Source: a virus
DNA length: 64,000 nucleotides
Virus record (IMG/VR): IMGVR_UViG_3300042691_015010
Coordinates: 1-64,000 of that record
Reading direction: 5' to 3' (one strand)
Shown here: one piece after another, positions 1 through 64,000 of the stretch
Layout of the letters: each line of letters starts with the position of its first letter
Numbering within the stretch: the stretch's first letter is position 1
Position numbers and translations under genes: made by a program
Notes under the pieces: model-generated
Told to the model about the DNA's origin: nothing
Seen by the model: only the letters and a program-made list of their open reading frames with translations
The model's database searches: none

Positions 1-155
1 CTAAAATTATGGCGTTCGAATCTGGTGAGTTGGATTTTGATCAAACTGTTGAATTGTTTCAAGAATTGATCGATTCGGGTCTTGTGTGGCAACTGCAAGG
101 TTCGTATGGTCGTATGGCTAATTCATTAATTGAGAATGGATATTGTAATGCGTGA
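1..155 (+). CDS. Small conserved phage protein, probably 5'-truncated
   Basis: The frame is open from the window edge. An ATG lies at 9 and the stop is TGA at 153-155. The readable product is about 48 residues and contains LFQELIDSG followed by WQLQGSYGRMA, a pattern I recall from a very common small phage protein of unknown function. The two codons before the ATG are also open (Lys-Ile), and family members usually have such residues before the Met, so the true start is probably outside the window. Its 3' end overlaps the start of the next gene, suggesting translational coupling. No function is assigned. Confidence 0.6.
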   Translation, partial: KIMAFESGELDFDQTVELFQELIDSGLVWQLQGSYGRMANSLIENGYCNA

Positions 156-534
156 TGAAGCAAGAATCGTATCGAATCGTATTCGTACACCTGACGGTAC
201 GATTCTTGAATCAAAGCATCGTCACGATTATGTAACTTATACTGATGCAAATGGTAAACAGTACATGGTCGATGGTGGCTTAGATTATCTGCGTCGCAAT
301 TTACACGATGATGCACCGTACACTGAACTGTCGGTGTATTCTGATGCGCCACATGATTTGATTAGTGAAACATTCAAATGGGGTACACGTGGTAAAGACG
401 GCAAACAGCCGTTGACATATGTACCTCTAAAAGATTTGACAACGCCTCATATTGAGGCTATACTAGAAACTCAAACACACATTCCAGGTTATATTCGCAA
501 AATATTTCTGGATGAATTAGATTTTCGTGAGTAA
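136..534 (+). CDS. Conserved phage protein of unknown function (DUF7695-like)
   Basis: The 132-residue product carries RIVSNRIRTPDG, then HRHDYVTYTDANGK, YMVDGGLDYLRR, FKWGTRGKDG and a C-terminal HIEAILETQ. This series is typical of a widespread small protein in T4-like and other tailed phages. There is no signal peptide or membrane segment. The start is uncertain: TTG at 130, ATG at 136 (chosen) and ATG at 148 are all in frame, and all overlap the end of the upstream gene, which indicates coupling. The family has no established biochemical role that I know of. It is followed by an untranslated stretch and a terminator before the tRNA region. Confidence 0.7.
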   Translation: MDIVMRDEARIVSNRIRTPDGTILESKHRHDYVTYTDANGKQYMVDGGLDYLRRNLHDDAPYTELSVYSDAPHDLISETFKWGTRGKDGKQPLTYVPLKDLTTPHIEAILETQTHIPGYIRKIFLDELDFRE

Positions 535-670
535 GTTGCATATATACTAATATGGACAAACTAACACATATTACGAAGCAGTCGCCCGAATATCGCACAT
601 TTAGCGATAATGGCTCATGGGCGCTTGTAGCGGGAGTTTGTGTATAGTTTGTAAACGTTAGCAGATATAC

Positions 671-713
671 AACAAAACCCCGAAGCCCAAAAAGTTTCGG
701 GGTTTTGTTTTTT
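671..713 (+). terminator. Rho-independent terminator before the tRNA region
   Basis: A perfect 14-bp inverted repeat (671-684 with 696-709) encloses an 11-nt loop. Its 3' arm runs into a six-T tract at 708-713. It ends transcription from the upstream gene block, just before the promoter of the tRNA cluster. Confidence 0.9.
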
Positions 714-717
714 GTGC

Positions 718-746
718 TTGACAAAGTTTGGAAGTTCTGAGATAAT
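718..746 (+). promoter_or_regulatory. Consensus sigma70 promoter for the tRNA cluster
   Basis: TTGACA at 718-723 and GATAAT at 741-746 are separated by 17 bp. The site lies between the terminator and the first tRNA (Pro, 794), so the host RNA polymerase could transcribe the tRNA array early in infection. Confidence 0.85.
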
Positions 747-793
747 TCATTCTGTTGCAGTAATCGTTCTTTTACAAATAGACAACATTTTAT

Positions 794-870
<77 letters not shown>

Positions 871-883
871 GATAAAAAAATAC

Positions 884-912
884 TTGACAGAGTTTTGAAA
901 TTAGATTAGAAT
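884..912 (+). promoter_or_regulatory. Second sigma70 promoter inside the tRNA region
   Basis: TTGACA at 884-889 and TAGAAT at 907-912 are 17 bp apart. It follows tRNA-Pro directly and precedes a roughly 130-nt gene-free leader (913-1043) that ends at tRNA-Glu. The leader has small inverted repeats (for example GACTC/GAGTT near 959-974) but no convincing ORF. This promoter probably drives the long run of tRNAs from Glu onward. Confidence 0.8.
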
Positions 913-1043
913 GATTTCTGTTGAGTGAGTGAGAAAAAAAACGGAAGTGAGCGATCCGACTCTGAGAAGAGTTGAGCAAGGGTTGATGCGGTAGGGCAGC
1001 TTCGGCATCTGTAATAGCGATTCCTTGTTAGTTCTTAAATTAT

Positions 1044-1119
1044 GCACCCATCGTCTAGAGGCCTAGGACCCTGCCCTTTCACGGCAGTAACACCGGTTCG
1101 AATCCGGTTGGGTGTACCA
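1044..1119 (+). tRNA. tRNA-Glu (anticodon TTC)
   Basis: The acceptor GCACCCA pairs with TGGGTGT, with a G-U first pair. The anticodon stem CTGCC/GGCAG holds the loop CTTTCAC. The T-arm is CCGGTTCGAATCCGG, and the CCA end is encoded. Confidence 0.95.
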
Positions 1120-1178
1120 AGTTTTTATAGGAGACCTGTCATGGATAGTGACAAGAGTGACAAGAGTGGTAAGATGAA

Positions 1179-1254
1179 GGGAGTATAGTCAAACGGTTAA
1201 GACAGCGGACTTTTAATCCGTCAGGTCAGGGTTCGAATCCCTGTGCTCCCACCA
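1179..1254 (+). tRNA. tRNA-Lys (anticodon TTT)
   Basis: The acceptor GGGAGTA pairs with TGCTCCC, with one mismatch-tolerant pair. The anticodon loop is CTTTTAA, the T-arm is CAGGGTTCGAATCCCTG, and CCA is encoded. The CCA end can also pair into the hairpin that follows (see 1252-1387). Confidence 0.95.
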
Positions 1255-1387
1255 TATAAAAACACATTAGTTCTAAGGGTTGTTCCGAAGGTAATTATCT
1301 TCCATGAAGTCCTAGTGTGTTTCTATATGGTAGCAGTGAAGATGTGGCCGAAACGTAAAATGAAGCCAAACCCCTGGCTGTTACCAT
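1252..1387 (+). ncRNA. Structured spacer RNA between tRNA-Lys and tRNA-Asp
   Basis: This gene-free spacer folds in two ways. The arms 1252-1270 and 1312-1330 give an 18-of-19-position stem (one A-C mismatch, one G-U). The arms 1327-1336 and 1378-1387 give a 10-bp stem. The two share 1327-1330, so they cannot both form completely. It contains no plausible ORF and no tRNA fold. It could be a processing signal between tRNAs, or a small stable RNA like the two non-tRNA stable RNAs known from the T4 tRNA cluster. Its function is inferred only from structure. Confidence 0.5.
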
Positions 1388-1397
1388 GCTTTATTAT

Positions 1398-1475
1398 GGC
1401 ACTTTAGCATAGCTGGCCTAATGCGCCGCCCTGTCACGGCGGAGATCACGGGTTCGAATCCCGTAAGTGTCGCCA
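1398..1475 (+). tRNA. tRNA-Asp (anticodon GTC)
   Basis: The acceptor GGCACTT pairs with AAGTGTC, with one G-U. The anticodon stem CCGCC/GGCGG holds the loop CTGTCAC. The T-arm is ACGGGTTCGAATCCCGT, and CCA is encoded. Confidence 0.95.
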
Positions 1476-1482
1476 GAATTAT

Positions 1483-1560
1483 TGTGGGCTACCGTTCTAG
1501 GTGAGGCGGGTCTGACTGTTAATCAGAAATAGATTGGTTCGAATCCAATGCCCACAGCCA
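1483..1560 (+). tRNA. tRNA-Asn (anticodon GTT)
   Basis: The acceptor TGTGGGC pairs perfectly with GCCCACA. The anticodon stem TCTGA/TCAGA holds the loop CTGTTAA. The T-arm is ATTGGTTCGAATCCAAT, and CCA is encoded. Confidence 0.95.
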
Positions 1561-1570
1561 GTTTTTTGTA

Positions 1571-1700
1571 GTTGCTTTATTTGTGTTATTTGTAAGCCAT
1601 GGGTTCGATCAAACCTGAGTAACTATGTACACAAACGGTAAATCCGGCCGGACACTCCGTTGAGCATAGCAAATAGTGCAGATAACACAAATAATGTAAC
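1571..1700 (+). ncRNA. Structured spacer RNA between tRNA-Asn and tRNA-Gln
   Basis: A perfect 13-bp outer stem (1577-1589 with 1682-1694) can be extended by GTT/AAC at 1571-1573 and 1698-1700. Inside it are nested complements: CTATG with CATAG, and ACGG with CCGT flanking a CCGGCCGG palindrome. There is no ORF and no tRNA fold, although a GGTTCGATCAAACC stretch resembles a T-arm. It may be a second stable small RNA or a spacer that positions cleavage of the polycistronic tRNA transcript. The role is inferred. Confidence 0.5.
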
Positions 1701-1703
1701 TGT

Positions 1704-1777
1704 TGGGGATTAGTTAAATGGTATAACCACGGATTTTGATTCCGTTGTCGTAAGTTCGATTCTTACATCCCCTGCCA
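1704..1777 (+). tRNA. tRNA-Gln (anticodon TTG)
   Basis: The acceptor TGGGGAT faces ATCCCCT. The first pair is U-U, an open end that suits glutamine tRNAs. The anticodon stem ACGGA/TCCGT holds the loop TTTTGAT. CCA is encoded. Confidence 0.93.
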
Positions 1778-1786
1778 AAAGAATAT

Positions 1787-1871
1787 GGGTGACGAGCAGC
1801 ACTGGTGACTGCACCTGACTGTAAATCAGACGCCTCCGGCATACTTGGTTCGACTCCAAGGTTACCCACCA
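1787..1871 (+). tRNA. tRNA-Tyr (anticodon GTA)
   Basis: This is an 85-nt type II tRNA with a long variable arm. The acceptor GGGTGAC pairs with GTTACCC. The D-stem is GCAG/CTGC, the anticodon loop is CTGTAAA and the T-arm is CTTGGTTCGACTCCAAG. CCA is encoded. Confidence 0.95.
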
Positions 1872-1878
1872 AGTTTTA

Positions 1879-1954
1879 CGGTCTTTAGTAAAATGGATGA
1901 TTACGGCGGGCTACGGACCCGCAGGTGGGAGTTCGATTCTCTCAGGACCGGCCA
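1879..1954 (+). tRNA. tRNA-Arg (anticodon ACG)
   Basis: The acceptor CGGTCTT pairs with AGGACCG. The anticodon stem GCGGG/CCCGC holds the loop CTACGGA. In bacteria the ACG wobble base is normally edited to inosine by host TadA, so this tRNA would read CGU, CGC and CGA. CCA is encoded. Confidence 0.94.
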
Positions 1955-1960
1955 GAATAT

Positions 1961-2036
1961 GGGGGATTGGTGCTAATTGGGAACACATGTGCTTTGCAAG
2001 CATGAGTAAGCAGTTCGAATCTGCTATCCTCCACCA
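1961..2036 (+). tRNA. tRNA-Ala (anticodon TGC)
   Basis: The acceptor GGGGGAT pairs with ATCCTCC, with one G-U. The anticodon loop is TTTGCAA and the T-arm is AGCAGTTCGAATCTGCT. CCA is encoded. Confidence 0.94.
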
Positions 2037-2045
2037 TAGTTTTAT

Positions 2046-2120
2046 GCCGGATTAGCTCAGTGGTAGAGCAACCGCCTTGTAAGCGGTAGGTCGTCAGTTC
2101 GAATCCGACATCCGGCACCA
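2046..2120 (+). tRNA. tRNA-Thr (anticodon TGT)
   Basis: The acceptor GCCGGAT pairs perfectly with ATCCGGC. The anticodon stem ACCGC/GCGGT holds the loop CTTGTAA. The D-arm is canonical (GCTCAGTGGTAGAGC). CCA is encoded. Confidence 0.96.
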
Positions 2121-2127
2121 GTTTTAT

Positions 2128-2203
2128 CGCAGAGTATGGAAGTGGTCATCCGCTTGGTCTCATAAGCCGAGAATCGTAGGTTCGAATCCTACCTCTGCAA
2201 CCA
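2128..2203 (+). tRNA. tRNA-Met (CAT), initiator-like
   Basis: The anticodon loop is CTCATAA. The acceptor CGCAGAG faces CTCTGCA, giving a C1-A72 mismatch, the hallmark of bacterial initiator tRNA. The anticodon stem TTGGT/GCCGA has two of the three G-C pairs expected in initiators; the third is U-G. A second CAT tRNA at 4812 has a fully paired acceptor and looks like the elongator. This one is therefore probably tRNA-fMet, but an isoleucine tRNA with modified CAT cannot be excluded. CCA is encoded, and the next gene starts 14 nt later. Confidence 0.85.
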
Positions 2204-2217
2204 ATAAGGTGAACATT

Positions 2218-2838
2218 ATGAAGTTAAGTGACAAAAACGTTAAACTTGCTTATAATATAGTTGTAGGAAAAACAGAAGAATTTGATAAAAGGGATGAAGA
2301 TTATAAAAATCTTATGCTTTCTTATTTAAATGATGTTAATTCTTCCTCATTACGAGAAGCAATAACATGTTATGTTTGTGGATATACATGGAATACAGAA
2401 AAACATGGCGAAGATGGAACTAATCCCATTACAAATCAACGAATTGAATGTAAACCTAAATTACACTTAACTAAACATTGTAATGGTGGTGGTATGTTCA
2501 ATGATATGACAATTCAGAGAGTTGAACAACACTTAAAAAATGATGTGCAGATTGTGTGCAGTATTTTTTCACACAATCGTTTAATTTATGTTGTAGAATT
2601 TCCCTTTGCTGATATATCGGAACATATTAAAAATAGGATTAACAAAAGAAAAAAAGATTCAAGGTCATCTCCTTCTTTTTCATACACAAGTTATATGGGG
2701 TTACCCAATTTGAAAATTCATCATGTGGATTTAGAATCGATAAATAATTTTAAATGTTTAAGTAAAAATCATTATCGTATGTTAATTGAGCAAATAAATG
2801 GAAATACCACAAACAATTTATCAGAATTTTTTAAATAA
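2218..2838 (+). CDS. Putative PD-(D/E)XK restriction endonuclease-like protein
   Basis: This 206-residue protein of AT-rich codon usage was not recognised as a named family. Acidic residues E61, E65 and D66 (followed by Gly) precede an IECK tetrad at 76-79. Together they resemble the D...(D/E)XK metal site of type II restriction enzymes. C51-x2-C54 and H87/C88 might bind a metal. The start at 2218 was chosen because AAGGTG ends 7 nt upstream; a GTG at 2209 is also in frame. The 3' end overlaps the start of a DNA methyltransferase by 41 nt, the usual layout of a restriction-modification pair. It could instead be another AT-rich accessory protein; the nuclease call is inference. Confidence 0.5.
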   Translation: MKLSDKNVKLAYNIVVGKTEEFDKRDEDYKNLMLSYLNDVNSSSLREAITCYVCGYTWNTEKHGEDGTNPITNQRIECKPKLHLTKHCNGGGMFNDMTIQRVEQHLKNDVQIVCSIFSHNRLIYVVEFPFADISEHIKNRINKRKKDSRSSPSFSYTSYMGLPNLKIHHVDLESINNFKCLSKNHYRMLIEQINGNTTNNLSEFFK

Positions 2839-3808
2839 AAGAAATTCAATTAGAAATTTGCAAGATCAAGATTTTGAAAATATTATTGAACGATTGGCAT
2901 CGGAATTGTCTAAGATTGATTATCACATCACTTATGATGATCTTTCTTTGTTAAATGATTGGAAAAAATTAAAAATTTGGAGTACGGAAGAAAATATAAT
3001 CAATTCCACTAATAGAATTGGAATGAAACTATGTGAACATTTTTTCCCAAACTTTTACGATATAAAAAACAATAGAGGAGAAAGTTTTTCTTCATTATGG
3101 AATAAAAACAATTTAATAAAAATATTGAGATGGAATAGAAAAAGTCACTCTACTCCTTATTTGTCGGAATTAAAAAGAGGAATTTATTTTTGTTGTGGAC
3201 TAACAAAAAATACTATGTTTCGTCCACAAGTGGCAAAAATGATATGTGATCGTTATAAACCTAATGTCGTTTTTGATCCATGTGCTGGTTGGGGTGGTAG
3301 ATTGTTGGGTGTAGTTTCTTCAGGTTCAAAGTATATTGGATTTGAACCAAATACTAAAACTTTTGGAAGTCTGCAAAATATGGTAAAGTTTCTTTCTATT
3401 GAGAATCAAGTGATGTTAATTTGCGACGATGCTTTAAATATGAAAAAATATGATTTACCTAAAGTTGATATGATACTCACTAGCCCACCATATTTTGATT
3501 TGGAGATTTATTCGGATGAAGAGACACAATCACATAAAAATAGATTGTCTTATGATGATTGGTCAAAACATTTTTTAAATGAAATAATAATTCAAAGTAA
3601 TCAATTGTTGAACGATGGTGGAGTTAGTTGTTGGAACGTTGGTAAAGTTGGAAAAAATAATATGTTTGATTGCGTTGAAAAATATCAAAGTGAGTTGGGA
3701 TTTAGAAAGACAACAAACTTTGGTGTTTTAAGTAGTAAAAGACAAGCACTACAAAAAAATGATGGCAATAAAAGTTTTGATAATACTGTTTGTTATATAA
3801 AAAACTAG
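2798..3808 (+). CDS. DNA methyltransferase (N4-cytosine or N6-adenine type)
   Basis: The 336-residue protein has an AdoMet-binding motif I, DPCAGWGGRLLG (160-171), and a catalytic motif IV, TSPPYF (228-233). TSPPY-type motifs are typical of amino-methyltransferases, most often N4-cytosine. The N-terminal 130 residues are Lys/Asn-rich and may hold the target-recognition part. The gene is much more AT-rich than its neighbours and sits inside the tRNA array with a putative endonuclease overlapping its 5' end, which suggests a block acquired by transfer. It may protect phage DNA, complete a restriction system, or modify host DNA. Confidence 0.85.
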   Translation: MEIPQTIYQNFLNKRNSIRNLQDQDFENIIERLASELSKIDYHITYDDLSLLNDWKKLKIWSTEENIINSTNRIGMKLCEHFFPNFYDIKNNRGESFSSLWNKNNLIKILRWNRKSHSTPYLSELKRGIYFCCGLTKNTMFRPQVAKMICDRYKPNVVFDPCAGWGGRLLGVVSSGSKYIGFEPNTKTFGSLQNMVKFLSIENQVMLICDDALNMKKYDLPKVDMILTSPPYFDLEIYSDEETQSHKNRLSYDDWSKHFLNEIIIQSNQLLNDGGVSCWNVGKVGKNNMFDCVEKYQSELGFRKTTNFGVLSSKRQALQKNDGNKSFDNTVCYIKN

Positions 3809-3829
3809 AAATTTATTTGAGTTGTAAAC

Positions 3830-4297
3830 ATGAAAAAAGAAATTGACATAAATGAAGTGGCTGCATTTCTTGATACATGCGGCCCTGATACAAAAGTTTA
3901 TATTGGTGCAGACTCAGAACGTTTTCAAATAAACGGTGAATGGTTTGCTGATTACATTCTAGCAGTGGTGATACATATTGATGGTCGCCACGGTTGTAAG
4001 ATATTTGGTGCAGTTCAACGTGAACGAGATTTTGAACAAAAGAAAAATCGTCCACGGCTGCGTTTGATGAATGAGGTATACAAAGTTTCGGATCTATATC
4101 TAAAACTTTATGATGCAATACCTCATGATATTCAAGTGCATCTGGATATTAATCCAAGTGAAATGCATGGTAGTTCATGTGTGGTAAATGAAGCGATTGG
4201 TTATATCAAAGGTACATGTAATGTGATACCATTGATCAAACCAAAAGCATTTGCAGCAAGTTATGCGGCTGATCGTTTCAAAAGTTTAGCAGCATAG
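3830..4297 (+). CDS. YkuK/DUF458-like ribonuclease H-fold protein
   Basis: The 155-residue product contains VYIGADSERF (22-31), RERDFEQKKNRPRLRLMNEVYKVSDL and VHLDINPSE followed by HGSSCVVNEAIGYIKGT. These blocks match the DUF458 (B. subtilis YkuK-like) family common in T4-like marine phages, which is predicted to have an RNase H-like fold. The conserved acidic residues (D28, E30, E45, D129) fit a metal site, but no activity is established. It follows the methyltransferase closely and precedes the second half of the tRNA array. Confidence 0.75.
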   Translation: MKKEIDINEVAAFLDTCGPDTKVYIGADSERFQINGEWFADYILAVVIHIDGRHGCKIFGAVQRERDFEQKKNRPRLRLMNEVYKVSDLYLKLYDAIPHDIQVHLDINPSEMHGSSCVVNEAIGYIKGTCNVIPLIKPKAFAASYAADRFKSLAA

Positions 4298-4307
4298 AAA
4301 AGGTAAT

Positions 4308-4382
4308 GCGGGTATAGCACAGTGGTAGTGCGAAACGTTGCCAACGTTTAGGTCATCAGTTCGAATCTGATTATCCGCTCCA
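4308..4382 (+). tRNA. tRNA-Gly (anticodon GCC)
   Basis: The acceptor GCGGGTA pairs with TATCCGC. The anticodon stem AAACG/CGTTT holds the loop TTGCCAA, and CCA is encoded. A second glycine tRNA (TCC) lies at 6730, so the phage covers all four Gly codons, which fits its very glycine-rich fibres. Confidence 0.95.
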
Positions 4383-4387
4383 GGTAT

Positions 4388-4461
4388 TCCGGTGTAGTAT
4401 AATGGCAGTGCGGCAGTCTCCAAAACTGTTAGTGGGAGTTCGATTCTCTCCACCGGAGCCA
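4388..4461 (+). tRNA. tRNA-Trp (anticodon CCA)
   Basis: The acceptor TCCGGTG pairs with CACCGGA. The anticodon loop is CTCCAAA, flanked by GCAGT/ACTGT. The T-arm is GGGAGTTCGATTCTCTC-like, and CCA is encoded. Confidence 0.94.
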
Positions 4462-4465
4462 GAAT

Positions 4466-4560
4466 GGTAGACAGCACTGGTGTGCGGCGGAGATTTATAA
4501 ACTCTGGAGAGTGGTCAGATGGGCTGCAACGGCTAGGTTCAAATCCTAGGTCTACTACCA
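4466..4560 (+). tRNA. Aberrant tRNA-like sequence, anticodon unresolved
   Basis: The acceptor GGTAGAC pairs with GTCTACT, the T-arm CTAGGTTCAAATCCTAG is perfect and ACCA follows, so the 3' half is a good tRNA. The middle is abnormal. CGGAG/CTCTG encloses a nine-base loop centred on TAT, the D-arm is short (GCA/TGC), and about 26 nt replace a normal variable region. By strict position the anticodon would be TAT (Ile, AUA). It may be a degenerating type II tRNA or one with an insertion. Confidence 0.5.
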
Positions 4561-4572
4561 GTGTTCTTTGGT

Positions 4573-4646
4573 GTGACCATAGTGTAATGGTAGCACTAGA
4601 CATTGTGACTGTCTCAGTTCGGATTCAAATTCCGATGGTCACCCCA
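4573..4646 (+). tRNA. tRNA-His (anticodon GTG)
   Basis: The acceptor GTGACCA pairs with TGGTCAC. The discriminator is C73, normal for bacterial tRNA-His. The base before the acceptor is T, not the usual encoded G-1. The anticodon stem AGACA/TGTCT holds the loop TTGTGAC. CCA is encoded. Confidence 0.92.
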
Positions 4647-4655
4647 AAGAAAATT

Positions 4656-4731
4656 GGTGCTTTAGCTGATGTGGTCATAGCGGTGGCCTGAAGAGCCATG
4701 GAAGTTAGTTCGATTCTAACAGGCACCACCA
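4656..4731 (+). tRNA. tRNA-Phe (anticodon GAA)
   Basis: The acceptor GGTGCTT pairs with AGGCACC. The anticodon stem GTGGC/GCCAT holds the loop CTGAAGA. The T-arm is GTTAGTTCGATTCTAAC, and CCA is encoded. Confidence 0.94.
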
Positions 4732-4732
4732 T

Positions 4733-4806
4733 TGTCCTGTAGTTAAATGGTATAACTGTCGATTGATAATCGACCATTACAAGTTCAATTCTTGTCGGGA
4801 CAACCA
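4733..4806 (+). tRNA. tRNA-Ile (anticodon GAT)
   Basis: The acceptor TGTCCTG pairs with CGGGACA. The anticodon stem GTCGA/TCGAC is perfect around the loop TTGATAA. CCA is encoded. It starts 2 nt after tRNA-Phe ends. Confidence 0.95.
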
Positions 4807-4811
4807 GAATT

Positions 4812-4886
4812 GGTAATGTAGCATAACGGTAGTGCACCTCCTTCATACGGAGTAAAGTGTAAGTTCGATTCTTACCATTACCACCA
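4812..4886 (+). tRNA. tRNA-Met (anticodon CAT), elongator-like
   Basis: The acceptor GGTAATG pairs perfectly with CATTACC, without the C1-A72 mismatch seen at 2128. The anticodon stem CTCC/GGAG holds the loop TTCATAC. It could be elongator methionine, or an isoleucine tRNA if C34 is modified to lysidine. CCA is encoded. Confidence 0.93.
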
Positions 4887-4887
4887 T

Positions 4888-4972
4888 GCGGATATGATGT
4901 AATTGGTAGCCATGCGGTCCTTAGAAGTCCGTGCCGAAGGGCGTGGGGGTTCAAGTCCCTCTATCCGCACCA
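4888..4972 (+). tRNA. tRNA-Leu (anticodon TAG)
   Basis: This is an 85-nt type II tRNA. The acceptor GCGGATA pairs perfectly with TATCCGC. The anticodon stem CGGTC/GTCCG has one T-T mismatch and holds the loop CTTAGAA. A long variable arm (GCCGAAGGGC) and CCA are present. Confidence 0.94.
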
Positions 4973-4983
4973 AACACTCACCC

Positions 4984-5019
4984 TTGTATACGGTGTATAA
5001 TGAGATAAGTAGTATACAA
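4984..5019. other. Inverted repeat with an embedded -10-like box
   Basis: TTGTATAC at 4984-4991 is exactly complementary to GTATACAA at 5012-5019. TATAAT at 4996-5001 lies in the loop, but no good -35 box is found 16-18 bp upstream. It separates tRNA-Leu from tRNA-Val and may be a weak promoter, a processing hairpin or an operator-like dyad. Confidence 0.4.
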
Positions 5020-5028
5020 ACGATTTTT

Positions 5029-5102
5029 GGCCCGTTAGTTTAATGGAAGAACTTCATCCTTACACGGTGATTACGGCAGTTCGATTCTGTCACGGGCTAC
5101 CA
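5029..5102 (+). tRNA. tRNA-Val (anticodon TAC)
   Basis: The acceptor GGCCCGT pairs with ACGGGCT, with a G-U first pair. The anticodon stem TCATC/GGTGA holds the loop CTTACAC. CCA is encoded. Confidence 0.94.
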
Positions 5103-5103
5103 T

Positions 5104-5181
5104 GGTAAGATGGCAGAGTGGTCCAATGCAAGGGTCTGCAAAACCCTAAAGCCGTCGGTTCAAATCCGACTCTTACCTCCA
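5104..5181 (+). tRNA. tRNA-Cys (anticodon GCA)
   Basis: The acceptor GGTAAGA pairs perfectly with TCTTACC. The anticodon stem AGGGT/ACCCT holds the loop CTGCAAA. The T-arm is GTCGGTTCAAATCCGAC. The discriminator is T, usual for Cys. CCA is encoded. Confidence 0.95.
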
Positions 5182-5187
5182 GATTAC

Positions 5188-5279
5188 GGAAGTGTGCCAG
5201 AGTCCGGTTTATTGGAACAGTCTTGAAAACTGTCGTGGGTTTACGCTCACCGTGAGTTCGAATCTCACCGCTTCCGCCA
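5188..5279 (+). tRNA. tRNA-Ser (anticodon TGA)
   Basis: This is a 92-nt type II tRNA with a long variable arm. The acceptor GGAAGTG pairs with CGCTTCC. The anticodon stem ACAGT/ACTGT holds the loop CTTGAAA. The discriminator is G, usual for Ser. CCA is encoded. Confidence 0.95.
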
Positions 5280-5283
5280 AATT

Positions 5284-5409
5284 ATGCTGATACTAACTAC
5301 ATTTTTAAAAATGATTGGATACTGGATTCTTTTTGGAATTAGTGTCGGAACTTTTTTATTTTTGATGTATGGTATAGCTTACGTTATTGGAGAGTTGGCA
5401 GAGTGGTAA
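5284..5409 (+). CDS. Putative 41-residue single-span membrane peptide
   Basis: An ATG at 5284 opens a 41-codon frame whose product is almost entirely hydrophobic between residues 2 and 36 (for example WILFGISVGTFLFLMYGIAYVIG), ending GELAEW. The TAA stop falls inside tRNA-Ser(GCT), so the last seven codons overlap the tRNA. There is no strong ribosome binding site before the ATG. The long hydrophobic run argues against a random ORF, but low-GC spacer DNA can mimic this. No function is assigned. Confidence 0.45.
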   Translation: MLILTTFLKMIGYWILFGISVGTFLFLMYGIAYVIGELAEW

Positions 5410-5475
5410 TGCAGTGAATTGCTAATTCATCGCTCAGAAATGGGCGCATAGGTTCGAATCCTATACTCTCCGCCA
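5389..5475 (+). tRNA. tRNA-Ser (anticodon GCT)
   Basis: This is an 87-nt type II tRNA. The acceptor GGAGAGT pairs perfectly with ACTCTCC. The anticodon stem TGAA/TTCA holds the loop TTGCTAA. The T-arm is ATAGGTTCGAATCCTAT and the discriminator is G. CCA is encoded. Confidence 0.95.
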
Positions 5476-5493
5476 TTACAATTTTGACAACAC

Positions 5494-5522
5494 TTGACAA
5501 TGTTTTTCGGATATCGTATAAT
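5494..5522 (+). promoter_or_regulatory. Perfect consensus sigma70 promoter
   Basis: TTGACA at 5494-5499 and TATAAT at 5517-5522 are separated by 17 bp. It lies directly after the tRNA array and drives the small-gene block that leads to rubrerythrin and pqqA. Confidence 0.92.
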
Positions 5523-5546
5523 GATTGTTATATGTTGGAGAACGAT

Positions 5547-5699
5547 ATGAAAGCGAAAACAAACAAACTAAACAAACCACGTAACTTTGTAGCAAAAGAC
5601 CTATTCACGCCAAAATACCGAATGAAGGTAGAAGTGAATACCTATAAACGTGCAGTTGAGAAACAAACTTTACGAAAGCAATCGCATGTTCTTTTCTAA
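5547..5699 (+). CDS. Small basic phage protein (DUF7230-like)
   Basis: The 50-residue Lys/Arg-rich product contains NKPRNFVAKDLFTPKYR, which resembles a family of tiny basic phage proteins. The ATG at 5547 was chosen because GGAG ends 6 nt upstream and because earlier in-frame codons lie at or before the expected transcription start. It is the first gene after the strong promoter, as expected for an early gene. Its end overlaps the next gene by 14 nt. The high positive charge suggests nucleic-acid or RNA-polymerase contact, but this is only an inference. Confidence 0.65.
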   Translation: MKAKTNKLNKPRNFVAKDLFTPKYRMKVEVNTYKRAVEKQTLRKQSHVLF

Positions 5700-6123
5700 A
5701 AAAGAAGTTGACGAACCCGCCGATCCTGTTGTCACGAATGATGAGATGAACAGATTTGACGGGTTTTATTTTATTCCTGATTCCGATGATTTTGAAGATA
5801 ACTATAAAATGATTTTCTTCAATATGAAAGAAGAGTATTCTAATTCAACACCAGTTGAAACGTCAGAAATGGGTTTGAAGTATCATCTATGTTTTTTCAA
5901 AACTGATGAAAATGGTGCACCAGAACTAGATGATGCATTTGAGGCAATATTGGTTGATCCCATACAATATGTGAAAAATCTTACTGGCTCAGGTATTGGT
6001 GGTTGTGTACTAAAGAAAACAGATAAATCGGATGGTTGGTGGACAGATTATCTAGATTATCTTACAGGTGGTGAGTTTAAGCAGAAAGTAAAAGAAGCAT
6101 TTGGTTCTATTGCAGACAATTGA
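5686..6123 (+). CDS. Hypothetical acidic phage protein
   Basis: The 145-residue product is acidic (many Asp/Glu in DSDDFEDNYKMIFF and neighbouring stretches) and has no signal peptide, membrane segment or recognised motif. I do not recognise the family. A GTG at 5650 is in frame, but the ATG at 5686 is preferred because it gives a short overlap with the upstream gene. It belongs to the early block between the tRNA array and rubrerythrin. Confidence 0.6.
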   Translation: MFFSKKEVDEPADPVVTNDEMNRFDGFYFIPDSDDFEDNYKMIFFNMKEEYSNSTPVETSEMGLKYHLCFFKTDENGAPELDDAFEAILVDPIQYVKNLTGSGIGGCVLKKTDKSDGWWTDYLDYLTGGEFKQKVKEAFGSIADN

Positions 6124-6137
6124 TTAGGAGATATATT

Positions 6138-6431
6138 ATGACGAACGTTTTTAGTGGTGAATTGAAAGAAGTAAAAAAAGGTCGTAAATGGTTGATCGGT
6201 TTACTTGAAAGTGAAGTTGTTGAAGTGGAATTCACAAAGAAAGATGGCACAAATCGTGTGATGCGTTGTACATTACAGGAAGATTATTTGCCTGAAGTAG
6301 AAGAAGCAATTCTAATTGAAAAAGACAAATGGAAAAAAGACTCTATTGCGGTCTTTGATATTGAGAAAGAAGGTTGGCGTTCATTTCGTTGGGATTCTAT
6401 CAAAACGGTGAAGTTTACTCTTGGAGATTAA
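6138..6431 (+). CDS. WYL-like / SH3-fold small phage protein
   Basis: The 97-residue product carries VEFTKKDGTNRVMRCTL (about 37-53) and a C-terminal WRSFRWDSIKTVKF. This is the pattern of a small SH3-barrel family frequent in T4-like cyanophages and pelagiphages (often called WYL_2 or DUF2693). The start at 6138 is supported by TAGGAG 8 nt upstream. The family is thought to bind nucleic acid or ligands, but its role in phages is unproven. It is translated from the same block as its neighbours. Confidence 0.7.
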   Translation: MTNVFSGELKEVKKGRKWLIGLLESEVVEVEFTKKDGTNRVMRCTLQEDYLPEVEEAILIEKDKWKKDSIAVFDIEKEGWRSFRWDSIKTVKFTLGD

Positions 6432-6432
6432 T

Positions 6433-6723
6433 ATGCCTAAGTATATTGTAGAACAGATTTCCGTACATCGTAATGTATATGTTGTGGAAGCAGAGAATGA
6501 AGTAGAAGCAAAGAAAATTGCATCCGTTGCTGATGACAATTGGCAAGCATGGCTCGGTCATCTTGATGTTGATGTAAACGAATATTCAGATGAACGAATT
6601 GCTTATTTCAAACACAAAGATTACTTCTGGGATGGTGTATCATACAAAGATGAGAATGGCTATCTTGCATATATACATCCGTCGGGTGAAAGAATAGAAC
6701 GTAGAGAAATTCCCATCAAATAA
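6433..6723 (+). CDS. Hypothetical phage protein
   Basis: The 96-residue product begins with a beta-rich stretch (KYIVEQISVHRNVYVVEAENEVEAKKIA), of the kind seen in small ferredoxin-like or 'YIVE...V.A.sE.EA' domains of phage proteins. The C-terminal half is rich in Tyr, Asp and Trp. GGAG ends 8 nt before the ATG, and the start overlaps nothing. There is no catalytic motif. It precedes a tRNA-Gly gene by only 6 nt, so the tRNA is probably cut from the same transcript. Confidence 0.6.
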   Translation: MPKYIVEQISVHRNVYVVEAENEVEAKKIASVADDNWQAWLGHLDVDVNEYSDERIAYFKHKDYFWDGVSYKDENGYLAYIHPSGERIERREIPIK

Positions 6724-6729
6724 GTCAAT

Positions 6730-6806
6730 GCGGGCATAGTGTTCAACGGTTAGCACGTGAGCCTTCCAAGCTTGAAGTAGGAGTTCGAATCTCCCTGCCC
6801 GCTCCA
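6730..6806 (+). tRNA. tRNA-Gly (anticodon TCC)
   Basis: The acceptor GCGGGCA pairs perfectly with TGCCCGC. The anticodon loop is CTTCCAA. The T-arm is AGGAGTTCGAATCTCCC-like, and CCA is encoded. It lies apart from the main array, between two protein genes, and reads GGA/GGG. Confidence 0.95.
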
Positions 6807-6816
6807 AAGGATTATT

Positions 6817-7008
6817 ATGAAATCGTGGACACTAGAAGTAAAACAAATAGAAGATGGCGATTACATATTAGAATTCAATGATGAGATTCTGGCCGAGACT
6901 GGCTGGAAAGAAGGTGATAATCTCACATGGATAGACAACGGTGATGGTTCTTGGACGCTAAAAAAATTAGACGAGAATCATGAAAATACTGAGCAGAATC
7001 AAGAGTAG
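6817..7008 (+). CDS. AbrB-like small phage protein
   Basis: The 63-residue product has WTLEVKQIEDGDYILEF, then AETGWKEGDNLTWIDNGDGSWTLKK. The order of strands and the GW-EGD-L-W motif resemble the swapped-hairpin (AbrB/MazE-like) small proteins found in many phages. The acidic C-terminus (ENHENTEQNQE) is a tail. AAAGG ends 6 nt before the ATG. If it binds DNA it could be a regulator of the early block, but there is no direct evidence. Confidence 0.6.
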   Translation: MKSWTLEVKQIEDGDYILEFNDEILAETGWKEGDNLTWIDNGDGSWTLKKLDENHENTEQNQE

Positions 7009-7035
7009 TTTTTATTATATAATATAGGAGACATT

Positions 7036-7467
7036 ATGAGTTTAAAAGGTACAAAAACAGCGGAGTGCTTGAAAGAGGCTTTTGCTGGTGAATCAATGGC
7101 AAATCGTCGTTATCTGTATTTCGCAAATCAATGTGATATTTCAGGTGAAAACGAATTAGCATCATTGTTCCGTTCTACTGCTGAAGGTGAAACTGGTCAC
7201 GCACATGGTCATATGGAATATTTGATTGAAGGTGGTGCAGGTGAACCCGGCACAGGTATGCCAGCAAAAACTGGTAAAGAAATGCTTGAAGCAGCAATCA
7301 GTGGTGAAACACATGAATACTCTGACATGTATCCTGGCATGGCAAAGATTGCACGTGAAGAAGGTTTTGATGAAGTTGCAGATTGGTTTGAAACATTAGC
7401 CAAAGCAGAACGCTCACATGCTAATCGTTATCAAAAAGCATTAGACAAACATCTTTCTGAACAATAA
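7036..7467 (+). CDS. Rubrerythrin (diiron peroxidase domain only)
   Basis: The 143-residue ferritin-like four-helix protein has the expected ligand motifs: E14/E18 in [17 protein letters not shown]-x2-H at [10 protein letters not shown] (about 50-59), E-x2-H at [11 protein letters not shown] and E-x2-H at [10 protein letters not shown] near the C-terminus. It lacks the C-terminal rubredoxin domain of classical rubrerythrin, like the 'erythrin' forms. It would reduce peroxide or handle iron in the cytoplasm. TAGGAG precedes the ATG by 7 nt. As an auxiliary metabolic gene it may protect the infected cell from oxidative stress. pqqA follows 9 nt downstream. Confidence 0.93.
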
Positions 7468-7476
7468 GGGGAAACT

Positions 7477-7551
7477 ATGAAGTGGACTACACCTGCTGCA
7501 CAAGATATGCGTTTTGGTTTTGAAATCACAATGTATATTGCAAATCGTTAA
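7477..7551 (+). CDS. pqqA: PqqA, PQQ precursor peptide
   Basis: This is a 24-codon gene with AAGGGG 7 nt before the ATG. The product has the complete PqqA pattern: an N-terminal MKW-x2-P-A, then D-x-R-x-G, and the diagnostic E-x3-Y (E16 and Y20 in FEITMYIANR). Cellular PqqA peptides of 23-29 residues end the same way. PqqE, a radical SAM enzyme, links the Glu and Tyr side chains while PqqD holds the peptide; the linked residues become pyrroloquinoline quinone. No pqqB, C, D or E is seen in this window, so the host must supply them. The gene is co-directional with rubrerythrin and followed at once by a terminator. Confidence 0.9.
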   Translation: MKWTTPAAQDMRFGFEITMYIANR

Positions 7552-7554
7552 AAC

Positions 7555-7580
7555 AAAAGCGGCTACCAAGCCGCTTTTTT
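7555..7580. terminator. Bidirectional terminator between pqqA and the minus-strand genes
   Basis: GCGGCT (7559-7564) pairs with AGCCGC (7569-7574) around a four-base loop. It is flanked by AAAA upstream and TTTTTT downstream, so it works in both directions. It ends the pqqA transcript and the converging transcript of the minus-strand pair. Confidence 0.92.
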
Positions 7581-7748
7581 GTTCCACTTTGCTTTTATTC
7601 TAAACTCGGAATCGTTTTTCATATTCTTCAAAGCAGCATTTACTTGTACTGCCAATTTACAATCTTTGGTAACAAGAATTAGATTATTACCTTTGTTGGT
7701 GTAAACGTAATATGTTTCTTCATCTTCAATATATTCAACGTACATCAT
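7563..7748 (-). CDS. Hypothetical small protein
   Basis: The 61-residue product starts MMYVEYIEDEETYYVYTNKGN, contains KDCKLAVQVNAALKNM and ends in a basic tail (KWNKKAAW). No family is recognised. It shares a four-base ATGA overlap with the upstream 264-residue gene on the same strand, so the two are translated together. Its last codons lie in the bidirectional terminator. Confidence 0.6.
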   Translation of the reverse strand: MMYVEYIEDEETYYVYTNKGNNLILVTKDCKLAVQVNAALKNMKNDSEFRIKAKWNKKAAW

Positions 7749-8539
7749 TTTGGTATCTCACAGTCAATCCATTTTAGATTTTGGTAGTATTGATATCCCC
7801 AAGTACCTTTTGGTAATAGACAGCGACCCATTTCAGGATAAACTTCAATACGGATTTGTACGATAGCCCATATCAACCAAGAAACGTAAGCAATAAGAAT
7901 TGTTGATATACTGTATTTCCAAATATTACATTTGATATGATTTATTCTACGGAGTTTTCTTTCTCTTGATATTCTTGCTTGTCTTTCTTGGCGCTGCATT
8001 TGTTCAGCAATAAGAACAGATTGTCGTTTGCCCATTTCTTTCATCATTGCTTCAACCTCAGTCCACAATGCACCTAATTCTGGAGGACTTTGATAAACCA
8101 TAATCTCACGAAGTTCTGTACTCATTTGCTGAAGTTGTTTTTTCATTAGAACACGATTCAATGCTCTTTTACCAAGACTGTCGTTTCCTGTATAAACTTC
8201 GGTATTACTGCGGCGCTCTTCTTCTTCAAAAACAGCCATACATTTGTAATAGTTATCAAAATATGTACCTAACTGATCACCAATTTGTTGGTAGATGTTG
8301 ACCGTTTCACCATCTTTTTTGTTGAGTTCAATGATGCGGTTCTTTTCCGCAATGTACTGATTACGTTCGGCTGTGGTAGGAGGATGATCTTTGTGTTTCT
8401 TGTTGAATTGGTCGTCCAGGTCCTTGAGAACATCTTTGATGTCCCCCGCAGCACCTTTGATATCTTTGTAAAGTTTACAGCCTTCTTTGACCAGTTTGAC
8501 TGCCCCGTTGGCTAGGGCAAAGAGAGTAATCGGATCCAT
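7745..8539 (-). CDS. Hypothetical coiled-coil membrane protein
   Basis: The 264-residue product has a Gly/Lys-rich N-terminus (FALANGAVKLVKEGCKLYKDIKG), a long charged alpha-helical middle with coiled-coil character (about 90-200) and one hydrophobic segment near residues 212-232 (ISTILIAYVSWLIWAIVQI), then a short C-terminal tail with two Cys. Topology suggests a large cytoplasmic part anchored in the inner membrane. Similar proteins of unknown role occur in marine T4-like phages. It faces away from the next promoter and forms a two-gene minus-strand unit. Confidence 0.65.
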   Translation of the reverse strand: MDPITLFALANGAVKLVKEGCKLYKDIKGAAGDIKDVLKDLDDQFNKKHKDHPPTTAERNQYIAEKNRIIELNKKDGETVNIYQQIGDQLGTYFDNYYKCMAVFEEEERRSNTEVYTGNDSLGKRALNRVLMKKQLQQMSTELREIMVYQSPPELGALWTEVEAMMKEMGKRQSVLIAEQMQRQERQARISRERKLRRINHIKCNIWKYSISTILIAYVSWLIWAIVQIRIEVYPEMGRCLLPKGTWGYQYYQNLKWIDCEIPK

Positions 8540-8595
8540 TATCCTTTATGCAACATTTCCTATAAGAAACATGAAAACGTTCAAAAAAGACAATC

Positions 8596-8625
8596 TTGAC
8601 AATCACCCACTATTTATGCTACAAT
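8596..8625 (+). promoter_or_regulatory. Sigma70 promoter for the 8660 gene and downstream replication genes
   Basis: TTGACA at 8596-8601 and TACAAT at 8620-8625 are 18 bp apart. An AATAAATA box (8637-8644) lies just downstream and might act as an additional late element. The next gene starts at 8660 with GGAG upstream. Confidence 0.82.
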
Positions 8626-8659
8626 GTGTTTTGGTGAATAAATACATCATGGAGATGTT

Positions 8660-9727
8660 ATGAGTAGAACAATTGACGTAAAGGCACTATTATCAAATAA
8701 CAAAGAACCCAAGTTTTCGGGTGAATTGTCACAATCGCAACTGACTCAGGCGCTGAGTTGGTATGCTCAAAATCGTGATAGCAAAGATGCAACAAAATAC
8801 GCTACCGATTACTTCAAAAAGAAACTCAAAATCCCGGCTCCAGACGGTCTGAAATCCCAGCCCAGTACATTCGGGTTCATCTGTAGAATCGTGAGCACTG
8901 GAGGGGTCCTAAACGCTTCCAACACTACTTGGTTCAATGAAACAATCGACAAACTCAAACAAGCAACATCAGTTGCCAAACCGACAACCACAAATATCGT
9001 ATCAATTCAGGATCACATTAAGCGGAAAGCATCCGACTGTATCGGAGAACTGGAAGGTCAAATTGACGAATTGATAACAACAGAGTTCAAAGCAAATGTT
9101 TCACCTTATGCAACAATGACTGGCATGGAAGTCAAGGGTGCACATACCAAATTTGTAATTGAACATTTCAAAACACGCCGTGCAGAATATGATGATGTTT
9201 TGACAACCACTGATGCTGATATCAAAGAAGCATATTCAAACTTTACGAAAACACAATTGAAAAAACTTGTTGCATATTGTGATCAGGTAATTGTTGATAG
9301 CATGAAACTTGCTGGTGATGCGGTGAAGTCACGCAAGCCACGCAAACGCAAGGCAAAATCGGCCGATCAAGTTGTTGCTAAAATGAACTACGCAAAAGAT
9401 TTTGCCGAATTGAAACTTGTGTCTATTGATCCTAAAACAATCATCGGTGCATCTTCATTGTGGGTGTATAATACCAAAACACGTAAACTTGGTGTTTATC
9501 ATGCACTTGATGCTGTTGGTCTTGGTATCAAAGGTTCTACGATACAAAACTTTGCCGAGAGTAAGTCAATCAGCAAAACGCTGCGTAAGCCAGCAGTTAC
9601 TTTACCAGAAGTATTGAAAGCTGGTAAAGTTGCACTCCGAAACATACTAAACGACATTCGTGCCGCAGAAACACAGTTGACAGGCCGAATCAATAATGAT
9701 ACAATTTTATTGAGAACAGTAAAATGA
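8660..9727 (+). CDS. Conserved T4-like phage protein of unknown function
   Basis: The 355-residue soluble, lysine-rich protein has a cluster of basic residues in the middle (SRKPRKRKAKS, near 225-235) and a C-terminal block WVYNTKTRKLGVYHALD plus KGSTIQNFAESKSISKTLRKP. I recall homologues in cyanophages and pelagiphages, where it is a hypothetical protein, often near RNase H. The basic linker and position upstream of a nuclease suggest a nucleic-acid role. GGAG lies 7 nt before the ATG, and the stop overlaps the RNase H start (ATGA). Confidence 0.65.
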   Translation: MSRTIDVKALLSNNKEPKFSGELSQSQLTQALSWYAQNRDSKDATKYATDYFKKKLKIPAPDGLKSQPSTFGFICRIVSTGGVLNASNTTWFNETIDKLKQATSVAKPTTTNIVSIQDHIKRKASDCIGELEGQIDELITTEFKANVSPYATMTGMEVKGAHTKFVIEHFKTRRAEYDDVLTTTDADIKEAYSNFTKTQLKKLVAYCDQVIVDSMKLAGDAVKSRKPRKRKAKSADQVVAKMNYAKDFAELKLVSIDPKTIIGASSLWVYNTKTRKLGVYHALDAVGLGIKGSTIQNFAESKSISKTLRKPAVTLPEVLKAGKVALRNILNDIRAAETQLTGRINNDTILLRTVK

Positions 9728-10572
9728 TAATCTTTGACTACAATCAAGTAGCCATCTCTACATTGATGGAACAGATCGGTTCATCTAAAAAACCGGTTGA
9801 AGAAGCATTGGTACGACACATGATACTCAATGTTATCCGAACATATGTAAAGAAATTCAAGGCTACACATGGACCAGAAGTGGTAATTGCATGTGACAAT
9901 CGCAATTACTGGCGCCGTGAAGTATTTCCACAATACAAAGCATCACGTAGAAAAGCACGTGAGTCCTCTGGTCATGACTGGAACTCCATCTTTGAATGTC
10001 TACACAAAATCAAAGAAGAACTAAAAGAACATTCACCATACAAAGTGGTTGATGTTGATACCGCAGAAGCAGATGATATTATTGCCACTTTGACGATACG
10101 CAATTCGGCGCATCAAAAGATAATGATTCTATCATCCGACAAAGACTTTGCACAGTTGCAAAAGTTTGCCAATGTTGAGCAGTATTCGCCAATACTAAAG
10201 AAGTTCATCAAAGAACCTCTGCCAGCGGTGCAATTGAAACAGATGATTATTCGTGGTGACAAGGGCGACGGCATACCAAACATCCTATCTGCTGATGATA
10301 GCATTATCAATGGTATTCGTCAAAAGCCTATCACTGAAGCCAAAATCATAAACTGGCTCAATCAAGCACCAGAAGAGTTCTGTGAAGGTGAAATGCTGCG
10401 TAATTACAAACGCAATGAAATGATGATTGATCTGACCAAAGTGCCAGAAACACTCCAGCAATCCATCATAGATACATATGATAGTGCTACTGGTCACACC
10501 AAACAGCATTTCATGAATTACATGATTGCAAATAAACTGAAAAACTTGATTGAAGTCATTGACGAATTTTAG
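9724..10572 (+). CDS. rnh: T4-type RNase H (5'-3' flap exonuclease)
   Basis: The 282-residue FEN-family nuclease has metal-binding acidic residues in the usual order: D5 (IIFDYN), D58 (ACDNRNYWRR), E115/D117/D118 (AEADDI), D139/D141 (SSDKDF) and D179/D182 (GDKGDGIPN). The FPQYKASRR segment (68-76) is typical of phage members. It removes RNA primers and flaps from lagging-strand fragments during phage replication. It is coupled to the upstream gene by an ATGA overlap. Confidence 0.92.
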   Translation: MIIFDYNQVAISTLMEQIGSSKKPVEEALVRHMILNVIRTYVKKFKATHGPEVVIACDNRNYWRREVFPQYKASRRKARESSGHDWNSIFECLHKIKEELKEHSPYKVVDVDTAEADDIIATLTIRNSAHQKIMILSSDKDFAQLQKFANVEQYSPILKKFIKEPLPAVQLKQMIIRGDKGDGIPNILSADDSIINGIRQKPITEAKIINWLNQAPEEFCEGEMLRNYKRNEMMIDLTKVPETLQQSIIDTYDSATGHTKQHFMNYMIANKLKNLIEVIDEF

Positions 10573-10584
10573 AAATGGAAAACT

Positions 10585-11016
10585 ATGAGTTCTGAGAAAC
10601 TATACTCCGAAATATTTGAAGAGTTTGAAAAAACAACAACAAAACAGGAACGAATAAACCTTCTTCGTCGTGAAGGCGATGAACGCTTTCGTTTCTTTCT
10701 ACAATTAGCATTCAATCCTGCAATTGAGTTTGATATTGTGTTACCACACATGTATCGTCCAGCAAAAGAACCAGCTGGGTTGAACTTTGCTTATCTTGAT
10801 ACCGAGATGCCTAAGATGTATCGGTTTATCAAGAATCATCCAATGCGTCCACCAGAGTTTACCGCAGATAAGACTACGCAGATTATTTTGGTTATATTAG
10901 AATCACTGCACCGTGATGAGTCTGCGCTTTTTCTGAAAATACTAAAAAAAGAATTCAAAGTAAAAAATCTTACACACAATTTAGTCAAAGAAGCATTTCC
11001 TGATTTAGTGATATGA
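10585..11016 (+). CDS. Conserved T4-like phage protein (DUF6433-like)
   Basis: The 143-residue alpha-helical protein has SEIFEEFEKTTTKQERINLLRREGDERFRFFLQLAFNP at its N-terminus and VKEAFPDLV at its end. The LF(L)KIL..EFKVKNLTHNLVKEAFPDL segment recalls the N-terminal region of ligase-like proteins. Homologues are found next to RNase H in T4-like marine phages but have no assigned function. It overlaps the following nucleotidyltransferase gene by ATGA, so all are probably one transcript. Confidence 0.65.
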   Translation: MSSEKLYSEIFEEFEKTTTKQERINLLRREGDERFRFFLQLAFNPAIEFDIVLPHMYRPAKEPAGLNFAYLDTEMPKMYRFIKNHPMRPPEFTADKTTQIILVILESLHRDESALFLKILKKEFKVKNLTHNLVKEAFPDLVI

Positions 11017-11510
11017 GAATAGTCGTTGTCTCTGGTGGTTTTGATCCCATTCATTCAGGTCATCTTGCAATGCTGCGTGAAGCAGCGGGCATGGGCGACA
11101 AACTAATCGTTGGTGTAAACTCCGACATCTGGCTCACACGCAAGAAAGGCAAACCGTTCATGAACATACATGAACGCAAGGCTATTCTGCAAGCAATTCG
11201 TTGGGTAGATGAAGTGTTGGAGTTTGACGATTCTGATGGTACTGCATGTGAATTACTTGAACGAGTAATATCATATTATACAACACGAATATATGAAAGT
11301 CATGAGTTTATTTTCGCAAACGGCGGAGATAGAACTGAAGAAAACAATGCCGAAGCAAATGTACCTGGATGGCAATTTGCTTATGGTGTTGGTGGTAGTG
11401 ATAAAAGGAATTCATCATCTTGGTTATTGAGGAGCTGGAATGAAAGTAGCGATAGTGACACCGACCATAGGTTCAGATTATTTGGAGAAGTGCGTAGAGT
11501 CAATCCGTAA
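11013..11510 (+). CDS. Cytidylyltransferase-family nucleotidyltransferase
   Basis: The 165-residue protein begins VVSGGFDPIHSGHLAML; GFDPIHSGH is the HxGH nucleotide-binding motif of the glycerol-3-phosphate cytidylyltransferase / ADP-heptose synthase (RfaE domain II) superfamily. VGVNSD, ERKAIL and GGDR further support this. It would activate a sugar or polyol phosphate with a nucleotide. The usual family core ends near SSSWLLRSW; the last ~20 residues overlap the next gene by 71 nt in another frame, so the tail may be non-conserved. It starts a cassette of sugar genes. Confidence 0.85.
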   Translation: MRIVVVSGGFDPIHSGHLAMLREAAGMGDKLIVGVNSDIWLTRKKGKPFMNIHERKAILQAIRWVDEVLEFDDSDGTACELLERVISYYTTRIYESHEFIFANGGDRTEENNAEANVPGWQFAYGVGGSDKRNSSSWLLRSWNESSDSDTDHRFRLFGEVRRVNP

Positions 11511-12198
11511 TCAAACTTATGAAAATCTAACACATTATATTTTTGTTGATGGTGACGAATATACAGACAAAGTTATAGAAGTCACAAAAAATATTTCTGA
11601 TGAAAAAATAAAAGGAGTATTTCTTGAAGAGAATGTTGGCAAAGGTTGGTACGGGCATCGTGTATATGCTGCATGTGGTTTTCTTGTCAATGCTGATGTT
11701 GTATGTTATCTTGACGAAGATAATTGGTTTGAACCTAATCATGTTGAGAAACTTGTGGAGAGAATCCAAAAAGGTGCTGATTGGGCATACTCACTGAGAA
11801 AGATTGTTGATAAAGAAGGTAATTATGTTTGTGATGATAACTGTGAATCATTAGGCCAATGGCCAATCTATTTCAATCCCGATGCATATCATATTGATAC
11901 TTCATCATTCATGGTGAAGGCTGATATTGCCCGTAAACTTGGTGCAGCATGGTATGGACAGTGGGGTGCAGATCGCCAGTTCTTCAATGCACTGAAGCAA
12001 TATTTTCCAAACTTTGCATGTTCAAAACAGTATTCGTTGAACTATCGGTTAGATGGTAATCCTAATTCTGTGAATGCAGAGTTCTTTGATAAAGGTAATG
12101 CAGAAAACGCCAAACAATATCCAGATGGCTTTCCTTGGCAAAAGCAATACTCTGAAGAGTATATTGTAGGTCCTGGTATAACAATAGTGAGTGGATAA
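11440..12198 (+). CDS. Family 2 glycosyltransferase
   Basis: The 252-residue GT-A fold protein begins MKVAIVTPTIGSDYLEKCVESIRNQTY, the standard GT2 opening. It has a metal-binding DxD-like motif at YLDEDNWFEP (about 89-98) and a later acidic WGADRQF that may hold the catalytic base. It would transfer a nucleotide-activated sugar onto an acceptor, in the cytoplasm or at the membrane. GAGGAG lies 6 nt before the ATG. Neighbouring nucleotidyltransferase, epimerase and cupin genes suggest that the donor sugar is made by the phage itself. Confidence 0.88.
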   Translation: MKVAIVTPTIGSDYLEKCVESIRNQTYENLTHYIFVDGDEYTDKVIEVTKNISDEKIKGVFLEENVGKGWYGHRVYAACGFLVNADVVCYLDEDNWFEPNHVEKLVERIQKGADWAYSLRKIVDKEGNYVCDDNCESLGQWPIYFNPDAYHIDTSSFMVKADIARKLGAAWYGQWGADRQFFNALKQYFPNFACSKQYSLNYRLDGNPNSVNAEFFDKGNAENAKQYPDGFPWQKQYSEEYIVGPGITIVSG

Positions 12199-12398
12199 TG
12201 TCAGAAACACATAAGAGAACGATTGTTCGTGCAATCAGTTGGCGTATCGTAGCAACATTAGTTACAGCAGCATTTACAGGACTGTCTGGTGCTATTATCA
12301 TCAATATTTGGATGACTGTTGCACATTACATTCACGAAAGAGCATGGTTGAAATTGAATTGGGGAAAAATAAATGAAAGTGCAGAACACGGAGATTGA
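12198..12398 (+). CDS. DUF2061-type small membrane protein
   Basis: The 66-residue product has RTIVRAISWRIVATLVTAAFTGLSGAIIINIWMT followed by YIHERAW and WGK, the order seen in DUF2061 membrane proteins. Two short hydrophobic spans are likely. TAA of the glycosyltransferase overlaps its ATG. DUF2061 proteins accompany sulphate or sugar nucleotide genes in bacteria, but their role is unknown; here it sits inside the glycan cassette and may anchor or assist it. Confidence 0.75.
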   Translation: MSETHKRTIVRAISWRIVATLVTAAFTGLSGAIIINIWMTVAHYIHERAWLKLNWGKINESAEHGD

Positions 12399-12870
12399 AG
12401 GACTAAAAGTTATTCAACCGATAGTGTATGAAGATTATCGTGGCACAAACTTTGAATCATACAACAAGTTTACCTATCATCATGATGACATCACACACTC
12501 ATTTGTAGTAGATAGCATTTCAACATCACGCAAGCATGTTCTTCGTGGTATTCATGGTGATGACAAAACCACAAAGCTAGTTTCATGTTTATATGGTACA
12601 ATTTTTGTTGTGGTAGTTGATACTAGATATCCGTCAAGAACTTTTAGGGTGTATGAAACATTTACTTTGTCTGATAGAAACAAACATCAATTGTTGATTC
12701 CACCTGGGTGTGGTAATGCTCACTTAGTTATGTCTGACGAGTGTGTATTCAGTTACAAACTTGATCAATATTATGATCGTGATTCACAGTTTACAATCAA
12801 GTGGAATGATCCGATGTATAACATTCCTTGGCCTATAAAAAATCCTATTTTGTCAGAAAGAGATAGATGA
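12373..12870 (+). CDS. RfbC-like cupin sugar epimerase
   Basis: The 165-residue cupin has EDYRG (20-24), SRKHVLRGIHGDDKTTKLV (52-70) and LIPPGCGNAHLV (110-121), the conserved blocks of dTDP-4-dehydrorhamnose 3,5-epimerase relatives. H59/H62-type histidines and the Arg of VLRG fit the active site. It would epimerise or isomerise a 4-keto nucleotide sugar. It overlaps DUF2061 by 26 nt and the following epimerase by ATGA. Confidence 0.82.
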   Translation: MKVQNTEIEGLKVIQPIVYEDYRGTNFESYNKFTYHHDDITHSFVVDSISTSRKHVLRGIHGDDKTTKLVSCLYGTIFVVVVDTRYPSRTFRVYETFTLSDRNKHQLLIPPGCGNAHLVMSDECVFSYKLDQYYDRDSQFTIKWNDPMYNIPWPIKNPILSERDR

Positions 12871-13841
12871 GAACAGCACTTGTTACTGGTGGTGCAGGTT
12901 ATCTTGGATCACACTTAGCAAAAGCACTGAAGCAAGCAGGATATTACACATTTTGTTTTGATTTGAAACTCCCAGAAAATAGAAAGTATTGGGACAATCA
13001 AATCATGGGTGATATTCGTAGTCGTGAAGATTTAGATGAAGTATTTGAAAAGTTTGGTCGAATACATAAACAAAAGTTTGATGTAGTATTTCATCTTGCC
13101 GGACTCATTGAAGTTGGCGAATCTGTCAACGAGCCTGAAGAATATTGGCAAACAAACGTAGGTGGCACTTGCAATCTACTTACCACAATGAAATCATATA
13201 ATGTTAGGAATATTGTTTACTCTTCTACTGCTGGGCTTTATCGTTCGACTGGGACGGACCTATCAGAAAAAGATCAAATAGCAGAAAACAATCCGTATGC
13301 AAACAGCAAACATGCTGCGGAATGTGCAATCCGTAATTCAACTATGAATTATGTTATCTTTAGATTTTTCAATCTTGCTGGTGCTGATCCAGAATGTGAG
13401 ATGGGTGAATGCCATGATCCAGAAACACACTTGATTCCGGCAATGTTTGAAAATCTAAATAACTTTGTTATCAATGGTGATGGATACAGAACTGTTGATG
13501 GAACTTGTGTTCGTGATTATGTGCACGTATCGGATGTTGCTGATGCACATATTCTAGCCGACAACTATTTACAAACACGATTATCAAACCAACCAAGATT
13601 ATTCAATCTAGGCACTGGAAAAGGTCACACTATTTTACAAGTGATTGACGCTGCTGAAAAAGAATTGAAAGTCAAAGTAGACTATTCTTTTGGTCCAAGA
13701 AGAGAGGGTGATCCTCCACGATTGGTCGCAATTCCAGACCTTGCCAAAACATTTCTAAACTTCAAACCTAAACATAATTTGACATCTATTTTGAGAACGG
13801 CATATAATTGGTATGAGCACCGAAACAGAAATACAATTTGA
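12867..13841 (+). CDS. NAD-dependent nucleotide-sugar epimerase (GalE-like SDR)
   Basis: The 324-residue extended SDR has the Rossmann motif TGGAGYLGSH (7-16), FHLAG (74-78), the catalytic SST (118-120) and Y143-x3-K147 in NPYANSKHAAE. RFFNLAGADP and the later RDYVHVSDVADAH are GalE/UDP-sugar epimerase signatures. It would interconvert UDP- or dTDP-sugars at C4 with bound NAD. It ends inside the start of the ClpP-like gene (29-nt overlap), closing the sugar cassette. Confidence 0.9.
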   Translation: MRTALVTGGAGYLGSHLAKALKQAGYYTFCFDLKLPENRKYWDNQIMGDIRSREDLDEVFEKFGRIHKQKFDVVFHLAGLIEVGESVNEPEEYWQTNVGGTCNLLTTMKSYNVRNIVYSSTAGLYRSTGTDLSEKDQIAENNPYANSKHAAECAIRNSTMNYVIFRFFNLAGADPECEMGECHDPETHLIPAMFENLNNFVINGDGYRTVDGTCVRDYVHVSDVADAHILADNYLQTRLSNQPRLFNLGTGKGHTILQVIDAAEKELKVKVDYSFGPRREGDPPRLVAIPDLAKTFLNFKPKHNLTSILRTAYNWYEHRNRNTI

Positions 13842-14343
13842 TCATTATGCACATTTTCTTTCGGGTAATATTGATCCGATGAACATTGAGGCTGCTTCAC
13901 GATGGTTACTATATGCCAAGTTCAACAAGATAGAAAAACCATTGACACTTCACATAAACTCCGAGGGTGGTGATCTAGGTGATGCCATTGGTCTTGTTGA
14001 TCTGATGCGTGGACTTGGTGTCACTGTCCGTACACTTGGCTATGGTAATGTGTTGAGTGCTGGCTTTATGATATTTGCTGCTGGCCAAAAAGGTTACAGA
14101 GCCATAGGCAAAAACACAACAATCATGATTCATCAATTCAATGACGGATTTGATGGCAAGTATCACGACATGAAAGCATATGCCAAAGAGTGTGACAGAT
14201 ACAACAAAAAGATGGAACAGATATTGTCCGAGTGTTCCAATCTTACAGTCAAGGATGTGAGAACGAAACTTCTAAAGTCAACTGATGTCTGGTTGTCGGC
14301 CGAAGAGTTATTAGAGTATGGTATTGCTGATATTATCTTTTAG
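13813..14343 (+). CDS. ClpP-like serine protease
   Basis: The 176-residue protein has the ClpP catalytic triad: S82 in GNVLSAGF, H107 in IMIHQF and D159 in DVWLSAEELLEYG. LHINSEGGDLGDAIGLVDLM is the family's oxyanion/handle region. Phage ClpP homologues occur in marine T4-like phages. It could form a tetradecamer and work with host ClpX/A, or process phage proteins, but no phage ATPase partner is visible in this window. It shares 29 nt with the epimerase gene. Confidence 0.88.
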   Translation: MSTETEIQFDHYAHFLSGNIDPMNIEAASRWLLYAKFNKIEKPLTLHINSEGGDLGDAIGLVDLMRGLGVTVRTLGYGNVLSAGFMIFAAGQKGYRAIGKNTTIMIHQFNDGFDGKYHDMKAYAKECDRYNKKMEQILSECSNLTVKDVRTKLLKSTDVWLSAEELLEYGIADIIF

Positions 14344-14354
14344 GAGTAATAAAT

Positions 14355-14531
14355 ATGTTGTCGGGCGGTAAAAAGTTCCAGAAGCCAAAAAAGACCAAAT
14401 TTCACAAAAACCATGAGAGCGATGAGTATCGTAATTTGAAGCATCAAAAACATCATGATAAGACGATGTATCGCCTGTTAAAACAGGAAAACGATTATGT
14501 CTTACAAGGACGAACTGAAGAAACAAATTGA
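14355..14531 (+). CDS. Small His/Lys-rich protein
   Basis: The 58-residue product starts MLSGGKKFQKPKKTKFHKN and is very basic, with many His, Lys and Arg (NLKHQKHHDKTMYRLLKQ). TAGGAG precedes the ATG by 8 nt, which supports real translation. There is no known family. Its stop overlaps the start region of the next small gene by 35 nt in another frame, so the two are tightly packed. A nucleic-acid binding role is possible on charge alone. Confidence 0.55.
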   Translation: MLSGGKKFQKPKKTKFHKNHESDEYRNLKHQKHHDKTMYRLLKQENDYVLQGRTEETN

Positions 14532-14658
14532 GCAAATTGAAACATCCCTAGACGTAGACAAAATACGCCTTCAGCAACTCTACCGTGAGTTGGCTGATGT
14601 ACAACTGAAAGAAAGAATTGGTGAGCAGCCTGTAAGCACACAATTACTGCAAGGGTAA
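14497..14658 (+). CDS. Small coiled-coil protein
   Basis: The 53-residue product (MSYKDELKKQIEQIETSLDVDKIRLQQLYRELADVQ onward) has strong heptad periodicity of Leu/Ile and should form a coiled coil. An AGGAAA site precedes the ATG at 14497. It ends 5 nt before the first glycine-rich adhesin-like gene; such tiny coiled coils sometimes assist fibre assembly, but this is only context. Confidence 0.5.
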   Translation: MSYKDELKKQIEQIETSLDVDKIRLQQLYRELADVQLKERIGEQPVSTQLLQG

Positions 14659-14663
14659 TTGGA

Positions 14664-15593
14664 ATGCCACCTATTCTTGGATCATTTGGATTAGCTTCAA
14701 TTAATTCATATGGTTTTCTAAATCTGCGTTCTTCCGGTCCGACCATCAACATACAATATCTCATAGTTGGTGGTGGTTCGTGTGGTGGAGTTTCTGGTGG
14801 TGCTCACGTTGCTGGTGGTGGTGGCGCTGGCGGCGCAAATAGAGGTTTCGATTTCTTTTCAATAGGTGTACCCATTACTGTAAGCATAGGTGGTGGAGCA
14901 GCAGCACCTCTTTCAACAACTTCACCAGACTGGCAAGTTGTTAATGGAGGTAACTCATTCATTCAAGGTGGTGGTAAAGCAAGAATCAATGGGTATGGTG
15001 GTGGTTATGGTGGAGGATACACTGGAGGACCTACTTCTGGTAGTTCGGGTGGTTCTGGTGGTGGTGGAGGTCCGAATGATTCTGGTAGTCCATCTCTTTA
15101 CCCAACTCAAGGCAATGCTGGCGGCGCAGGACAAAATCCTGGAAGTGCTATTCAAGGCTTAGGCGGCGGTGGCGGTGGTGCCGGTGTTGCTGGTGGGCAA
15201 GGTCCTGGTGGAAATGGATACACTTGGCTTGATGGTGTTGTGTATGCTGGTGGTGGAGGTGGTGGAGCAGGATCGACTAGAAGTATTCAGCCGGGCGGCA
15301 CTGGTGGTGGAGGCAATGGGGCCATATATCCTGGAACCGGCACTGGTGCTGTTGGTGCTCCTGGTGGAACTAATACTGGTGGTGGTGGAGGTGGTGCTTC
15401 TTCTCAGCCAGGCGGTGGCCTTACTGGTGGTGGTGCTGGAGGATCTGGTGTAGTTCTTTTTGCACAACTTCTATCTCCGCCGGATGGTACGCCTAATGCT
15501 CCAGCAACAACTACAGGATCTCCGACGATAACAACAAATGCGACATATAGGTTTTACAAATTCACTGGCGCAGGAACAATAACCTTCATATAA
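14664..15593 (+). CDS. Glycine-rich adhesin-like tail protein 1 (one module)
   Basis: The 309-residue protein has a short N-terminal region (ILGSFGLASINSYGF), then a Gly-rich module from residue 32 (YLIVGGGSCGG) with runs such as GGGGGGAG, ending GGAGGSGVVLFAQL. About 40% is Gly. The 'YLVVGGGGGG...GGGGAGG' pattern is that of glycine-rich domains in phage adhesins, where Gly-rich strands can pack as polyglycine-II helices, as in T4-like gp38 adhesins. The ending (TTGSPTITTNATYRFYKFTGAGTITFI) is not Gly-rich and may be a foot or tip domain. Function as a receptor-binding fibre is inferred. Confidence 0.75.
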   Translation: MPPILGSFGLASINSYGFLNLRSSGPTINIQYLIVGGGSCGGVSGGAHVAGGGGAGGANRGFDFFSIGVPITVSIGGGAAAPLSTTSPDWQVVNGGNSFIQGGGKARINGYGGGYGGGYTGGPTSGSSGGSGGGGGPNDSGSPSLYPTQGNAGGAGQNPGSAIQGLGGGGGGAGVAGGQGPGGNGYTWLDGVVYAGGGGGGAGSTRSIQPGGTGGGGNGAIYPGTGTGAVGAPGGTNTGGGGGGASSQPGGGLTGGGAGGSGVVLFAQLLSPPDGTPNAPATTTGSPTITTNATYRFYKFTGAGTITFI

Positions 15594-15615
15594 AGTTATC
15601 ACCTTCTTTTATTTG

Positions 15616-15623
15616 TATAAATA
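15616..15623 (+). promoter_or_regulatory. T4-type late promoter box TATAAATA
   Basis: TATAAATA at 15616-15623 matches the T4 late promoter -10 sequence used by the gp55/gp33-modified polymerase. It ends 19 nt before the start of a structural gene (15643), with TAGGAG between, leaving room for a short leader. Confidence 0.75.
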
Positions 15624-15642
15624 AAGCAAATAGGAGATAAAA

Positions 15643-16263
15643 ATGCCTTTAACTAGAATAACTACGGGCGGTATAAGCGACTCAAATGTTACTGGGCCTA
15701 AAATTGGTACTGGTGCTATTAGTTCCAACAATTTTGCCGGTGGTGGTATTACGTCAAATGTGTTGTCACAGAATTTGACACTATCTGTTGCACGTGTATC
15801 TGAAGCATTAAACATCAATAGTACAGTAATTGGTGATAAATCAGCAAGTGGAACAAACGTAAACATTGATGTTGTAAACACTACTGTATATTATTTTTCT
15901 TCAAATACCACTGGTAACGTAACATTCAATCTTCGTGGCAATAATGTAAATACTTTTGATTCACAAGTTCAGGTCGGTAGCACTGTTTCTGTTGTTATCA
16001 CTCTTCGCCACAATACAGCAGCGGGTCGTGCTTGCACAAATGTAATGATTGATGGTGGCTTGATTACAACAACAAAAGCAAATCCAGATTCGCCAACAAG
16101 TAATTTAATTTTCTATGCAGGAAATACTGCTCCTGCATTTGATTCTTTAAGTGCATATCCCGCAACGACTTTAGAAACCAACGTGATTGGTATCAATATC
16201 TTCAAAAAGGCAGCAAACTCATATTTTGTTTTATATTCTAATACATTATTTGGGTTGACATAA
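15643..16263 (+). CDS. Phage structural protein (fibre-associated)
   Basis: The 206-residue product opens with MPLTRITTGGISDSNVTGPKIGTGAIS, the Thr/Gly/Ile-rich start typical of tail-fibre-linked proteins in T4-like marine phages. The rest is beta-rich (VYYFSSNTTGNVTFNLRG; VVITLRHNT) and ends YFVLYSNTLFGLT. It lies between two glycine-rich adhesin genes with a late promoter directly upstream, so a virion role in the fibre or adhesin base is likely. The TAA overlaps the ATG of the next gene. Confidence 0.7.
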   Translation: MPLTRITTGGISDSNVTGPKIGTGAISSNNFAGGGITSNVLSQNLTLSVARVSEALNINSTVIGDKSASGTNVNIDVVNTTVYYFSSNTTGNVTFNLRGNNVNTFDSQVQVGSTVSVVITLRHNTAAGRACTNVMIDGGLITTTKANPDSPTSNLIFYAGNTAPAFDSLSAYPATTLETNVIGINIFKKAANSYFVLYSNTLFGLT

Positions 16264-19200
16264 TGCCACTTTTAGCAACAATTGGTAATGGTTCATTTTT
16301 ATCATATGGTCTTGTAAAACGACCGACCTTATTTTACGAACAAATATTAATATTCAAAGGTTCGAGCACTTGGACTGTACCCGAGAATATCAATTCAATT
16401 GAATATCTTGTTGTCGCTGGCGGTGGTGGTGGTGGTGGATCAAGAGCCGGTAGTCACAACGCAGGTGGTGGTGGGGCAGGTGGTTTACTGACGGGTACCG
16501 CTACAGTAACATCCTGTACAACATTGTCTATTGTTGTTGGTGGTGGTGGATCTGGAACGATGGATGGTTTTGGTGCTACATCTGGTGCAGGTTCTTCAAT
16601 TACTTCTCCCTCACTCTCTTTCACGACTACAGGCGGTGGTGCTGGTGGTGGTGTAGAAAATAATCCTGCTGGTGGTGGTAATGGTGCTGCTGGTGGTTCT
16701 GGTGGAGGTGGTTCGGGGCCATTTAATACAGGAGGCACAGGAACGCCGGGTCAAGGAAATAATGGTGGTAATTTGGCCGGTGGCGGTGGTGGTGCTGGTG
16801 GCGCTGGTGGTACTCCTGCTGGTGGCATTGGTGTTTATTCTGCTATTACTGGAACCACTGTAGGTTATGCTGGTGGAGGTGGTAGTATTAATGCTGCTGC
16901 TAATGATTTTGGTGGTGGTAGAGGTGGTACAGTTGCAGTTACTACTACAAATGGAACACAATTTACTGGTGGTGGTGGAGGTGGTGCCGACTCTGGTGGC
17001 CCAACGCAAGGTGCTGCCGGTGGTTCGGGTGTTGTAGTCATAAAATATCTGACTACTAGTTTTACTGCTGGAACAGTTGTTAGAGTATTCAATGATTCAG
17101 GATCATATGTCGTACCAACTGGAGTTAATAGAATTAACTATCTTGTTGTCGCTGGTGGCGGTGCTGGCGGATTCGGTCCATCAGGAGCAACAAATGGTGG
17201 CGGTGGCGGCGCTGGTGGCTTCGTATTATCTTATGGTGTTCCAGTTACACCTGGCGGCACATACGCAGTGACGGTTGGTGCTGGTGGTGCTGGTGGTCCT
17301 AGTGCTGGAGTTCAAGGAACTAATTCAACTTTAGTCGGACCTGGTGTATCAGTCACAGCATATGGTGGTGGTGGCGGCGCTCAAAATGGTAATGGTGGTA
17401 ATGGTGGTTCGGGTGGTGGAGCAAGCACAGGCTTTGCCGGACCTGCTTTAGTTGGTGGCTCGGGTGTATACTCCGGTAGCCCATATGTAAGTGCACCAGC
17501 ACAAGGTAATGATGGTGGAAACGGCCGTCCAGCAAGTGCTGGTGGCGGCGGTGGCGCTGGTGGTAGAGGTCGCAATAGCACAGATTTACGTGATAGATTA
17601 TTCTCTGGTGGATTTGGAGTTTGGTCAACAATATCTGGCGCTAATACTGGATACGCTGGTGGTGGCGCTGCTGGCGATTCTGGTTTTGGAGCATTCCAGT
17701 GGGGTGGTGCTAATACTTCAGCTACAGCAAACAATAATACTGGTGGTGGTGGCGGTGGTTCGGCTGGAAGTGCTGTTACCGGAAGTGGTGGTTCGGGTGT
17801 TGTCGTAATCAGTTATGATGTAGGTTCAATACTTCCATATCCAACAGTAAATCCTAATTCTGGATATCAAACATTTACTTCATCGGGTACATTTACAGTG
17901 CCAACTGGAATTACTTTACTTGATTTATTTGGTGTTGGCGGTGGCGGCGGTGGTGGTTCATCTAGAGGAAATCCAGCACCATCAGGAACGCAAGATTTTA
18001 CAGCAAGTGGAACATGGACTGTTCCTGCTGGTGTTAATTATGTAGATTATTTGGTAGTTGGTGGTGGTGGATGTGGTGGTATTTCTGGTGGTTCACACCT
18101 TGCCGGTGGTGGTGGTGCTGGAGGTGTAGTAACTGGAACAAGATTGGCTGTAACACCAGGAGCATCAATATCAGTTAGTGTTGGTGGTGGCGCTGCTGCT
18201 CCAGTTGGTACAGGATCACCTAATTGGCAAAGAGCACGAGGAACAGATTCTTCGTTTTCATTTCCAGGTACAAGTGTCACTGCATATGGCGGTGGTCATG
18301 GCGGCGGTGCTACAAGTGGTGCTGATGAGGGACAATCTGGTGGATCGGGTGGTGGTGGTGGAACAGGTCAACCCGGTGGTCCTGGCACACTGGGTCAAGG
18401 AAATAATGGTGGTTCTGGACTTAATCCACAAAGCACAGGATATGGTGGCGGTGGTGGTGGAGCTGGTGCTGCTGGATCAAATTCACCTGTCGTTGGTAAA
18501 GGCGGTGATGGTATAACTTGGAATAGTTACACTGTTGGTGGTGGTGGAGGTGGTGGTGTTTCAACTCAACCAGTCGCTCCCGGTGGATCTGGAGGTGGTG
18601 GTGCTGGTGGAAAATTCCCTGCAACTTCTGCAAGTAATGGTGGAACGAACACTGGCGGCGGTGGTGGTGGAGCATCAAGCACACCCGGAGGTGATTTGTT
18701 AGGTGGTGGTGCTGGTGGTTCCGGTCGTGTTATATTTAAGTGGACGAATGGATTAGTTTATAAAGGCGGTGGTGGAGGTGCAGGAGGATATAGAATTCAG
18801 TCTAATTTTCCAGTAACACCCGGAGCAACATTTACTGTTACTGTAGGCCCTGGCGGTGCCTCAGATACACAAGGTACATTAACTTCTGTTACCGGTCCGA
18901 GTCTTGCTTTTACTGCTGATGGTGGTGGTAAAGGCGGTAGTGGTGCTGTCGGCGGCAGTGGTGGTGCTGGTGGAGGTGGTTCTGAAACTTTTGCTGGAGG
19001 TCCTGCGTCAACTGGCGATGTAATTGGTTTTGCTGGCGGCGCTGGTTCACCAACCACTCCGGGAACCGCAGGTGGTGGTGGCGGTGGTGGAAGTGTAGGG
19101 GGAACACCTGCAACTGGTATAGGTGGAATTGGAATAACAAGCTCATTCATAGGAACAACAAATGTATATGCCGGTGGTGGTGCGGGTGGAACTCCAGCAT

Positions 19201-19403
19201 CTTATCCTGCCGGTGCTGGTGGCGCTTCATATGGTGGCGGTTTACCTAGCACAACAGGCAATGGTGTATCGGGCACACCAAACACCGGTGGAGGTGGTGG
19301 TGGTGCACCATCATTCCCGGCAAGCGGTGGAACTGGTGGTTCTGGTATAATTGCATTTAGATGGTGGGCACAAGGTGGTTTTCCTGTAACACCACAAAGA
19401 TAA
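16263..19403 (+). CDS. Large glycine-rich adhesin-like tail protein 2 (multi-module)
   Basis: The 1046-residue protein has at least four glycine-rich modules. Each opens with a beta motif (F-x-SGTWTVP-x-G or YVVPTGVNRINYLVVAGGG) and continues with long GGGGGGAG tracts. Modules begin near residues 30, 275, 540 and 580, and a last one near 840. The short N-terminus (ATIGNGSFLSYGLVKRP) resembles the start of the 309-residue paralogue. It is probably a receptor-binding fibre or adhesin with a stack of Gly-rich domains. The repetitive DNA (many GGTGGT runs) makes module gain or loss by recombination likely. Confidence 0.78.
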   Translation: MPLLATIGNGSFLSYGLVKRPTLFYEQILIFKGSSTWTVPENINSIEYLVVAGGGGGGGSRAGSHNAGGGGAGGLLTGTATVTSCTTLSIVVGGGGSGTMDGFGATSGAGSSITSPSLSFTTTGGGAGGGVENNPAGGGNGAAGGSGGGGSGPFNTGGTGTPGQGNNGGNLAGGGGGAGGAGGTPAGGIGVYSAITGTTVGYAGGGGSINAAANDFGGGRGGTVAVTTTNGTQFTGGGGGGADSGGPTQGAAGGSGVVVIKYLTTSFTAGTVVRVFNDSGSYVVPTGVNRINYLVVAGGGAGGFGPSGATNGGGGGAGGFVLSYGVPVTPGGTYAVTVGAGGAGGPSAGVQGTNSTLVGPGVSVTAYGGGGGAQNGNGGNGGSGGGASTGFAGPALVGGSGVYSGSPYVSAPAQGNDGGNGRPASAGGGGGAGGRGRNSTDLRDRLFSGGFGVWSTISGANTGYAGGGAAGDSGFGAFQWGGANTSATANNNTGGGGGGSAGSAVTGSGGSGVVVISYDVGSILPYPTVNPNSGYQTFTSSGTFTVPTGITLLDLFGVGGGGGGGSSRGNPAPSGTQDFTASGTWTVPAGVNYVDYLVVGGGGCGGISGGSHLAGGGGAGGVVTGTRLAVTPGASISVSVGGGAAAPVGTGSPNWQRARGTDSSFSFPGTSVTAYGGGHGGGATSGADEGQSGGSGGGGGTGQPGGPGTLGQGNNGGSGLNPQSTGYGGGGGGAGAAGSNSPVVGKGGDGITWNSYTVGGGGGGGVSTQPVAPGGSGGGGAGGKFPATSASNGGTNTGGGGGGASSTPGGDLLGGGAGGSGRVIFKWTNGLVYKGGGGGAGGYRIQSNFPVTPGATFTVTVGPGGASDTQGTLTSVTGPSLAFTADGGGKGGSGAVGGSGGAGGGGSETFAGGPASTGDVIGFAGGAGSPTTPGTAGGGGGGGSVGGTPATGIGGIGITSSFIGTTNVYAGGGAGGTPASYPAGAGGASYGGGLPSTTGNGVSGTPNTGGGGGGAPSFPASGGTGGSGIIAFRWWAQGGFPVTPQR

Positions 19404-19438
19404 ACATAAATGTAATAGATTTATCATAAAAACAACAC

Positions 19439-19467
19439 TTGACAAAGGTAGACTTCTCTAGTATAAT
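19439..19467 (+). promoter_or_regulatory. Perfect sigma70 promoter
   Basis: TTGACA at 19439-19444 and TATAAT at 19462-19467 are 17 bp apart. The ATG of the SWIM-finger gene (19477) is only 10 nt after the -10 box, so the message is nearly leaderless. Confidence 0.92.
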
Positions 19468-19476
19468 GGTTATACT

Positions 19477-19833
19477 ATGAAAAGTCTGCCTGATGTCGGT
19501 TCAACAATTTCCGTAAATTGTCAATATTACACTGGTCCTGCCGAGTTCACTGGCGTGGTCGTCAATCCTTACCGTTGGCTCAATGACGGTGAGTTCTGTT
19601 TACAAACTGGCAATCCAGCATTTCCGGTGTCAGTTATCAATTTGAAAAATGTTGTTGATTTGAAAATACTCAAAGGTTCAACAACAAACATCCGCAAGTT
19701 CAAAGTCGCAGGTTCAAAAGGTGAATACATTGTAACATTGTCGGGAACGCATTATTCTTGTTCCTGCATTGGTTTCAAGTACCACAGCAAATGCAAGCAT
19801 ATCACATCGGTAAAGAATAAGATTACCACTTGA
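19477..19833 (+). CDS. SWIM-type zinc-finger protein
   Basis: The 118-residue product has a C-terminal YSCSCIGFKYHSKCKHI (residues 89-105), which is the CxCx(n)CxH pattern of SWIM zinc fingers. The N-terminal part is beta-rich with VGSTISVNCQYYTGPAEFTGVVVNP, like small SH3-type barrels. SWIM fingers bind DNA or protein. The gene has its own strong early promoter immediately upstream and almost no leader, suggesting early, high expression. Role in host takeover is possible but unproven. Confidence 0.75.
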   Translation: MKSLPDVGSTISVNCQYYTGPAEFTGVVVNPYRWLNDGEFCLQTGNPAFPVSVINLKNVVDLKILKGSTTNIRKFKVAGSKGEYIVTLSGTHYSCSCIGFKYHSKCKHITSVKNKITT

Positions 19834-19858
19834 CAATTATTTCAACCCTTGCTATAAT
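19830..19858 (+). promoter_or_regulatory. Perfect sigma70 promoter
   Basis: TTGACA at 19830-19835 and TATAAT at 19853-19858 are 17 bp apart. The -35 begins within the stop codon of the previous gene, and the next ATG is at 19868, again giving an almost leaderless message. Confidence 0.92.
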
Positions 19859-19867
19859 GGTATTGTT

Positions 19868-20260
19868 ATGATGATCAGAATCTACTCAAAGTCAAAAAAG
19901 AAGAAGTTGACGAAGAAGCAATTGCAAGAACAGCAAGACTTCGTGGCTTCAATCAACAAGATTCCGCTGCCGTCTGGTGGTCGGTTCCCTGCTGCTGCGC
20001 CAAAGAAAGTAAAAGCAAAGCCTGTGTTCTCCTACACGCCTCCACGTGAGACTGTACGTGCACCATCTTTGCCAGACACACACAAGGGTGCACTGACTAA
20101 AACTGGTATCATGAAAGACTATCACAAACTCTCATCTTCCGACCGTGAGATTGTGAATGATGTTGCATCTTGTACGGCTCCATTACACAAAGGTAATTAC
20201 GTTTACGTTACCGAAGGTATGAATCCTGCAAGTCTTGGTCGGAAAAACGAGGTATTGTAA
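19868..20260 (+). CDS. Hypothetical basic early protein
   Basis: The 130-residue product starts with a run of lysines (SKSKKKKLTKKQLQEQQ), has a Pro-rich middle and ends with SSSDREIVNDVASCTAPLHKGNYVYVTEGMNPASLGRKNEVL. I do not recognise a domain; similar proteins are hypothetical in T4-like marine phages. Two ATG codons are adjacent at 19868 and 19871. With a private consensus promoter it is expected to be expressed early. High charge suggests nucleic-acid contact. Confidence 0.6.
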   Translation: MMIRIYSKSKKKKLTKKQLQEQQDFVASINKIPLPSGGRFPAAAPKKVKAKPVFSYTPPRETVRAPSLPDTHKGALTKTGIMKDYHKLSSSDREIVNDVASCTAPLHKGNYVYVTEGMNPASLGRKNEVL

Positions 20261-20263
20261 TGC

Positions 20264-20292
20264 TTGACAATCTTGCCAAGTCATGCTATACT
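20264..20292 (+). promoter_or_regulatory. Sigma70 promoter
   Basis: TTGACA at 20264-20269 and TATACT at 20287-20292 are 17 bp apart. It begins 3 nt after the stop of the previous gene and drives the gene at 20324. Confidence 0.9.
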
Positions 20293-20323
20293 ATTATTTC
20301 TATTGTTATTATGGAGTTTTGTT

Positions 20324-20752
20324 ATGAGTAATAAATCTGTTGCATATTGGGCAAATCGTAAGGGTAATAAATCCGGTAAGCCCGTTCGTTGGGAACGTCT
20401 GCTGATGGTTCTTGGCAATGGTGGTGTTGTATCTCTCAAAGAAATTGCAGATACAATGCAGTACAAAGCCATGAATCGTATCAGTGCTGAGATTGTTACA
20501 CTGAAATACAACGGTGGTATCGTGAAAGCACACAAAGACGGTCGTACCGTTGTTGGTTACGAACTTGTCAACTTCAAAGAAATGGTTGACACCAAACTCA
20601 CACCACGTGGTTTCTCTGTGACACCTATCGTCGGTCGTGATGCTGGTCTGACCAAACTTGCTGATCTTGCTGCTAAACCAGCTAAGGCTGTAAAAGCACC
20701 TAAGGTCAAAGCTCCAGTGGTTGAAGATGAGGTAACCGAAATCACTGAGTAA
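20324..20752 (+). CDS. Putative winged-helix-like phage protein
   Basis: The 142-residue product has VRWERLLMVLGNGGVVSLKEIADTMQYKAMNRISAEIVTLKYNGGIVKAHKDGRTVVGYELVN (about 20-85). This helix-turn-helix-plus-wing pattern resembles small winged-helix DNA-binding domains. The C-terminal part is Lys/Pro/Ala-rich and disordered. The ATG at 20324 was chosen because GGAG ends 7 nt upstream and because upstream codons lie in the promoter. It may be a regulator or host-DNA-binding protein. It is followed by a terminator. Confidence 0.62.
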   Translation: MSNKSVAYWANRKGNKSGKPVRWERLLMVLGNGGVVSLKEIADTMQYKAMNRISAEIVTLKYNGGIVKAHKDGRTVVGYELVNFKEMVDTKLTPRGFSVTPIVGRDAGLTKLADLAAKPAKAVKAPKVKAPVVEDEVTEITE

Positions 20753-20760
20753 ATCGTTTC

Positions 20761-20803
20761 GGAGAGCGGACTGTCGGGATGACGAGGCTGCTCTCCTCTT
20801 TTT
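20761..20803 (+). terminator. Rho-independent terminator
   Basis: GGAGAGC at 20761-20767 pairs with GCTCTCC at 20790-20796 and is followed by TCTTTTT. It ends the transcript of the winged-helix-like gene. Confidence 0.8.
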
Positions 20804-20815
20804 ATAAGGTGAATT

Positions 20816-21052
20816 ATGTCTAAACTTTCAGAATGGTTTGCTGCCAAGTATCTTCAGATTGAGGCGCAAGCCATCAAGTCTATTGATACGGCAAACTTTT
20901 ATAGTGATCTATTTACAGAACGTCAAAAGTTCTATATGATAGCAACTGTCATGGCTTTGTTTGCTATGACTGGTGCATATGGTGCCGTGCAGTTTATCGG
21001 CTTTATTTACATTATGTCTAAATTGACTCCTGAGGATGAAAATGAAAACTAA
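20816..21052 (+). CDS. Small membrane protein
   Basis: The 78-residue product has a charged N-terminal half and a hydrophobic C-terminal segment (about 40-70, MIATVMALFAMTGAYGAVQFIGFIYIM) that could span the membrane once or twice, then an acidic tail (TPEDENEN). AAGGTG precedes the ATG. Its end overlaps the start of a lipoprotein gene, so the two are translated together. The pair might act on the cell envelope during lysis, but the order of domains does not match a classical i-spanin. Confidence 0.6.
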   Translation: MSKLSEWFAAKYLQIEAQAIKSIDTANFYSDLFTERQKFYMIATVMALFAMTGAYGAVQFIGFIYIMSKLTPEDENEN

Positions 21053-21314
21053 GTTTCTTTTTCTTGTACCATTACTTGCGCTGACTGCTTGTGTATCAGC
21101 ACCAGCACACAAAGACCCTGTGCATAATCCACAAGGTCTAAACTCTGATGAACTTATCAAAACACAAATAGCAAAACTTGAAGCCATGCAACGTGAAATG
21201 GAACGTCGGGAAAACGATCTGAAGTTTCAACACATGAAAGAATTGCATTCAATGCAGTTACAACAAAAAGCACCACACACAGTAAATACCAACTGTAAGT
21301 TTTTCTGTTTCTAA
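21042..21314 (+). CDS. Putative phage lipoprotein (o-spanin candidate)
   Basis: The 90-residue product has a signal peptide KTKFLFLVPLLALTAC with a lipobox LTAC (cleavage before Cys), then a coiled-coil helix (SDELIKTQIAKLEAMQREMERRENDLKF) and a Cys-containing tail. It would be lipidated and anchored to the outer membrane, or to the outer face of the inner membrane. The start at 21042 was preferred over 21036 because GAGG is better spaced. The preceding gene makes a small membrane protein, so a spanin-like pair is possible; this remains inference. Confidence 0.7.
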   Translation: MKTKFLFLVPLLALTACVSAPAHKDPVHNPQGLNSDELIKTQIAKLEAMQREMERRENDLKFQHMKELHSMQLQQKAPHTVNTNCKFFCF

Positions 21315-21895
21315 TGAATATCTTTTACCTAGACCACGATGTACGCAAGTGTGCAGAAATGCATAACGACAAACACGTGGTTAAAATGATCCTTGAATAT
21401 GCTCAATTACTCTCTACTGCTCATCGGATTCTTGATGGTATTGTTGAGCCTGGTTTATCTAAAACTGGACGAAAGAAAACAATTTATCGTTTGCCTGACG
21501 AGCGTGATAGTGTATTGTATGGTGCTACTCACGTATCTCATCCATCTGCTGTTTGGGTAAGGCAGTCCGACAGAAATTATATTTGGTTGGCGAATCTTCT
21601 GATTGCTTTGTGTGAAGAATATACCTATCGTTATGGTAAAACACATAAAATCGAACGTGACGGTTTGTGTTATGTGCTGCTGAAAAATGTTCCGAATAAC
21701 ATTCCAATCAAAACTTTCACCGAACCAACGCCAGCAATGCCTGATGATGTGAAAGTTCCTAAAGCAGGACCACGTGGAATGTTACATTATGACTCTCTTG
21801 CTTCATATCGGAATTACTATATAAAGAATAAGACACATCTTGCCAAGTGGAAGAATCGATCGATTCCTATTTGGTATACTGAAAATATTACTTGA
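21314..21895 (+). CDS. Conserved T4-like phage protein of unknown function
   Basis: The 193-residue product has MNIFYLDHDVRKCAEMHNDKHVVKMILEYAQLLSTAHRIL, HPSAVWVRQSDRNYIWL, YRYGKTHK and YRNYYIKNKTHLAKW. These blocks occur together in a well-conserved protein of T4-like and other large phages. The many conserved His, Asp and Trp residues suggest an enzyme, but I know of no established activity. Its ATG overlaps the TAA of the lipoprotein gene, and its TGA overlaps the next ATG. Confidence 0.72.
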   Translation: MNIFYLDHDVRKCAEMHNDKHVVKMILEYAQLLSTAHRILDGIVEPGLSKTGRKKTIYRLPDERDSVLYGATHVSHPSAVWVRQSDRNYIWLANLLIALCEEYTYRYGKTHKIERDGLCYVLLKNVPNNIPIKTFTEPTPAMPDDVKVPKAGPRGMLHYDSLASYRNYYIKNKTHLAKWKNRSIPIWYTENIT

Positions 21896-22200
21896 TGCCT
21901 ACATACGATTTTTTAAACACTGAAACCGGTGAAACATTTGAGAAACTTATAAGCCTTTCAGGCAAAGATGAATATCTCAAAGAGAATCCGCACATCCAAC
22001 AAGTTCATTTAGGCGCCATGCATATTGTCAGTGGCGTATCAATTACTGGTAAAGTACCAGATGGTTTCAAAGAAGTCCTAGCAAAAGTTTCCGAGAATCA
22101 CAAACAATCCTCTGTGGCAAATCGTCACGGCAAAAAAGGAATCAAAGAAGCACAAACACAGAGGCTTGTTGATAAGCATTTAGGTAAGTTTGGGCAGTAA
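21895..22200 (+). CDS. FmdB-like phage protein without zinc cysteines
   Basis: The 101-residue product begins MPTYDFLNTETGETFEKLISLSGKDEYLKENPHI, the start of FmdB-type zinc-ribbon regulators, but the Cys pairs are absent. VPDGFKEVLAKVSENHKQSSVANRHGKKGIKEAQTQR is shared with a protein often found in T4-like marine phages. The gene is coupled to its upstream neighbour (TGATG). Function unknown. Confidence 0.68.
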   Translation: MPTYDFLNTETGETFEKLISLSGKDEYLKENPHIQQVHLGAMHIVSGVSITGKVPDGFKEVLAKVSENHKQSSVANRHGKKGIKEAQTQRLVDKHLGKFGQ

Positions 22201-22233
22201 CTTTGTTATGCTAACTTTGTATCAGGAGAGAGC

Positions 22234-22407
22234 ATGTCAAAAAAATCTTTGCAGAAAAAAGTAGCATTACTGAATGAATATATTACAAAAGAACTAGAAC
22301 GTGAAATACAAACTGAAATTACTCAGTTGGAAAAAGAACATGTCACTGCAAAGAACGAAAAGAAGTTTATAAGACCATATTTTAGTAGAAATCATTACTT
22401 TACATAA
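22234..22407 (+). CDS. Small charged coiled-coil protein
   Basis: The 57-residue product is Lys/Glu-rich and helical (KKSLQKKVALLNEYITKELEREIQTEITQLEKEH), with a C-terminal FIRPYFSRNHYFT. AGGAGAG lies 5 nt before the ATG. Its TAA overlaps the ATG of the following nuclease gene, indicating coupling; it may assist that nuclease, but no family is recognised. Confidence 0.58.
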   Translation: MSKKSLQKKVALLNEYITKELEREIQTEITQLEKEHVTAKNEKKFIRPYFSRNHYFT

Positions 22408-23072
22408 TGCGAATATTTGAACACGAAAAGATACCACAACTCCAGTTCGATCTGACAGCCGAAAGCACCGATGTTGGTAGACTGTATACTACACCAGAAG
22501 GTAAAAAGTATAAGTCTATCACTACGGTGCTTTCTAATCACAACAAACAAGCTATCTACGAATGGCGTCAGGCTGTAGGTGAAGAACACGCTAATAAAGT
22601 ATCACGCCGTGCGGCAGATCGTGGCACAAAGGTGCACAAGATTTGTGAAGATTATTTGAAGAATGAAATACCAGAACTAAAGATGCAAATGATGATGCCA
22701 GACTTGAAGGAATTATTCTTCAAGATCAAGCCTCACATTGATGAAAATATTGGTAAGATTTATGCACAAGAGCAAGCACTGTACTCCGACAAGTACCGAA
22801 TTGCTGGTCGTGTAGACTTGATTGCTGAGTGGAATGGTAGATTGTCAGTCATTGACTATAAGACATCTACAAAGCAGAAAGATGAAGAGAATATCCAGAA
22901 CTACTTTATGCAATGTACAGCATATGCACTGATGTTTGCCGAACGAACTGGCATATGGATTGATGATATTGTGGTGCTGATTGCTACAGAAGAAGGACCG
23001 GCACAGGTGTTTGAACGCCAGATCCACGATTATCGGCAACCTCTGATTGAGTATATTGATAAATATGCTTGA
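22407..23072 (+). CDS. PD-(D/E)XK exonuclease, RecB/Cas4/MGME1-like
   Basis: The 221-residue nuclease has H77 in the GTKVHKICEDYL helix, then D137 in GRVDLIAEW, D150-Y-K152 in SVIDYKTS and Q170-x2-AYA (168-175). This order (H, D, D-x-K, QxxxY) is that of RecB-family nucleases such as Cas4 and MGME1. It likely digests single-stranded DNA or flaps during replication or host-DNA degradation. The start overlaps the stop of the preceding small gene. Confidence 0.85.
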   Translation: MRIFEHEKIPQLQFDLTAESTDVGRLYTTPEGKKYKSITTVLSNHNKQAIYEWRQAVGEEHANKVSRRAADRGTKVHKICEDYLKNEIPELKMQMMMPDLKELFFKIKPHIDENIGKIYAQEQALYSDKYRIAGRVDLIAEWNGRLSVIDYKTSTKQKDEENIQNYFMQCTAYALMFAERTGIWIDDIVVLIATEEGPAQVFERQIHDYRQPLIEYIDKYA

Positions 23073-23087
23073 CATATTGGAGGCATC

Positions 23088-23633
23088 ATGCTATCATTCA
23101 AACAACACGTACAATTAGATGAAGGCAATCCACTTGCTAGGCTATACAAACATGCACAAGAAGGACGCCATTATGCTGTATTATCTGCACAAAGAGGTCC
23201 CGATGAGGCAACACCAGAAGAAAATAAGAAACGCCACGAAGAACTAAAGAAGAAATTGACTGCTCAAGGTTATGCTCATAAAGAAGTAGAAGGACATTGG
23301 GAAGGCACAAAAGAGAAGTCTATCATGGTTCATGCTAAAGGAACTGGCGCAGAACATGGTAAACAATTGTATAGTGACATGAAAAAGCATGGATCAGACT
23401 ACAATCAAGATTCCATTTACTATCATGATCACAATGGCGGTAAAGTTCATGGAACAAATGAAACAGGTTGGCCGGGTAAAGGAAAAACACAACCAGTTGG
23501 ACAAATGAGATACAATAGACCAGATTCAGCATATCAAACTGAAACAAAACCTAAATCTGACAAACCTTTGAAACCCGGTAGAACAAGTAAAGGTTCAGCT
23601 AAGTTTACTACGAAATCAAAATATGGTGGATAA
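23088..23633 (+). CDS. Phage protein resembling DUF3293
   Basis: The 181-residue product has HYAVLSAQRGPDEATPEENKKRHEELKKKLTAQGY, GHWEGTKEKSIMVHAKG and DYNQDSIYYHDHNGG. The order 'saqRg...n..r...L...L...G.....G.w.g..E.S......Q.s' resembles DUF3293. The C-terminal third is Lys/Gly/Ser-rich and unstructured. GGAGG is 6 nt before the ATG. Function unknown; possibly a nucleotide- or ADP-ribose-binding enzyme by analogy only. Confidence 0.62.
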   Translation: MLSFKQHVQLDEGNPLARLYKHAQEGRHYAVLSAQRGPDEATPEENKKRHEELKKKLTAQGYAHKEVEGHWEGTKEKSIMVHAKGTGAEHGKQLYSDMKKHGSDYNQDSIYYHDHNGGKVHGTNETGWPGKGKTQPVGQMRYNRPDSAYQTETKPKSDKPLKPGRTSKGSAKFTTKSKYGG

Positions 23634-23635
23634 TT

Positions 23636-23827
23636 ATGCATGAAGTGGCAAGAAAATTAGCAGAGAAATCTGGATATAATGTGAAGTACACTGAGACACA
23701 ACATAATGGTCATATCATGAGAAATCTTTTGGATACATATGCCCGTAATGTTGCACGTGAATGTGCTGCTTTAGTTGATACGGAAGAAGATAAGCAGAAG
23801 ATACTAAATCATTTTGATATCAAATAG
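23636..23827 (+). CDS. Small hypothetical phage protein
   Basis: The 63-residue helical protein (HEVARKLAEKSGYNVKYTETQHNGH; LLDTYARNVARECAALVDTEEDKQKILNHFDIK) starts 3 nt after the previous stop. Similar short proteins occur in T4-like marine phages. There is no known motif. It ends just before the permuted tmRNA, and the two are probably transcribed together. Confidence 0.6.
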   Translation: MHEVARKLAEKSGYNVKYTETQHNGHIMRNLLDTYARNVARECAALVDTEEDKQKILNHFDIK

Positions 23828-23893
23828 AATTGTTGTAACTCCTTCAAAGTGAAGGCATTCTGGACGGCGGTTCAATTCCGCCCAGCTCCACCA

Positions 23894-23960
23894 GAAACAC
23901 ATAGTTGTCCTAGATGAAAGAAACCTCTGAGGGCTCTAGCGGGGATTGTGTGTTTCTGAT
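23894..23960 (+). other. Intervening segment of the permuted tmRNA precursor
   Basis: These 67 nt separate CCA from the tmRNA 5' end. AGAAACACA (23893-23901) pairs with TGTGTTTCT (23950-23958), so the precursor is closed by a hairpin. In known permuted tmRNAs such a loop is removed by host RNases to leave two paired RNA pieces. CTAG repeats (23910-23913, 23936-23939) can pair inside it. Confidence 0.8.
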
Positions 23961-24044
23961 GGGGCTGACCTGGTTTCGACAGGGTGAGATAGTGGAGAAG
24001 GCAACACAGTAGGCGATGACTGTAAATCAAGCAAATCTATAAAT

Positions 24045-24086
24045 GCAAATGACGCATTTTACGGTGAGGATCGCCTAGCGGCGTAA
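24045..24086 (+). other. tmRNA proteolysis-tag reading frame
   Basis: From the resume codon GCA at 24045 the frame reads ANDAFYGEDRLAA followed by TAA. The AND start and LAA end are those of proteobacterial ssrA tags recognised by ClpXP-type proteases. The centre (AFYGEDR) is unlike the common tags I recall. Confidence 0.88.
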
Positions 24087-24102
24087 CTTACATGGGGTCT
24101 GA

Positions 24103-24140
24103 GGGAGTGTACCTTATTACCAAAACACTCCCACCAATTT
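24103..24140 (+). terminator. Hairpin at the 3' end of the permuted tmRNA
   Basis: GGGAGTG (24103-24109) pairs perfectly with CACTCCC (24126-24132), followed by ACCAATTTTATT. The T tract is weak and interrupted, so this may be a terminator or the terminal helix of the coding piece. Confidence 0.55.
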
Positions 24141-24149
24141 TATTATATT

Positions 24150-24812
24150 ATGCGTGTACATATTTCTAATTATCGTGATCACTGGATTTCTCCATACACA
24201 ATATTGGAGAAAATATTTTTCTGGCGTGAGATTGATTATGATGAACCATTGATTGAAAAATGGTCAGATCGTCTTGTACCTATCAGCCAAGCAATTCAAA
24301 AGTTTCTTGACTTTGTTCGTCCACGTGTAATTGATGTGAAGATTGACTATTGGGATACATGGTCAATGGATCATACATTGGCACCTATTATTCTTCCGAT
24401 GCTCAAACAACTCCGTGATACCAAACATGGTTCACCTATGATTGATATGGAAGATGTGCCCGAATACATGAGAACAACAAGCACTGAAGATTATGATTCA
24501 CAAAAAACATTTGATTTTTATGAAGAGAATGTTCCAGATGGATACGATTTACACAAACGTTGGGAATGGGTACTGAACGAAATGATTTTTGCCTTTGAAC
24601 ATTTAGTAGATGAATCATGGGAAGAAAAATATTACTCTGGTGTAATTGATACGAAGTTCGTTACCGACCCAAATAATCCAAAAATATCAACAATGGAAGA
24701 TGGTCCTAATCACACATACAAATGTGATTATGAAGGTATGTTCAAAGTATACGAACGTATGGACAACGGATTCCGTCTATTCGGCAAATATTTCCGTAAC
24801 CTCTGGGACTAA
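24150..24812 (+). CDS. Conserved T4-like phage protein of unknown function
   Basis: The 220-residue acidic, Trp/Tyr-rich protein contains IDYWDTWSMDHTLAPIILPMLKQLRDTKHGSP and HKRWEWVLNEMIFAFEHL. These two blocks are strongly conserved in a hypothetical protein shared by T4-like marine phages. It has no signal peptide or membrane span. No ribosome binding site is obvious before the ATG, which follows the tmRNA hairpin directly. Confidence 0.68.
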   Translation: MRVHISNYRDHWISPYTILEKIFFWREIDYDEPLIEKWSDRLVPISQAIQKFLDFVRPRVIDVKIDYWDTWSMDHTLAPIILPMLKQLRDTKHGSPMIDMEDVPEYMRTTSTEDYDSQKTFDFYEENVPDGYDLHKRWEWVLNEMIFAFEHLVDESWEEKYYSGVIDTKFVTDPNNPKISTMEDGPNHTYKCDYEGMFKVYERMDNGFRLFGKYFRNLWD

Positions 24813-24830
24813 AAGATACTAAATAAGTAT

Positions 24831-24857
24831 ACTGGCACTACACACACAATCGCCAGT
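24831..24857. other. Inverted repeat upstream of the 24880 gene
   Basis: ACTGGC (24831-24836) pairs with GCCAGT (24852-24857). An ACTAAATA box (24818-24825) resembling a late promoter lies just upstream, and AGGAG precedes the ATG. It could be a leader hairpin or operator-like site. Confidence 0.35.
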
Positions 24858-24879
24858 AAACACACACAGGAGTAAACAC

Positions 24880-25152
24880 ATGAGTAATCTAACACCGTTT
24901 GAGATTCGTCTTGAACTTCTTAAAATGGCCAAAGAACTTCTATTGGAAGATTATAATTCCAGTAAAGAACGGCTAGTCAATGAATGGCAAGTGAAGGTAG
25001 AGTCCGCTAAACTAAACGGACAAGCAATACCAGATCATCCTGCCTTTCCAACTTATCCCTCAGAAACAGATATCATCACTAAGGCAGCAGCCTTGAATGG
25101 TTTCGTTTCAAATATTTCAGCAGAAAAAACACAGAGCAAAAAATCTGCCTGA
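24880..25152 (+). CDS. Conserved small phage protein
   Basis: The 90-residue product begins LTPFEIRLELLKMAKELLLEDYNSSKERLVNEWQ, an amphipathic helical region, followed by a Pro-rich stretch (IPDHPAFPTYPSETDIITKAAALNGFV). Proteins with this N-terminus are common hypotheticals in T4-like marine phages. AGGAG ends 8 nt before the ATG. A GAGGTGC/GCACCTC hairpin follows its stop (25161-25180). Confidence 0.65.
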   Translation: MSNLTPFEIRLELLKMAKELLLEDYNSSKERLVNEWQVKVESAKLNGQAIPDHPAFPTYPSETDIITKAAALNGFVSNISAEKTQSKKSA

Positions 25153-25160
25153 CGGGAACG

Positions 25161-25180
25161 GAGGTGCGTTGATGCACCTC
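25161..25180. other. Hairpin after the 24880 gene
   Basis: GAGGTGC (25161-25167) and GCACCTC (25174-25180) form a 7-bp stem with a six-base loop. No T tract follows, so it is more likely an RNA-stability or weak termination element than a full terminator. Confidence 0.4.
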
Positions 25181-25200
25181 TCTAACTTATAGGAGAAATT

Positions 25201-25752
25201 ATGCGTTACATAACACTATTACTTTGTAGTATCTTTGCAGTATTTGTATTATACGTAGGACATGCAGCAGCAAATATTCGTGTGCCAGTTACACCGCATG
25301 TACAACTGGAAGATTTATCGCCTCATGCACGTGCAGAGGTAGAATGCCTTGCACAGAACATGTATTTTGAAGCAGGTAAAGAACCAAAACTTGGACAACT
25401 TGCCGTAGCATTTGTCACACACAATAGAATGCAATCAGGTATGTTTCCTGATTCTTATTGTGGCGTAGTAAAACAAAAAGCGGAAGGTGTATGTCAGTTT
25501 TCATGGTACTGCGACAAGAGAGCAAAAGGTATGATTGATCGCAACATCTTGACAACAGAGAGCAATCCAGTGTATAATAATCTTACTGACTTGGCATTGC
25601 GCTTTTACCTATACACTGAAACATTCAAAGATCCAACAAAGGGTGCATTGTTCTTTCATGCTGACTATGTGAAGCCAACATGGAGTAACATAAAACACAC
25701 GGTACAAATAGGTAGGCACATTTTTTATAACAAGGTAAAAAGAAGCACATGA
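25201..25752 (+). CDS. SleB-like cell wall hydrolase (putative endolysin)
   Basis: The 183-residue protein has an N-terminal hydrophobic segment (LLLCSIFAVFVLYVGHAAA) that could be a signal peptide or signal anchor. The catalytic domain has ECLAQNMYFEAGKEP (E57 is the likely catalytic Glu), GQLAVAFVTHNR, DSYCGVV and CQFSWYCD, the motifs of the SleB/CwlJ hydrolase family. It would cut peptidoglycan, probably as the lysis enzyme. AGGAG lies 8 nt before the ATG. A consensus promoter lies inside its 3' half. Confidence 0.85.
   Translation: MRYITLLLCSIFAVFVLYVGHAAANIRVPVTPHVQLEDLSPHARAEVECLAQNMYFEAGKEPKLGQLAVAFVTHNRMQSGMFPDSYCGVVKQKAEGVCQFSWYCDKRAKGMIDRNILTTESNPVYNNLTDLALRFYLYTETFKDPTKGALFFHADYVKPTWSNIKHTVQIGRHIFYNKVKRST
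25549..25578 (+). promoter_or_regulatory. Consensus promoter inside the hydrolase gene
   Basis: TTGACA at 25549-25554 and TATAAT at 25573-25578 are 18 bp apart, with TG directly before the -10 box. It could start transcription of the downstream genes from 25782 to gp33/gp59 independently of the hydrolase. Confidence 0.65.
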
Positions 25753-25781
25753 GTATACTAAACAAAAAGGAGAAGGTGAAT

Positions 25782-26000
25782 ATGGAAAAGGGATTGAGTA
25801 GTGTAACCACGATAGCAATTACTGTGGTTTTACTTTCAATCGTTACTGCGGTATGTTTGTATGGTCTGAACGACAGAAAACTTATGGCAGCAAATATTGA
25901 AAACGCTATCGCAAAGGGCATTGATCCGCTGACAGTTAGGTGTTCATATGCCAAGAGTGATGATATTGTTTGTATAGCACACGCTGCAAATCGTAAATAA
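25782..26000 (+). CDS. Small membrane-anchored protein
   Basis: The 72-residue product has a single hydrophobic segment (about 9-30, TTIAITVVLLSIVTAVCLYGL) and a short C-terminal domain with two Cys (RCSYAKSDDIVCIAHAAN). These could form a disulphide if periplasmic. The ATG at 25782 follows AAGGAGAAGGTG; an ATG at 25749 that overlaps the hydrolase stop is also in frame. Comparable small proteins occur in T4-like phages near lysis genes. Function unknown. Confidence 0.6.
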   Translation: MEKGLSSVTTIAITVVLLSIVTAVCLYGLNDRKLMAANIENAIAKGIDPLTVRCSYAKSDDIVCIAHAANRK

Positions 26001-26014
26001 TAGGAGATTATATA

Positions 26015-26566
26015 ATGAGTTATGATGATTACAATGAGAACCACAATTTTACTTTTCGTTTTGATTCAAATGATGGTGAACGACATTTAGAAATGAACTG
26101 TAATGAATTATATCTTGGAGACATCTTTGCACGATTCAAAGAGTTTCTACAAGGATGTGGATATGAAATTCATGGTGATATTGAAGTTGTAGAATACAAT
26201 TCACAAGAAAATAAATTGATGCGGAATGTTCCAATTGAACCGCCATATAACTATAACGAATATGATGGTTATCGTTTGACTGAACCACCTGAGCATGAGC
26301 CAACATATCAAGCCAAGTTTGATTTCAGTAACATACCAAATAATAACTGGTTGTTTGGCACTGAACAAATCCGTGCTTTGACTACTGCTGACTTTGCATC
26401 ATTGACTGTAACTGATTTGTCTACGATGACTTCAAAATCATATAGTGACTGGACAAACATCAATCAGTATCCTACGATGGCACCTTTGACAACTGAACAG
26501 ATTGAATCGTTCTCTTTCAAAACTGAAATGCCAGGTACACTTGGTAGTGCAAAAGTAAAGTTCTAA
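26015..26566 (+). CDS. Hypothetical acidic phage protein
   Basis: The 183-residue product contains FTFRFDSNDGERHLEMNCNELYLGDIFARFKEFLQGCGYEI, then an acidic Pro-rich middle and TTEQIESFSFKTEMPGTLGSAKVKF. No domain is recognised with confidence. The repeat of 'ALTTADFASLTVTDLSTMTS' gives a Thr-rich patch. TAGGAG precedes the ATG by 8 nt. It sits one base-overlap before the gp33-like gene, so translation is coupled. Confidence 0.58.
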   Translation: MSYDDYNENHNFTFRFDSNDGERHLEMNCNELYLGDIFARFKEFLQGCGYEIHGDIEVVEYNSQENKLMRNVPIEPPYNYNEYDGYRLTEPPEHEPTYQAKFDFSNIPNNNWLFGTEQIRALTTADFASLTVTDLSTMTSKSYSDWTNINQYPTMAPLTTEQIESFSFKTEMPGTLGSAKVKF

Positions 26567-26790
26567 TGCCTACTAAAGATGAAATGATGAAGTTCTCTTT
26601 GCAAATTGAGAAGATGGTAGCCAGTACAGATTACACATATCTTGAGGCTATTGCTGAACATTGCAAAGAGACTGGTTTGGAACTTGAGGTTGCTGCTACG
26701 CTCATCACACCAAATCTAAAATCAAAAATCCACGAACAAGCAGAACGATTGAATATGTTGAAAGTGAAAGGTAATCGTTTACCGATATGA
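26566..26790 (+). CDS. 33: Late transcription coactivator, gp33-like
   Basis: The 74-residue helical protein (DEMMKFSLQIEKMVASTDYTYLEAIAEHCKETGLELEVAATLITPNLKSKIHEQAERLNML) matches the pattern I know for phage late-transcription coactivators of the T4 gp33 family: IE...Y.EAI..YCE..GLE.E.AA.LI...LK.KI. In T4, gp33 links RNA polymerase with gp55 sigma and the sliding clamp at TATAAATA promoters, which are present here. It lies next to gp59 as in T4. Confidence 0.75.
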   Translation: MPTKDEMMKFSLQIEKMVASTDYTYLEAIAEHCKETGLELEVAATLITPNLKSKIHEQAERLNMLKVKGNRLPI

Positions 26791-27395
26791 CAGGTTATGA
26801 AGCATTTTGTTTATACTCTTCTCTCAAACTTCACTTCAATTCCGATTCTTACGATTACTTTAGATATCATGGTAAAGTAAGCACCAGTATTGATGCGTTT
26901 GAAAATAGAAAAGACAAGTACCATTTCTATAAATTGAGTCGTAGATTTTCTAATGATGAACAAGGTCGTGACTTTATTGTTGCGAACCTTGTCCATGATT
27001 CCAATGTTTGGATTGGACATCTACTAACAAATGAAGCAGATATTGAATATCGCAAACGCCAGAAAGTTATTCAGTCGTTGACTTACATCTTTACCAATGA
27101 AATTGAATCGTTGATGAGTCATAACAATCCAAATGACTTGTTGATGATACAAGATGATTATCCAAAGTTGTTGATGATGCTTCTACATGATGAGATATCA
27201 TTGGAGACTGTCTGCATATTGAATCAGTTGATGAACTTTGTGCCTATGTGGGACAAGAAAATTGCTGACACTATACACTATCCAAACATCAGTCGCAAGA
27301 TAAAGAAATATACACCATTTATAAAGTTTGAACCTACAAAATATAAACTTATACTAAAGAAAGAATACGATGCGAATACAGAAAATATATCTTGA
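26787..27395 (+). CDS. 59: gp41 helicase loader, gp59
   Basis: The 202-residue protein begins MTGYEAFCLYSSLKLHFNSDSYDYFRYHGKV, the diagnostic start of T4 gp59, then NRKDKYHFYKLSRRF and QSLTYIFTNEIESL. gp59 binds fork DNA and gp32 and loads the replicative helicase. It overlaps the gp33-like gene by ATGA. gp32 follows two genes later, the T4 arrangement. Confidence 0.9.
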   Translation: MTGYEAFCLYSSLKLHFNSDSYDYFRYHGKVSTSIDAFENRKDKYHFYKLSRRFSNDEQGRDFIVANLVHDSNVWIGHLLTNEADIEYRKRQKVIQSLTYIFTNEIESLMSHNNPNDLLMIQDDYPKLLMMLLHDEISLETVCILNQLMNFVPMWDKKIADTIHYPNISRKIKKYTPFIKFEPTKYKLILKKEYDANTENIS

Positions 27396-27912
27396 TCTTG
27401 ATGGTGTTCTGTGTGATTTCTATAAACGATATAAAGAAGTATTCAATATAGATTTACTTGCAAAACGACCACACGGTGAAAAGATTACACTTGAATGGAA
27501 TAAGTTTGTTGAAGGTAAAAACTTTGAATCACTTGATTGGCATCCAGGTGGTCTAGAATTATTGAAGTATATCATTTCATTGGATATACCTGTAGAGATT
27601 CTTTCTTCTTCTGGTGGACATAGACACCATGATGAAGTAAAACGGCAGAAAAAGGTTTGGCTAAAAAGACATCACATTGACTTCACAGCCAATATCGTAC
27701 CTGGTCGGAAACTGAAAGCAAACTATGCCAAGCCAGACATTATACTAATTGATGATACCGAAGATGTCATTGATGATTTCAACATGGCTGGTGGTATTGG
27801 CATACTTCACACAGATTCGGCTAAAACGATAAAAATCGTGCAGTCCATACTTGACGACACATATATACATGTATATAATGAATCATGTGGACAAGATGCA
27901 CATACAATCTAA
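27370..27912 (+). CDS. HAD-family phosphatase, 5'(3')-deoxyribonucleotidase-like
   Basis: The 180-residue HAD protein has the nucleophile motif YLDLDGVLCDF (D9 and D11), SSSGG (motif II Ser/Thr) and IILIDDTEDVIDDF (motif IV). It would dephosphorylate deoxynucleoside monophosphates, adjusting the nucleotide pool for replication. The start lies within the gp59 gene (26-nt overlap). A promoter for gp32 lies inside its 3' end. Confidence 0.8.
   Translation: MRIQKIYLDLDGVLCDFYKRYKEVFNIDLLAKRPHGEKITLEWNKFVEGKNFESLDWHPGGLELLKYIISLDIPVEILSSSGGHRHHDEVKRQKKVWLKRHHIDFTANIVPGRKLKANYAKPDIILIDDTEDVIDDFNMAGGIGILHTDSAKTIKIVQSILDDTYIHVYNESCGQDAHTI
27851..27879 (+). promoter_or_regulatory. Promoter for gp32 inside the upstream gene
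   Basis: TTGACG at 27851-27856 and TATAAT at 27874-27879 are 17 bp apart. The gp32 ATG is at 27937, giving a leader of about 50 nt. It would allow high separate expression of the DNA-binding protein. Confidence 0.78.
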
Positions 27913-27936
27913 TAAACTTTTTATACGAGGTAATAC

Positions 27937-28806
27937 ATGTCCGACTTTTCAAGTCTCAAGCGTAATCGCAACTCTTTTGATAAGCTAACAAAAGCGATTG
28001 AATCAATCAATACCAATACAGAAGGTGGCGGCTCTAAAGGTGATGATCGTTTCTGGTCACCTGAAGTAGACAAAGCTGGCAACGGTATGGCAGTAATTCG
28101 TTTTCTTCCAGGTCCTGCTGCTGATGGTGATGATGCACTTCCTTGGGTTCGTGTCTTTGACCACGGCTTTCAAGGTCCAGGTGGTTGGTATATTGAAAAC
28201 TCTTTGACTACCATCAATCAAAAAGATCCAGTATCAGAACACAATTCAATTTTGTGGAACTCTGGTATTGAAGCAAACAAAGAAATTGCACGTAAACAGA
28301 AACGCCGTCTCCATTACATTGCTAATGTTCTAATTGTTTCTGACCCTAAACATCCAGAGAACGAAGGTCAAGTTCGTCTGTACAAGTTTGGTAAGAAAAT
28401 CTTTGATAAGATTACTGAAGCAATGAATCCACAATTTGAAGATGAAAAGGCAATCAATCCTTTTGACTTCTGGGAAGGTGCTAACTTCAAAATCAAGATT
28501 CGTCAAGTTGAAGGCTATCGTAACTATGACAAGTCTGAGTTTGAATCTGCTACTGCACTGTTTGATGGTGATGATGCTAAACTTGAAGCATTATGGAAAA
28601 AAGAATATTCACTAAAAGATTTTCTTGATCCAAAACACTTCAAGCCATATGATGTATTGAAAGCAAAACTTGACAAGGTGCTTGGTCTAGATGGTGCTGC
28701 TCCTGTTGCTAAAACAAAAGCAATTGATGATGGCTTTGTACCAAAGACTTCACCTGATTTAGATGATGATGAACTAGACTACTTCAAGTCTTTAGCAGAG
28801 GACTGA
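27937..28806 (+). CDS. 32: Single-stranded DNA-binding protein gp32
   Basis: The 289-residue protein has the basic N-terminal cooperative motif (LKRNRNSF), then DRFWSPEVDKAGNGMAVIRFLPGP, WYIENSLTT and GQVRLYKFGKKIFDKI, the conserved OB-fold core of gp32. The C-terminal tail is acidic (SPDLDDDELDYFKSLAED), as needed for contacts with gp59 and the polymerase. The zinc-binding Cys/His set of T4 gp32 is missing: there are no cysteines. It has its own promoter and is followed by a terminator. Confidence 0.93.
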   Translation: MSDFSSLKRNRNSFDKLTKAIESINTNTEGGGSKGDDRFWSPEVDKAGNGMAVIRFLPGPAADGDDALPWVRVFDHGFQGPGGWYIENSLTTINQKDPVSEHNSILWNSGIEANKEIARKQKRRLHYIANVLIVSDPKHPENEGQVRLYKFGKKIFDKITEAMNPQFEDEKAINPFDFWEGANFKIKIRQVEGYRNYDKSEFESATALFDGDDAKLEALWKKEYSLKDFLDPKHFKPYDVLKAKLDKVLGLDGAAPVAKTKAIDDGFVPKTSPDLDDDELDYFKSLAED

Positions 28807-28831
28807 CCTCCTTTATCTGGGTCCTTTGCGG

Positions 28832-28854
28832 CGGCACCTTCGGGTGCCGTTTTT
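28832..28854. terminator. Bidirectional terminator between gp32 and the minus-strand tail genes
   Basis: CGGCACC (28832-28838) pairs with GGTGCCG (28843-28849) around a TTCG tetraloop and is followed by TTTTT. The converging minus-strand gene ends at 28853, so it serves mainly the gp32 transcript and perhaps the opposing one. Confidence 0.88.
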
Positions 28855-31057
28855 ATTTTCCTACTATTAGTTTTTCTGTCATCATTACAGTAACATCAGG
28901 ATTATATGCGCTGCCTGTTACTGCTGAAGAAAGTCCTGGTGGCATGTTATTGTTTACTGTCTGTGAACTATCAACAAATGTAGGATTACTCATGAACTCT
29001 CTAGTAATATCTCTAAGCATATCAGCTAAAGTTGTAGAACCTTTCATTAGCTGGCCACCCATCATTTTATCTAATGCTGTAATTTGATCTGCCGCTAAAG
29101 ATGCAACTGAATCTGATGCAGATGGTTTTGGTGCTTGATTTGATGCTGTTCTAGAAGGAGTTGGTGGTGCTGATGCTGTCTGTGTATCACCGCCTATGTT
29201 TCCACCTCTAAGTGCTGTTTGCATTTGATTTGTTGTGATCAAAGATTTATTTCCTGCTTTATCGCCAGCATAATATGATGATCCTGTATATGGATTTTCA
29301 ATTGACGCAAATTCTTTTGATAACTCAAATTGTTGTCTTACTGGATCCGATCCCGCATCTTTCATTCTCTTATTGATCAGTTCCATTGCCAATTTATCCT
29401 GAACGACAGGACTGAATTGATCTTCGGGTTTTACAACTTTTCTTGCAACCAATCCTGCAAGTGTTGTTGGAATAATTTGATATCTACCAGCAGCAAAAAT
29501 TTCTTTTCTTGACTGCATTTGCATGACTTGTCCTACAGTCAATTTTGAAAGACCTGGATAACCTCCTGGCATATCACCAGCTTTGCCTTTATTGGCAGCA
29601 TCATAACCCATCTTACCGCCTTCTTTTGCACCAATCATATCAAGTAGATTTGCTCCAGATAATGGTCCAGCTGGAGAAGGAGCCGATGATGCTCCTGTAG
29701 TTGCTGCCATTTTTTGATTCACTCGTTCACCATATTGAGTTGCCAAATTCTCTGTGCTGAACTCATTTAGTGCAGTTTGAAAATTACTCGTTCTAGATTT
29801 TTTCTCTTCTATTTTTTTATCTAATGCTCCTATTGATTCATTTAGTTTTTTCTCATATTCTTTATCGGAAACACTTTCATAACCCTCAAAATCAGTTTGT
29901 ACATTTCTTGTTTTATTTTTTCTAAATTCTTCCAAATCTTTAAGTTTGGCTTGTTTTTGTTTTTCCAAAGTATCTAAATCATATTCACCTGTTGCCGCAC
30001 CTACTGCACCAGCAATTGCTGTAATGGCTGCACCAGGTAAAGTTAGTAATGTTCTAGGACCCATTATACCGATTGCCATCAAGGCATATATTTTACCTTT
30101 GTTTTCTTCAAAGAAGTTTTTGAAATATCCGCCAAAATCTTTCAACACAGCAGCACCAAATTTCATTAGTGTTTCTGCTGCAACTTCTAATGCTGATGTT
30201 ATTCTAATTGTGACTTCTTTGAATTGTTCTTTTACATCATTGATAAATTTACTCAGTTTATTTCCTGAAACATCATCAACGTCTTTGAATATTCCAGAAA
30301 GAGCGCCTTGAATTGATTCTAATGTTCCATTTATACCTTTTCCTAATGCAGAGAAATCTGCATTTTTGAATATTTGATAGAGAACGAATCCACTGGCCGC
30401 TGCAAGAATTACACCAAATATTCCCATGCCACCTAATGCACTGCTTAGTATACCAAATATTCCTGATGCTGCACCGCCAAGTAAACTTCCAATTCCACCA
30501 AGAATAGAACCGATTACACTACCAACACCACCAACTACACTACCAAGAACACTTCCAATACCACCAAATGCACCACCTAACATTCCCATAATATTGAATC
30601 CACCACCACCAGCAGACTTGCCTAAGCCAGGCAAACCTTTTTTAGCACCGCCATATTTTGATTCATATGCTGTTTCTCTTTCTCTTGCTTTGTCAAAATA
30701 TTTTGCCGGTGTTCCGCCCCAAATGCGAACCATCTGTGACATATTTCTTGCGATAGATGGTAATGCCATAGAGTTTCTTGCACTGATTCTTGCATCACGG
30801 GCTATGGAACTCAATGCAGTTGGTGAACCGCCCACTTGTTGTGAGACTAAAGATGATGGTGATTTACCTGATACAGGTGATGCTTGATATCCTTTCAGAC
30901 CAGGAAACAAAGAAGTCATTAGTCCACCTTTGCTAAACAAAGCATTTCGTGGATCATACTTCTGCATGTTCATTTGATTGTACGCACCAGATAAAGATGT
31001 AACTACACTTTTACCTGATTGTCTTTGTGCTCTAACTAAATCTGAAAATGATGCCAT
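28853..31057 (-). CDS. Tape-measure-like tail protein with lysozyme-like domain
   Basis: The 734-residue protein has a hydrophobic Gly-rich stretch (about 150-230), helical segments up to ~450, then a lysozyme-like domain (about 465-620) with E479 in IGAKEGG, the substrate-cleft motif AAGRYQIIP (522-530) and QDKLAMELI. Such a domain is typical of phage tail hydrolases that open the cell wall during entry. It follows the tail tube and a frameshifting chaperone gene, the usual place of the tape measure. Its gp5-like protein (37124) lacks a lysozyme domain, so this protein may carry that role. Baseplate hub assignment is the alternative. Confidence 0.72.
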   Translation of the reverse strand: MASFSDLVRAQRQSGKSVVTSLSGAYNQMNMQKYDPRNALFSKGGLMTSLFPGLKGYQASPVSGKSPSSLVSQQVGGSPTALSSIARDARISARNSMALPSIARNMSQMVRIWGGTPAKYFDKARERETAYESKYGGAKKGLPGLGKSAGGGGFNIMGMLGGAFGGIGSVLGSVVGGVGSVIGSILGGIGSLLGGAASGIFGILSSALGGMGIFGVILAAASGFVLYQIFKNADFSALGKGINGTLESIQGALSGIFKDVDDVSGNKLSKFINDVKEQFKEVTIRITSALEVAAETLMKFGAAVLKDFGGYFKNFFEENKGKIYALMAIGIMGPRTLLTLPGAAITAIAGAVGAATGEYDLDTLEKQKQAKLKDLEEFRKNKTRNVQTDFEGYESVSDKEYEKKLNESIGALDKKIEEKKSRTSNFQTALNEFSTENLATQYGERVNQKMAATTGASSAPSPAGPLSGANLLDMIGAKEGGKMGYDAANKGKAGDMPGGYPGLSKLTVGQVMQMQSRKEIFAAGRYQIIPTTLAGLVARKVVKPEDQFSPVVQDKLAMELINKRMKDAGSDPVRQQFELSKEFASIENPYTGSSYYAGDKAGNKSLITTNQMQTALRGGNIGGDTQTASAPPTPSRTASNQAPKPSASDSVASLAADQITALDKMMGGQLMKGSTTLADMLRDITREFMSNPTFVDSSQTVNNNMPPGLSSAVTGSAYNPDVTVMMTEKLIVGK

Positions 31058-31059
31058 TT

Positions 31060-31257
31060 TTATCTCTTATTGGAAATCTTTTCTTGTTGTAATTTTTCGT
31101 TTTCTTCTTTGATGAAGTTGACTAACATAGTCACATAAACACCTTTTTCCCATGGCAACATATTTTCAATATCATGTAGATTATATTTGTGATGCTGCAT
31201 CAATGCAAAATTGGTTTCAAAATAATTTTTCAAATTATCATAACAAACGGTTATACG
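31060..31257 (-). CDS. Frameshift extension of the tail chaperone (-1 frame)
   Basis: These 65 codons continue in the -1 frame from the T TTT TTC site at 31263-31257 and end with TAA at 31062-31060. The peptide includes FALMQHHKYNLHDIENMLPWEKGVYVTMLVNFIKEEN, a block I recall as a small helical partner of gp26-like proteins in T4-type phages. It has an internal ATG but no ribosome binding site. The stop lies 3 nt before the ATG of the tape-measure-like gene. Read-through would make a fusion of 308 residues with the 31251-31985 protein. Confidence 0.75.
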   Translation of the reverse strand, partial: RITVCYDNLKNYFETNFALMQHHKYNLHDIENMLPWEKGVYVTMLVNFIKEENEKLQQEKISNKR

Positions 31258-31985
31258 AAAAAACTTTGTAAACCTTCTATACTAATTCTTTCTTCGTATC
31301 CACATTTAGAGCAATGAAAGTCTACATCTTTTTTGATCTTAGGCATTGTCTCAAAGAACTCTTGAATCTTACCAAACTGGTCTCTGGTCAAGTTTTCAAT
31401 AAACTCCATTAGTTCTTTCTTTGGCACGTCTTTAGAATAGAAAATAGTTTCTTCGGTATATACGCCATCAATACATGCCACAAGAATGTTCATGAGTTTG
31501 TCTACCTCTGAACCATCTTGTTTCTGTGCTTCTTCTACCATTTTGAATGATGGATACTTGATCAAGATACCCATCTTGTCACTTAGTTCAATCTTGTCTA
31601 TTTTCTTTTCATGAACTTCTGGATGAATCTCTAGTAAGTTCATCTCAAGTTTGACGATGTTTCCACATTCTTTCTCTTCACCGTCTTTTGTAACTTTATT
31701 ATTGCAACGATAAGGTAATTCTACAACTTCATTGACTGAACGGGCACGAAGATTTAGAAACAGAAATTCAATATCTGTAATTGGTAAATCTTCTATATCT
31801 AAATCATCTAAACAACAGTTTGTTAGTATTTGTTTGACTGCTAATAGAACCGAATCTGCTTCTTCTGATTCCATTGCCATCAAAAGAATCTTTTCTTCTT
31901 TGACCAAGAATGGTCTAAATCTAATTGTTTTATTTGTCAACGGTAAAGTCAATTCATAAATTGGTACATCTATTTTAGGTAACAT
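31251..31985 (-). CDS. 26: gp26-like baseplate hub / tail assembly chaperone
   Basis: The 244-residue protein (TNKTIRFRPFLVKEEKILLMAME; QILTNCC; FLFLNLRARSVNEVVELPYRC) matches the T4 gp26 baseplate-hub family. Cys pairs at YRCNNK...KECGN and HCSKCGY may bind zinc. Its last sense codons carry the slippery heptamer T TTT TTC (31263-31257), two codons before the TAA. Position (tail tube upstream, tape measure downstream) and this site make it equivalent to lambda G/T-type tail assembly chaperones. Confidence 0.82.
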   Translation of the reverse strand: MLPKIDVPIYELTLPLTNKTIRFRPFLVKEEKILLMAMESEEADSVLLAVKQILTNCCLDDLDIEDLPITDIEFLFLNLRARSVNEVVELPYRCNNKVTKDGEEKECGNIVKLEMNLLEIHPEVHEKKIDKIELSDKMGILIKYPSFKMVEEAQKQDGSEVDKLMNILVACIDGVYTEETIFYSKDVPKKELMEFIENLTRDQFGKIQEFFETMPKIKKDVDFHCSKCGYEERISIEGLQSFFV

Positions 31986-32002
31986 AATGTCCTCACGTTA
32001 AA

Positions 32003-32740
32003 TTAAAATGATAATAATCTGGCAGCTCCTGTTCCAAGTATGGAAGTTATCGCAGAACCAAAATTATATTTTCCTTCGTAAATCGTTTCATATCTTTGAT
32101 AAGCAAATTGAACAGTCACTCTATGAAATCCTTCTTCTGCCCAACTTAGTGGCTGAGCAGCAACACTGATTGGAAAAGCATCAATGAGATTTACTGCATA
32201 GATTTGCTTGATAGTATCGTCAAATTGTGTTATAGTAATTTGCGTCATGTATCCAGAACTTCCTCTACCATCTCCTTTTGGAAAACGCAAGTTGTTTGTA
32301 TCTGTTGGCATAATAGATTCTAGCCATTTGTCAAATAACTTGCGTTCATAGAATTCATTCGTACATAAAAATGTAAAAGATGTTTCTTGATATTGAGTTT
32401 GATATGGCACTTTGAATGTAGGACCATAAATCTTAACATCTTCAGTTTGTATTGTTTTACCTGGTAGTTCAGCAGTTTCACATTGAAGTGCAAGATAACG
32501 AGTCATTCCAGGATTAGCACTTTTTTTGGCGTCACCTTTTTGTCCTATGGCTTCACCTATAGCATCCGATATATCTGAGAATGCTGAATTAGGTAGATTC
32601 AATATTTTTTCAATAATAGAATTATTGACAGAGTTACCAACATATCCAGGTATTGGCAGTATAACTTCATAGCGGCAAGGACGTGCTAAGCCATCTTTGC
32701 CTTTGATGTTTGATAAAAATAGATTTGGTGAAAACGACAT
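32003..32740 (-). CDS. Tail tube protein (gp19-like)
   Basis: Translation from the internal ATG at 32740 gives 245 residues (MSFSPNLFLSNIKGKDGLARPCRYEV). It has YLALQCETAELPGKTIQTEDVKIYGPTFKVPYQTQYQE, a strong tail-tube signature, FDKWLESIM and VNLIDAFPISVAAQPLSW. A longer frame to 32827 is open, but the ATG at 32740 overlaps the stop of the upstream gene (TAATG), so it is the likely start. The protein forms the inner tube of the contractile tail, or a closely related baseplate-proximal tube ring. Confidence 0.78.
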   Translation of the reverse strand: MSFSPNLFLSNIKGKDGLARPCRYEVILPIPGYVGNSVNNSIIEKILNLPNSAFSDISDAIGEAIGQKGDAKKSANPGMTRYLALQCETAELPGKTIQTEDVKIYGPTFKVPYQTQYQETSFTFLCTNEFYERKLFDKWLESIMPTDTNNLRFPKGDGRGSSGYMTQITITQFDDTIKQIYAVNLIDAFPISVAAQPLSWAEEGFHRVTVQFAYQRYETIYEGKYNFGSAITSILGTGAARLLSF

Positions 32741-33321
32741 TAAAATTTGTCCTCTGAGTCTGACCAGACTTTGCTGGTACTTGCTTTGGCAAATGATTCT
32801 ACTGGTAACATGACGGCAATGTCCCATTCATCTGCGGTAATCTCAAGAAAACGAGATTGCACATGACTAGACAAGTATCGTTTGATACATGGTGTAGCCT
32901 CATAGATTTTAGATGCTCGTTTCAAAAAATCATAACTGATTCTGAATCTGGTACCTTCATCATAATTACGATCCGTTAGAATCGTACTCAATTTGTCTAG
33001 AAGAATGATTCGTCGCTTTGGGTGAATGTAATGTAAATTCAACCCTAAAAACCCGTCTGAGTATCGTTCTATTGGAATTACCAATGGGAACCTGTCGTAA
33101 TATGGCAACGAATCTTTCGTCTTTGGATCATAATAATAAAAGTACATACGACCTATGATAGACTGATTTTTTAGTCGTTCCCTATCACGCATCAAATCAC
33201 CCTTAGTGGGTCTAAGTGCTGGAACTTTGGACTTTAGCCACGCTCTTGCTTGCTGAGTGCGTGGAACATATCCTGTCTTAGCAAGGGATTCCTTAATTCT
33301 ATCTATTAGTCGTTTCGCCAT
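32740..33321 (-). CDS. Probable DNA end protector protein (gp2-like)
   Basis: The 193-residue protein has a basic N-terminus (MAKRLIDRIKESLAKTGYVPRTQQARAWLKSKV), then IGRMYFYYYDPKTKDSLPYYDRFPLVIPIERYSDGFLGLNLHYIHPKRRIILLDKL. This pattern is annotated as DNA end protector (gp2) in several marine T4-like phages, and gp2 lies next to gp4 in T4, as here. If correct it binds the ends of packaged DNA and blocks host RecBCD. Assignment rests on memory of the pattern and synteny. Confidence 0.62.
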   Translation of the reverse strand: MAKRLIDRIKESLAKTGYVPRTQQARAWLKSKVPALRPTKGDLMRDRERLKNQSIIGRMYFYYYDPKTKDSLPYYDRFPLVIPIERYSDGFLGLNLHYIHPKRRIILLDKLSTILTDRNYDEGTRFRISYDFLKRASKIYEATPCIKRYLSSHVQSRFLEITADEWDIAVMLPVESFAKASTSKVWSDSEDKF

Positions 33322-33328
33322 CTTTTAT

Positions 33329-33763
33329 TTATCTTATACCTAGATGCTTTTCTGTGAGAATCTGGAACTGCCAGCCATGATCTTTACAGAACTCCGTTGC
33401 TGCATGCCACTTGGCTTTGTTCACCTCATACGTAATGGCTTCATGTAGAAAAGTCTTTGTCTTACGTGTTTGTGTTGGTGGACGAGTTTGTTTATCTGGC
33501 TTGACTTCTATCACATAGGTCATAACTGTACCATCTGCTTTACGCATTTTAGCAACGAAGTCGGGAAAGTATCTGTGTTTTCTTTTGTCCACTGGACTGA
33601 TGTAGGGTATGACCAACTCCTCAGAACCCCACCAAATAACGTTTGGATTCTGGTCTAAATAATTCATTACCTTTATTTCCCACGTGGACCTATAGATGAT
33701 ATTATTGGGATCACCTTTATATTTCTGTGGGTTTTTCGGTCTAAATCTACCTTTGTTTGACAT
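33329..33763 (-). CDS. 4: Head completion nuclease gp4 (gp50)
   Basis: The 144-residue protein has IIYRSTWEIKVMNYLDQNPNVIWW, YFPDFVAKM and YVIEVKPDKQTRPP. E-x(n)-D-x(n)-E-V-K is a TnsA/PD-(D/E)XK nuclease core (E29, D69, E86, K88). This is the T4 gp4 head completion protein family, thought to trim DNA or close the head before tail joining. It is the first gene of the minus-strand tail block and lies back-to-back with gp48. Confidence 0.87.
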   Translation of the reverse strand: MSNKGRFRPKNPQKYKGDPNNIIYRSTWEIKVMNYLDQNPNVIWWGSEELVIPYISPVDKRKHRYFPDFVAKMRKADGTVMTYVIEVKPDKQTRPPTQTRKTKTFLHEAITYEVNKAKWHAATEFCKDHGWQFQILTEKHLGIR

Positions 33764-33768
33764 AAATA
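33761..33768 (+). promoter_or_regulatory. Late-promoter-like box upstream of gp48
   Basis: CATAAATA (33761-33768) differs from the T4 late box at the first base only. It lies 27 nt before the gp48 ATG (33796), in the short divergent region with gp4, and overlaps the first codon of gp4 on the other strand. Confidence 0.55.
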
Positions 33769-33795
33769 CTATCTAGTCAACAAATAGGAATCTCC

Positions 33796-35139
33796 ATGGC
33801 ATTTTTCGGTCTCTCAGACATTCGTTTCAATCATGATGATAAGCGTACTTTTGGACCACTTTCAGCCCTTGATGCTGTAGATAGCAAGTTCAAGAAAAAC
33901 TCTTTAAAGTATCCTTTAGATGTGGGCAGTGCAGACAAAGGTCACTACATGATATTCTTTGTTCGTCAGCAAAAGAATACTCAATTTTCAGTTGAGTATC
34001 GTGGTGGTCAAGTATTTGATAAAGGCGCTGAAGAAAATATTCAAGATCGTTTGTCTAAAGGAATGTCTGTATCAAACAGCATATCTTCAAGTAAAATTAA
34101 AAACTCTTTTGCCGAAAAAATTAATAGAGGTGTTGAGAATCTAATTTCAACTGGCACCAAAGGTTTGATAAGTCGTGGTGGTGCTATTGGAAAAATTGGT
34201 TCTGGTATTGAGAATTGGGTAAATACAAATAATCCACCTCAAGTATCTCTAGGTGGCGAACAGAAAGCAAATGATAACATTACAAAGTCTGTAAAAAAGA
34301 TAACAGACAAATCACCTTTTGGCTTTATGAACAGCACACAATTGACAACAGATTCAATTGCTCTGTACATGCCAGATACAATTCAGTTTGATAGTCGCCA
34401 GTCATATGATGGCCTTTCTCCAGGTAAAGAACTATTAGGACAAGCACTTGTGGCATTACCAGGTTTGGTAGACACTTATAAAAATGGTGGCGGCAGAGCA
34501 GCATTGGAAGCAATCAAGAAAACTGGTGCTTTACAAACATTAGGTGAAAGAGTTATTGGTGGAATAACTGGCGCACAAGACACAACTCGTTTAGGTGTGT
34601 TTGGTGTAACTGGTCGTGTTGTAAATCCTATGTTAGAATTGATCTATAACTCACCAGACTTTCGTTCATTTCAGTTTGAGTTTTTCTTTTGGCCACGTGA
34701 TGAAGCAGAAGCATTAGAAGTTCAAAAAATTATTGATCGTTTTAGATTTCATCAAGCACCGGAACTTGAGAAAATCTCAGGTAAACAATCTGGTCTTTTG
34801 ATACCACCTTCAGAGTTTGATATTCAGTTCTACTATGCAGGTCGTCAAAATCCAAATATACCTCCAATCGCATCTTGTGTTCTTGAAAGCATACAAGTAA
34901 ATTATGCACCACGTGGTTGGGCAGCGTATGAAGTGCCAGGTGAAAACAATCCAGATATAGGTCGTACAGGTATGCCAGTTGGTATTCAAATGTCTCTTCA
35001 GTTTAGAGAAACAACCTATCTTACCAAAGAAGATTTTGATTCTGCTATTGGCGCACAGAATCCTTTTTCAACACCAGCCACAACTGGTGCTACTACACAT
35101 TCAGTTCCTAGTTATAACAACGTAGGCGTACCGAGATAA
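33796..35139 (+). CDS. 48: Baseplate tail-tube cap/junction protein gp48
   Basis: The 447-residue protein starts AFFGLSDIRFNHDDKRTFGPLSALDAV and has DVGSADKGHYMIFFVRQQKNTQF, the start of gp48/gp54 in marine T4-like phages. A Gly-rich, low-order middle (about 80-170) is followed by YMPDTIQFDSRQSYDGLSP and FRSFQFEFFFWPRDEAEALEVQKII. It connects the baseplate to the tail tube. It opens a continuous operon of baseplate genes through 55084. Confidence 0.82.
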   Translation: MAFFGLSDIRFNHDDKRTFGPLSALDAVDSKFKKNSLKYPLDVGSADKGHYMIFFVRQQKNTQFSVEYRGGQVFDKGAEENIQDRLSKGMSVSNSISSSKIKNSFAEKINRGVENLISTGTKGLISRGGAIGKIGSGIENWVNTNNPPQVSLGGEQKANDNITKSVKKITDKSPFGFMNSTQLTTDSIALYMPDTIQFDSRQSYDGLSPGKELLGQALVALPGLVDTYKNGGGRAALEAIKKTGALQTLGERVIGGITGAQDTTRLGVFGVTGRVVNPMLELIYNSPDFRSFQFEFFFWPRDEAEALEVQKIIDRFRFHQAPELEKISGKQSGLLIPPSEFDIQFYYAGRQNPNIPPIASCVLESIQVNYAPRGWAAYEVPGENNPDIGRTGMPVGIQMSLQFRETTYLTKEDFDSAIGAQNPFSTPATTGATTHSVPSYNNVGVPR

Positions 35140-35799
35140 ATGGCCAACTATTTTAATTTTTTTCCATCAACATTTTATAGTGTTGATTCAAATAATGATG
35201 GTTTAGATGTAGTAACAAACATCACAACTCGTTTTGCTTTTGAGCAAACGTTAAAAGAAAACTCTAATATTTTTTATCCATATGAGATAAAAGATTCTGA
35301 TACACCAGAAACAATAGCTTACAAAATATATGGTAGTTCAGAACGTCATTGGATTGTTTTAAACTTCAATAATATAATTGATCCACAATATGATTGGCCA
35401 TTATCATATCCTAATTTTATTCAATACGTTAATGACAAGTATGCAGCCAATGGAGCCGCAAACACCACAGTTCAAACAGGTCTAACTTGGGCACAAAGTC
35501 AGAATAATATTCATTCTTATTATCAAGTTAATACAAGAACTTCAACAGCGATAACTGCCGATAGTAAAACGATAAAAGAAAGAATCCGCATCACAGCAGA
35601 TGTTTATACCAATCTTATTGTTGGAACAACGCCATACACTTTGAATAATGGAACAATTATAAATGAAACTGTAAGTAAAGAGAAATTGACTTATTATGAC
35701 TATGAAATGGAAGTGAATGAAGCCAAAAGAAAAATTAAATTATTAAAACCTGAGTTTGTATCTGATGTATTTGATGAGTTTAAAGAGATAGTTAAGTAA
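35140..35799 (+). CDS. 53: Baseplate wedge protein gp53
   Basis: The 219-residue protein has YFNFFPSTFYSVD, FEQTLKENSNIFYPYEIKDSDTPETIAYKIYGSSERHWIVLNFNNIIDPQYDWPLS and a helical C-terminus. This is the conserved core of gp53 (a LysM-like fold), a wedge subunit of T4 baseplates. The ATG follows the gp48 stop directly, and the stop overlaps the next ATG. Confidence 0.92.
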   Translation: MANYFNFFPSTFYSVDSNNDGLDVVTNITTRFAFEQTLKENSNIFYPYEIKDSDTPETIAYKIYGSSERHWIVLNFNNIIDPQYDWPLSYPNFIQYVNDKYAANGAANTTVQTGLTWAQSQNNIHSYYQVNTRTSTAITADSKTIKERIRITADVYTNLIVGTTPYTLNNGTIINETVSKEKLTYYDYEMEVNEAKRKIKLLKPEFVSDVFDEFKEIVK

Positions 35800-37124
35800 T
35801 GTCTATTGAACTAAAAGATTCCACACAGTTTAAAGTAAAGCAGATTTCCATCATGACCAAAGGTGGAGCCATTGATGTTGCTCCTCTATATGATGAAATA
35901 AACATATATGATTCTTTGTTTATACCAATGATGTCTGGAAACATATTGATAACTGACACCATTGGTCTATCAAAAGAACTCAACTTTGATGGTTCAGAAG
36001 TTATTTACTTTAATATAGAGAAGAGTTCAAACTTTATTCCATTTACCAAATCATTTAGAATATACAAGCAAACCGATCGTAGAAACGTCAATCAATCCAC
36101 TGAGAAATATGTTTTACATTTTATTGCCGATGAGTTTGTATTTTCAAGTCAGCAGAGAGTAAATCAAAGTTATCAAATGCCGTATTCAGAAATTGCAAAG
36201 AAGATTCTTTCAACGTATTTGAAGTTAGAAAACAATGAAAGAGGCATCATTGAGAATACATCTGGAATAAAAAAAGTAGTTGTACCGAACTTACATCCGA
36301 TGGAAGCAATAGAATGGTGTGCCAGACGATCAGTGGACAGTAGAAATGCGCCAAGTTTTGTTTTCTTTTCCAACATAATTGGTTACAACTACGTTTCTTT
36401 ATCAAGTCTTTTGAAAAAAGATTCTATTTTAAGAATCAACTTTGATCCAAAAAACTTATCTAAAAATGACTCTCTTGATGAGATGAGTAGTGCTAGAGGT
36501 TATGAATTAATTTTACAAAACGATTCTATTGATAAGATTCGTAGTGGTGTGAATGCCGGCAAGTTTATTGGTTTTGATCCAATTACTGGAAGTTTTAGTG
36601 AAAAGAATATTACGTTTGCTGATCATTACAAAACAATGGATCATTTGAATAAAAATCCTAATCAGACAACTATTTACAACAAAGACAATACAACAAATAT
36701 AACAGCAATTGATTCACGTAAAGTGTTAAGTATTTTTGGTGCAAATAGAAAAAAGAGTTCGTACATAAAGAAGAAAGATCCAGAATCTATTTCAAAAGTG
36801 GAAGATTATGAGAACTTTGCTTTTCAAAGACGAGCAATTTTCAAGAATCTAATTGCTAAGAGAATGAAAGTTATTATGCCAGGAAACTTCCAATTAACAT
36901 CTGGCTTCAACGTGGATGTTTTGACATCTGGCTTCAATCGTAAAAATAAAGGTTCACAAAATGAGGATGTTTCTTTGAATGGTAAATATTTAATAGTAGC
37001 GGCAAGGCACACATTGACAAATAATAAGCATGAAACTTTGATTGAGATTGCAACTGATTCTACAAACGATCTTCAAGTTTATACAAGCAATCCGCAACAA
37101 AATGAGTTGTTGAAGGAATCATAA
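35799..37124 (+). CDS. 27: Baseplate hub protein, gp27-like
   Basis: The 441-residue protein begins with a beta-rich domain (FKVKQISIMTKGGAIDVAPLYDEINIYDSLFIPMMSGNILITDTIGL). It has LHPMEAIEWCARRSVDSRNAPSFVFFSN, typical of hub proteins of the gp27/gpD type. The end LNGKYLIVAARHTLTNNKHETLIEIATDS is also characteristic. It would form the trimeric hub ring on which the gp5-like spike sits; gp5-like follows with a one-base overlap. The T4 symbol is by position and pattern. Confidence 0.72.
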   Translation: MSIELKDSTQFKVKQISIMTKGGAIDVAPLYDEINIYDSLFIPMMSGNILITDTIGLSKELNFDGSEVIYFNIEKSSNFIPFTKSFRIYKQTDRRNVNQSTEKYVLHFIADEFVFSSQQRVNQSYQMPYSEIAKKILSTYLKLENNERGIIENTSGIKKVVVPNLHPMEAIEWCARRSVDSRNAPSFVFFSNIIGYNYVSLSSLLKKDSILRINFDPKNLSKNDSLDEMSSARGYELILQNDSIDKIRSGVNAGKFIGFDPITGSFSEKNITFADHYKTMDHLNKNPNQTTIYNKDNTTNITAIDSRKVLSIFGANRKKSSYIKKKDPESISKVEDYENFAFQRRAIFKNLIAKRMKVIMPGNFQLTSGFNVDVLTSGFNRKNKGSQNEDVSLNGKYLIVAARHTLTNNKHETLIEIATDSTNDLQVYTSNPQQNELLKES

Positions 37125-37936
37125 TGAGTGATGCTGCATACGATTTTGCGGGTAAAGGTAATTTTGTTTGGTGGGTTGGTGTTGTTGAAGATAGACAAGA
37201 TCCATTAAAGTTGGGTCGTTGTCGTGTTCGTTGTATTGGTTGGCATTCTCAAAATAAAATGCAACTACCAACGAACATGTTACCGTGGGCTGTGCCTAGC
37301 ATACCAATAAACATGTCAAATGTTTACACACCTAAAGAAGGTGATATGGTATTTGGCTTTTTTGTTGATGATGAAAATGCACAAGAACCTGTAATGATGG
37401 GTATGTTTCCTAGTATACCATTAGAAGCGGGCAATCCACAAAGAGCATTTCAAGATCCAAGAACAAGCACAGAACTTGCTGCTGCGCCAGTAAAACCTTA
37501 TGAGTCAGCAACAAACTATCCACGTAAACTGGATGAACCAACAACATCTAGATTAGCACGAAACGATTCAGATTATCCATCAGAGATTGTAGCGGCAAAG
37601 AAAGCAAAACGAGCAAGTAAAGTTGAGCCTGCGTCTTACTATGCTGCAAAGTATCCATACAACAATGTGTATGAATCTGAATCAGGTCATGCATTAGAGT
37701 TTGATGATACAAAAGGTGCAGAGCGTGTTCATGTATATCATCGTTCGGGATCATATACTGAATGGGCACCAGACGGTTCACGTTCAGAAAGAATACAAAA
37801 AGATAAGTTTGAAGTTGTTGTTGGTAATGAGAAAGTATACATCAAAGGTGATGTTCAAATATATGTTGATGGTAATTATAGACTTGATGTAACTGGTGAT
37901 ATTATAATCAATGGTAAAACAATTAATCTAAACTAA
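37124..37936 (+). CDS. 5: Tail spike/hub protein gp5-like, without lysozyme domain
   Basis: The 270-residue protein has an N-terminal OB fold (NFVWWVGVVEDRQDPLKLGRCRVRCIGWH; PKEGDMVFGFFVDDENAQEPVMMG), a linker and a C-terminal beta-helix (SGSYTEWAPDGSRSERI; VYIKGDVQIYVDGNYRLDVTGDIIINGKTI). T4 gp5 carries a lysozyme domain between these two parts; here only about 60 linker residues are present. The cell-wall-cutting domain appears instead in the 28853 protein. A PAAR tip gene follows. Confidence 0.88.
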   Translation: MSDAAYDFAGKGNFVWWVGVVEDRQDPLKLGRCRVRCIGWHSQNKMQLPTNMLPWAVPSIPINMSNVYTPKEGDMVFGFFVDDENAQEPVMMGMFPSIPLEAGNPQRAFQDPRTSTELAAAPVKPYESATNYPRKLDEPTTSRLARNDSDYPSEIVAAKKAKRASKVEPASYYAAKYPYNNVYESESGHALEFDDTKGAERVHVYHRSGSYTEWAPDGSRSERIQKDKFEVVVGNEKVYIKGDVQIYVDGNYRLDVTGDIIINGKTINLN

Positions 37937-37937
37937 T

Positions 37938-38243
37938 ATGCCAGCAGTTTCAAGAAAAAGTGGAACAGATTCTATATCTACAGGTCACGGATGTGATACC
38001 ACAACTGTCACGGATCAAGGTTCTTCTGATGTATTTGTGAATAGTATCGGTGCCGTTCGTGCTGGTGATTTATGTCAAGTTCACTTAATACCGTCTGGTG
38101 ATAGTTGTGTGCCACATACAGTGTCTTTGACTTCATATTCTAGCACAGTATTTGTCAATGGAAAAGGCGTTGGAAGAGTCGGTGATGCATATTCTGGACA
38201 CACACTGACTTCTGGTTCTGGTAATGTTTTTGCTGGAGGTTGA
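37938..38243 (+). CDS. PAAR-repeat spike tip protein
   Basis: The 101-residue protein has the PAAR pattern: SRKSGTDSISTGHGCD, NSIGAVRAGDLCQVHLIP, CVPHTVSLTSYSSTVFVNGKGVGRVGDAYSGH. Conserved His and Cys residues bind metal at the tip of the central spike, sharpening it for membrane puncture. The gene lies directly after gp5-like. Confidence 0.92.
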   Translation: MPAVSRKSGTDSISTGHGCDTTTVTDQGSSDVFVNSIGAVRAGDLCQVHLIPSGDSCVPHTVSLTSYSSTVFVNGKGVGRVGDAYSGHTLTSGSGNVFAGG

Positions 38244-38254
38244 ATAAATACAAA

Positions 38255-38677
38255 ATGGCAACCACAATAACATCAAGAAATCCAGCAATATCATCTGAAA
38301 GAATATTCAGAGATTTGGATTTAAACTTTAATTCACATCCTGTAAAAAAAGATGTGTCTAAGCATATCAACGAATATGCAATTATAAACTCAGTTAAGAA
38401 TCTAGTTTCTACCAACTTCTATGAACGTCCATTTCGTCCAGAAATTGGTTCTGGTGTTAGAAGTCTTTTATTTGAAAACGTTGATCCGTTGGTGGCAGCA
38501 CAATTAGAAAGAGCGTTATGGGAAACAATTGGTAATTATGAACCTAGAGTTTCCGTAACTAATATAAGAGCACAAGCATCACCAGACGACAACTTATATG
38601 CGGTGACACTAACTTTTATGATTGTAAATAATCCAAATCCAATTACCATTGATTTCTTCTTAGAGAGAATTAGATAA
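38255..38677 (+). CDS. 25: Baseplate wedge protein gp25
   Basis: The 140-residue protein has IFRDLDLNFNSHPVKKDVSKHINEYAIINSVKNLVSTNFYERPFRPEIGSGVRSLLFENVDP and a beta-rich C-terminus. This is the GPW/gp25 family, shared by contractile tails and type VI secretion. It sits where the sheath meets the wedge. The ATG at 38255 gives the family's usual start; an upstream TTG at 38240 is in frame. An AATAAATA box lies just before it. Confidence 0.94.
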   Translation: MATTITSRNPAISSERIFRDLDLNFNSHPVKKDVSKHINEYAIINSVKNLVSTNFYERPFRPEIGSGVRSLLFENVDPLVAAQLERALWETIGNYEPRVSVTNIRAQASPDDNLYAVTLTFMIVNNPNPITIDFFLERIR

Positions 38678-38679
38678 AA

Positions 38680-40740
38680 ATGGCAGATCGTTTAAGAATA
38701 ACCGAGCTTGACTTTGATACGATCAAGCAAAATCTAAAAACATTTTTAAATCAGCAATCAGAGTTTACTGACTATGACTTTGAAGGTTCTGGTCTATCCG
38801 TTCTATTAGATATTCTTGCTTATAATACACATTATCAGGCATATTATCTGAATATGGTGGCAAATGAAGCATTTATGGATACTGCATTGCTTCGTGAATC
38901 TGTAATATCACATGCTAAAACATTAGGCTATGTTCCTTATTCACGTAAAGCACCACGTGCTGTAATCAATTTTACTGCAAATACCAATTCAAATACATCA
39001 TCTACTTTAACTCTACCAAAAGGATTTAGATTCTTATCAAACGATATTGATGGTATAAGTTATTCGTTTGTAACACTAGCTGAAACAAAAGTAACAAAAT
39101 CAAATACAAGTTTTTCTTTTGTGAATCTTCCAATTTATGAAGGACAGTTGGTAACATATTCATATAATCACAATCAAGCCACAAATCCAAAACAGATTTT
39201 TACTTTGCCAGATGATAGTGTAGATACTACAACTATTTCAATAACAGTTCAGCCTTCATCAACAAACACAGAGATTTCCGTATATTCTTTGGCCACAGAC
39301 GCAAGTAATACAAATACTCAATCTGAAGTTTTTTACTTACAAGAGGGCAAAGCACAACAATATCAAATCTATTTTGGCGACAACGTGATTGGCAAGAAAC
39401 TTCCTGATGGAGCGATTGTTAATATCAGTTATTTGGTAACAAATGGTGATGCGTCAAATAAAGCAAACAACTTTGTTGCCACTGGAACAGTTACAGATTC
39501 TTTGAATAATACATTATCAAACTTTGTTATTGATCCTGTATCAGAGGCGGCTGGTGGTTCAGATCGTGAATCAGTGGACAATATTAAGTTTGCTGCGCCA
39601 TTACAATTTACAACTCAGAATCGTCTGGTGACGTTTAAAGATTATGAGACATACATTCAAAAGAGTTATCCTGCTATAACGTCTGTATCTGTTTGGGGCG
39701 GTGAAGATGAAACGCCACCAACTTTTGGCACTGTGTATGTTGCACTAAGACCAAAAGAAAATTACTATTTGTCGGACACAGAGAAGCAAAGAATCATTGA
39801 TGAGATTATCAAGCCTAAAGCGGTGGTTGCAGTGCAAACAATCATTCGTGATCCAGAATATCTGTATCTTTTGATTTCCGCTGATGTAAGTTACGATAAA
39901 AATAAAACTACACTTACGGAAGAACAACTAAAGACAGCAATCAGAAATGCCATTTTACAATACAAAACAACTTATCTTGACAAGTTCTCTGGCAAGTTTG
40001 TAGAGTCAAGAGTTCAAGATGCAATTGATGCTGTAGATAGAAATGCTATTTTAGGCAGCACAATTGTTACACGTGTACAGAAAAGAATTACACCTGATGT
40101 GACAGCAGCAGTTCCATATACGATTGATTTTGGTGTACCACTCCGTAGAGGCACAATTGGTAATAAACTTGAATCAACATTCTTTACCGTTGCTGATGCT
40201 GAAGGTATAGATCGTTCAGTGCAATTTGATGAAATACCACAATCATTTTCTGGTATTAGTGCAGTCAAAGTAATCAATCCTGGTCAGGGATACATTAGTC
40301 AACCAACAGTGACGATTGAGGGTGATGGTGAAGGTGCAAACGCTGTTGCTGTAATCGTGAATGGAGCAATTCAAAGTATTGATGTGACGAATCGTGGTAT
40401 TGATTACACACGTGCTACTGTTACTATTTCTGGTGGAGGTGGTTATGGAGCATCTGCTACGGCAGTTATTGATGGTCGTGTTGGTACTATTCGTACTGTA
40501 TATTATGATGCTAGAGCACAGCGTCAAATTGTAGATGATAATGCTGGTGAGATTGATTATGATACCGGAGTCGTGAAGATTTCAAACATTCTAATTAAAG
40601 ATGTTGATTCTGTTGATGGCGATATTCGTCTTTCAATTGAGTCAGAAAAAGGTATACTAAGTACAATCAAAAATAACATCATCACGATTGATGAGAATGA
40701 TCCAACATCTATTAGTACAACTCTACAAGCAGCAAAATGA
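38680..40740 (+). CDS. 6: Baseplate wedge protein gp6 (gpJ-like)
   Basis: The 686-residue protein starts LRITELDFDTIKQNLKTFLNQQSEFTDYDFEGSGLSVLLDILAYNTHYQAYYLNMVANEAFMDTA, the typical gp6 opening. Residues ~290-400 (GGSDRESVDNIKFAAPLQFTTQNRLVTFKDYETYI) are a baseplate_J-like domain. The C-terminal 150 residues have Gly-rich beta repeats (INPGQGYISQPTVTIEGDGEGA; NRGIDYTRATVTISGGGGYGA), a short module also seen in the next giant protein. It forms the inner iris of the baseplate. Confidence 0.92.
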   Translation: MADRLRITELDFDTIKQNLKTFLNQQSEFTDYDFEGSGLSVLLDILAYNTHYQAYYLNMVANEAFMDTALLRESVISHAKTLGYVPYSRKAPRAVINFTANTNSNTSSTLTLPKGFRFLSNDIDGISYSFVTLAETKVTKSNTSFSFVNLPIYEGQLVTYSYNHNQATNPKQIFTLPDDSVDTTTISITVQPSSTNTEISVYSLATDASNTNTQSEVFYLQEGKAQQYQIYFGDNVIGKKLPDGAIVNISYLVTNGDASNKANNFVATGTVTDSLNNTLSNFVIDPVSEAAGGSDRESVDNIKFAAPLQFTTQNRLVTFKDYETYIQKSYPAITSVSVWGGEDETPPTFGTVYVALRPKENYYLSDTEKQRIIDEIIKPKAVVAVQTIIRDPEYLYLLISADVSYDKNKTTLTEEQLKTAIRNAILQYKTTYLDKFSGKFVESRVQDAIDAVDRNAILGSTIVTRVQKRITPDVTAAVPYTIDFGVPLRRGTIGNKLESTFFTVADAEGIDRSVQFDEIPQSFSGISAVKVINPGQGYISQPTVTIEGDGEGANAVAVIVNGAIQSIDVTNRGIDYTRATVTISGGGGYGASATAVIDGRVGTIRTVYYDARAQRQIVDDNAGEIDYDTGVVKISNILIKDVDSVDGDIRLSIESEKGILSTIKNNIITIDENDPTSISTTLQAAK

Positions 40741-43700
40741 CTACTGATTTAAAAACGTCTATACTTGTAAACGGACAGGTACCTGAATATGTACGTGACG
40801 AATATCCAAAGTTCGTAGCGTTTCTACAAGCATACTATGAGTTTCTGGAACAAAAACAAGGATCAGAAATCAATGATTTGGCAACTGTAGCCAAGAATCT
40901 ACGTACAATCAAAGATGTTGATGAATCAATTGATAGTTTTGAGCAGAGTTTTTATAACACATACGGTGCTTTAATACCTGCTGATGTTCAGGCGAACAAG
41001 GCACTTCTCTTCAAGCATCTTGTTGAACTCTATAGAACAAAGGGTGCAGAAAATTCCTTTAAGTTATTATTTCAATTGGTGTTTGGTGAAGATTTAGAAG
41101 TTCTTTTACCTAAAAATAATGTACTGAAACCATCAGCAAGTAAGTGGACAGTTGATAACAAACTTCGTATTAATACTGACGTTTTCTCTTTATACAGTGG
41201 TAATGGCACACAAAAAACGTTTGTTCTTCCACAACAATTTGATGTGGACCAGGTATCCGTTTCTATTGATGGTATAACTAAAGAAAATCTTGTAGATTAT
41301 GTTATCAACAAAGAATATCGTAAATTAATTTTTAACACTGCTCCTACAAATGGCGCAACTATAAGAGTCAATTTTTCTGATTTTGATTTTAAACTATTTG
41401 TAAATCGTAAAGTTACAGGATTGTCATCAGGCGCTAGTGCTATTATTGAGGATGCCAATCGTAGAATTATTTCAGACACATTCAATCTAGGTTTGCCAGT
41501 TGAACTTTTGGTTAATGCTAAATCTCGTAGAGGAACATTCTTAAACGGTGAGACAGTATCAATTCCAATTTTAGATGCAAATGACGAACTAATTGAAGTT
41601 CGTGCTTCATCATTCTCTGTAATTAAAAGATTTACCGTTGTTAATAGTGGAAGTGGATATGTTGTAGGCGATAAAGTTACTGTATTTGGCGGAAACTCTT
41701 CTGTAAATGCCATAGGAACTGTTTCAGAGATTTTCTCTGGAACATTATCTTCCATAGTATCGTTGGTAGGTGGTGCCGTATTTACAAACACATCTCCTAT
41801 TGTTCCATCAGGAAATGGAATTTATGCTATTGAGGCATTCGTTGATGGTATTGATGTTAGTGGTACAAAGTCAGCAAACAATTTTTTAGTATCAACCGAC
41901 ATTATAGGTTCATTTAATGGTAGTATTCATGCAGCGAACACTGTAATTAGTTGCACAAACTATGGATTCGTAAACGCAAATATACCTACTGGTGAAAATG
42001 CAAGCACTAGACTTATTGATGCTTTATCTTTTGATCGTTTAACTGTTGGACCAATTACCAATGTAAAAATTCTTATTACTGGTGTTCCATTAGATGTTCC
42101 AGTTTCTCTGGATGCATTTGGCGCCTTGTATGGACCAAACACAAATTATAGAACCGTAAAAAGTTTAGGCTCAATCGGTTCTTTTAAAATTAATGATGGT
42201 GGAAATGGATATAAAGTTGGTGATGAAATAGTTTTTGGTCAGAATCCAATTATGACTTTTGGCCAAGGCGGCGCTGCTGTTGTTGGTAGCGTCAACGCTA
42301 TTGGTTCTATTGTAAGAGTCGATGTTGCAAATGCCCGAGTTTCTGGCACAGTGTCTTTATCTGGTGCACCGCCCTCTTCCTCTTTGCAAGGAACTGGCAC
42401 TTCATTTACAAATGAATTAAAAGTTGGAGATATAATTGATGTTAATGGTGAGTCTAGAATGGTTGCAACCATTACATCAGACACAGTTCTATCTGTTAAA
42501 GATATAGACGGCATTTCCTCTAATCCATTTAATAAAGCACACTCAAATCAAAAACTTGGGGTATTTAATTATTATCCTAAAGGTGGTCATGGATACATTC
42601 AAAACAATTTTCCGACTGTAACTGTTTCTTCTCCAACAGGCGTTGGTGCAAATATACAAATCGCTTCTATTGCTTCAGATGGTGAACAGTTGCAACCTTC
42701 AGGTAATGGTGTTATTGGTTCTATTGTTACAGTTGATGTTGTTGATCCAGGATCAGGATATGAATTTATTCCCGTTAGTGTGATTGAAAGTGCTACCGGA
42801 GTTGGCGCTAAAGTTAGAGCAGAAGTTGAACAATCTTATGTTACCACAGAGGGAAGATGGACAACATCTGATTCTATTATTTCTTCAATGGAAAGAAAGA
42901 TTCAGGGTCAAGATTATTATGTTGACTACTCTTATGTCTTATCATCAAAAGTTGAGTTTTTTAAATACAAGAAAATATTAAAAGAACTTCTACATCCTGT
43001 TGGAATGGTAGATTATTCCGAATACAAAAAGTCGCAAGTAATTGAAGGCGAAGATATTCTTGTTAAAAAGAAAAACATCACTACAGATGAGCAGTTTAGA
43101 ACAATTGGCGGCCGAGTTAATGTTGGAAATGGTAGTATTATAGTTACTGGAATTAATACAAAGTTCAACACGGCAGCTTATTTAGGAATTATAGAACCAG
43201 TAAGTCGATTGACAAAAATTGCAGTTAATGGTGAAATTAGAACTGTTAATACAATTTTGAGTAATACGATAATGTTAACCATTGGTGAGGTTGCGAATGT
43301 TGCGGTTGCGAACTCTGGAAACGGATATGTAAACGGTAATTTAGTTTTCTCAAATGGTGGTGGCACTATAACAGGTCTTTCAATTAGACCAGGATACAAT
43401 GGTTCTGGATATTCAAACGGCATCATCGTGTTTAAGAATGTTGAAGAAGGTATAGTTGCAATTGCGAACGCTGAAGTTTACCCATCAAATGGCGCTCTAA
43501 GAAGAGTTTCTCTTACTTCTGGAGGATTATATTCTGATAAACCTATTGCAGAACCTTTTACAGATCCACATCTAGTATTCTATTCAAACACTGTAACAGT
43601 AACAAATCTTGGTAGAGGATATACAAAAGGTAAACTTATACCAATTGGTGGGGCGCCTGTAAGAGAAACACAGATATCTTTTGATGTGTATTCTAGTAAT

Positions 43701-46088
43701 GGCTCAGTTAATTCAAGTTCTATTACTGTAAGTGATTCTGGATTGTATGAGTCAAATGTTGTTCTGTTCCCAAATACAACACCAAACTCTGTTGTTCATA
43801 CAATGTCAATTGTCAATAATGGATTAGGACATTCAAACGGTACAATCGTATTCAATGATCTTGGCATTGCTACAATCACAGCAAACGCAGGTGCAGTTGG
43901 TGTAAACAGTTGGATTAACTTCAGTAATAACATTGGTATAATTGGTTCAAGCAATTTGATTGCTGCAAATGCCCGTGTGTTTGTTAATACAACCGGACAC
44001 ATTATGAATGTCACGATGTATGCAAACGGCGTGTACTTTAATCCACCTACAATCTCAAATGTTTACACAAGTCTAATCTATGCTGAAAATACAGCATCAA
44101 TAGCAACATCATCTTATACTAATGCAGTCTTTACAATCGCAACATTAAGATACTCAAATCAACCTACTGTAGTGACTGCCGAAGTTTATCCATCAAATGG
44201 TTCGATCCGTAGTGTGACTATAAAGGATAAAGGTTTATACGCCAATTCTTTAAGAGTAACTTCAATTACAGCAAACGATGGTTCTGTTGCCGTAAATAGT
44301 TGGATAAATCTTGATGGATATCTAGGATACAATACATCATCAAATTCAGTCAATGCACGTATCTTTGTCAATACAACGGGTCATATTGAGAATGTGACGA
44401 TATATGCAAATGGATTCTATCGTAGTATTCCAGAGGTTTCAAATGTTTATACAAATCTGATATACTATGAAAATGTGGCACCTATTTCCACTGCTTCATA
44501 TACAAATGCAGTCTTTACAATTACTACCGCAGATCGTCCAACTACTATTGGACAGTTGATTGGTGTGCCGAATACATGGCCAATTTCTGTTACTGGTGTG
44601 GGTCCTAATGTTTCTGTAAATCCTGCGATAACATTTAATGGTGCATCTCATCAAAATGGATTCGTTATATTCTCTGGTGGTAATCCTATTGTCAATGCTA
44701 ATGCGACGATTGAAGTTTATGGATCAAATGGGGTAATTCGTAGAATTACTGTTACGGAGCCGGGACTTTACAAAACCGCCCCAACAGCAACGCCAAACAG
44801 CGTTCCCGTATCCATCACGCAAGTTCTACCACTTCTACCAAGTTTTGGTGGTACAGGATATGCTAATGGATTCTTGAAGATTGTTGGTGGTGGTGCGAAT
44901 ACACCTGCAAATGTTGAAGTATTCTCTAATACTGCGGGTGCTATTACCAGAGTTCAAATAAATAGAATTGGTTTGTATGCAAATGGTGACAATATTAGTT
45001 TGACTCCAGGTATTCATACTATCACAGCAAATGCTGGTGCTGTTGCGGTAAACAGTTGGATTTCATTCCCAATTGGTACGCCTGATGCGTCTGTTAATAT
45101 AGCAAATGCCCGTGTATATGTAAACACAACTGGACACATTGTAAACGTGTCTCTGTTTGCAAATGGTATTTACACTGTAACACCTAATATTTCAAATGTC
45201 TACACTGACTTGAGATATTATGAAAATACTGCTGCTATCTCAACTTTGTCATATACAAATGCAGTGTTTTCTATTGTAATGGGTCCTGTTGTTCACACCT
45301 ACACTGGTGTAACATCAAATGGAAACGGCACACAGTTTGCACTGTCATATAATGCAAACACAAGTAATCTTGCCAATTTGATTGTTTCGACAACGGCAAA
45401 TGGTTTACATACTGGTAATGTAGTATTTACAGCAAACAGTAATGTCTTGACTAATGCGGTGTTTACGACTGCTGGTGTAGCAAATACACAGACGATTGCA
45501 ATTATTGATGTTGGCTTTGTTGAGACAAATACAGCAGCAGTTGGCACAGTAGAAGTTTATCCTTCTAACGGATCAATTCGTAAAGTAACAGTTACTAGCA
45601 ACGGTGCATATTATTATCCACCTACGATTACACCTAAACATGTTGGTGGAGTTGCTAATGTTACTGTAAATACAGGTGCTATTGGCGTTAATAGTTGGAT
45701 TAATTTCTCTGGTGATACAAACGGCCCAGCAAATGTGACGAATGCCCGTGTATTTGTAAACACCACAGGTCATATTATGAATGTATCTGTGTATGCTAAC
45801 GGCATTTATAATGTATTCTCAGCACCATCGATTTCAAATACATACACAAGTTTAATATATTTTGAGAACACATCACCAATATCTACAGGTTCTTATACAA
45901 ATGCAGTGTTTACAATCGAAAGAGTTGGTGGAGCATTTAGTAATGCAGAGTTAACTACAATTGCTGGTGCGTTTACACAAACTGCGAATTTACAAACAGC
46001 AATATTCTCTTATCAACCAAAACTCGTTTATACTGAAGGTGGTGATGAGATAGAAACTGAAGATGGTATTATCTTTACAACCGATTAG
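40737..46088 (+). CDS. Giant baseplate/tail protein with beta-repeat array
   Basis: The 1783-residue protein opens VPEYVRDEYPKFVAFLQAYYEFLEQKQGSEINDLATVAKNLRTIKDVDESIDSF, then RTKGAENSFKLLFQLVFGEDLEV, the N-terminal domain of a baseplate structural protein in T4-like marine phages. From about residue 300 it has beta-sandwich modules with GxGYxxGD motifs. The C-terminal half holds at least four copies of an ~87-residue repeat (see repeat entries) and six EVYPSNGSIR-type motifs. It may be a gp7-like wedge plate or a fibre built on it. Confidence 0.75.
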   Translation: MTTDLKTSILVNGQVPEYVRDEYPKFVAFLQAYYEFLEQKQGSEINDLATVAKNLRTIKDVDESIDSFEQSFYNTYGALIPADVQANKALLFKHLVELYRTKGAENSFKLLFQLVFGEDLEVLLPKNNVLKPSASKWTVDNKLRINTDVFSLYSGNGTQKTFVLPQQFDVDQVSVSIDGITKENLVDYVINKEYRKLIFNTAPTNGATIRVNFSDFDFKLFVNRKVTGLSSGASAIIEDANRRIISDTFNLGLPVELLVNAKSRRGTFLNGETVSIPILDANDELIEVRASSFSVIKRFTVVNSGSGYVVGDKVTVFGGNSSVNAIGTVSEIFSGTLSSIVSLVGGAVFTNTSPIVPSGNGIYAIEAFVDGIDVSGTKSANNFLVSTDIIGSFNGSIHAANTVISCTNYGFVNANIPTGENASTRLIDALSFDRLTVGPITNVKILITGVPLDVPVSLDAFGALYGPNTNYRTVKSLGSIGSFKINDGGNGYKVGDEIVFGQNPIMTFGQGGAAVVGSVNAIGSIVRVDVANARVSGTVSLSGAPPSSSLQGTGTSFTNELKVGDIIDVNGESRMVATITSDTVLSVKDIDGISSNPFNKAHSNQKLGVFNYYPKGGHGYIQNNFPTVTVSSPTGVGANIQIASIASDGEQLQPSGNGVIGSIVTVDVVDPGSGYEFIPVSVIESATGVGAKVRAEVEQSYVTTEGRWTTSDSIISSMERKIQGQDYYVDYSYVLSSKVEFFKYKKILKELLHPVGMVDYSEYKKSQVIEGEDILVKKKNITTDEQFRTIGGRVNVGNGSIIVTGINTKFNTAAYLGIIEPVSRLTKIAVNGEIRTVNTILSNTIMLTIGEVANVAVANSGNGYVNGNLVFSNGGGTITGLSIRPGYNGSGYSNGIIVFKNVEEGIVAIANAEVYPSNGALRRVSLTSGGLYSDKPIAEPFTDPHLVFYSNTVTVTNLGRGYTKGKLIPIGGAPVRETQISFDVYSSNGSVNSSSITVSDSGLYESNVVLFPNTTPNSVVHTMSIVNNGLGHSNGTIVFNDLGIATITANAGAVGVNSWINFSNNIGIIGSSNLIAANARVFVNTTGHIMNVTMYANGVYFNPPTISNVYTSLIYAENTASIATSSYTNAVFTIATLRYSNQPTVVTAEVYPSNGSIRSVTIKDKGLYANSLRVTSITANDGSVAVNSWINLDGYLGYNTSSNSVNARIFVNTTGHIENVTIYANGFYRSIPEVSNVYTNLIYYENVAPISTASYTNAVFTITTADRPTTIGQLIGVPNTWPISVTGVGPNVSVNPAITFNGASHQNGFVIFSGGNPIVNANATIEVYGSNGVIRRITVTEPGLYKTAPTATPNSVPVSITQVLPLLPSFGGTGYANGFLKIVGGGANTPANVEVFSNTAGAITRVQINRIGLYANGDNISLTPGIHTITANAGAVAVNSWISFPIGTPDASVNIANARVYVNTTGHIVNVSLFANGIYTVTPNISNVYTDLRYYENTAAISTLSYTNAVFSIVMGPVVHTYTGVTSNGNGTQFALSYNANTSNLANLIVSTTANGLHTGNVVFTANSNVLTNAVFTTAGVANTQTIAIIDVGFVETNTAAVGTVEVYPSNGSIRKVTVTSNGAYYYPPTITPKHVGGVANVTVNTGAIGVNSWINFSGDTNGPANVTNARVFVNTTGHIMNVSVYANGIYNVFSAPSISNTYTSLIYFENTSPISTGSYTNAVFTIERVGGAFSNAELTTIAGAFTQTANLQTAIFSYQPKLVYTEGGDEIETEDGIIFTTD
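43870..44142 (+). repeat. Repeat 1 of the giant baseplate protein
   Basis: Encodes ITANAGAVGVNSWINF through NARVFVNTTGHIMNVTMYANGVY to SYTNAVFTI. It is the first of four related ~87-residue units. Confidence 0.85.
44262..44531 (+). repeat. Repeat 2 of the giant baseplate protein
   Basis: Encodes ITANDGSVAVNSWINL, VNARIFVNTTGHIENVTIYA and SYTNAVFTIT. Similarity to repeat 1 is clear in both protein and DNA. Confidence 0.85.
45018..45278 (+). repeat. Repeat 3 of the giant baseplate protein
   Basis: Encodes ITANAGAVAVNSWISF, NARVYVNTTGHIVNVSLFA and SYTNAVFSI. It is separated from repeat 2 by about 490 nt of different beta modules. Confidence 0.85.
45653..45919 (+). repeat. Repeat 4 of the giant baseplate protein
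   Basis: Encodes VTVNTGAIGVNSWINF, NARVFVNTTGHIMNVSVYA and SYTNAVFTIE. A more distant version (VTANSGSYGVNSFVTF, ANARIYVHSNGAIQNVVVVSNGVY) lies in the gp8 gene near 47340-47495. Confidence 0.85.
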
Positions 46089-46096
46089 GCTTTCAA

Positions 46097-47002
46097 ATGA
46101 CAACAGTTAAATTATCAGAACTAACCGAACTAACAACACCGTCATCAAACACGGAAAAGACATTTTTATTGGTAACGGATACACAAACTGGATTGGCAGT
46201 TTCTAGAAAAATGTCCGTAAAAACATTAGATACACTAATGGATGTGACTCAAGGACAGGCAAACTTGGCATTTAATCATTCTAATAGTGGATTTAATCAA
46301 GCTAACGCTGCGTTTATTCGTGCGAACAATTCTCTAAGTGCCAATAGTGGAGGCATAGTAACAGGTGATGTTTCAATTACTGGCAATTTGACTGTAACTG
46401 GTATAACGACTTACACCAACACACAAACTGTTTTAATTGCAGATAATATTCTTACTTTAAATGCAGCGATTGATCAATCATCAGCACCATCTTTAAATGC
46501 TGGACTAGAAATTGATAGAGGTAGTTCTGCAAATGTTTATGTTTTGTGGAATGAAGCTGATGATAAATGGACATTTACAGAAGATGGCACAAACTATGAT
46601 AATATTGGTAGTGCATCTTCTGCTTCTTATGCCAATGCAGCATTTATACATGCTAACTCTGCATTTATACAAGTTAATTCCGCATTTGATGCTGTCAATG
46701 CAGCAGCAGGAGTGGATATAACACAAAATAATAGTATTACGGCTGCGTTTAATCAAACTAATTCTGCTTTTGATATTGCTTTCTCTACTTCAATTTATGC
46801 CAATGGCGCTTTTGCTGCCGCTAACAGTGCTTCAATTTATGCTAATGGTGCTTTTGCAGCAGCAAACACTGCTGAGCCATATACCGCAGCAAACTTATCA
46901 ACATCATTGTGGGCAACATCTCCACCCGCAACTTTACAAGCCGCAATTGAGAGACTTGCAAATGTAGTGATAGTGTTAAATGGATATACTCCAATACCAT
47001 AA
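46097..47002 (+). CDS. Fibre/structural protein with NQANAAF repeats
   Basis: The 301-residue protein has TVKLSELTELTTPS at its start, a middle beta domain (VTGDVSITGNLTVTGITTYTNTQTVLIADNILTLNAAI, then RGSSANVYVLWNEADDKWTFTEDG) and two blocks of short repeats (HSNSGFNQANAAFIRAN; IYANGAFAAANSASIYANGAFAAAN). This arrangement is typical of short tail-fibre or baseplate-attached proteins in marine T4-like phages. It lies between the giant wedge protein and gp8. Confidence 0.72.
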   Translation: MTTVKLSELTELTTPSSNTEKTFLLVTDTQTGLAVSRKMSVKTLDTLMDVTQGQANLAFNHSNSGFNQANAAFIRANNSLSANSGGIVTGDVSITGNLTVTGITTYTNTQTVLIADNILTLNAAIDQSSAPSLNAGLEIDRGSSANVYVLWNEADDKWTFTEDGTNYDNIGSASSASYANAAFIHANSAFIQVNSAFDAVNAAAGVDITQNNSITAAFNQTNSAFDIAFSTSIYANGAFAAANSASIYANGAFAAANTAEPYTAANLSTSLWATSPPATLQAAIERLANVVIVLNGYTPIP

Positions 47003-47016
47003 TAAATAAAAAAATT

Positions 47017-48804
47017 ATGCCATCAGTAACTTCTAAAAAATTAGCTTATATTGCTGCGGTTCAATTCAAAGAATCGTTCTATGAACCTGCTCCAGAAATT
47101 GGATATGTTTTTATAGGCAATCACCTTGCATATTTGAATGAAACAAATCCACCAACAATTGCTGATACAATTTTTGATGAAAAGACAGCATGGGATAACA
47201 TGTATGCCGCTAAAAAAATATCAGGCAATGATGTGGAACTGGTGATACCTAGATTAAATTGGACATCGGGTACATATTACAAACAATACGACGATTTGAT
47301 TTCATTAGAAAGTCTTGCGACATCTGATGAACAAATTGTTTTTTCCGTAACTGCTAACTCAGGTTCTTATGGTGTAAACAGTTTCGTCACTTTCTCTAGC
47401 ACAAGCAGCAATACTTCTGCCAATGCCAGAATTTATGTTCATTCTAATGGTGCTATTCAGAACGTTGTTGTTGTTTCAAATGGTGTGTATAGTCGAGGTG
47501 ATACAGTAACAGCAACTCCAAATACTGGTAATGCTTCTTTAACTGTCACATTAAATCCAACAAGCGTTAAACCGATGTATGTAATGACATCGGAAAGAAA
47601 CGTCTATAAGTGTCTGTCAAATAATAATTCAATACCTTCAACTGTAGAACCACGTGGTGATTATACTTCTTCCAACGGTAATATTGCTACGTCTGATGGC
47701 TACATTTGGAAGTATATGTTCAATGTTAAACCTTCAAACAGATTCTTAACTGATGAATGGATTCCTGTTCCAACATCTATAAATCAATTAGATTATGGTT
47801 CAAGTGCTCTTGATATCATTGATGGTGAATTAACAACTATTGTTGTGACAAACAAAGGCAATGGTTATTATGAAAATGATATTCGTATTATTGATGCTTT
47901 TACAGAAGGATGCACAGTTTTAACGTTGGCAAATACAACAAATGTTGCCGCAAATATGTCGATATCTGGAACAGGAATTACTGTAGGTTCTTATGTGCAG
48001 AGTGTGGGTATCGTTCTAGGACAACCACAACTTACACTATCTACTGGAACATCTGGTTCTGGTGGAGGAAACACGGCAGCAAATTCAGCTCAACTTACAA
48101 CTAGAATATTCATTGAGGGTGACGGAACTTCAACTGTTGCTGCTGCCACAATCAACACTGTTGGAAATGTGGATAAAATTTCAGTGACAACTATTGGAAC
48201 TGATTACTCACGTGCTAACGTATTCATCTTTGGAACTGGTTCAAATGCTGCTGCAAGAGCAATTTTGGACATGAAATATGGTCATGCAAACAACCCGGCC
48301 AGAGAATTAATGGCTAATAGTGTTATGGTTTGCAGCAGAATTGGTGAAATTGACACCACTGAGGGTGGTAAAATACCAGCAAATACAACGTTTAGACAAT
48401 ATGGAATCTTTGTAAATCCGCATAAATATGGTGATGCCAATGTAGTCACTTCGGCGAATGCAAGTGATGTGATTTCACAAACAAGAACACTAACTTTAGT
48501 TCCTGGCGGAAGTTATTCTTTAGATGAATTTGTCTATCAGGGAACCAGTGCAAATAATGCAGTGTCTTATGGTTTTGTTTTAGATCAAACTTCAAACGAA
48601 ATAAAAATTACAAATGTAAAAGGAACTTTCCAAACTGGTGTTCCTGTTATTGGTGCTAATTCAGGTGTAAGTCGATTGGTAGTTAGCACACAAGATCCTG
48701 AGTTTGAGCCGTATAGTGGAGATATGTTATACATCGAAAATGATATTTCCACAAGAAGATTTGATGGTCAAGCAGAAAACATAAGACTTATTGTTAGATT
48801 TTAG
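47017..48804 (+). CDS. 8: Baseplate wedge protein gp8
   Basis: The 595-residue protein begins SKKLAYIAAVQFKESFYEPAPEIGYVFIGNHLAYLNETNPPTIADTIFDEKTAWDNMYAAKKISGNDVELVIPRLNWTSGTYYKQYDD, the start of gp8 in marine T4-like phages. An inserted ~70-residue module (residues 108-170) is related to the repeat of the preceding giant protein. WKYMFNVKPSNRFLTDEWIPVP is a further conserved block. It helps build the outer wedge. Confidence 0.85.
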   Translation: MPSVTSKKLAYIAAVQFKESFYEPAPEIGYVFIGNHLAYLNETNPPTIADTIFDEKTAWDNMYAAKKISGNDVELVIPRLNWTSGTYYKQYDDLISLESLATSDEQIVFSVTANSGSYGVNSFVTFSSTSSNTSANARIYVHSNGAIQNVVVVSNGVYSRGDTVTATPNTGNASLTVTLNPTSVKPMYVMTSERNVYKCLSNNNSIPSTVEPRGDYTSSNGNIATSDGYIWKYMFNVKPSNRFLTDEWIPVPTSINQLDYGSSALDIIDGELTTIVVTNKGNGYYENDIRIIDAFTEGCTVLTLANTTNVAANMSISGTGITVGSYVQSVGIVLGQPQLTLSTGTSGSGGGNTAANSAQLTTRIFIEGDGTSTVAAATINTVGNVDKISVTTIGTDYSRANVFIFGTGSNAAARAILDMKYGHANNPARELMANSVMVCSRIGEIDTTEGGKIPANTTFRQYGIFVNPHKYGDANVVTSANASDVISQTRTLTLVPGGSYSLDEFVYQGTSANNAVSYGFVLDQTSNEIKITNVKGTFQTGVPVIGANSGVSRLVVSTQDPEFEPYSGDMLYIENDISTRRFDGQAENIRLIVRF

Positions 48805-48814
48805 AGGTTATTAA

Positions 48815-51800
48815 ATGCCATTAACTACGAATTTTAATGTTGATCCATATTACGATGATTTTGACGGTCAGAAAAACTATTATCGTACTTTGTTTAAGCC
48901 TGGACAGGCAGTTCAAAGTCGTGAATTAACACAAATTCAAACCAATTTACAAGATCAAATTAAAAAATTTGGTGATCACATTTTTAAAACCGGTTCTATA
49001 GTTACTGGTGGTCAAATTACAATTCAGAACTGTAATTATCTTAACATCACATCTACATTTTCTGGCGCAGATATTTCAGCAAATAATTTTAATGAAAAGG
49101 TTATTGTTAATGCTGCAAATACAAAAAGGGCATATGTTTTAAAGTCTTACGGTTCGAATGAAGCAAGAGGCGAACCGATTACTTTTATTATTACTCAATC
49201 ATATGGTGATCCTTTTACAGAAAATGAAACAATTTATACAGCAAATAGTGATCCGACTGCAATTACCTATTATGCAAACACAGCAAATGTAAGTGCGTAT
49301 GGCAACTCAAAAGCATTTTCAGTAGCATCTGGCGTTTTCTACTATGATGGTTTCTTTGTAGAGAATCAGCCCCAGTCTATTGCAGTCAGTAAATATTCAG
49401 CAAACGGCAATGCTCTCATTGGTTTTGTTGTATCTGAAGATATTGTGGATTATACAGAAGATACTACTCTTCTTGATCCTGCACAGAGCGCATCAAACTT
49501 CCAAGCACCAGGTGCAGATCGTTATAGAATACAACTTACACTAGACAATCGTGCGTTAGACAGCAATGATCTTACGCAGTTTATTGAACTTGCACAATTT
49601 TCTGATGGTGCACCACAAAAAGTTATACAGACACCAATCTATGGTCCTATCGTAGATGAACTTGCTCGTCGTACATATGACGAATCTGGTGATTATGTTA
49701 TTGACAATTTTCAAATTGCATTAGCAGACAGCACAGCAAACTCTGCATTCGCAAATGTTATTTTGGGAGCAGGTAAAGCATACATCAGAGGTTATGATTA
49801 TAAAACAGGCGCACCAACTGTAATTTCAATACCAAAACCCAGAGAAAAAGCAACTGTGATCAATCAGAGAATCACATCTGATTATGGTTACTTTTTATAT
49901 GCTAACGATTACTTTGGAAACTTTGCTACAAATCAGTATGATAATGTAGCACTTCTTTCAATCAACACAGGTCAGATTCCATACAGCGTAAGTGGTGTTG
50001 TCAACACAAACATTCTTGCAAATTCTACAATTGGTACAGCAAGAGTAAAATTAGCAAAGTTTTATGCCGCATCGGGTAATACACAAGACAGTAATAATTA
50101 TATTTACAAAATATATGTTACTGATGTTAATACTCTTTCCATTGGCGCTAACAGTGGTTATGGCACAAATGCAAATACTGGTGCATCACGTTCAATCGTA
50201 TATCTACCAACAAATTATTCTGCAAATAATGATGCATACAAAGGTATGACAATCAGAATGGTTGGTGGTACAGTTGATCCTTCTGATAACACACCTAGAG
50301 TGATTATTGATTATACTGTTACTGGTGCTTCATTAAATGCGACAGTTGATCCTCCATTCTCTACAGTTCCTACAATTAACTGGAGATTTATACTTGACAC
50401 CTCATTAGAAGGTGTTGAATCGTTAGTTAGAGTAAATTCTACATTTCATAGAGTTTCTTCTGCAAACATCAGCCCAATGTCTAAAAATCAGTCAGTTGGT
50501 GCATCTTCAATATCATTCAATCAACCGTTGTTTCAACCAGTTTCTATTCAAGAGAGAAGAAAAGAACCTCTATTGATTAAAGTTGGTGAGAGTAATGTTG
50601 CTGATAACTCAATCTCAGATTTTGCTTATTCATATCAAAAGTTGTATCAAGGTGTCACATTTACTGGCACAGTTTCATCTGCATTGTCTTATGGCACAGG
50701 TGAATCACTACAGTCGGCACCAACAGAATCATCACGCAGACAATACTATAGAGTCGTTGTATCCGAGCCAAGTTCTAGCCCATACTATAGAGGACAAACA
50801 ATACCGTCCGATAGAGTCAGTGTAGACACAACGGCAAGAACAGTTACCGTATCACAAGCAGTAACAGGTATGGTCGTAAACGTGTTTGCGACAATCAATT
50901 CGTCTATTCCAACATCAAAGACTAAGACTTACATCAAGGCAAATACAACTCTGGTTGATCCTGCTGGTGGTAGGGCAAACAATATTTTTGGCAATAACGC
51001 TGTGTATCTGGCTTCACTTGATGGCCAAACAATTATTTCCGAAACATTCTTGGAGAAAAGAGCAGGTCGTCAACAAACATTGTTTGCCGCAGACTTACAC
51101 TCAATTAATGCTATTCTTGATTTTGCTGGTACAACAATTAGCACTGCTAACTATGATGCGGGTGCATATATCAATGTAACATCACGTTATAGTTTTGATA
51201 CCGGTCAGAAAGATTCTTATTATGATTGGGGTTCAATCACGTTGAAACCCGGCCAAAATGCACCAAGAGGTCCTCTACTTGTTCGTTACAATAGATTTAG
51301 ATCAACTGGTTCTGGATACTTTGATGTAGATTCATACACTCGTCTTGGTTCGCAAGAAAACGGCGGATCAGGCTTAGATTATGGTGCAATACCAAACTTT
51401 GTATCACAAGATGGATTCATCTATAAGTTATCTGATTATCTTGACTTTAGACCAGTTCGTAGAGATGCAAATTCTCTAGGTCAAACAGACAGATACACCG
51501 CAAACAACTTTGTGTTGGATGCTGATGAGGCGAATATTGGTACAAAGATTTCTGAACCTGATTTAGATATTATTACCGATTACGCATATTATTTGCCAAG
51601 AATTGACAGAGTTGTGCTAACAAAAGATCGTGCATTCCAGGTCATACAAGGTGTGTCAAGCATAAATCCTGTTACTCCAATTGAACCAGATGATGCGATG
51701 ACTTTGTATGTTCTGAAATATCCTCCATATCTGTATAACACTTACTCAACTCAAATTGATATCTTCAACAATCGTAGATATACAATGAGAGATATTGCAA

Positions 51801-54800
51801 AACTGGATAAGCGTATTCAGAATCTTGAAATCTATACGTCATTGTCTATTGCCGAACTTGCTGCACTCAACAAAAATGATCGTACTATCAGAGATGCAAA
51901 CGGATTAAATCGTCCTAAAAATGGTATTTTTGTAGATTCGTTCTCTGATCAAACAAGTTCAGACATTACGAATCCAGGATTTACGGCAGCAATTGATATT
52001 CTTTCAAGAGTTTGCCGAGGTTCATACAACATTGCTTCAACAAGATTAGTTTCTAGTGGCACTGTTAGTGACACGAATGTTGAAATTAATGGTCCTGTAT
52101 TGATGCTTGCTTCGTCAAACACAACATTTATTCAACAAAGTAAAGCATCAAAAGCAATCAATGTAAATCCATTTAATGTTATCAATTATCTGGGTACAGT
52201 TAAACTTGATCCTCCATCTGATGTTTGGAAAACAGATGATCGTTTGGAAGCACAAAACATCGATTTAACTGGTGGCAATGCCGCACGTGATGCGTGGTCA
52301 TCAATTCAAAGCACAACATGGGGTGCATGGAATACACAGTGGACTTCTAGCCTTCAAGTTAGTGCTTCGGTTACTGATGTTGATCAAACTCAAAGAAGAA
52401 CTACAGTTGATAGAGCAACACGACAAGAAGCAACTGGAAGAGGCACTGGAGCCGCAATTGTAGAAGATACAACTACAACAACAACTGTAACTGCTTCACT
52501 TTCACAAAGACTACAAGCATCACGCACAGGTATTCTTGCTCAAATTGTGCCGCAACAACTTACAAGATCGTTTGGTGATCGTGTAATTGATTTAACTGTT
52601 GTTCATTACATGAGACAGAAGAATATTCTGGTAATTGCTGAAAAGTTTAAACCATTTTCATCGTTACACGCATTCTTTGACACTACCAAAATTGATAATT
52701 ACATAGCGGTTCTTAACAGCCTTGAATTTACAAATAATAATTTGGAGTACAGCACACCACTTTCAAATCAAGAAACAGTAAGTCTATACGCTGCGACATC
52801 AAACACAGCATTAAGACCAACTGATACATTGATTGGTGTTGCTGGTATGGTTCATACAGCAAACGATAGAGGTTATCTCGTAAGTTTACCAACAGCATTT
52901 AATACATTCGGTTCATGGTCACAATTACTCACAAATGGCATTTGGGTAGTTGGTAATAGATCAGGTAAAACATATCGTGCTGATAAATGGTATCATCGTG
53001 TAGGCAGAGCAAGAGGTGGTTCATCAGTATCATCTACAGTAAAAATTATTTCATTGGCAAATAATGTATTTGGTGCAGAGAACACTGGCGATTTTGTTGG
53101 ACAAACACTTTACATTCTTCGTAACACTGGTGCTGGTCAATCTGGCACAATTACCGCATATGATTTAGCAACAGGTAACGCAACAGTAAGCGGTTTGACT
53201 ACAACTCCAGATACAACATCTGATTACTCTATTGGTTTACTTGAGACAGATGCATCAGGTTCATGTGCTGGTGTCTTTAACTGCCCAGACGGTGTATTCA
53301 GAACAGGTGAAAAACTGTTCCGTCTGATTGATGATGAAGTAGGCAACTTAGAAAACTCACGCACTAATGGTGATACAACTTTCTATGCATCTGGTATTGT
53401 ACAGACTAAACAAGAAACTTCAATCACTGTATTCACGCCTACGGTAACTCGTAGACAAGTAACAGAAGGTTTTGTTGCAACGACACGTGCATCTGCCTCA
53501 GATACTTCAACTTCAACTACAACTGAGTTTGTTCGTTATATTGACCCACTTGCACAAACATTCTTGATTAATGGTGCTCAATATCCACAAGGTGTTGTTA
53601 TTGATTCTATTCGTGTTTGTTTCAAAACAAAAGACACAACTGAGTCAGTAACATGTCAGATTCGTCCTGTTGTGAATGGATACCCATCGGCAACTGAAAT
53701 TTATCCATACGCAGAAAAAGTATTGACTCCTGATAAAGTTAATATTTCTCTGACACCAAGCATAACAGACTCGGCAAAGTATACTGAATTTAAGTTTGAT
53801 ATTCCTGTTCTATTGTTGCCAGGTGAACATTCATTTGTTCTTCTGTCTAACAGTACAGGTTATGAAGCATTTATTGCTGGTATCAACGATACTGATCTTG
53901 TAACTGGTGCAAGAATCTCTGAGCAGCCATATACAGGTTCTCTGTTCTTGTCACAGAATGGTGCAGTATGGACAGCAGATCAACAAAATGATATAATGTT
54001 TGCTATTCAAAAACGAGTATTTACTAATGACATAGGTTATGGCTACTTAGAAGCAGACATGACGGAATACTCCGCAAATGTTGTGTATGATGTTTTACAA
54101 GTCATGTCAACAGACGTTGTAATTGCAAACACTGCAATTTCTTACGAGTTTATTTCAGAGAAACAATCCGGTGGCCAGCACACATTATTATCAATTGTTC
54201 CTAATCTTGATTATGAAGTAGATGTTGATAACAATGGAAGAAGAATACTGAATACTCTAACTGGTAACAGCACGTTCCAATTACGAGTGATAATGTCATC
54301 AACAAATCGTGATATCTCTCCAATGATTGATATCAATCGTCTGAATCTGCTGACAATTGAAAATAAGATTAACAATCTACCATTGCAGAACACAGGATTC
54401 CAAGTTACAAACGGAGGCTCGGGATATACTGGCAATGCTAAAGTAACAATTAGCACTGGTGGTGATGGAACTGCAAATGCATATGCAAACGTAGTTGGTG
54501 GTGTTGTTGATAAGATTGTTCTAGATAATCCAGGTAATCTATACATTACTTCACCAACAATTACAATTTCTGGTAGTGGCGGAACTGGTGCTACTGCTGT
54601 ATATAATGCTGAAGATAAAGCAACTGGTGGTAATGGTGATGTTCGTTACATTACCAAGAAAGTGCCTCTTGCGACAGGCTTTGATGCAGGTGATCTTCGT
54701 GTATATCTAGATTTGTATCGTCCACCCGGCTCAGGTATTTTAGTCTGGTACAAAGTATTATCTGAGTCTGATCCTAGCAGATTTGATGATAATAACTGGT

Positions 54801-55084
54801 TGCTAATGACAGAGTTGTCAGACACTAAAAACGTTTTCTCTGCAAGTAGAAATGATTATTTTGAGGCAGTGTTTGCACCGGGTGAAGCAAACTCTGGTGT
54901 ACCTGCAAACAAGATAAGATATACATCTGTATCTGGAACAGGACCACACAAAGACTTTTCTGTATTCCAAATCAAAGTTGTACTATATGGTTCAAGCACT
55001 GTCTCTGTACCTAAGTTTGGTCAGATTCGTGTGATTGCATTGCCAGAAACAACATTGGTTGGAACAATTATACCTAATACATAA
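48815..55084 (+). CDS. Giant DUF4815-containing baseplate structural protein
   Basis: The 2089-residue protein starts NFNVDPYYDDFDGQKNYYRTLFKPGQAVQSRELTQIQTNLQDQIKKFGDHIFKTGSIVTGGQ, the DUF4815 signature found in large baseplate proteins of T4-like marine phages. Long beta-rich regions follow, with a coiled-coil-like NRRYTMRDIAKLDKRIQNLEIYTSLSIAELAAL near 985-1015 and Gly-rich beta repeats near the C-terminus (GGSGYTGNAKVTISTGGDGTA). It probably combines roles of gp7/gp10-type wedge and fibre-attachment parts. Confidence 0.8.
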   Translation: MPLTTNFNVDPYYDDFDGQKNYYRTLFKPGQAVQSRELTQIQTNLQDQIKKFGDHIFKTGSIVTGGQITIQNCNYLNITSTFSGADISANNFNEKVIVNAANTKRAYVLKSYGSNEARGEPITFIITQSYGDPFTENETIYTANSDPTAITYYANTANVSAYGNSKAFSVASGVFYYDGFFVENQPQSIAVSKYSANGNALIGFVVSEDIVDYTEDTTLLDPAQSASNFQAPGADRYRIQLTLDNRALDSNDLTQFIELAQFSDGAPQKVIQTPIYGPIVDELARRTYDESGDYVIDNFQIALADSTANSAFANVILGAGKAYIRGYDYKTGAPTVISIPKPREKATVINQRITSDYGYFLYANDYFGNFATNQYDNVALLSINTGQIPYSVSGVVNTNILANSTIGTARVKLAKFYAASGNTQDSNNYIYKIYVTDVNTLSIGANSGYGTNANTGASRSIVYLPTNYSANNDAYKGMTIRMVGGTVDPSDNTPRVIIDYTVTGASLNATVDPPFSTVPTINWRFILDTSLEGVESLVRVNSTFHRVSSANISPMSKNQSVGASSISFNQPLFQPVSIQERRKEPLLIKVGESNVADNSISDFAYSYQKLYQGVTFTGTVSSALSYGTGESLQSAPTESSRRQYYRVVVSEPSSSPYYRGQTIPSDRVSVDTTARTVTVSQAVTGMVVNVFATINSSIPTSKTKTYIKANTTLVDPAGGRANNIFGNNAVYLASLDGQTIISETFLEKRAGRQQTLFAADLHSINAILDFAGTTISTANYDAGAYINVTSRYSFDTGQKDSYYDWGSITLKPGQNAPRGPLLVRYNRFRSTGSGYFDVDSYTRLGSQENGGSGLDYGAIPNFVSQDGFIYKLSDYLDFRPVRRDANSLGQTDRYTANNFVLDADEANIGTKISEPDLDIITDYAYYLPRIDRVVLTKDRAFQVIQGVSSINPVTPIEPDDAMTLYVLKYPPYLYNTYSTQIDIFNNRRYTMRDIAKLDKRIQNLEIYTSLSIAELAALNKNDRTIRDANGLNRPKNGIFVDSFSDQTSSDITNPGFTAAIDILSRVCRGSYNIASTRLVSSGTVSDTNVEINGPVLMLASSNTTFIQQSKASKAINVNPFNVINYLGTVKLDPPSDVWKTDDRLEAQNIDLTGGNAARDAWSSIQSTTWGAWNTQWTSSLQVSASVTDVDQTQRRTTVDRATRQEATGRGTGAAIVEDTTTTTTVTASLSQRLQASRTGILAQIVPQQLTRSFGDRVIDLTVVHYMRQKNILVIAEKFKPFSSLHAFFDTTKIDNYIAVLNSLEFTNNNLEYSTPLSNQETVSLYAATSNTALRPTDTLIGVAGMVHTANDRGYLVSLPTAFNTFGSWSQLLTNGIWVVGNRSGKTYRADKWYHRVGRARGGSSVSSTVKIISLANNVFGAENTGDFVGQTLYILRNTGAGQSGTITAYDLATGNATVSGLTTTPDTTSDYSIGLLETDASGSCAGVFNCPDGVFRTGEKLFRLIDDEVGNLENSRTNGDTTFYASGIVQTKQETSITVFTPTVTRRQVTEGFVATTRASASDTSTSTTTEFVRYIDPLAQTFLINGAQYPQGVVIDSIRVCFKTKDTTESVTCQIRPVVNGYPSATEIYPYAEKVLTPDKVNISLTPSITDSAKYTEFKFDIPVLLLPGEHSFVLLSNSTGYEAFIAGINDTDLVTGARISEQPYTGSLFLSQNGAVWTADQQNDIMFAIQKRVFTNDIGYGYLEADMTEYSANVVYDVLQVMSTDVVIANTAISYEFISEKQSGGQHTLLSIVPNLDYEVDVDNNGRRILNTLTGNSTFQLRVIMSSTNRDISPMIDINRLNLLTIENKINNLPLQNTGFQVTNGGSGYTGNAKVTISTGGDGTANAYANVVGGVVDKIVLDNPGNLYITSPTITISGSGGTGATAVYNAEDKATGGNGDVRYITKKVPLATGFDAGDLRVYLDLYRPPGSGILVWYKVLSESDPSRFDDNNWLLMTELSDTKNVFSASRNDYFEAVFAPGEANSGVPANKIRYTSVSGTGPHKDFSVFQIKVVLYGSSTVSVPKFGQIRVIALPETTLVGTIIPNT

Positions 55085-55085
55085 T

Positions 55086-55325
55086 ATGACATATGTTCGA
55101 ATAGAATCTCATAAGCACCTCTATCGTGATTTAGATAGTGGTGCTATATTGAATACTGATATAGAAGAGCTAAAGTCATACTATGCTCAGGTTGAAATTA
55201 AGAATAGAGAGATGGAAGAAAAATTAAAATTAGAAAACAAAGTAAACAAGTTGGAAGATGATATTGGAGAAATTAAAATGCTTCTTCGTAACTTGCTAGA
55301 GATGAGAAAACCAGATGGCAATTAA
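55086..55325 (+). CDS. Small coiled-coil structural protein
   Basis: The 79-residue protein (YVRIESHKHLYRDLDSGAILNTDIEELKSYYAQVEIKNREMEEKLK, then NKVNKLEDDIGEIKMLLRNLL) matches a common T4-like phage protein with 'LYRD...AI.NT' and 'L..DI.EIK.LLRNL'. The ATG at 55086 follows the previous stop by 1 nt. It is likely a small coiled coil joining baseplate or fibre parts. Confidence 0.75.
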   Translation: MTYVRIESHKHLYRDLDSGAILNTDIEELKSYYAQVEIKNREMEEKLKLENKVNKLEDDIGEIKMLLRNLLEMRKPDGN

Positions 55326-56229
55326 TCAACTATCCACTGCAAATACATTTCAAGAGTGGTTGACCACGACTTCGTTGTTGGTAGCAACGGCTAATTCTCT
55401 TACAGATAATACCAACGGTGGATTCATAGCAAACTCTTCCATCTTTGTTCAAGGTTCTAGTGCATCATTAAATGTTCGAACACTTGCAAATATCAATACT
55501 TTGCAGGCTAACACAGGTAACATAGCAAACATTTCATTGATTTCTGGAAGTGTTGTAGGTAATGGTAATCTGACCTTTAGTGGCGCCACGATCAGTAACC
55601 TTACTTTTGGAAACGTTGTTGTTACTGGTAATGTTCAAACTGTTAATGTAACAAATACCTTGCGTGTTGGTGGTGATGCCTTAATTTCAGGCAATCTGAC
55701 AATTACTGGAAACACAACTCTTGACAACATTGGTTTCAATGATTTAAGTATATCAGGCAATGCGTCGATAGGCAATAACTTAGTAGTAACTCAGAATATT
55801 GCAGTAGCCAATGTAACAAGAACTTTGAATGTCGGTAGTAGCATCACTGCACCATTAGCAAATATTGCTAATATCAATCTATCATTCAGTTCATTGTCTG
55901 TTCCAGGCAACTTAACAGTAACAGGCACGACTTCCAATATTACTCGAAACTTGGTGGTTGGTGGTAATATTGCGATGGCAAATATTACTTCGAATGCATA
56001 TATTGGTGGTGATGCATTCATTTATGGTAATCTGACAATTTCCGGCAACACAACACTTGATTCAATTGGATTCAATGATTTGGATGTGGCTGGTCGTATA
56101 ACTGCACCAAATTTAAGTGTCACAAATGCTAACGTCACGATTCTTTCTGGTCAAGCAAATACAGCAATTTACAGCACAATTGTGGCAGCAATCGACTCTT
56201 CAATCGCATTTTCGATTGCTTTAGGTTAA
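55315..56229 (+). CDS. Tail fibre-like structural protein
   Basis: The 304-residue protein starts AINQLSTANTFQEWLTTTSLLVATANSLTD, a start seen in fibre proteins of marine T4-like phages. The rest is made of short beta repeats: VGGDALISGNLTITGNTTLDNIGFNDLSISGNASIGNNLVV and a nearly identical later copy (VGGDAFIYGNLTISGNTTLDSIGFNDLDVAG). Such GNLT/GNTT repeats form trimeric beta-helical shafts. It overlaps the preceding gene by 11 nt. Confidence 0.78.
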   Translation: MAINQLSTANTFQEWLTTTSLLVATANSLTDNTNGGFIANSSIFVQGSSASLNVRTLANINTLQANTGNIANISLISGSVVGNGNLTFSGATISNLTFGNVVVTGNVQTVNVTNTLRVGGDALISGNLTITGNTTLDNIGFNDLSISGNASIGNNLVVTQNIAVANVTRTLNVGSSITAPLANIANINLSFSSLSVPGNLTVTGTTSNITRNLVVGGNIAMANITSNAYIGGDAFIYGNLTISGNTTLDSIGFNDLDVAGRITAPNLSVTNANVTILSGQANTAIYSTIVAAIDSSIAFSIALG

Positions 56230-56236
56230 ATAAATA
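56229..56236 (+). promoter_or_regulatory. Late-promoter-like box AATAAATA
   Basis: AATAAATA (56229-56236) ends 19 nt before the ATG at 56256, with GAGG between. It differs from the T4 late box TATAAATA at one base. Confidence 0.55.
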
Positions 56237-56255
56237 GACAAAAACAGAGGTTTTA

Positions 56256-56588
56256 ATGGCTAATACTTTTAAAAATTCAACTTTGAAATCAGTTGGAACA
56301 TCGGTGCAAAATGTTTACGCTGCCGGCGCTGGTGTTCAATCTACGGTAATTGGAATGACAATTGCTAACATGGTTACTACTCCAATTTCAGTAAGCGTTA
56401 GCCTAAGTGGTGGAACTATTACAGGAAATGTTTTTCTGATTAAAGATGCCACAGTTGCTCCTGGTGGCGCATTGGTGCCTATTGGTGGTGATCAAAAGGT
56501 AGTTCTTGAGGCTGGAAATTATTTACAGGTAAATACTTCAGTCGCATCTTCGGCTGATGTAGTTCTTTCAGTTCTGGAGATCAATTAA
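56256..56588 (+). CDS. Phage structural protein (adhesin-base family A)
   Basis: The 110-residue beta-rich protein (FKNSTLKSVGTSVQNVYAAGAGVQSTVIGMTIANMVTTPISVSVSLSGG; EAGNYLQVNTSVASSADVVLSVLEI) has the profile of a small virion decoration or fibre-linked protein. Similar domains are found again at 57030 and 60619. Its TAA overlaps the next ATG, so it is expressed with the 56588 gene. Exact role unknown. Confidence 0.65.
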   Translation: MANTFKNSTLKSVGTSVQNVYAAGAGVQSTVIGMTIANMVTTPISVSVSLSGGTITGNVFLIKDATVAPGGALVPIGGDQKVVLEAGNYLQVNTSVASSADVVLSVLEIN

Positions 56589-57010
56589 TGGCATACATAG
56601 GAAACACTCCTGAAGTAAGTTTTTACACTTTAGGTGTGGAGAAATTTAGCGGCACTGGTGCTTGTACGGAGTTCACTCTTGGTAGAACCATCAGTGATGC
56701 TAATACAATTGCCGTAACAGTTGGTGGTGTGTCACAAATACCAGGTGACTCATATTCTGTTGCTGCTGGTGTCATTACATTTACAGAAGCACCTGAAGCA
56801 TTTGCAAATAATATTGTTATTACCTATCTTGCGACGAGTGTTTACACTCAATATATACCAGGTCAATTTGCGCCGGGTTCTGTAACACAAACTGCACTTG
56901 CTACGAGTGCTGTTAATAATGAAAAAATTGCAAACAATTCAATTACAGGTGAGAAAATAAGCACACCAGCCGACATTTTTGATGATTCGTTCTTATTTGG
57001 CGGAATGTAA
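56588..57010 (+). CDS. Tail fibre-linked protein (family B, copy 1)
   Basis: The 140-residue protein has FSGTGACTEFTLGRTI, VAVTVGGVSQIPGDSYSVAAGVITFTEAP and ends EKIANNSITGEKISTPADIFDDSFLFGG. The same architecture occurs at 60220 (FSGTGSATSFGP; KIADGSITPIKFSSA). Short 'KI..GSIT..KI' ends suggest a trimeric fibre section. Together with the next genes it forms a set placed before each glycine-rich adhesin. Confidence 0.68.
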   Translation: MAYIGNTPEVSFYTLGVEKFSGTGACTEFTLGRTISDANTIAVTVGGVSQIPGDSYSVAAGVITFTEAPEAFANNIVITYLATSVYTQYIPGQFAPGSVTQTALATSAVNNEKIANNSITGEKISTPADIFDDSFLFGGM

Positions 57011-57029
57011 ACAAAAGGAAAAATAACAA

Positions 57030-57368
57030 ATGGCAAGAGCATATAAAATTTTAGGTCAATCAAATCCATCAGCAAATGTATTGACTACATTATACACTGT
57101 ACCTGCTGGTAATTCAGCAATCATTTCATCAATTACCATTGCTAATCTTGATGAAAATGCCGCTAATGGTGCTGCATTTAGAATTGCTGCAAACATTTCT
57201 GGTGTTGCTGTTGCTAATACAAATTATATTGCATATGGTGTAAATGTGCCAGGTCGTGATGCAATTACATTGACGCTTGGTGTGACACTAAACGCAGGAT
57301 CAATTGTTTCAGTCAACGCTAATAGTTCATTACTTTCTTTTTCAGCATTTGGCACTGAAATTTACTAA
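57030..57368 (+). CDS. Phage structural protein (family A, copy 2)
   Basis: The 112-residue protein (YKILGQSNPSANVLTTLYTVPAGNSAIISSITIANLDENAANGAAFRIAAN; LNAGSIVSVNANSSLLSFSAFGTEIY) has the fold profile of small phage receptor-associated or decoration proteins. Its analogue at 60619 sits in the same relative place before another glycine-rich gene. AAAGGA precedes the ATG. Confidence 0.66.
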   Translation: MARAYKILGQSNPSANVLTTLYTVPAGNSAIISSITIANLDENAANGAAFRIAANISGVAVANTNYIAYGVNVPGRDAITLTLGVTLNAGSIVSVNANSSLLSFSAFGTEIY

Positions 57369-57380
57369 TTGGAATTTTAA

Positions 57381-59750
57381 ATGGCTCTGAATAGAATCTC
57401 CGTAAGTAGAGTATCACTTAAACGAATGACTGTACCAGGTTTTGGTGCGGCTGTTACTCCCGTTACTCCTCCTGCACCAAATGTTGGTGTGCAAGTGTTT
57501 ACAGAAACTTCTGCATGGGTAGCACCACCTGGTGTAACATCAGTGGAATATCTTGTTGTTGCAGGTGGAGGTGGTGGTGGTGGAACTGATGGTGCTGGTG
57601 GTGGTGCTGGTGGATATAGAACGGGCGCTGGACTCAATGTAACAGCAAATCAAACATACACAATTGTTGTTGGTTCAGGTGGTTCAGGCGCACCTGGCGG
57701 TTCGGGTGGAAAAGGTGGCAATGGTTCAAATTCTGGAATTTGGAGTACAGGTGCGACACCTTTCTCAGCATTGTGGTCAATTGGTGGTGGAGGTGGTGGT
57801 ACTAATGGAGGTGGATTAAGAGAAGGTAATTCAGGAGGCTCTGGTGGTGGTGCTGGATATGCACCAGCTGCAACAAATGGTGGTTTAGGTACACCAGGAC
57901 AAGGATTTAACGGTGGCAATTATCCAGCGCCAACCGCAGTTGGTGGTGCTGGTGGAGGTGGTGCCGGTGCTGCTGGTGGAGATACAGGAGCCACAAGAGC
58001 AGGTAATGGTGCTATAGGATTATTTTCATCTATAACTGGTGCAAATGTTGGTTATGCTGGTGGTGGAGGAGGTGGTACTCCTGGAAGTTTAGGTGCACAG
58101 GGAGTAGGAGCATTTTCGTTTGGTGGTGCAAATGGTTCAGTAGTTAATGTTACAGGTGTGGCGGGGAACAATAACACTGGTGGCGGTGGCGGTGGTGGCG
58201 GTGGTGGTTTTCCTGCTTTACCGCCAGGAGGTGCCGGTGGTTCTGGTATTGTCGTACTCAAATACACATTTGGTGATTCAACTAATCAAACATTCGTCTT
58301 TGCAAACACTGGTCAGTTTGTAGTGCCTGATGGCATCACAACAATTGATTATTTGTTGATTGGAGGTGGTGGAGGTGGTGGTGGCACCGGCGCAGGTATC
58401 GGTGGAGGTGGTGGTGGTGCTGGTGGTTATCTTGCTGGGACAGGATATCCTGTAGGACCAAATCAATTATATACAATTCAAGTTGGTGCTGGTGGTTCAG
58501 GAGGAAGTGGACAAGTTCAAGGTTCAAATGGTGTAAATACATTTATTTCCGCTGGAAATACTGCTAATGCTGCCATATTATCTGCAATTGGTGGAGGTGG
58601 TGGAGGTGGTGGTAATGGTTCACCAACAAATAACGGATTTGCTGGTGGTTCTGGCGGCGGAGCAAGTAATGGTAATGCTGGCGCAGGAACACCAGGACAA
58701 GGAAACAATGGAGGTTCAACCGATAGTGGCGCTCCAGCTTATAGACTTTCTGGCGGCGGCGGTGCTGGTGCTGCTGGTGTTTCTGGTGCATCCACAGGCA
58801 ACGGTGGCGCTGGATCATCTTCCACTATAACAGGCTCATCTGTTACATATGCGGGTGGTGGCGGCGGTGGAAACAACACTGGTCCTGCATCTTCTGGAGG
58901 AACTGGTGGAGGTGGTGCTGGTAATGGTGGCACTGGATCAAATAATTTAGGTGGTGGTGGTGGAGGTGCTGCTAATGGAGGCACTGGTGGTAGAGGCGGC
59001 TCTGGATTTGCCGTAATCAAAATCTCCGCTGTTCAAAATAAGATAGCAGTATTCTCTAACACTGCAACATGGAATGTGCCGTTAGGTGTAACTTCAGTGG
59101 ACTATTTGGTGGTGGCTGGTGGTGGCGGTGGCGGTTATGCTTACGGTGGTGGCGGTGGCGCTGGCGGATTTAGAACAGGCACGGGATTTGCAGTTACTCC
59201 CGGTGTAAGTTATACAGTAACAATCGGAGCGGGAGGAGCGGCAAGCGCATCAAGAGGTGGAAATTCAACTTTTTCCACTATCACATCTAACGGTGGTGGA
59301 TTTGGTAATGCTAATCAAGACGGTAGTCCAGGTGGATCCGGTGCTGGCGGTAGTTATAACAGTGGTGGCGGTGCTGGTTCAGGCAACATTCCATCAACTT
59401 CTCCTAGTCAGGGAAATAATGGAGCAGGTGTTCAAGGCAATGGTGGTGGCGGCGGTGGTGGTGCTTCTCAAGCAGGACAAGGTAGAAATGGTGGCAATGG
59501 TACTGCTTCTTCAATTACTGGAGTGAATGTTACATACGCCGGTGGCGGTGGTGGTGGTGCAGCGACTCCGGGTACAGCATTTTCTACTGGCGGCACTGGA
59601 GGTGGTGGATCTGGAGGAATTAACAACGCATCTCCTGGCGCTGTAAACACAGGGGGTGGCGGTGGCGGTGGTGGTGCCGGCGGCCCCGGTGGACCTTACA
59701 CAGATGGCGCCGCTGGTGGTTCTGGTGTCGTCGTTCTCAAATGGACTTAA
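57381..59750 (+). CDS. Glycine-rich adhesin-like tail protein 3 (three modules)
   Basis: The 789-residue protein has three modules. Each starts with a beta motif (VFTETSAWVAPPGVTSVEYLVVAGGG near 35; FANTGQFVVPDGITTIDYLLIGGGG near 305; FSNTATWNVPLGVTSVDYLVVAGGG near 560) followed by ~200 Gly-rich residues and SGIVVLKY/SGVVVLKW. The repeated F-x-TW-VP-G-V-x-DYLVVGGG pattern is common to all glycine-rich paralogues in the window. Receptor binding at the fibre tip is inferred from the family. Confidence 0.78.
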   Translation: MALNRISVSRVSLKRMTVPGFGAAVTPVTPPAPNVGVQVFTETSAWVAPPGVTSVEYLVVAGGGGGGGTDGAGGGAGGYRTGAGLNVTANQTYTIVVGSGGSGAPGGSGGKGGNGSNSGIWSTGATPFSALWSIGGGGGGTNGGGLREGNSGGSGGGAGYAPAATNGGLGTPGQGFNGGNYPAPTAVGGAGGGGAGAAGGDTGATRAGNGAIGLFSSITGANVGYAGGGGGGTPGSLGAQGVGAFSFGGANGSVVNVTGVAGNNNTGGGGGGGGGGFPALPPGGAGGSGIVVLKYTFGDSTNQTFVFANTGQFVVPDGITTIDYLLIGGGGGGGGTGAGIGGGGGGAGGYLAGTGYPVGPNQLYTIQVGAGGSGGSGQVQGSNGVNTFISAGNTANAAILSAIGGGGGGGGNGSPTNNGFAGGSGGGASNGNAGAGTPGQGNNGGSTDSGAPAYRLSGGGGAGAAGVSGASTGNGGAGSSSTITGSSVTYAGGGGGGNNTGPASSGGTGGGGAGNGGTGSNNLGGGGGGAANGGTGGRGGSGFAVIKISAVQNKIAVFSNTATWNVPLGVTSVDYLVVAGGGGGGYAYGGGGGAGGFRTGTGFAVTPGVSYTVTIGAGGAASASRGGNSTFSTITSNGGGFGNANQDGSPGGSGAGGSYNSGGGAGSGNIPSTSPSQGNNGAGVQGNGGGGGGGASQAGQGRNGGNGTASSITGVNVTYAGGGGGGAATPGTAFSTGGTGGGGSGGINNASPGAVNTGGGGGGGGAGGPGGPYTDGAAGGSGVVVLKWT
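59507..59539 (+). repeat. 33-nt exact repeat, copy 1
   Basis: A 33-base stretch starting TTCTTCAATTACTGGAGTG and ending TACATACGC lies within a Gly-rich module. It recurs base for base at 62507-62539, exactly 3000 nt downstream, in the paralogous gene. Confidence 0.9.
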
Positions 59751-59757
59751 AACACAG

Positions 59758-59765
59758 TATAAATA
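59758..59765 (+). promoter_or_regulatory. T4-type late promoter box TATAAATA
   Basis: A perfect TATAAATA at 59758-59765 lies 8 nt after the end of the glycine-rich gene and 22 nt before the ATG at 59788, with AAAGGTG between. Confidence 0.75.
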
Positions 59766-59787
59766 TTTTTATTTTAAAGGTGATTGA

Positions 59788-60204
59788 ATGAATACTGAAC
59801 AAATTTCTTATGCACAATACTTAATTGGTAACAATAATAAACTTGTGTGTGGTATCGATACTGCGATTAAAGCACTTCGACCACACGCAAGATATGATAT
59901 GTCTGCATCAGGTGGACACTTTGAATTCACTCGTTGGGAAGATGAATCAGGTTCTAAGCCACCAACAAAAGAAGAAATTTTTGAAGAATTAGAATATCAG
60001 AATAAATTTATCGACTACTGGCAGCATTTTTTAGATCGTGCTGCAAATTATCCTGATATTGTAGTTTTAATTAATCTACTATATGAAGCAATAGACAATG
60101 GTGAAATACCAGGCAAAGGCAGTGGCTTCTACAATGCTATCAAAGAAGTCAATGACAAGTTTCCAAAGCCAGAAGGTGAACCTCCTAGCAAAGAAATTAA
60201 ATAA
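59788..60204 (+). CDS. Hypothetical protein, possible fibre assembly factor
   Basis: The 138-residue acidic protein has LRPHARYDMSASGGHFEFTRWEDESGSKPPTKEEIFEELEYQ in its N-terminal half. The 'ARY.M...GG.F..TRWED....PT.EEI' order resembles small proteins encoded beside phage tail fibres, some of which are assembly chaperones. The C-terminal half is helical and ends in a charged Pro-rich tail. Direct late promoter upstream. Role inferred from place only. Confidence 0.62.
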   Translation: MNTEQISYAQYLIGNNNKLVCGIDTAIKALRPHARYDMSASGGHFEFTRWEDESGSKPPTKEEIFEELEYQNKFIDYWQHFLDRAANYPDIVVLINLLYEAIDNGEIPGKGSGFYNAIKEVNDKFPKPEGEPPSKEIK

Positions 60205-60219
60205 AATTTAAGGAATTAA

Positions 60220-60615
60220 ATGTCGTATATTGGAAATCAAGTAACTTCAGTCCCGTTTACAGCTGATGTTTTCAGTGGTACGGGTAGTGCCACATCTTTC
60301 GGACCAATGATACGAATTCCTGCTGCAATTGCCTCTATAGCAGTTTTTGTGGACGGTTCATACAAAACACCAGGCATTGATTATACATTAAATGTGGATT
60401 ACATTGTCTTTACAACGCCACCGGCACTAGGCACAAATAATATTGTTGCACATCATTTAGGTAATGGTGTCATGGCAACACAAGTACCCGCAGATGGTTC
60501 AGTTACCGCACCAAAGATAGCAGATGGGTCTATAACACCAATAAAATTTTCATCAGCAGCAAATTCACAAATTCAAAGTTCGGGCATTGTAGGCTCGATC
60601 ATATTCGGAGGTTAA
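60220..60615 (+). CDS. Tail fibre-linked protein (family B, copy 2)
   Basis: The 131-residue protein (MSYIGNQVTSVPFTADVFSGTGSATSFGPMIRIPAAIASIAVFVDGSYKTPGIDYTLNVDYIVFTTPP) follows the same plan as the 56588 protein: MxYIGN start, FSGTG, a V(D/G)G block, GIDYTL/GDSYSV and a KI.DGSIT end. It occurs before a second glycine-rich gene, supporting duplication of a fibre cassette. Confidence 0.7.
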   Translation: MSYIGNQVTSVPFTADVFSGTGSATSFGPMIRIPAAIASIAVFVDGSYKTPGIDYTLNVDYIVFTTPPALGTNNIVAHHLGNGVMATQVPADGSVTAPKIADGSITPIKFSSAANSQIQSSGIVGSIIFGG

Positions 60616-60618
60616 TAA

Positions 60619-61002
60619 ATGGCAGCGCCAAACATTGTTAGCGTAACAGATATTAGAGGTAAAAGTAATGTTGCCAACGTTACAACAGTTTCATCGTCAG
60701 TCATTGTCAATGCTGTCAATTCAGGTAAAGTGTTTAAGATTAACACACTGATTGTGTCCAATGTTGACGGAACAAACGCTGGCAATGTTTCAGTAGAATT
60801 GTTTAAATTTGGCGCACAAAATACAAGTACGGGTTTAGGTAATGCAACATATGCTATTGCAAATACTGTCACTGTCCCCGCCAAATCATCATTAGACATT
60901 CTTGCAAAATCACTTTACTTAGAAGAAGGTGACCAAATCAAAGTTAAAGGTGATGCAAACAATCGTCTACATTTCATTTCATCATTTGAAGAGATTAGCT
61001 AA
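60619..61002 (+). CDS. Phage structural protein (family A, copy 3)
   Basis: The 127-residue beta protein (NIVSVTDIRGKSNVANVTTVSSSVIVNAVNSGKVFKINTLIVSNVDGTNAGNVSVELFKFG; TVPAKSSLDILAKSLYLEEGDQIKVKGDANNRLHFISSFEEI) resembles the 57030 and 56256 proteins in strand order (IxxxxxxN.D...A, VPAG/VPAKS, LEEGD). Its TAA overlaps the ATG of the following glycine-rich gene. Confidence 0.66.
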   Translation: MAAPNIVSVTDIRGKSNVANVTTVSSSVIVNAVNSGKVFKINTLIVSNVDGTNAGNVSVELFKFGAQNTSTGLGNATYAIANTVTVPAKSSLDILAKSLYLEEGDQIKVKGDANNRLHFISSFEEIS

Positions 61003-63503
61003 TGCCATTAGGTTTAAATGGTGGTATCATTGGTCTTGTAAATGCATCAACTAGAACAGGTGGTGCCACTGGAATTTGGACATTAGGTGAAGCAGGAATA
61101 AATTCTTTGGCAGGTTTATGGCCAGATGATTTTTCTTTTGTAAATGCTTTCACATCTTCTACTGGATGGTCTCCTGATTCTGATATTACTAGCGTAGACT
61201 ATGTAATTATTGCTGGTGGAGGTGGCGGTGGTGCTAGATCCGGTGGTGGTGGTGGAGCTGGTGGTTTTCTTGCTGGTTCAGGTCTTTCAGTTTCTTCAAG
61301 TGTCAATTATAGCTTAGTTGTCGGTTCTGGTGGTGCAGGAGGACTTGTTCCGGGTGCAACATTTGTTGGCGATAATGGCTCAAATGGCTCTAATTCGGGT
61401 ATTTTTGCTTCTTCTCCTTTCCCTGCAATATGGGCAACAGGTGGAGGTGGTGGTGCAGGTTCGGATGACAAAAGAGGTTATGCTGGCGGTTCGGGTGGCG
61501 GTGATGGACGAATTGGATCGCCACAAACTAATCTTCCTGGCGCACCGGGAACATCTGGTCAAGGAAATAGGGGCGGTGCTAGTGGAAGAATTTTTGCTCC
61601 CGGAGAAGCAGATTTATCTGGTGGAGGAGGTGGTGCTGGAGGCGCTGGTAATGGCGGACCATCAACACCAAATGCAAATGGTGGTATAGGACTAGCTGCT
61701 ACAATTACAGGTTCGCCAAAAAGATATGCAGGCGGAGGTGGTGGTTCAATTAATACTTCATTAAATACTTTTGGTCCTCCTTATTTTTATTTTGGACAAG
61801 ATGGCGGTGGAAATGGAACAATAAATCCATCATCAGCCACAGGTACTAATGCAGAAGTATCAACAGGCAGTGGTGGCGGAGGCGGCGGATTATCTGGATC
61901 CGATCCTGGTTATAGAGGCGGATCAGGTGGTTCGGGTATTATTTTTGTTCGTACAAGAAAAACGCCAGCCACAAACGCAGTATTCAAATTCTCTAATACA
62001 TCACAATGGATTGTTCCTGATGGCATAACAACGATTGATTATTTGATAGTTGGTGGCGGTGGTGCCGGCGGTGCATATAATGGAGGTGGCGGAGGTGCTG
62101 GTGGTCTTTTACAAGGAATAGGTTATCCAGTAGGTCCCGGACAATTATATACTATTCAAGTCGGTGCTGGTGGTGCAAATTCCGCTAGTCAAGCAAAAGG
62201 TGCTAATGGAACAAATACTGTATTAGCCGCAGGTAACACAGCAAATGCTGGAATTTTAATTGCTTTAGGTGGCGGTGGAGGTGGTGCTGAAGTGTCTCCT
62301 TCATTAGGAAACGCCGGCAATAGAGGTAATTATGGAGGTTCTGGTGGTGGTGGAAGTACCGGTTCTGCTGGTGGTCCAGGAACGCCCGGACAAGGCAACA
62401 ATGGCGGCACTTCAACAAATTATGGTGGTTCTGGTGGTGGTGGGGCTGGCGCAGCTGGTAATTCTTCTTCTTCAGATACATTCTCCACTGGTGGCAAAGG
62501 ATTAGTTTCTTCAATTACTGGAGTGAATGTTACATACGCTGCTGGTGGCGGTGGAGCTTCTTTTTCTTCATCTCCATATACAGGTGTGAATGGAGCAGGA
62601 ACATCCGTTGCAGCAAATAATTCTGGCTATGGTGGTCAAGGATCGGAACCGAGAAGAAACATCTTAGGATCACAGGGTGGTTCAGGTGTTGCTATTATTA
62701 AAATTTCACCTGTTCAAAATAAAGTTGCAGTGTTCTCTAACACAGCAACATGGACTGTACCAACAGGTGTGACATCACTTGAATATCTCATCGTTGGTGG
62801 TGGAGGTGCTGGTGGAATAACATTTGGTGGTGGTGGTGGTGGCGGTGGATTTAGAACAAGTCCTTCTTATCCAGTTACGTCGGGTGGGTCATTGACTGTT
62901 GTTGTTGGTGGAGGTGGTTCATATAATTGGCCGGGTGGCGCAAGCACAAATGGTTCTAATTCAGGAATTTACACGACAACGGGTTCTGTTTGGTCGTCCG
63001 GTGGGGGTGCAGGAGGAACAAATCCTCATTATGCTGGTCCAACAAGTGCTGGAAACAATGGTAAAAATGGTGCATCCGGTGGTTCAGGTGGGGGTGGTTG
63101 TGGGAGTGATAATAACTCGATTGGTAATGGCACAGGTGGATTGGGAAATATTCCCAACGTAAGTCCCGCTCAAGGAACCGGTGGTGGAAATGGTGCAGGA
63201 GGGGGTGCAAATCAAGGTGCTGGCGGTGGTGGTGGTGGCGCTTCTGCAAATGGACAATCATCACCAAGTGGAACTCAAGGTGGTAACGGTGGCGCTGGAG
63301 CTTATTCAACAATATCCGGCTCAAACACCGCATACGCTGGAGGTGGTGGTGGGGCAGTTCGTGATGACCAAGGCGCAACTCTTACTGTAGGTGGCGTTGG
63401 AGGTGGAGGTAATTTGGGTAAAAGTGGAATAGCTTTCACAGGTGGCGGTGGGGGTGTTGGGGCATCAGGAGGTTCGGGTATTGTTATTCTAAAATGGACG
63501 TAA
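61002..63503 (+). CDS. Glycine-rich adhesin-like tail protein 4 (three modules)
   Basis: The 833-residue protein has an N-terminal region of its own (LGLNGGIIGLVNASTRTGGATGIWTLGEAGINSLAGLWP) followed by three Gly-rich modules opening near residues 65, 330 and 575 (VDYVIIAGGGGGGA; FSNTSQWIVPDGITTIDYLIVGGGG; FSNTATWTVPTGVTSLEYLIVGGGG). It is a close paralogue of the 57381 protein, with stretches of near-identical DNA. The end SGIVILKW is shared. It probably forms a variable receptor-binding tip. Confidence 0.78.
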   Translation: MPLGLNGGIIGLVNASTRTGGATGIWTLGEAGINSLAGLWPDDFSFVNAFTSSTGWSPDSDITSVDYVIIAGGGGGGARSGGGGGAGGFLAGSGLSVSSSVNYSLVVGSGGAGGLVPGATFVGDNGSNGSNSGIFASSPFPAIWATGGGGGAGSDDKRGYAGGSGGGDGRIGSPQTNLPGAPGTSGQGNRGGASGRIFAPGEADLSGGGGGAGGAGNGGPSTPNANGGIGLAATITGSPKRYAGGGGGSINTSLNTFGPPYFYFGQDGGGNGTINPSSATGTNAEVSTGSGGGGGGLSGSDPGYRGGSGGSGIIFVRTRKTPATNAVFKFSNTSQWIVPDGITTIDYLIVGGGGAGGAYNGGGGGAGGLLQGIGYPVGPGQLYTIQVGAGGANSASQAKGANGTNTVLAAGNTANAGILIALGGGGGGAEVSPSLGNAGNRGNYGGSGGGGSTGSAGGPGTPGQGNNGGTSTNYGGSGGGGAGAAGNSSSSDTFSTGGKGLVSSITGVNVTYAAGGGGASFSSSPYTGVNGAGTSVAANNSGYGGQGSEPRRNILGSQGGSGVAIIKISPVQNKVAVFSNTATWTVPTGVTSLEYLIVGGGGAGGITFGGGGGGGGFRTSPSYPVTSGGSLTVVVGGGGSYNWPGGASTNGSNSGIYTTTGSVWSSGGGAGGTNPHYAGPTSAGNNGKNGASGGSGGGGCGSDNNSIGNGTGGLGNIPNVSPAQGTGGGNGAGGGANQGAGGGGGGASANGQSSPSGTQGGNGGAGAYSTISGSNTAYAGGGGGAVRDDQGATLTVGGVGGGGNLGKSGIAFTGGGGGVGASGGSGIVILKWT
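62507..62539 (+). repeat. 33-nt exact repeat, copy 2
   Basis: Identical to 59507-59539. Flanking DNA is also closely related (FSNTATW segments near 59050 and 62735), which points to recent recombination or duplication between the two adhesin genes. Confidence 0.9.
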
Positions 63504-63506
63504 GAA

Positions 63507-64000
63507 ATGGCAAAAAGATTTAATGGTGGAATAATAGGATTACTGAACACCTCTAAGTTTGGGGGTGATGTTACTGGTTTATGGACGCAAAATGAAGTTT
63601 TTTTGAATAAACTCTCTGGATTGTGGCCGGACATCGAATATAATGAGACTAGAATCTTTACAGAAAGTACAACATGGATAGCACCGCCTGGAGTTAATTC
63701 TGTAGAATATCTTTTTGTTGCCGGTGGTGGTGGATCAACTTCTTATGGAGGTGGTGGCGGTGCTGGTGGATTTTTAACAGGTTCGGGGTTAAATTTAACT
63801 TCTGGAGTTTCTTACACAGTTGCGGTTGGCGCAGGTGGCAGTGCTTTATCAAATGGCAGTAATAGTTCAATTTCTGCTTCTGGTGTATTTTTAGCTAATG
63901 CTGTTGGTGGTGGCGCCGGCGGTGGTTGGTACCCAGGACCCGGTGTTGATAGGAATTATGGTGCTTCTGGTGGTTCTGGTGGTGGCGCTAGAGGAATAAA
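63507..64000 (+). CDS. Glycine-rich adhesin-like tail protein 5 (truncated by window end)
   Basis: An ATG at 63507 opens a frame still open at the window end (164 full codons visible). The N-terminus (FNGGIIGLLNTSKFGGDVTGLWTQNEVFLNKLSGLWP) is clearly related to that of the preceding 833-residue protein. It is followed by FTESTTWIAPPGVNSVEYLFVAGGGG and Gly-rich runs. It begins 3 nt after the previous stop. At least five such paralogues therefore exist in the phage. Confidence 0.8.
   Translation, partial: MAKRFNGGIIGLLNTSKFGGDVTGLWTQNEVFLNKLSGLWPDIEYNETRIFTESTTWIAPPGVNSVEYLFVAGGGGSTSYGGGGGAGGFLTGSGLNLTSGVSYTVAVGAGGSALSNGSNSSISASGVFLANAVGGGAGGGWYPGPGVDRNYGASGGSGGGARGI

Follow-up and report, generated by a model that had tools for sequence, protein, structure and literature searches.

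A lone pqqA gene behind rubrerythrin in a T4-like phage, with intact relatives in many aquatic phages

A gene for PqqA, the precursor peptide of the cofactor PQQ, was found in the genome of a T4-like phage, where it lies between a rubrerythrin gene (PF02915) and a hairpin with a T-tract, the arrangement described in the initial annotation. The window analyzed here is a stretch of 64,000 nucleotides, positions 1 to 64,000 of the 70,001-base virus record IMGVR_UViG_3300042691_015010. It contains the following features.

6984..7035, plus strand: putative leader of the rubrerythrin-pqqA unit, with a TAAATA late-promoter-like box in several relatives that is degenerate in the window
7036..7467, plus strand: rubrerythrin gene, upstream partner of pqqA (PF02915, 90 bits; 80 viral relatives)
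7468..7472, plus strand: ribosome binding site GGGGA of pqqA (sequence and alignment)
7477..7551, plus strand: pqqA, 24 codons, MKWTTPAAQDMRFGFEITMYIANR (PF08042 and TIGR02107 scores; Glu and Tyr invariant in relatives)
7556..7581, plus strand: intrinsic terminator hairpin and T-tract, present also in relatives without pqqA (fold and alignment)
23761..24142, plus strand: permuted tmRNA of betaproteobacterial type (Rfam RF01850, 146.5 bits; RF04321, 151.6 bits)
38680..40740, plus strand: T4-like baseplate wedge protein, gp6 (PHROG 219, 532 bits)

The boundaries of the open reading frame match 7477-7551 (+) exactly. In profile searches its peptide scored 38.9 bits against Pfam PF08042 (PqqA; cut-off, 21.1; E value, 7.8e-10) and 39.1 bits against the NCBIfam equivalog TIGR02107 (cut-off, 20; E value, 4.8e-10), nearly twice the bits required by either curated model. 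A six-frame search of the whole 70,001-base record returned this one match above the cut-off, and the same search of 14 control genomes returned no PqqA match. With 24 codons, its own start, and the ribosome binding site that had been claimed for it (GGGGA here, AAGGAGA in most aligned relatives), the gene falls within the usual size of PqqA (about 20 to 30 residues), and its E-x3-Y spacing is formed by Glu16 and Tyr20, which we take to be the residues converted to PQQ. On this sequence evidence, the identification of 7477-7551 as a real pqqA is confirmed far beyond chance, and intact copies recur in considerably more than 100 viral contigs.

The start of pqqA lies 9 bases past the stop codon of rubrerythrin, and the two genes presumably belong to one transcription unit. 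Directly 3' of pqqA, the GC-rich hairpin at 7556-7581 with its T-tract has a predicted folding energy of -15 kcal/mol (z score, -4.8); it is absent from the output of a simple terminator scan. A sigma-70 promoter scan of the pqqA locus gave sites no more numerous than in shuffled sequences. TAAATA is the core of the T4-like late promoter, and 15 of its 50 occurrences in the window sit 10 to 70 bases before a gene start, the top value among 15 hexamers of the same composition. Because TAAATA boxes precede rubrerythrin in several relatives, late expression of the rubrerythrin-pqqA unit is suggested for those phages; the window's own copy is degenerate. As a speculation, rubrerythrin might clear peroxide arising from PQQ synthesis or oxidation, a pairing too loose to rely on.

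The window encodes the baseplate wedge, hub, tail tube, and tube cap proteins of a T4-like myovirus, so that the host-type metabolic gene sits in a genuine phage genome, as it does in isolated phages that also carry pqqA. The best named relatives of its gp6 are those of the Melnitz phages of Methylophilales, at 39.5%, and it is also near those of the Pelagibacter phages HTVC008M and Mosig. By DNA, no nearest phage could be assigned, the listed matches being only tRNA-sized pieces. The genome also carries 23 tRNA genes at 794-6806 (+), in two main blocks covering nearly all amino acids, a tmRNA at 23761-24142 (+) for which ARAGORN gives the tag ANDAFYGEDRLAA, and a sugar-modification cluster at 11440-14343 (+) with a glycosyltransferase-like open reading frame, a dTDP-sugar epimerase, and an NAD-dependent epimerase, after which comes a ClpP-like protease. 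The proposal that the phage has pqqA without pqqBCDE was borne out: the search for pqqB-E elsewhere in the window found none, and no pqqBCDE-like gene was detected in 200 viral loci. The locus is not a PQQ operon, in which pqqA is followed by pqqBCDE. No PQQ-dehydrogenase domain was found in the 70,001-base record, which is itself probably part of a larger genome.

A motif scan of viral contigs, the search that the initial annotation had called for, recovered at least 120 with the pqqA motif, and every one of the 120 listed encodes an intact PqqA. A tblastn search of 50,697 phage records revealed pqqA in nine records of isolated methylophages (Melnitz, four times; P19250A; Venkman; MEP301; MEP401; and MEP402), in differing genome contexts, as well as in a spring podovirus. 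The suspicion that a gene this short escapes annotation proved correct in all nine methylophage records; none of the tblastn phage matches is annotated as pqqA, the features listed there being hypothetical proteins, and no mention of phage pqqA was found in the papers describing Melnitz, MEP401/402, MEP301, and Venkman. In Melnitz-1 (L002 3967-4062, minus strand; MZ577095.1), the true pqqA was overlooked because an open reading frame antisense to it had been annotated on the opposite strand. A 356,312-base viral record of jumbo-phage size (L113) also carries pqqA, with the sequence MWTKPTAQEMRFGFEITMYVMNR.

Melnitz-1, P19250A, and 30 large viral records with pqqA gave no PqqE above the cut-off. 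Five records gave weak radical-SAM matches (16 to 38 bits versus a cut-off of 381), which were rejected as PqqE, and the controls match as well. In one pqqA-bearing record of 214,237 bases (that of L393), five radical-SAM-like matches cluster at about 71.6 to 83.2 kb. Acinetobacter phage MD-2021a was likewise rejected as a phage PQQ operon: its sequence (L004, CAKLQF020000010.1, 1-8072) contains ppk and pqqABCDE beside ordinary bacterial genes and resembles a bacterial chromosome.

Amino acid sequence comparisons separate the viral peptides into two flavors that, judged from similarity, correspond to two host groups. Many are identical to chromosomal PqqA of Methylophilales (MWTTPAATEMRFGFEVTMYVMNK and variants). 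The window type ends in FEITMYIANR, as in Burkholderiales outside Methylophilales, and the window's peptide is 88% identical to copies from Derxia, Oxalobacteraceae, and Rhodoferax versus 65 to 74% to those of Methylophilales. Window-type genes do not appear to be recent pick-ups, because they share at most 88% DNA identity with any of 126 cellular genes. For the window's phage, the most likely host is a Burkholderiales betaproteobacterium that makes PQQ, as suggested by the PqqA similarity and the betaproteobacterial tmRNA. Counting against this assignment, no pqqA match was obtained in G060, G183, and G303, the genomes whose tmRNA matches best; the tmRNA matches to genomes are weak, partial, and about 100 bases long, and host assignment by such matches was abandoned. 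The link to a PQQ-making host drawn in the initial annotation agrees with the phage's relatives, which infect PQQ users. Its suggestion of methanol oxidation as the target is likely to hold for the Methylophilales phages; this phage, whose PqqA is Burkholderiales-like, may have a different host and dehydrogenase.

The order rubrerythrin-pqqA, whose conservation was to be checked, holds in one sub-lineage only. Of the 80 viral relatives of the rubrerythrin, eleven besides the window have pqqA no more than 120 bases downstream. In four contigs (L011, L012, L013, and L030), alignment places the same terminator directly after the same rubrerythrin, with the pqqA segment cleanly absent. Rubrerythrin lies directly upstream in about a quarter of the window-type loci with enough upstream sequence and in none of the Methylophilales-type loci, and a fixed pair was therefore rejected. 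In 12 other contigs, a window-type pqqA precedes a gene related to that at 24880-25152 of the window; in nine Methylophilales-type contigs (L133, L455, and seven further), the nearest gene upstream is that of the major head protein; and in Melnitz, a tRNA follows pqqA in the neighborhood of the baseplate hub gene. Because close relatives lack exactly pqqA and others carry it elsewhere, the gene is, by these comparisons, a movable cassette.

Selection was assessed with search patterns in which just the first half of the gene is fixed and the C-terminal half is left free, which guards against circularity; the loci were either newly found or already collected, and some contigs count as more than one locus. 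A normal stop and no premature stop were found in all 85 window-type and 79 Methylophilales-type loci; one further pattern match, in which the rest of the peptide is missing, was discarded as chance. Glu and Tyr are invariant in the 47 window-type and 74 Methylophilales-type distinct DNA sequences (121 in total), among which silent sites vary freely. The ratio pN/pS is 0.138 for the window type and 0.106 for the Methylophilales type, values expected of an auxiliary metabolic gene maintained by selection. Since the search pattern limits in part how far codons 3 to 13 can vary, the value of 0.05 for codons 12 to 24 of the window type is the fairer one. These substitution patterns show strong purifying selection on phage pqqA. 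Of the signs that had been named as arguing against function, namely, stop codons in related phages, loss of E16 or Y20, and a Ka/Ks near 1, none appeared. Gain, loss, and relocation combined with a strongly conserved peptide are, in such comparisons, the mark of a selected accessory gene.

One PqqA is consumed for each PQQ made and PqqB to PqqE are reusable catalysts, and for this reason a phage would need to supply only PqqA. We consider it highly probable that phage pqqA is functional and is retained as an auxiliary metabolic gene, which would provide the host's PqqBCDE enzymes with the substrate that they use up. During infection, the peptide would be made from the rubrerythrin-pqqA mRNA and taken up by host PqqD, and host PqqE would then cross-link Glu16 and Tyr20; that PqqE, acting with PqqD, joins the Glu and Tyr of PqqA is established (as cited in PMC7678222 and PMC9851590). 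Trimming of the peptide and the action of PqqB and PqqC would complete PQQ. With PqqA alone, at a cost of 24 codons, a lytic phage could in this way prolong PQQ production while it silences transcription in its host, and sustained PQQ would keep periplasmic PQQ-dependent dehydrogenases running and electrons flowing for phage production. We infer that phage PqqA raises the PQQ supply. Hosts pull the same lever, multiplying pqqA only: Methylophilaceae have 3 to 12 pqqA copies and usually one pqqBCDE (PMC4109929), one Methylophilus genome was found to have 5 copies, and one separate copy in the strain of PMC9851590 ranks among the most highly expressed. Counting against this account, published overexpression of pqq genes gave mixed PQQ gains, so that precursor may not always be limiting, and close relatives of the phage manage without pqqA.

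Phages can also divert host pathways, and phage PqqA, known from its sequence, might instead be a decoy, tying up PqqD/PqqE and switching off the PQQ-dependent metabolism of the host, or might become a different modified peptide. We regard this as unlikely, since in a decoy one would expect the binding part to persist and Glu or Tyr to disappear, and both residues are invariant in 121 of 121 distinct genes; the amplification of pqqA copy number in hosts also argues for supply. Somewhat less likely still is the idea, put forward for the Lake Baikal phages, that the main user of phage pqqA is a PQQ dehydrogenase encoded by the phage itself. One viral record of 72,356 bases (that of L127) does pair pqqA with a methanol/ethanol dehydrogenase (L501 1084-2958; TIGR03075, 608 bits; a curli-like gene adjoins), the same pairing is reported for VP_266 (PMC7678222), and, with the window's record covering 70 kb of what is probably a larger genome, a dehydrogenase could sit in the missing part. 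However, of 30 large viral records with pqqA, just one has a PQQ_2-domain protein, and the window's record, Melnitz-1, and P19250A have none; the usual client would therefore be the host's dehydrogenase. That pqqA is a passenger, recently captured host DNA of no gain to the phage, is very improbable: Methylophilales-type phage peptides are often letter-for-letter host PqqA and 7 of 74 such genes are at least 97% DNA-identical to a cellular copy, but window-type genes stay at or below 88%, recur across phage lineages and genome positions, are broken in 0 of 85 loci, and, with a pN/pS of about 0.1, are under strong purifying selection.

Returning to substrate supply, many related aquatic phages carry pqqA, almost always unannotated, which suggests the topping up of a consumable ingredient of host energy metabolism. 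We lean toward the broader reading that lone pqqA is widespread, repeatedly acquired, and overlooked, and that phages of PQQ-dependent bacteria deliver a host-matched substrate, not an enzyme, as a general strategy. Most auxiliary metabolic genes encode enzymes; phage pqqA would encode the substrate of a ribosomal-peptide-derived cofactor and, at 24 codons, is perhaps the smallest metabolic gene possible for a phage. It would tie phage infection to the oxidation of methanol, and possibly of other alcohols or sugars, in freshwater and marine bacteria. For phages that otherwise lack an assigned host, its sequence offers a hint of what that host is, and the case shows that a whole class of phage genes can stay hidden from standard gene calling.

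Phage PqqA is, as a kind, already known from earlier reports made in passing (PMC7678222, PMC13188868). In a Lake Baikal T4-like phage, PqqA was reported in 2020 together with methanol dehydrogenase (PMC7678222). Like the window, the Lake Baikal VP_139 and VP_266 are T4-like phages that encode PqqA, for which a boost to PQQ-dependent methanol oxidation was proposed, but VP_266 adds methanol dehydrogenase and was assigned to Methylophilaceae, whereas in the window a solitary pqqA of the Burkholderiales type follows rubrerythrin. A reservoir sediment study of 2026 also found pqqA in viral contigs, but there viral pqqA, pqqD, and pqqE are only items in a list of phosphorus-cycle auxiliary metabolic genes, read as phosphate solubilization (PMC13188868). 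The orphan pqqA genes of Methylophilaceae are similar in being extra copies beside a single pqqBCDE cluster, but they are chromosomal rather than phage-borne and have the flavor FEVTMYVMNK (PMC4109929). The Methylophilales phages Melnitz, P19250A, Venkman, MEP301, and MEP401/402 are isolated phages with an intact pqqA, in their case unannotated and of the Methylophilales flavor or a near variant. Beside these systems, what appears to be new is the abundance of phage pqqA, its unannotated presence in isolated methylophages, a second host-matched flavor, purifying selection, and a substrate gene carried without its enzymes.

What the first reader, a model, noticed from the sequence alone, without database searches (positions are those of the whole stretch)
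23830..24132. Circularly permuted, two-piece tmRNA carried by a phage, with the tag ANDAFYGEDRLAA
The acceptor half (T-arm and CAGCTCCACCA, ending 23893) precedes the 5' half (GGGGCTGACC from 23961), and the two ends pair into a 7-bp acceptor stem. The 67-nt segment between them is closed by a hairpin. A complete tag frame follows. Permuted tmRNA is established in alphaproteobacteria, cyanobacteria and some betaproteobacteria. On a lytic-type phage it implies that the phage supplies its own ribosome rescue and can mark proteins with its own tag, perhaps to free ribosomes on host mRNA cut during infection. The tag centre looks unusual and may alter protease choice.
Basis: partly seen in the sequence, partly recalled or inferred. 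Interest (0 to 1): 0.9.

Follow-up and report, generated by a model that had tools for sequence, protein, structure and literature searches.

The report
Phage two-piece tmRNA with modular spacer
A T4-like virus of bacteria carries a genuine two-piece version of the RNA that rescues stuck ribosomes, which is already known in other phages, but the throw-away RNA between its two pieces is a conserved, swappable hairpin that also sits behind tRNAs in many other phages and appears to be undescribed.

Summary
Observation confirmed: 23831-24135 is a circularly permuted tmRNA gene (RF04321 151.6 bits, RF01850 146.5 bits; ARAGORN tag ANDAFYGEDRLAA). The acceptor piece ends in an encoded CCA at 23893, a 67-nt intervening segment follows, and the coding piece starts at 23961. 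It has the alanine-identity G3·U70 pair. The record is a T4-like myophage fragment with 23 tRNAs and no detectable SmpB. Two-piece tmRNA in phages is already published (PMC9004378), so the gene itself is a new member of a known kind. It is an old phage locus: 61 of 112 permuted-tmRNA loci examined sit in a matching exonuclease/endolysin neighbourhood, while tags are exchanged between relatives. The surprise is the intervening segment. Its hairpin cap (element A) has a near-invariant 20-nt core (2.6% mean pairwise difference, against 22% in the acceptor/T-arm) inside stems with 8 compensatory pairs. It was absent from Rfam, INPHARED and 84,980 bacterial and archaeal species genomes. The same cap also follows tRNA CCA ends. 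It belongs to a wider set of post-CCA hairpins with swappable caps (120+ viral contigs); the window has a second copy behind tRNA-Lys. Their function (3'-end processing, or release of a small RNA) is inferred, not shown.

The parts
23829..23893 (+). tmRNA acceptor piece (5' strand of the tRNA-like/P2 helix, T-arm, acceptor 3' strand CAGCTCC-ACCA); 5' end approximate
   Evidence: RF04321 and RF01850 alignments; sequence
23894..23960 (+). intervening segment (67 nt) between the two mature pieces, folded as one long hairpin
23895..23955 (+). element A: post-CCA hairpin, P1 + P2 with bulged pyrimidine and GxG mismatch + P3
   Evidence: model R1 89.2 bits, single copy in the record; covariation
23915..23934 (+). 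near-invariant cap core TGAAAGAAACCTCTGAGGGC
23961..24135 (+). tmRNA coding piece (3' end approximate)
24045..24086 (+). tag reading frame ANDAFYGEDRLAA + TAA, resume codon GCA
   Evidence: ARAGORN, sequence
24101..24130 (+). terminal helix of the coding piece GGGAGTG...CACTCCC
   Evidence: RF01850 alignment, fold
22407..23072 (+). exonuclease gene (phrog_298) upstream, conserved neighbour of the tmRNA
23088..23633 (+). SAM-dependent methyltransferase-like gene (phrog_2226)
24150..24812 (+). phrog_11543 gene directly downstream (unknown function)
25201..25752 (+). endolysin gene (phrog_938), conserved downstream neighbour
27937..28806 (+). single-strand DNA-binding protein gp32-like (phrog_224), conserved downstream neighbour
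1252..1330 (+). second post-CCA hairpin, behind tRNA-Lys(TTT): CCATATAAAAACACATTAG..cap..CTAGTGTGTTTCTATATGG

Best explanation
The locus is a working-form, circularly permuted (beta-type) tmRNA gene of a T4-like myophage. Inferred mechanism: one transcript folds so that the intervening segment extends the acceptor stem. RNase P cuts before G23961 and a 3' nuclease frees CCA at 23893, giving a two-piece tmRNA. It is charged by host AlaRS (G3·U70) and, with host SmpB, rescues stalled ribosomes during infection, adding ANDAFYGEDRLAA for ClpXP-type degradation. The excised segment is a conserved post-CCA hairpin. Its P1 most likely serves as a maturation element for the preceding CCA end, and its cap (element A) is a separately conserved RNA module exchanged between phages. 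Shown: gene anatomy, conserved synteny, hairpin covariation, cap conservation and exchange. Inferred: processing, charging, tagging, and any function of the cap.
For: Covariance models and ARAGORN. Acceptor stem, CCA, G3·U70 and tag frame in the sequence. Conserved neighbourhood in 61 of 112 loci including Pelagibacter phage Mosig. Tag and intervening-segment type change between near relatives while the tmRNA persists. Element A: 463 of 463 pair cells standard, 8 pairs with compensatory changes; core 2.6% vs 22% mean pairwise difference for the acceptor/T-arm; flank-only patterns return almost only this core; same cap after tRNA-Thr CCA; cap of the L017 tmRNA segment shared with a tRNA-Ile trailer. 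No SmpB in the phage.
Against: No expression or end-mapping data. The host is unknown. Pseudoknots of the coding piece were not tested separately. The record is a 70-kb fragment, so SmpB could lie elsewhere. Near-identity of the core could partly reflect recent spread rather than constraint.
Confidence: 0.85

Rival explanations
1. The tmRNA-like gene is a decaying relic of a host gene picked up by the phage and does nothing.
For: Some tmRNA fragments in prophages come from imprecise excision (PMC9004378); host source unknown.
Against: Complete stems, CCA, G3·U70 and stop-terminated LAA tag; the same syntenic place in divergent phages; no bacterial genome matched the 5'-half pattern.
Confidence: 0.05
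2. The conserved cap in the intervening segment is a self-cleaving ribozyme that frees the CCA end, as theta ribozymes are proposed to do behind gut-phage tRNAs.
For: It starts 0-1 nt after CCA in tmRNA and tRNA contexts; near-invariant core with bulge and mismatch; theta ribozymes sit exactly at tRNA 3' ends (PMC10879173).
Against: No Rfam ribozyme model matches, even at E<=5. Caps at the equivalent position are extremely diverse (18 clusters and 45 singletons), which does not fit one catalytic core.
Confidence: 0.1
3. The hairpins are small palindromic mobile DNA elements (MITE/REP-like) that insert behind CCA, with the caps as passengers.
For: Inverted-repeat ends CCATAT..ATATGG, several copies in some contigs, cap mosaicism, about a quarter not next to a recognised tRNA.
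Against: Compensatory and G-U changes in P1, P2 and cap stems; exact placement at CCA; inside the tmRNA the insertion point is also a maturation point; no transposase or target duplication examined.
Confidence: 0.2
4. The excised segment is a trans-acting phage small RNA whose cap is the active part and whose P1 only protects its ends.
For: Cap conserved more than the tmRNA around it; one copy of A per genome in records searched; it relocates to tRNA trailers.
Against: No target or protein partner known; caps are many and different.
Confidence: 0.25

Closest known systems
Permuted two-piece tmRNA (Rfam RF04321; beta subtype RF01850)
   Same: Piece order, T-arm, acceptor stem, P2 helix, tag frame; best scores to these models
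   Different: Phage-borne; CCA encoded; long structured intervening segment with cap element A; tag ANDAFYGEDRLAA
[quoted passage not shown]
   Same: Two-piece tmRNA in T4-like phage; in Mosig the same exonuclease-tmRNA order
   Different: Alpha-type by Rfam in Mosig, different tag (GEDNFALAA); Melnitz has a glutamine riboswitch (PMC9004378); none found here
tmRNA of Menderavirus (Stenotrophomonas) and Samunavirus (Pseudomonas) phages
   Same: Permuted tmRNA in cultured tailed phages, RLAA/RIAA-type tags
   Different: No element A or B seen in the loci read; phage kinship not tested; Samunavirus intervening segment is 112 nt
Theta (HDV-like) ribozymes behind gut-phage tRNAs (PMC10879173)
   Same: Structured RNA placed exactly at the 3' end of phage tRNAs, proposed to process the trailer
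   Different: No HDV-family match here; the constant part is an outer stem that pairs with CCA, and the caps vary

Membership tests
Permuted tmRNA (RF04321) | covariance-model score above gathering with acceptor half before 5' half | tested here: met
   151.6 bits vs 47
Permuted tmRNA (RF04321) | alanine-type acceptor stem with G3·U70 and CCA | tested here: met
   sequence 23961-23967 / 23883-23893
Permuted tmRNA (RF04321) | tag reading frame ending in a stop after LAA-type residues | tested here: met
   24045-24086 ANDAFYGEDRLAA
Permuted tmRNA (RF04321) | two separate mature RNAs made by cleavage | not testable with these tools
   needs RNA ends
Permuted tmRNA (RF04321) | works with SmpB | not testable with these tools
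   no SmpB in the phage record; host unknown
Betaproteobacterial tmRNA (RF01850) | score above gathering and above the alpha model | tested here: met
   146.5 bits vs gathering 84; alpha 48.7, below its 50
Known Rfam RNA (ribozymes, riboswitches) for the intervening segment | any Rfam match over 23894-23960 other than tmRNA | tested here: not met
   no such match at E<=5
Post-CCA hairpin family (defined here) | hairpin starting 0-1 nt after CCA with P1 of the ARYRYAY type and compensatory pairing | tested here: met
Post-CCA hairpin family (defined here) | perfect CCA:UGG pairing at the base of P1 | tested here: not met
   Met in the tRNA trailers found, including window 1252-1330. In the tmRNA segment the base is ACCA/UGAU, with one C-A mismatch.

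The most novel reading that the evidence does not exclude
The intervening segment belongs to an undescribed, widespread family of phage RNA hairpins that begin at the CCA of tRNAs and two-piece tmRNAs, share a conserved outer stem that caps the CCA end, and carry many exchangeable, separately conserved RNA caps that act in 3'-end maturation and/or are released as small RNAs.
Probability: 0.5. Interest if true: 0.8.

Novelty: new variant of a known kind. Interest (0 to 1): 0.58.

Why it matters
[quoted passage not shown] It also points to a structured RNA module, more conserved than the tmRNA around it, that links tmRNA and tRNA maturation in phages. If the hairpins are processing elements or small RNAs, phage tRNA arrays hold a large uncharted set of RNAs that can be tested directly.

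Tried and rejected
Riboswitch or known ribozyme in the intervening segment: no Rfam match. Bacterial origin by exact signature: neither element A nor a 5'-half signature occurs in the 84,980-species genome set, so no host could be named. Cultured-phage copies of element A, element B or the tRNA-Lys hairpin: only chance-level BLAST hits. SmpB on the phage: none. Relatives by genome kinship are not available for a virus record. The 'position 70 = T' tally was built into the search pattern and is not used as evidence. A first attempt to add tmRNA segments to the cap clustering failed (0 included), so cap sharing between tmRNA and tRNA was shown on named cases instead.

Full report
Observation. 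ARAGORN calls a permuted tmRNA with tag ANDAFYGEDRLAA. Rfam gives RF04321 tmRNA_permuted 151.6 bits and RF01850 beta_tmRNA 146.5 bits, full length, acceptor half first. The alpha model stays just below its cut-off (48.7 vs 50 bits). The acceptor stem is 7 bp with a G3·U70 pair, and CCA is encoded. The 67-nt segment folds into one hairpin at -23.4 kcal/mol, z -4.2. In the fold of the whole precursor that hairpin continues the acceptor stem.

Host genome. The window is part of a 70,001-base IMG/VR record. Structural and replication proteins (baseplate wedge, tail tube cap, gp32-like SSB) are T4-like, and a tail protein is about 25% identical to those of Pelagibacter, Vibrio and cyanobacterial myophages. 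It has 23 tRNAs. SmpB is absent from this record and from 13 further permuted-tmRNA phage records, so the RNA would have to use host SmpB. These are fragments, so this is not proof of absence. I did not test for integrase, so 'lytic-type' rests on T4-like kinship.

Comparative setting. One pattern scan of viral contigs returned 67 loci, nearly all with a permuted tmRNA. Pelagibacter phage Mosig shares the exonuclease-tmRNA order. The gene is therefore a long-standing part of this phage lineage. Tags switch between near relatives: window ANDAFYGEDRLAA, L097 ANDDYYALAA (gp32 91% identical), L033/L044 ANDELYALAA. More distant L020 has the identical tag but another intervening segment. On a gp32 tree of 35 rows the segment type changes at least 11 times. 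The locus is a mosaic of acceptor, spacer and coding modules.

Prior art. Two-piece tmRNA in phages is published: 53 of 133 unique phage tmRNAs in PMC9004378. PMC11915505 lists 79 bacteriophage tmRNAs and defines RF04321. Cultured Stenotrophomonas and Pseudomonas phages carry permuted genes too, some annotated, some not. The gene is thus a new member of a known kind.

The intervening segment. The core TGAAAGAAACCTCTGAGGGC (23915-23934) occurs in 29 viral contigs, and a one-base variant in 19. To avoid circular reasoning I searched with flanks or stem positions only, leaving the 20 core bases free. A flank pattern gave 41 held instances with only two core variants, one base apart. A wider stem-only pattern gave 46 contigs, of which 45 have the core. 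The third variant, in L149, differs only in the triloop of the small P3 hairpin; the one other hit is unrelated. Among 32 distinct flank-selected loci the core differs by 2.6% on average, the acceptor/T-arm by 22%. In an ungapped alignment of 22 distinct elements, 463 of 463 pair cells are standard, 8 pairs show changes on both sides, and slid controls give 0 or 1 such pair. A second type, B, found in near relatives of this phage, also shows compensatory pairs. Neither matches Rfam. Element A was not found in 84,980 bacterial and archaeal species genomes or, above chance level, in INPHARED.

Not confined to tmRNA. In L083, L091, L077, L098 and L149 element A stands directly behind a tRNA CCA (L083 and L149 called tRNA-Thr), and in L149 it is followed by a protein gene rather than the tmRNA. 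Element B stands between tmRNA and tRNA-Gly in L050, and upstream of tRNA-Arg in L101, a 352-kb contig that has its own permuted tmRNA. A scan over CCA-ending tRNAs found 32 of 223 with a trailer hairpin against 13.1 expected. The strongest share one form, CCAUAU..ARYRYAY / ..AUAUGG, in which CCA itself is paired. The window's tRNA-Lys has one at 1252-1330, with the same arms as tRNA-Lys of L101 but a different cap. Of 91 instances held, 64 start at the CCA of a called tRNA and 3 more at a weakly scored one; nearly all the rest lie within 3 kb of tRNAs. The unconstrained pair 7 is formed in 40 of 42 distinct arm pairs against 19.1 in shuffles. Caps form 18 recurrent clusters and 45 singletons, and one cap can follow different tRNAs. 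The cap of the tmRNA segment in L017 recurs behind tRNA-Ile in L164, with a stem change in L160 that is compensatory. About half of 68 distinct tmRNA segments begin with the same ARYRYAY arm, against 0.8% background; this set is partly biased by the element-A searches.

Mechanism. Best supported: a functional two-piece tmRNA gene whose spacer hairpin holds the two halves together and marks the CCA end for processing. The cap is a separate RNA module. Cleavage by RNase P and a 3' nuclease, charging by AlaRS, SmpB dependence and ClpXP degradation follow from established tmRNA biology (PMC3985003) and were not tested here. That review gives ALAA as the tag end ClpX and ClpA recognise; here the first A is replaced by R (RLAA), so a shift in protease preference is possible but only inferred.

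Verdict. The claim of a permuted phage tmRNA is right and ordinary in kind. Its spacer is the part that deserves follow-up.

Noticed in passing
window 1252-1330; L151-L230: Post-CCA hairpins with shared arms and exchangeable caps behind tRNAs (Lys-TTT, Gln-TTG, Leu-TAG, Glu-TTC most often) in over 120 viral contigs.
   Followed up: partly
window 1561-1703; L101 4723-4791: The spacer between tRNA-Asn and tRNA-Gln has a 69-nt stretch 87% identical to a spacer in a 352-kb viral contig and folds strongly: another shared structured RNA.
   Followed up: no
L069, L070, L071 (Samunavirus, Pseudomonas aeruginosa phages): Permuted tmRNA with tag ANDTSFDVRLAA, not annotated in these records; the hosts are, from general knowledge, bacteria with one-piece tmRNA.
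   Followed up: partly
L072 2955-3280 (Stenotrophomonas phage BUCTxx99): Permuted tmRNA with only about 4 nt (CTAC) between CCA and GGGG, not annotated.
   Followed up: no
L148 973-1393 (Xanthomonas phage XacN1): Unannotated permuted tmRNA with tag ANANTFDYALAA in a 385-kb phage.
   Followed up: no
L091 and L149, intervening segments of the tmRNA: Instead of a structured cap the segment seems to hold a short reading frame (about 34 and 24 codons) with a start codon, behind a ribosome-binding-like AAGGAG in L091.
   Followed up: no
L007, L014, L018, L027, L106, L110: Phage permuted tmRNAs with very long predicted tags (28-31 residues).
   Followed up: no
L012, L051 and L035: A 33-nt stretch of the L035 tmRNA intervening segment recurs downstream of the tmRNA in L012 and L051, a further relocated cap.
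   Followed up: no
L073 (Pelagibacter phage Mosig) intervening segment: GTCCTAGATGAAGGAAA resembles the 5' side of element A and may be a deletion derivative.
   Followed up: no
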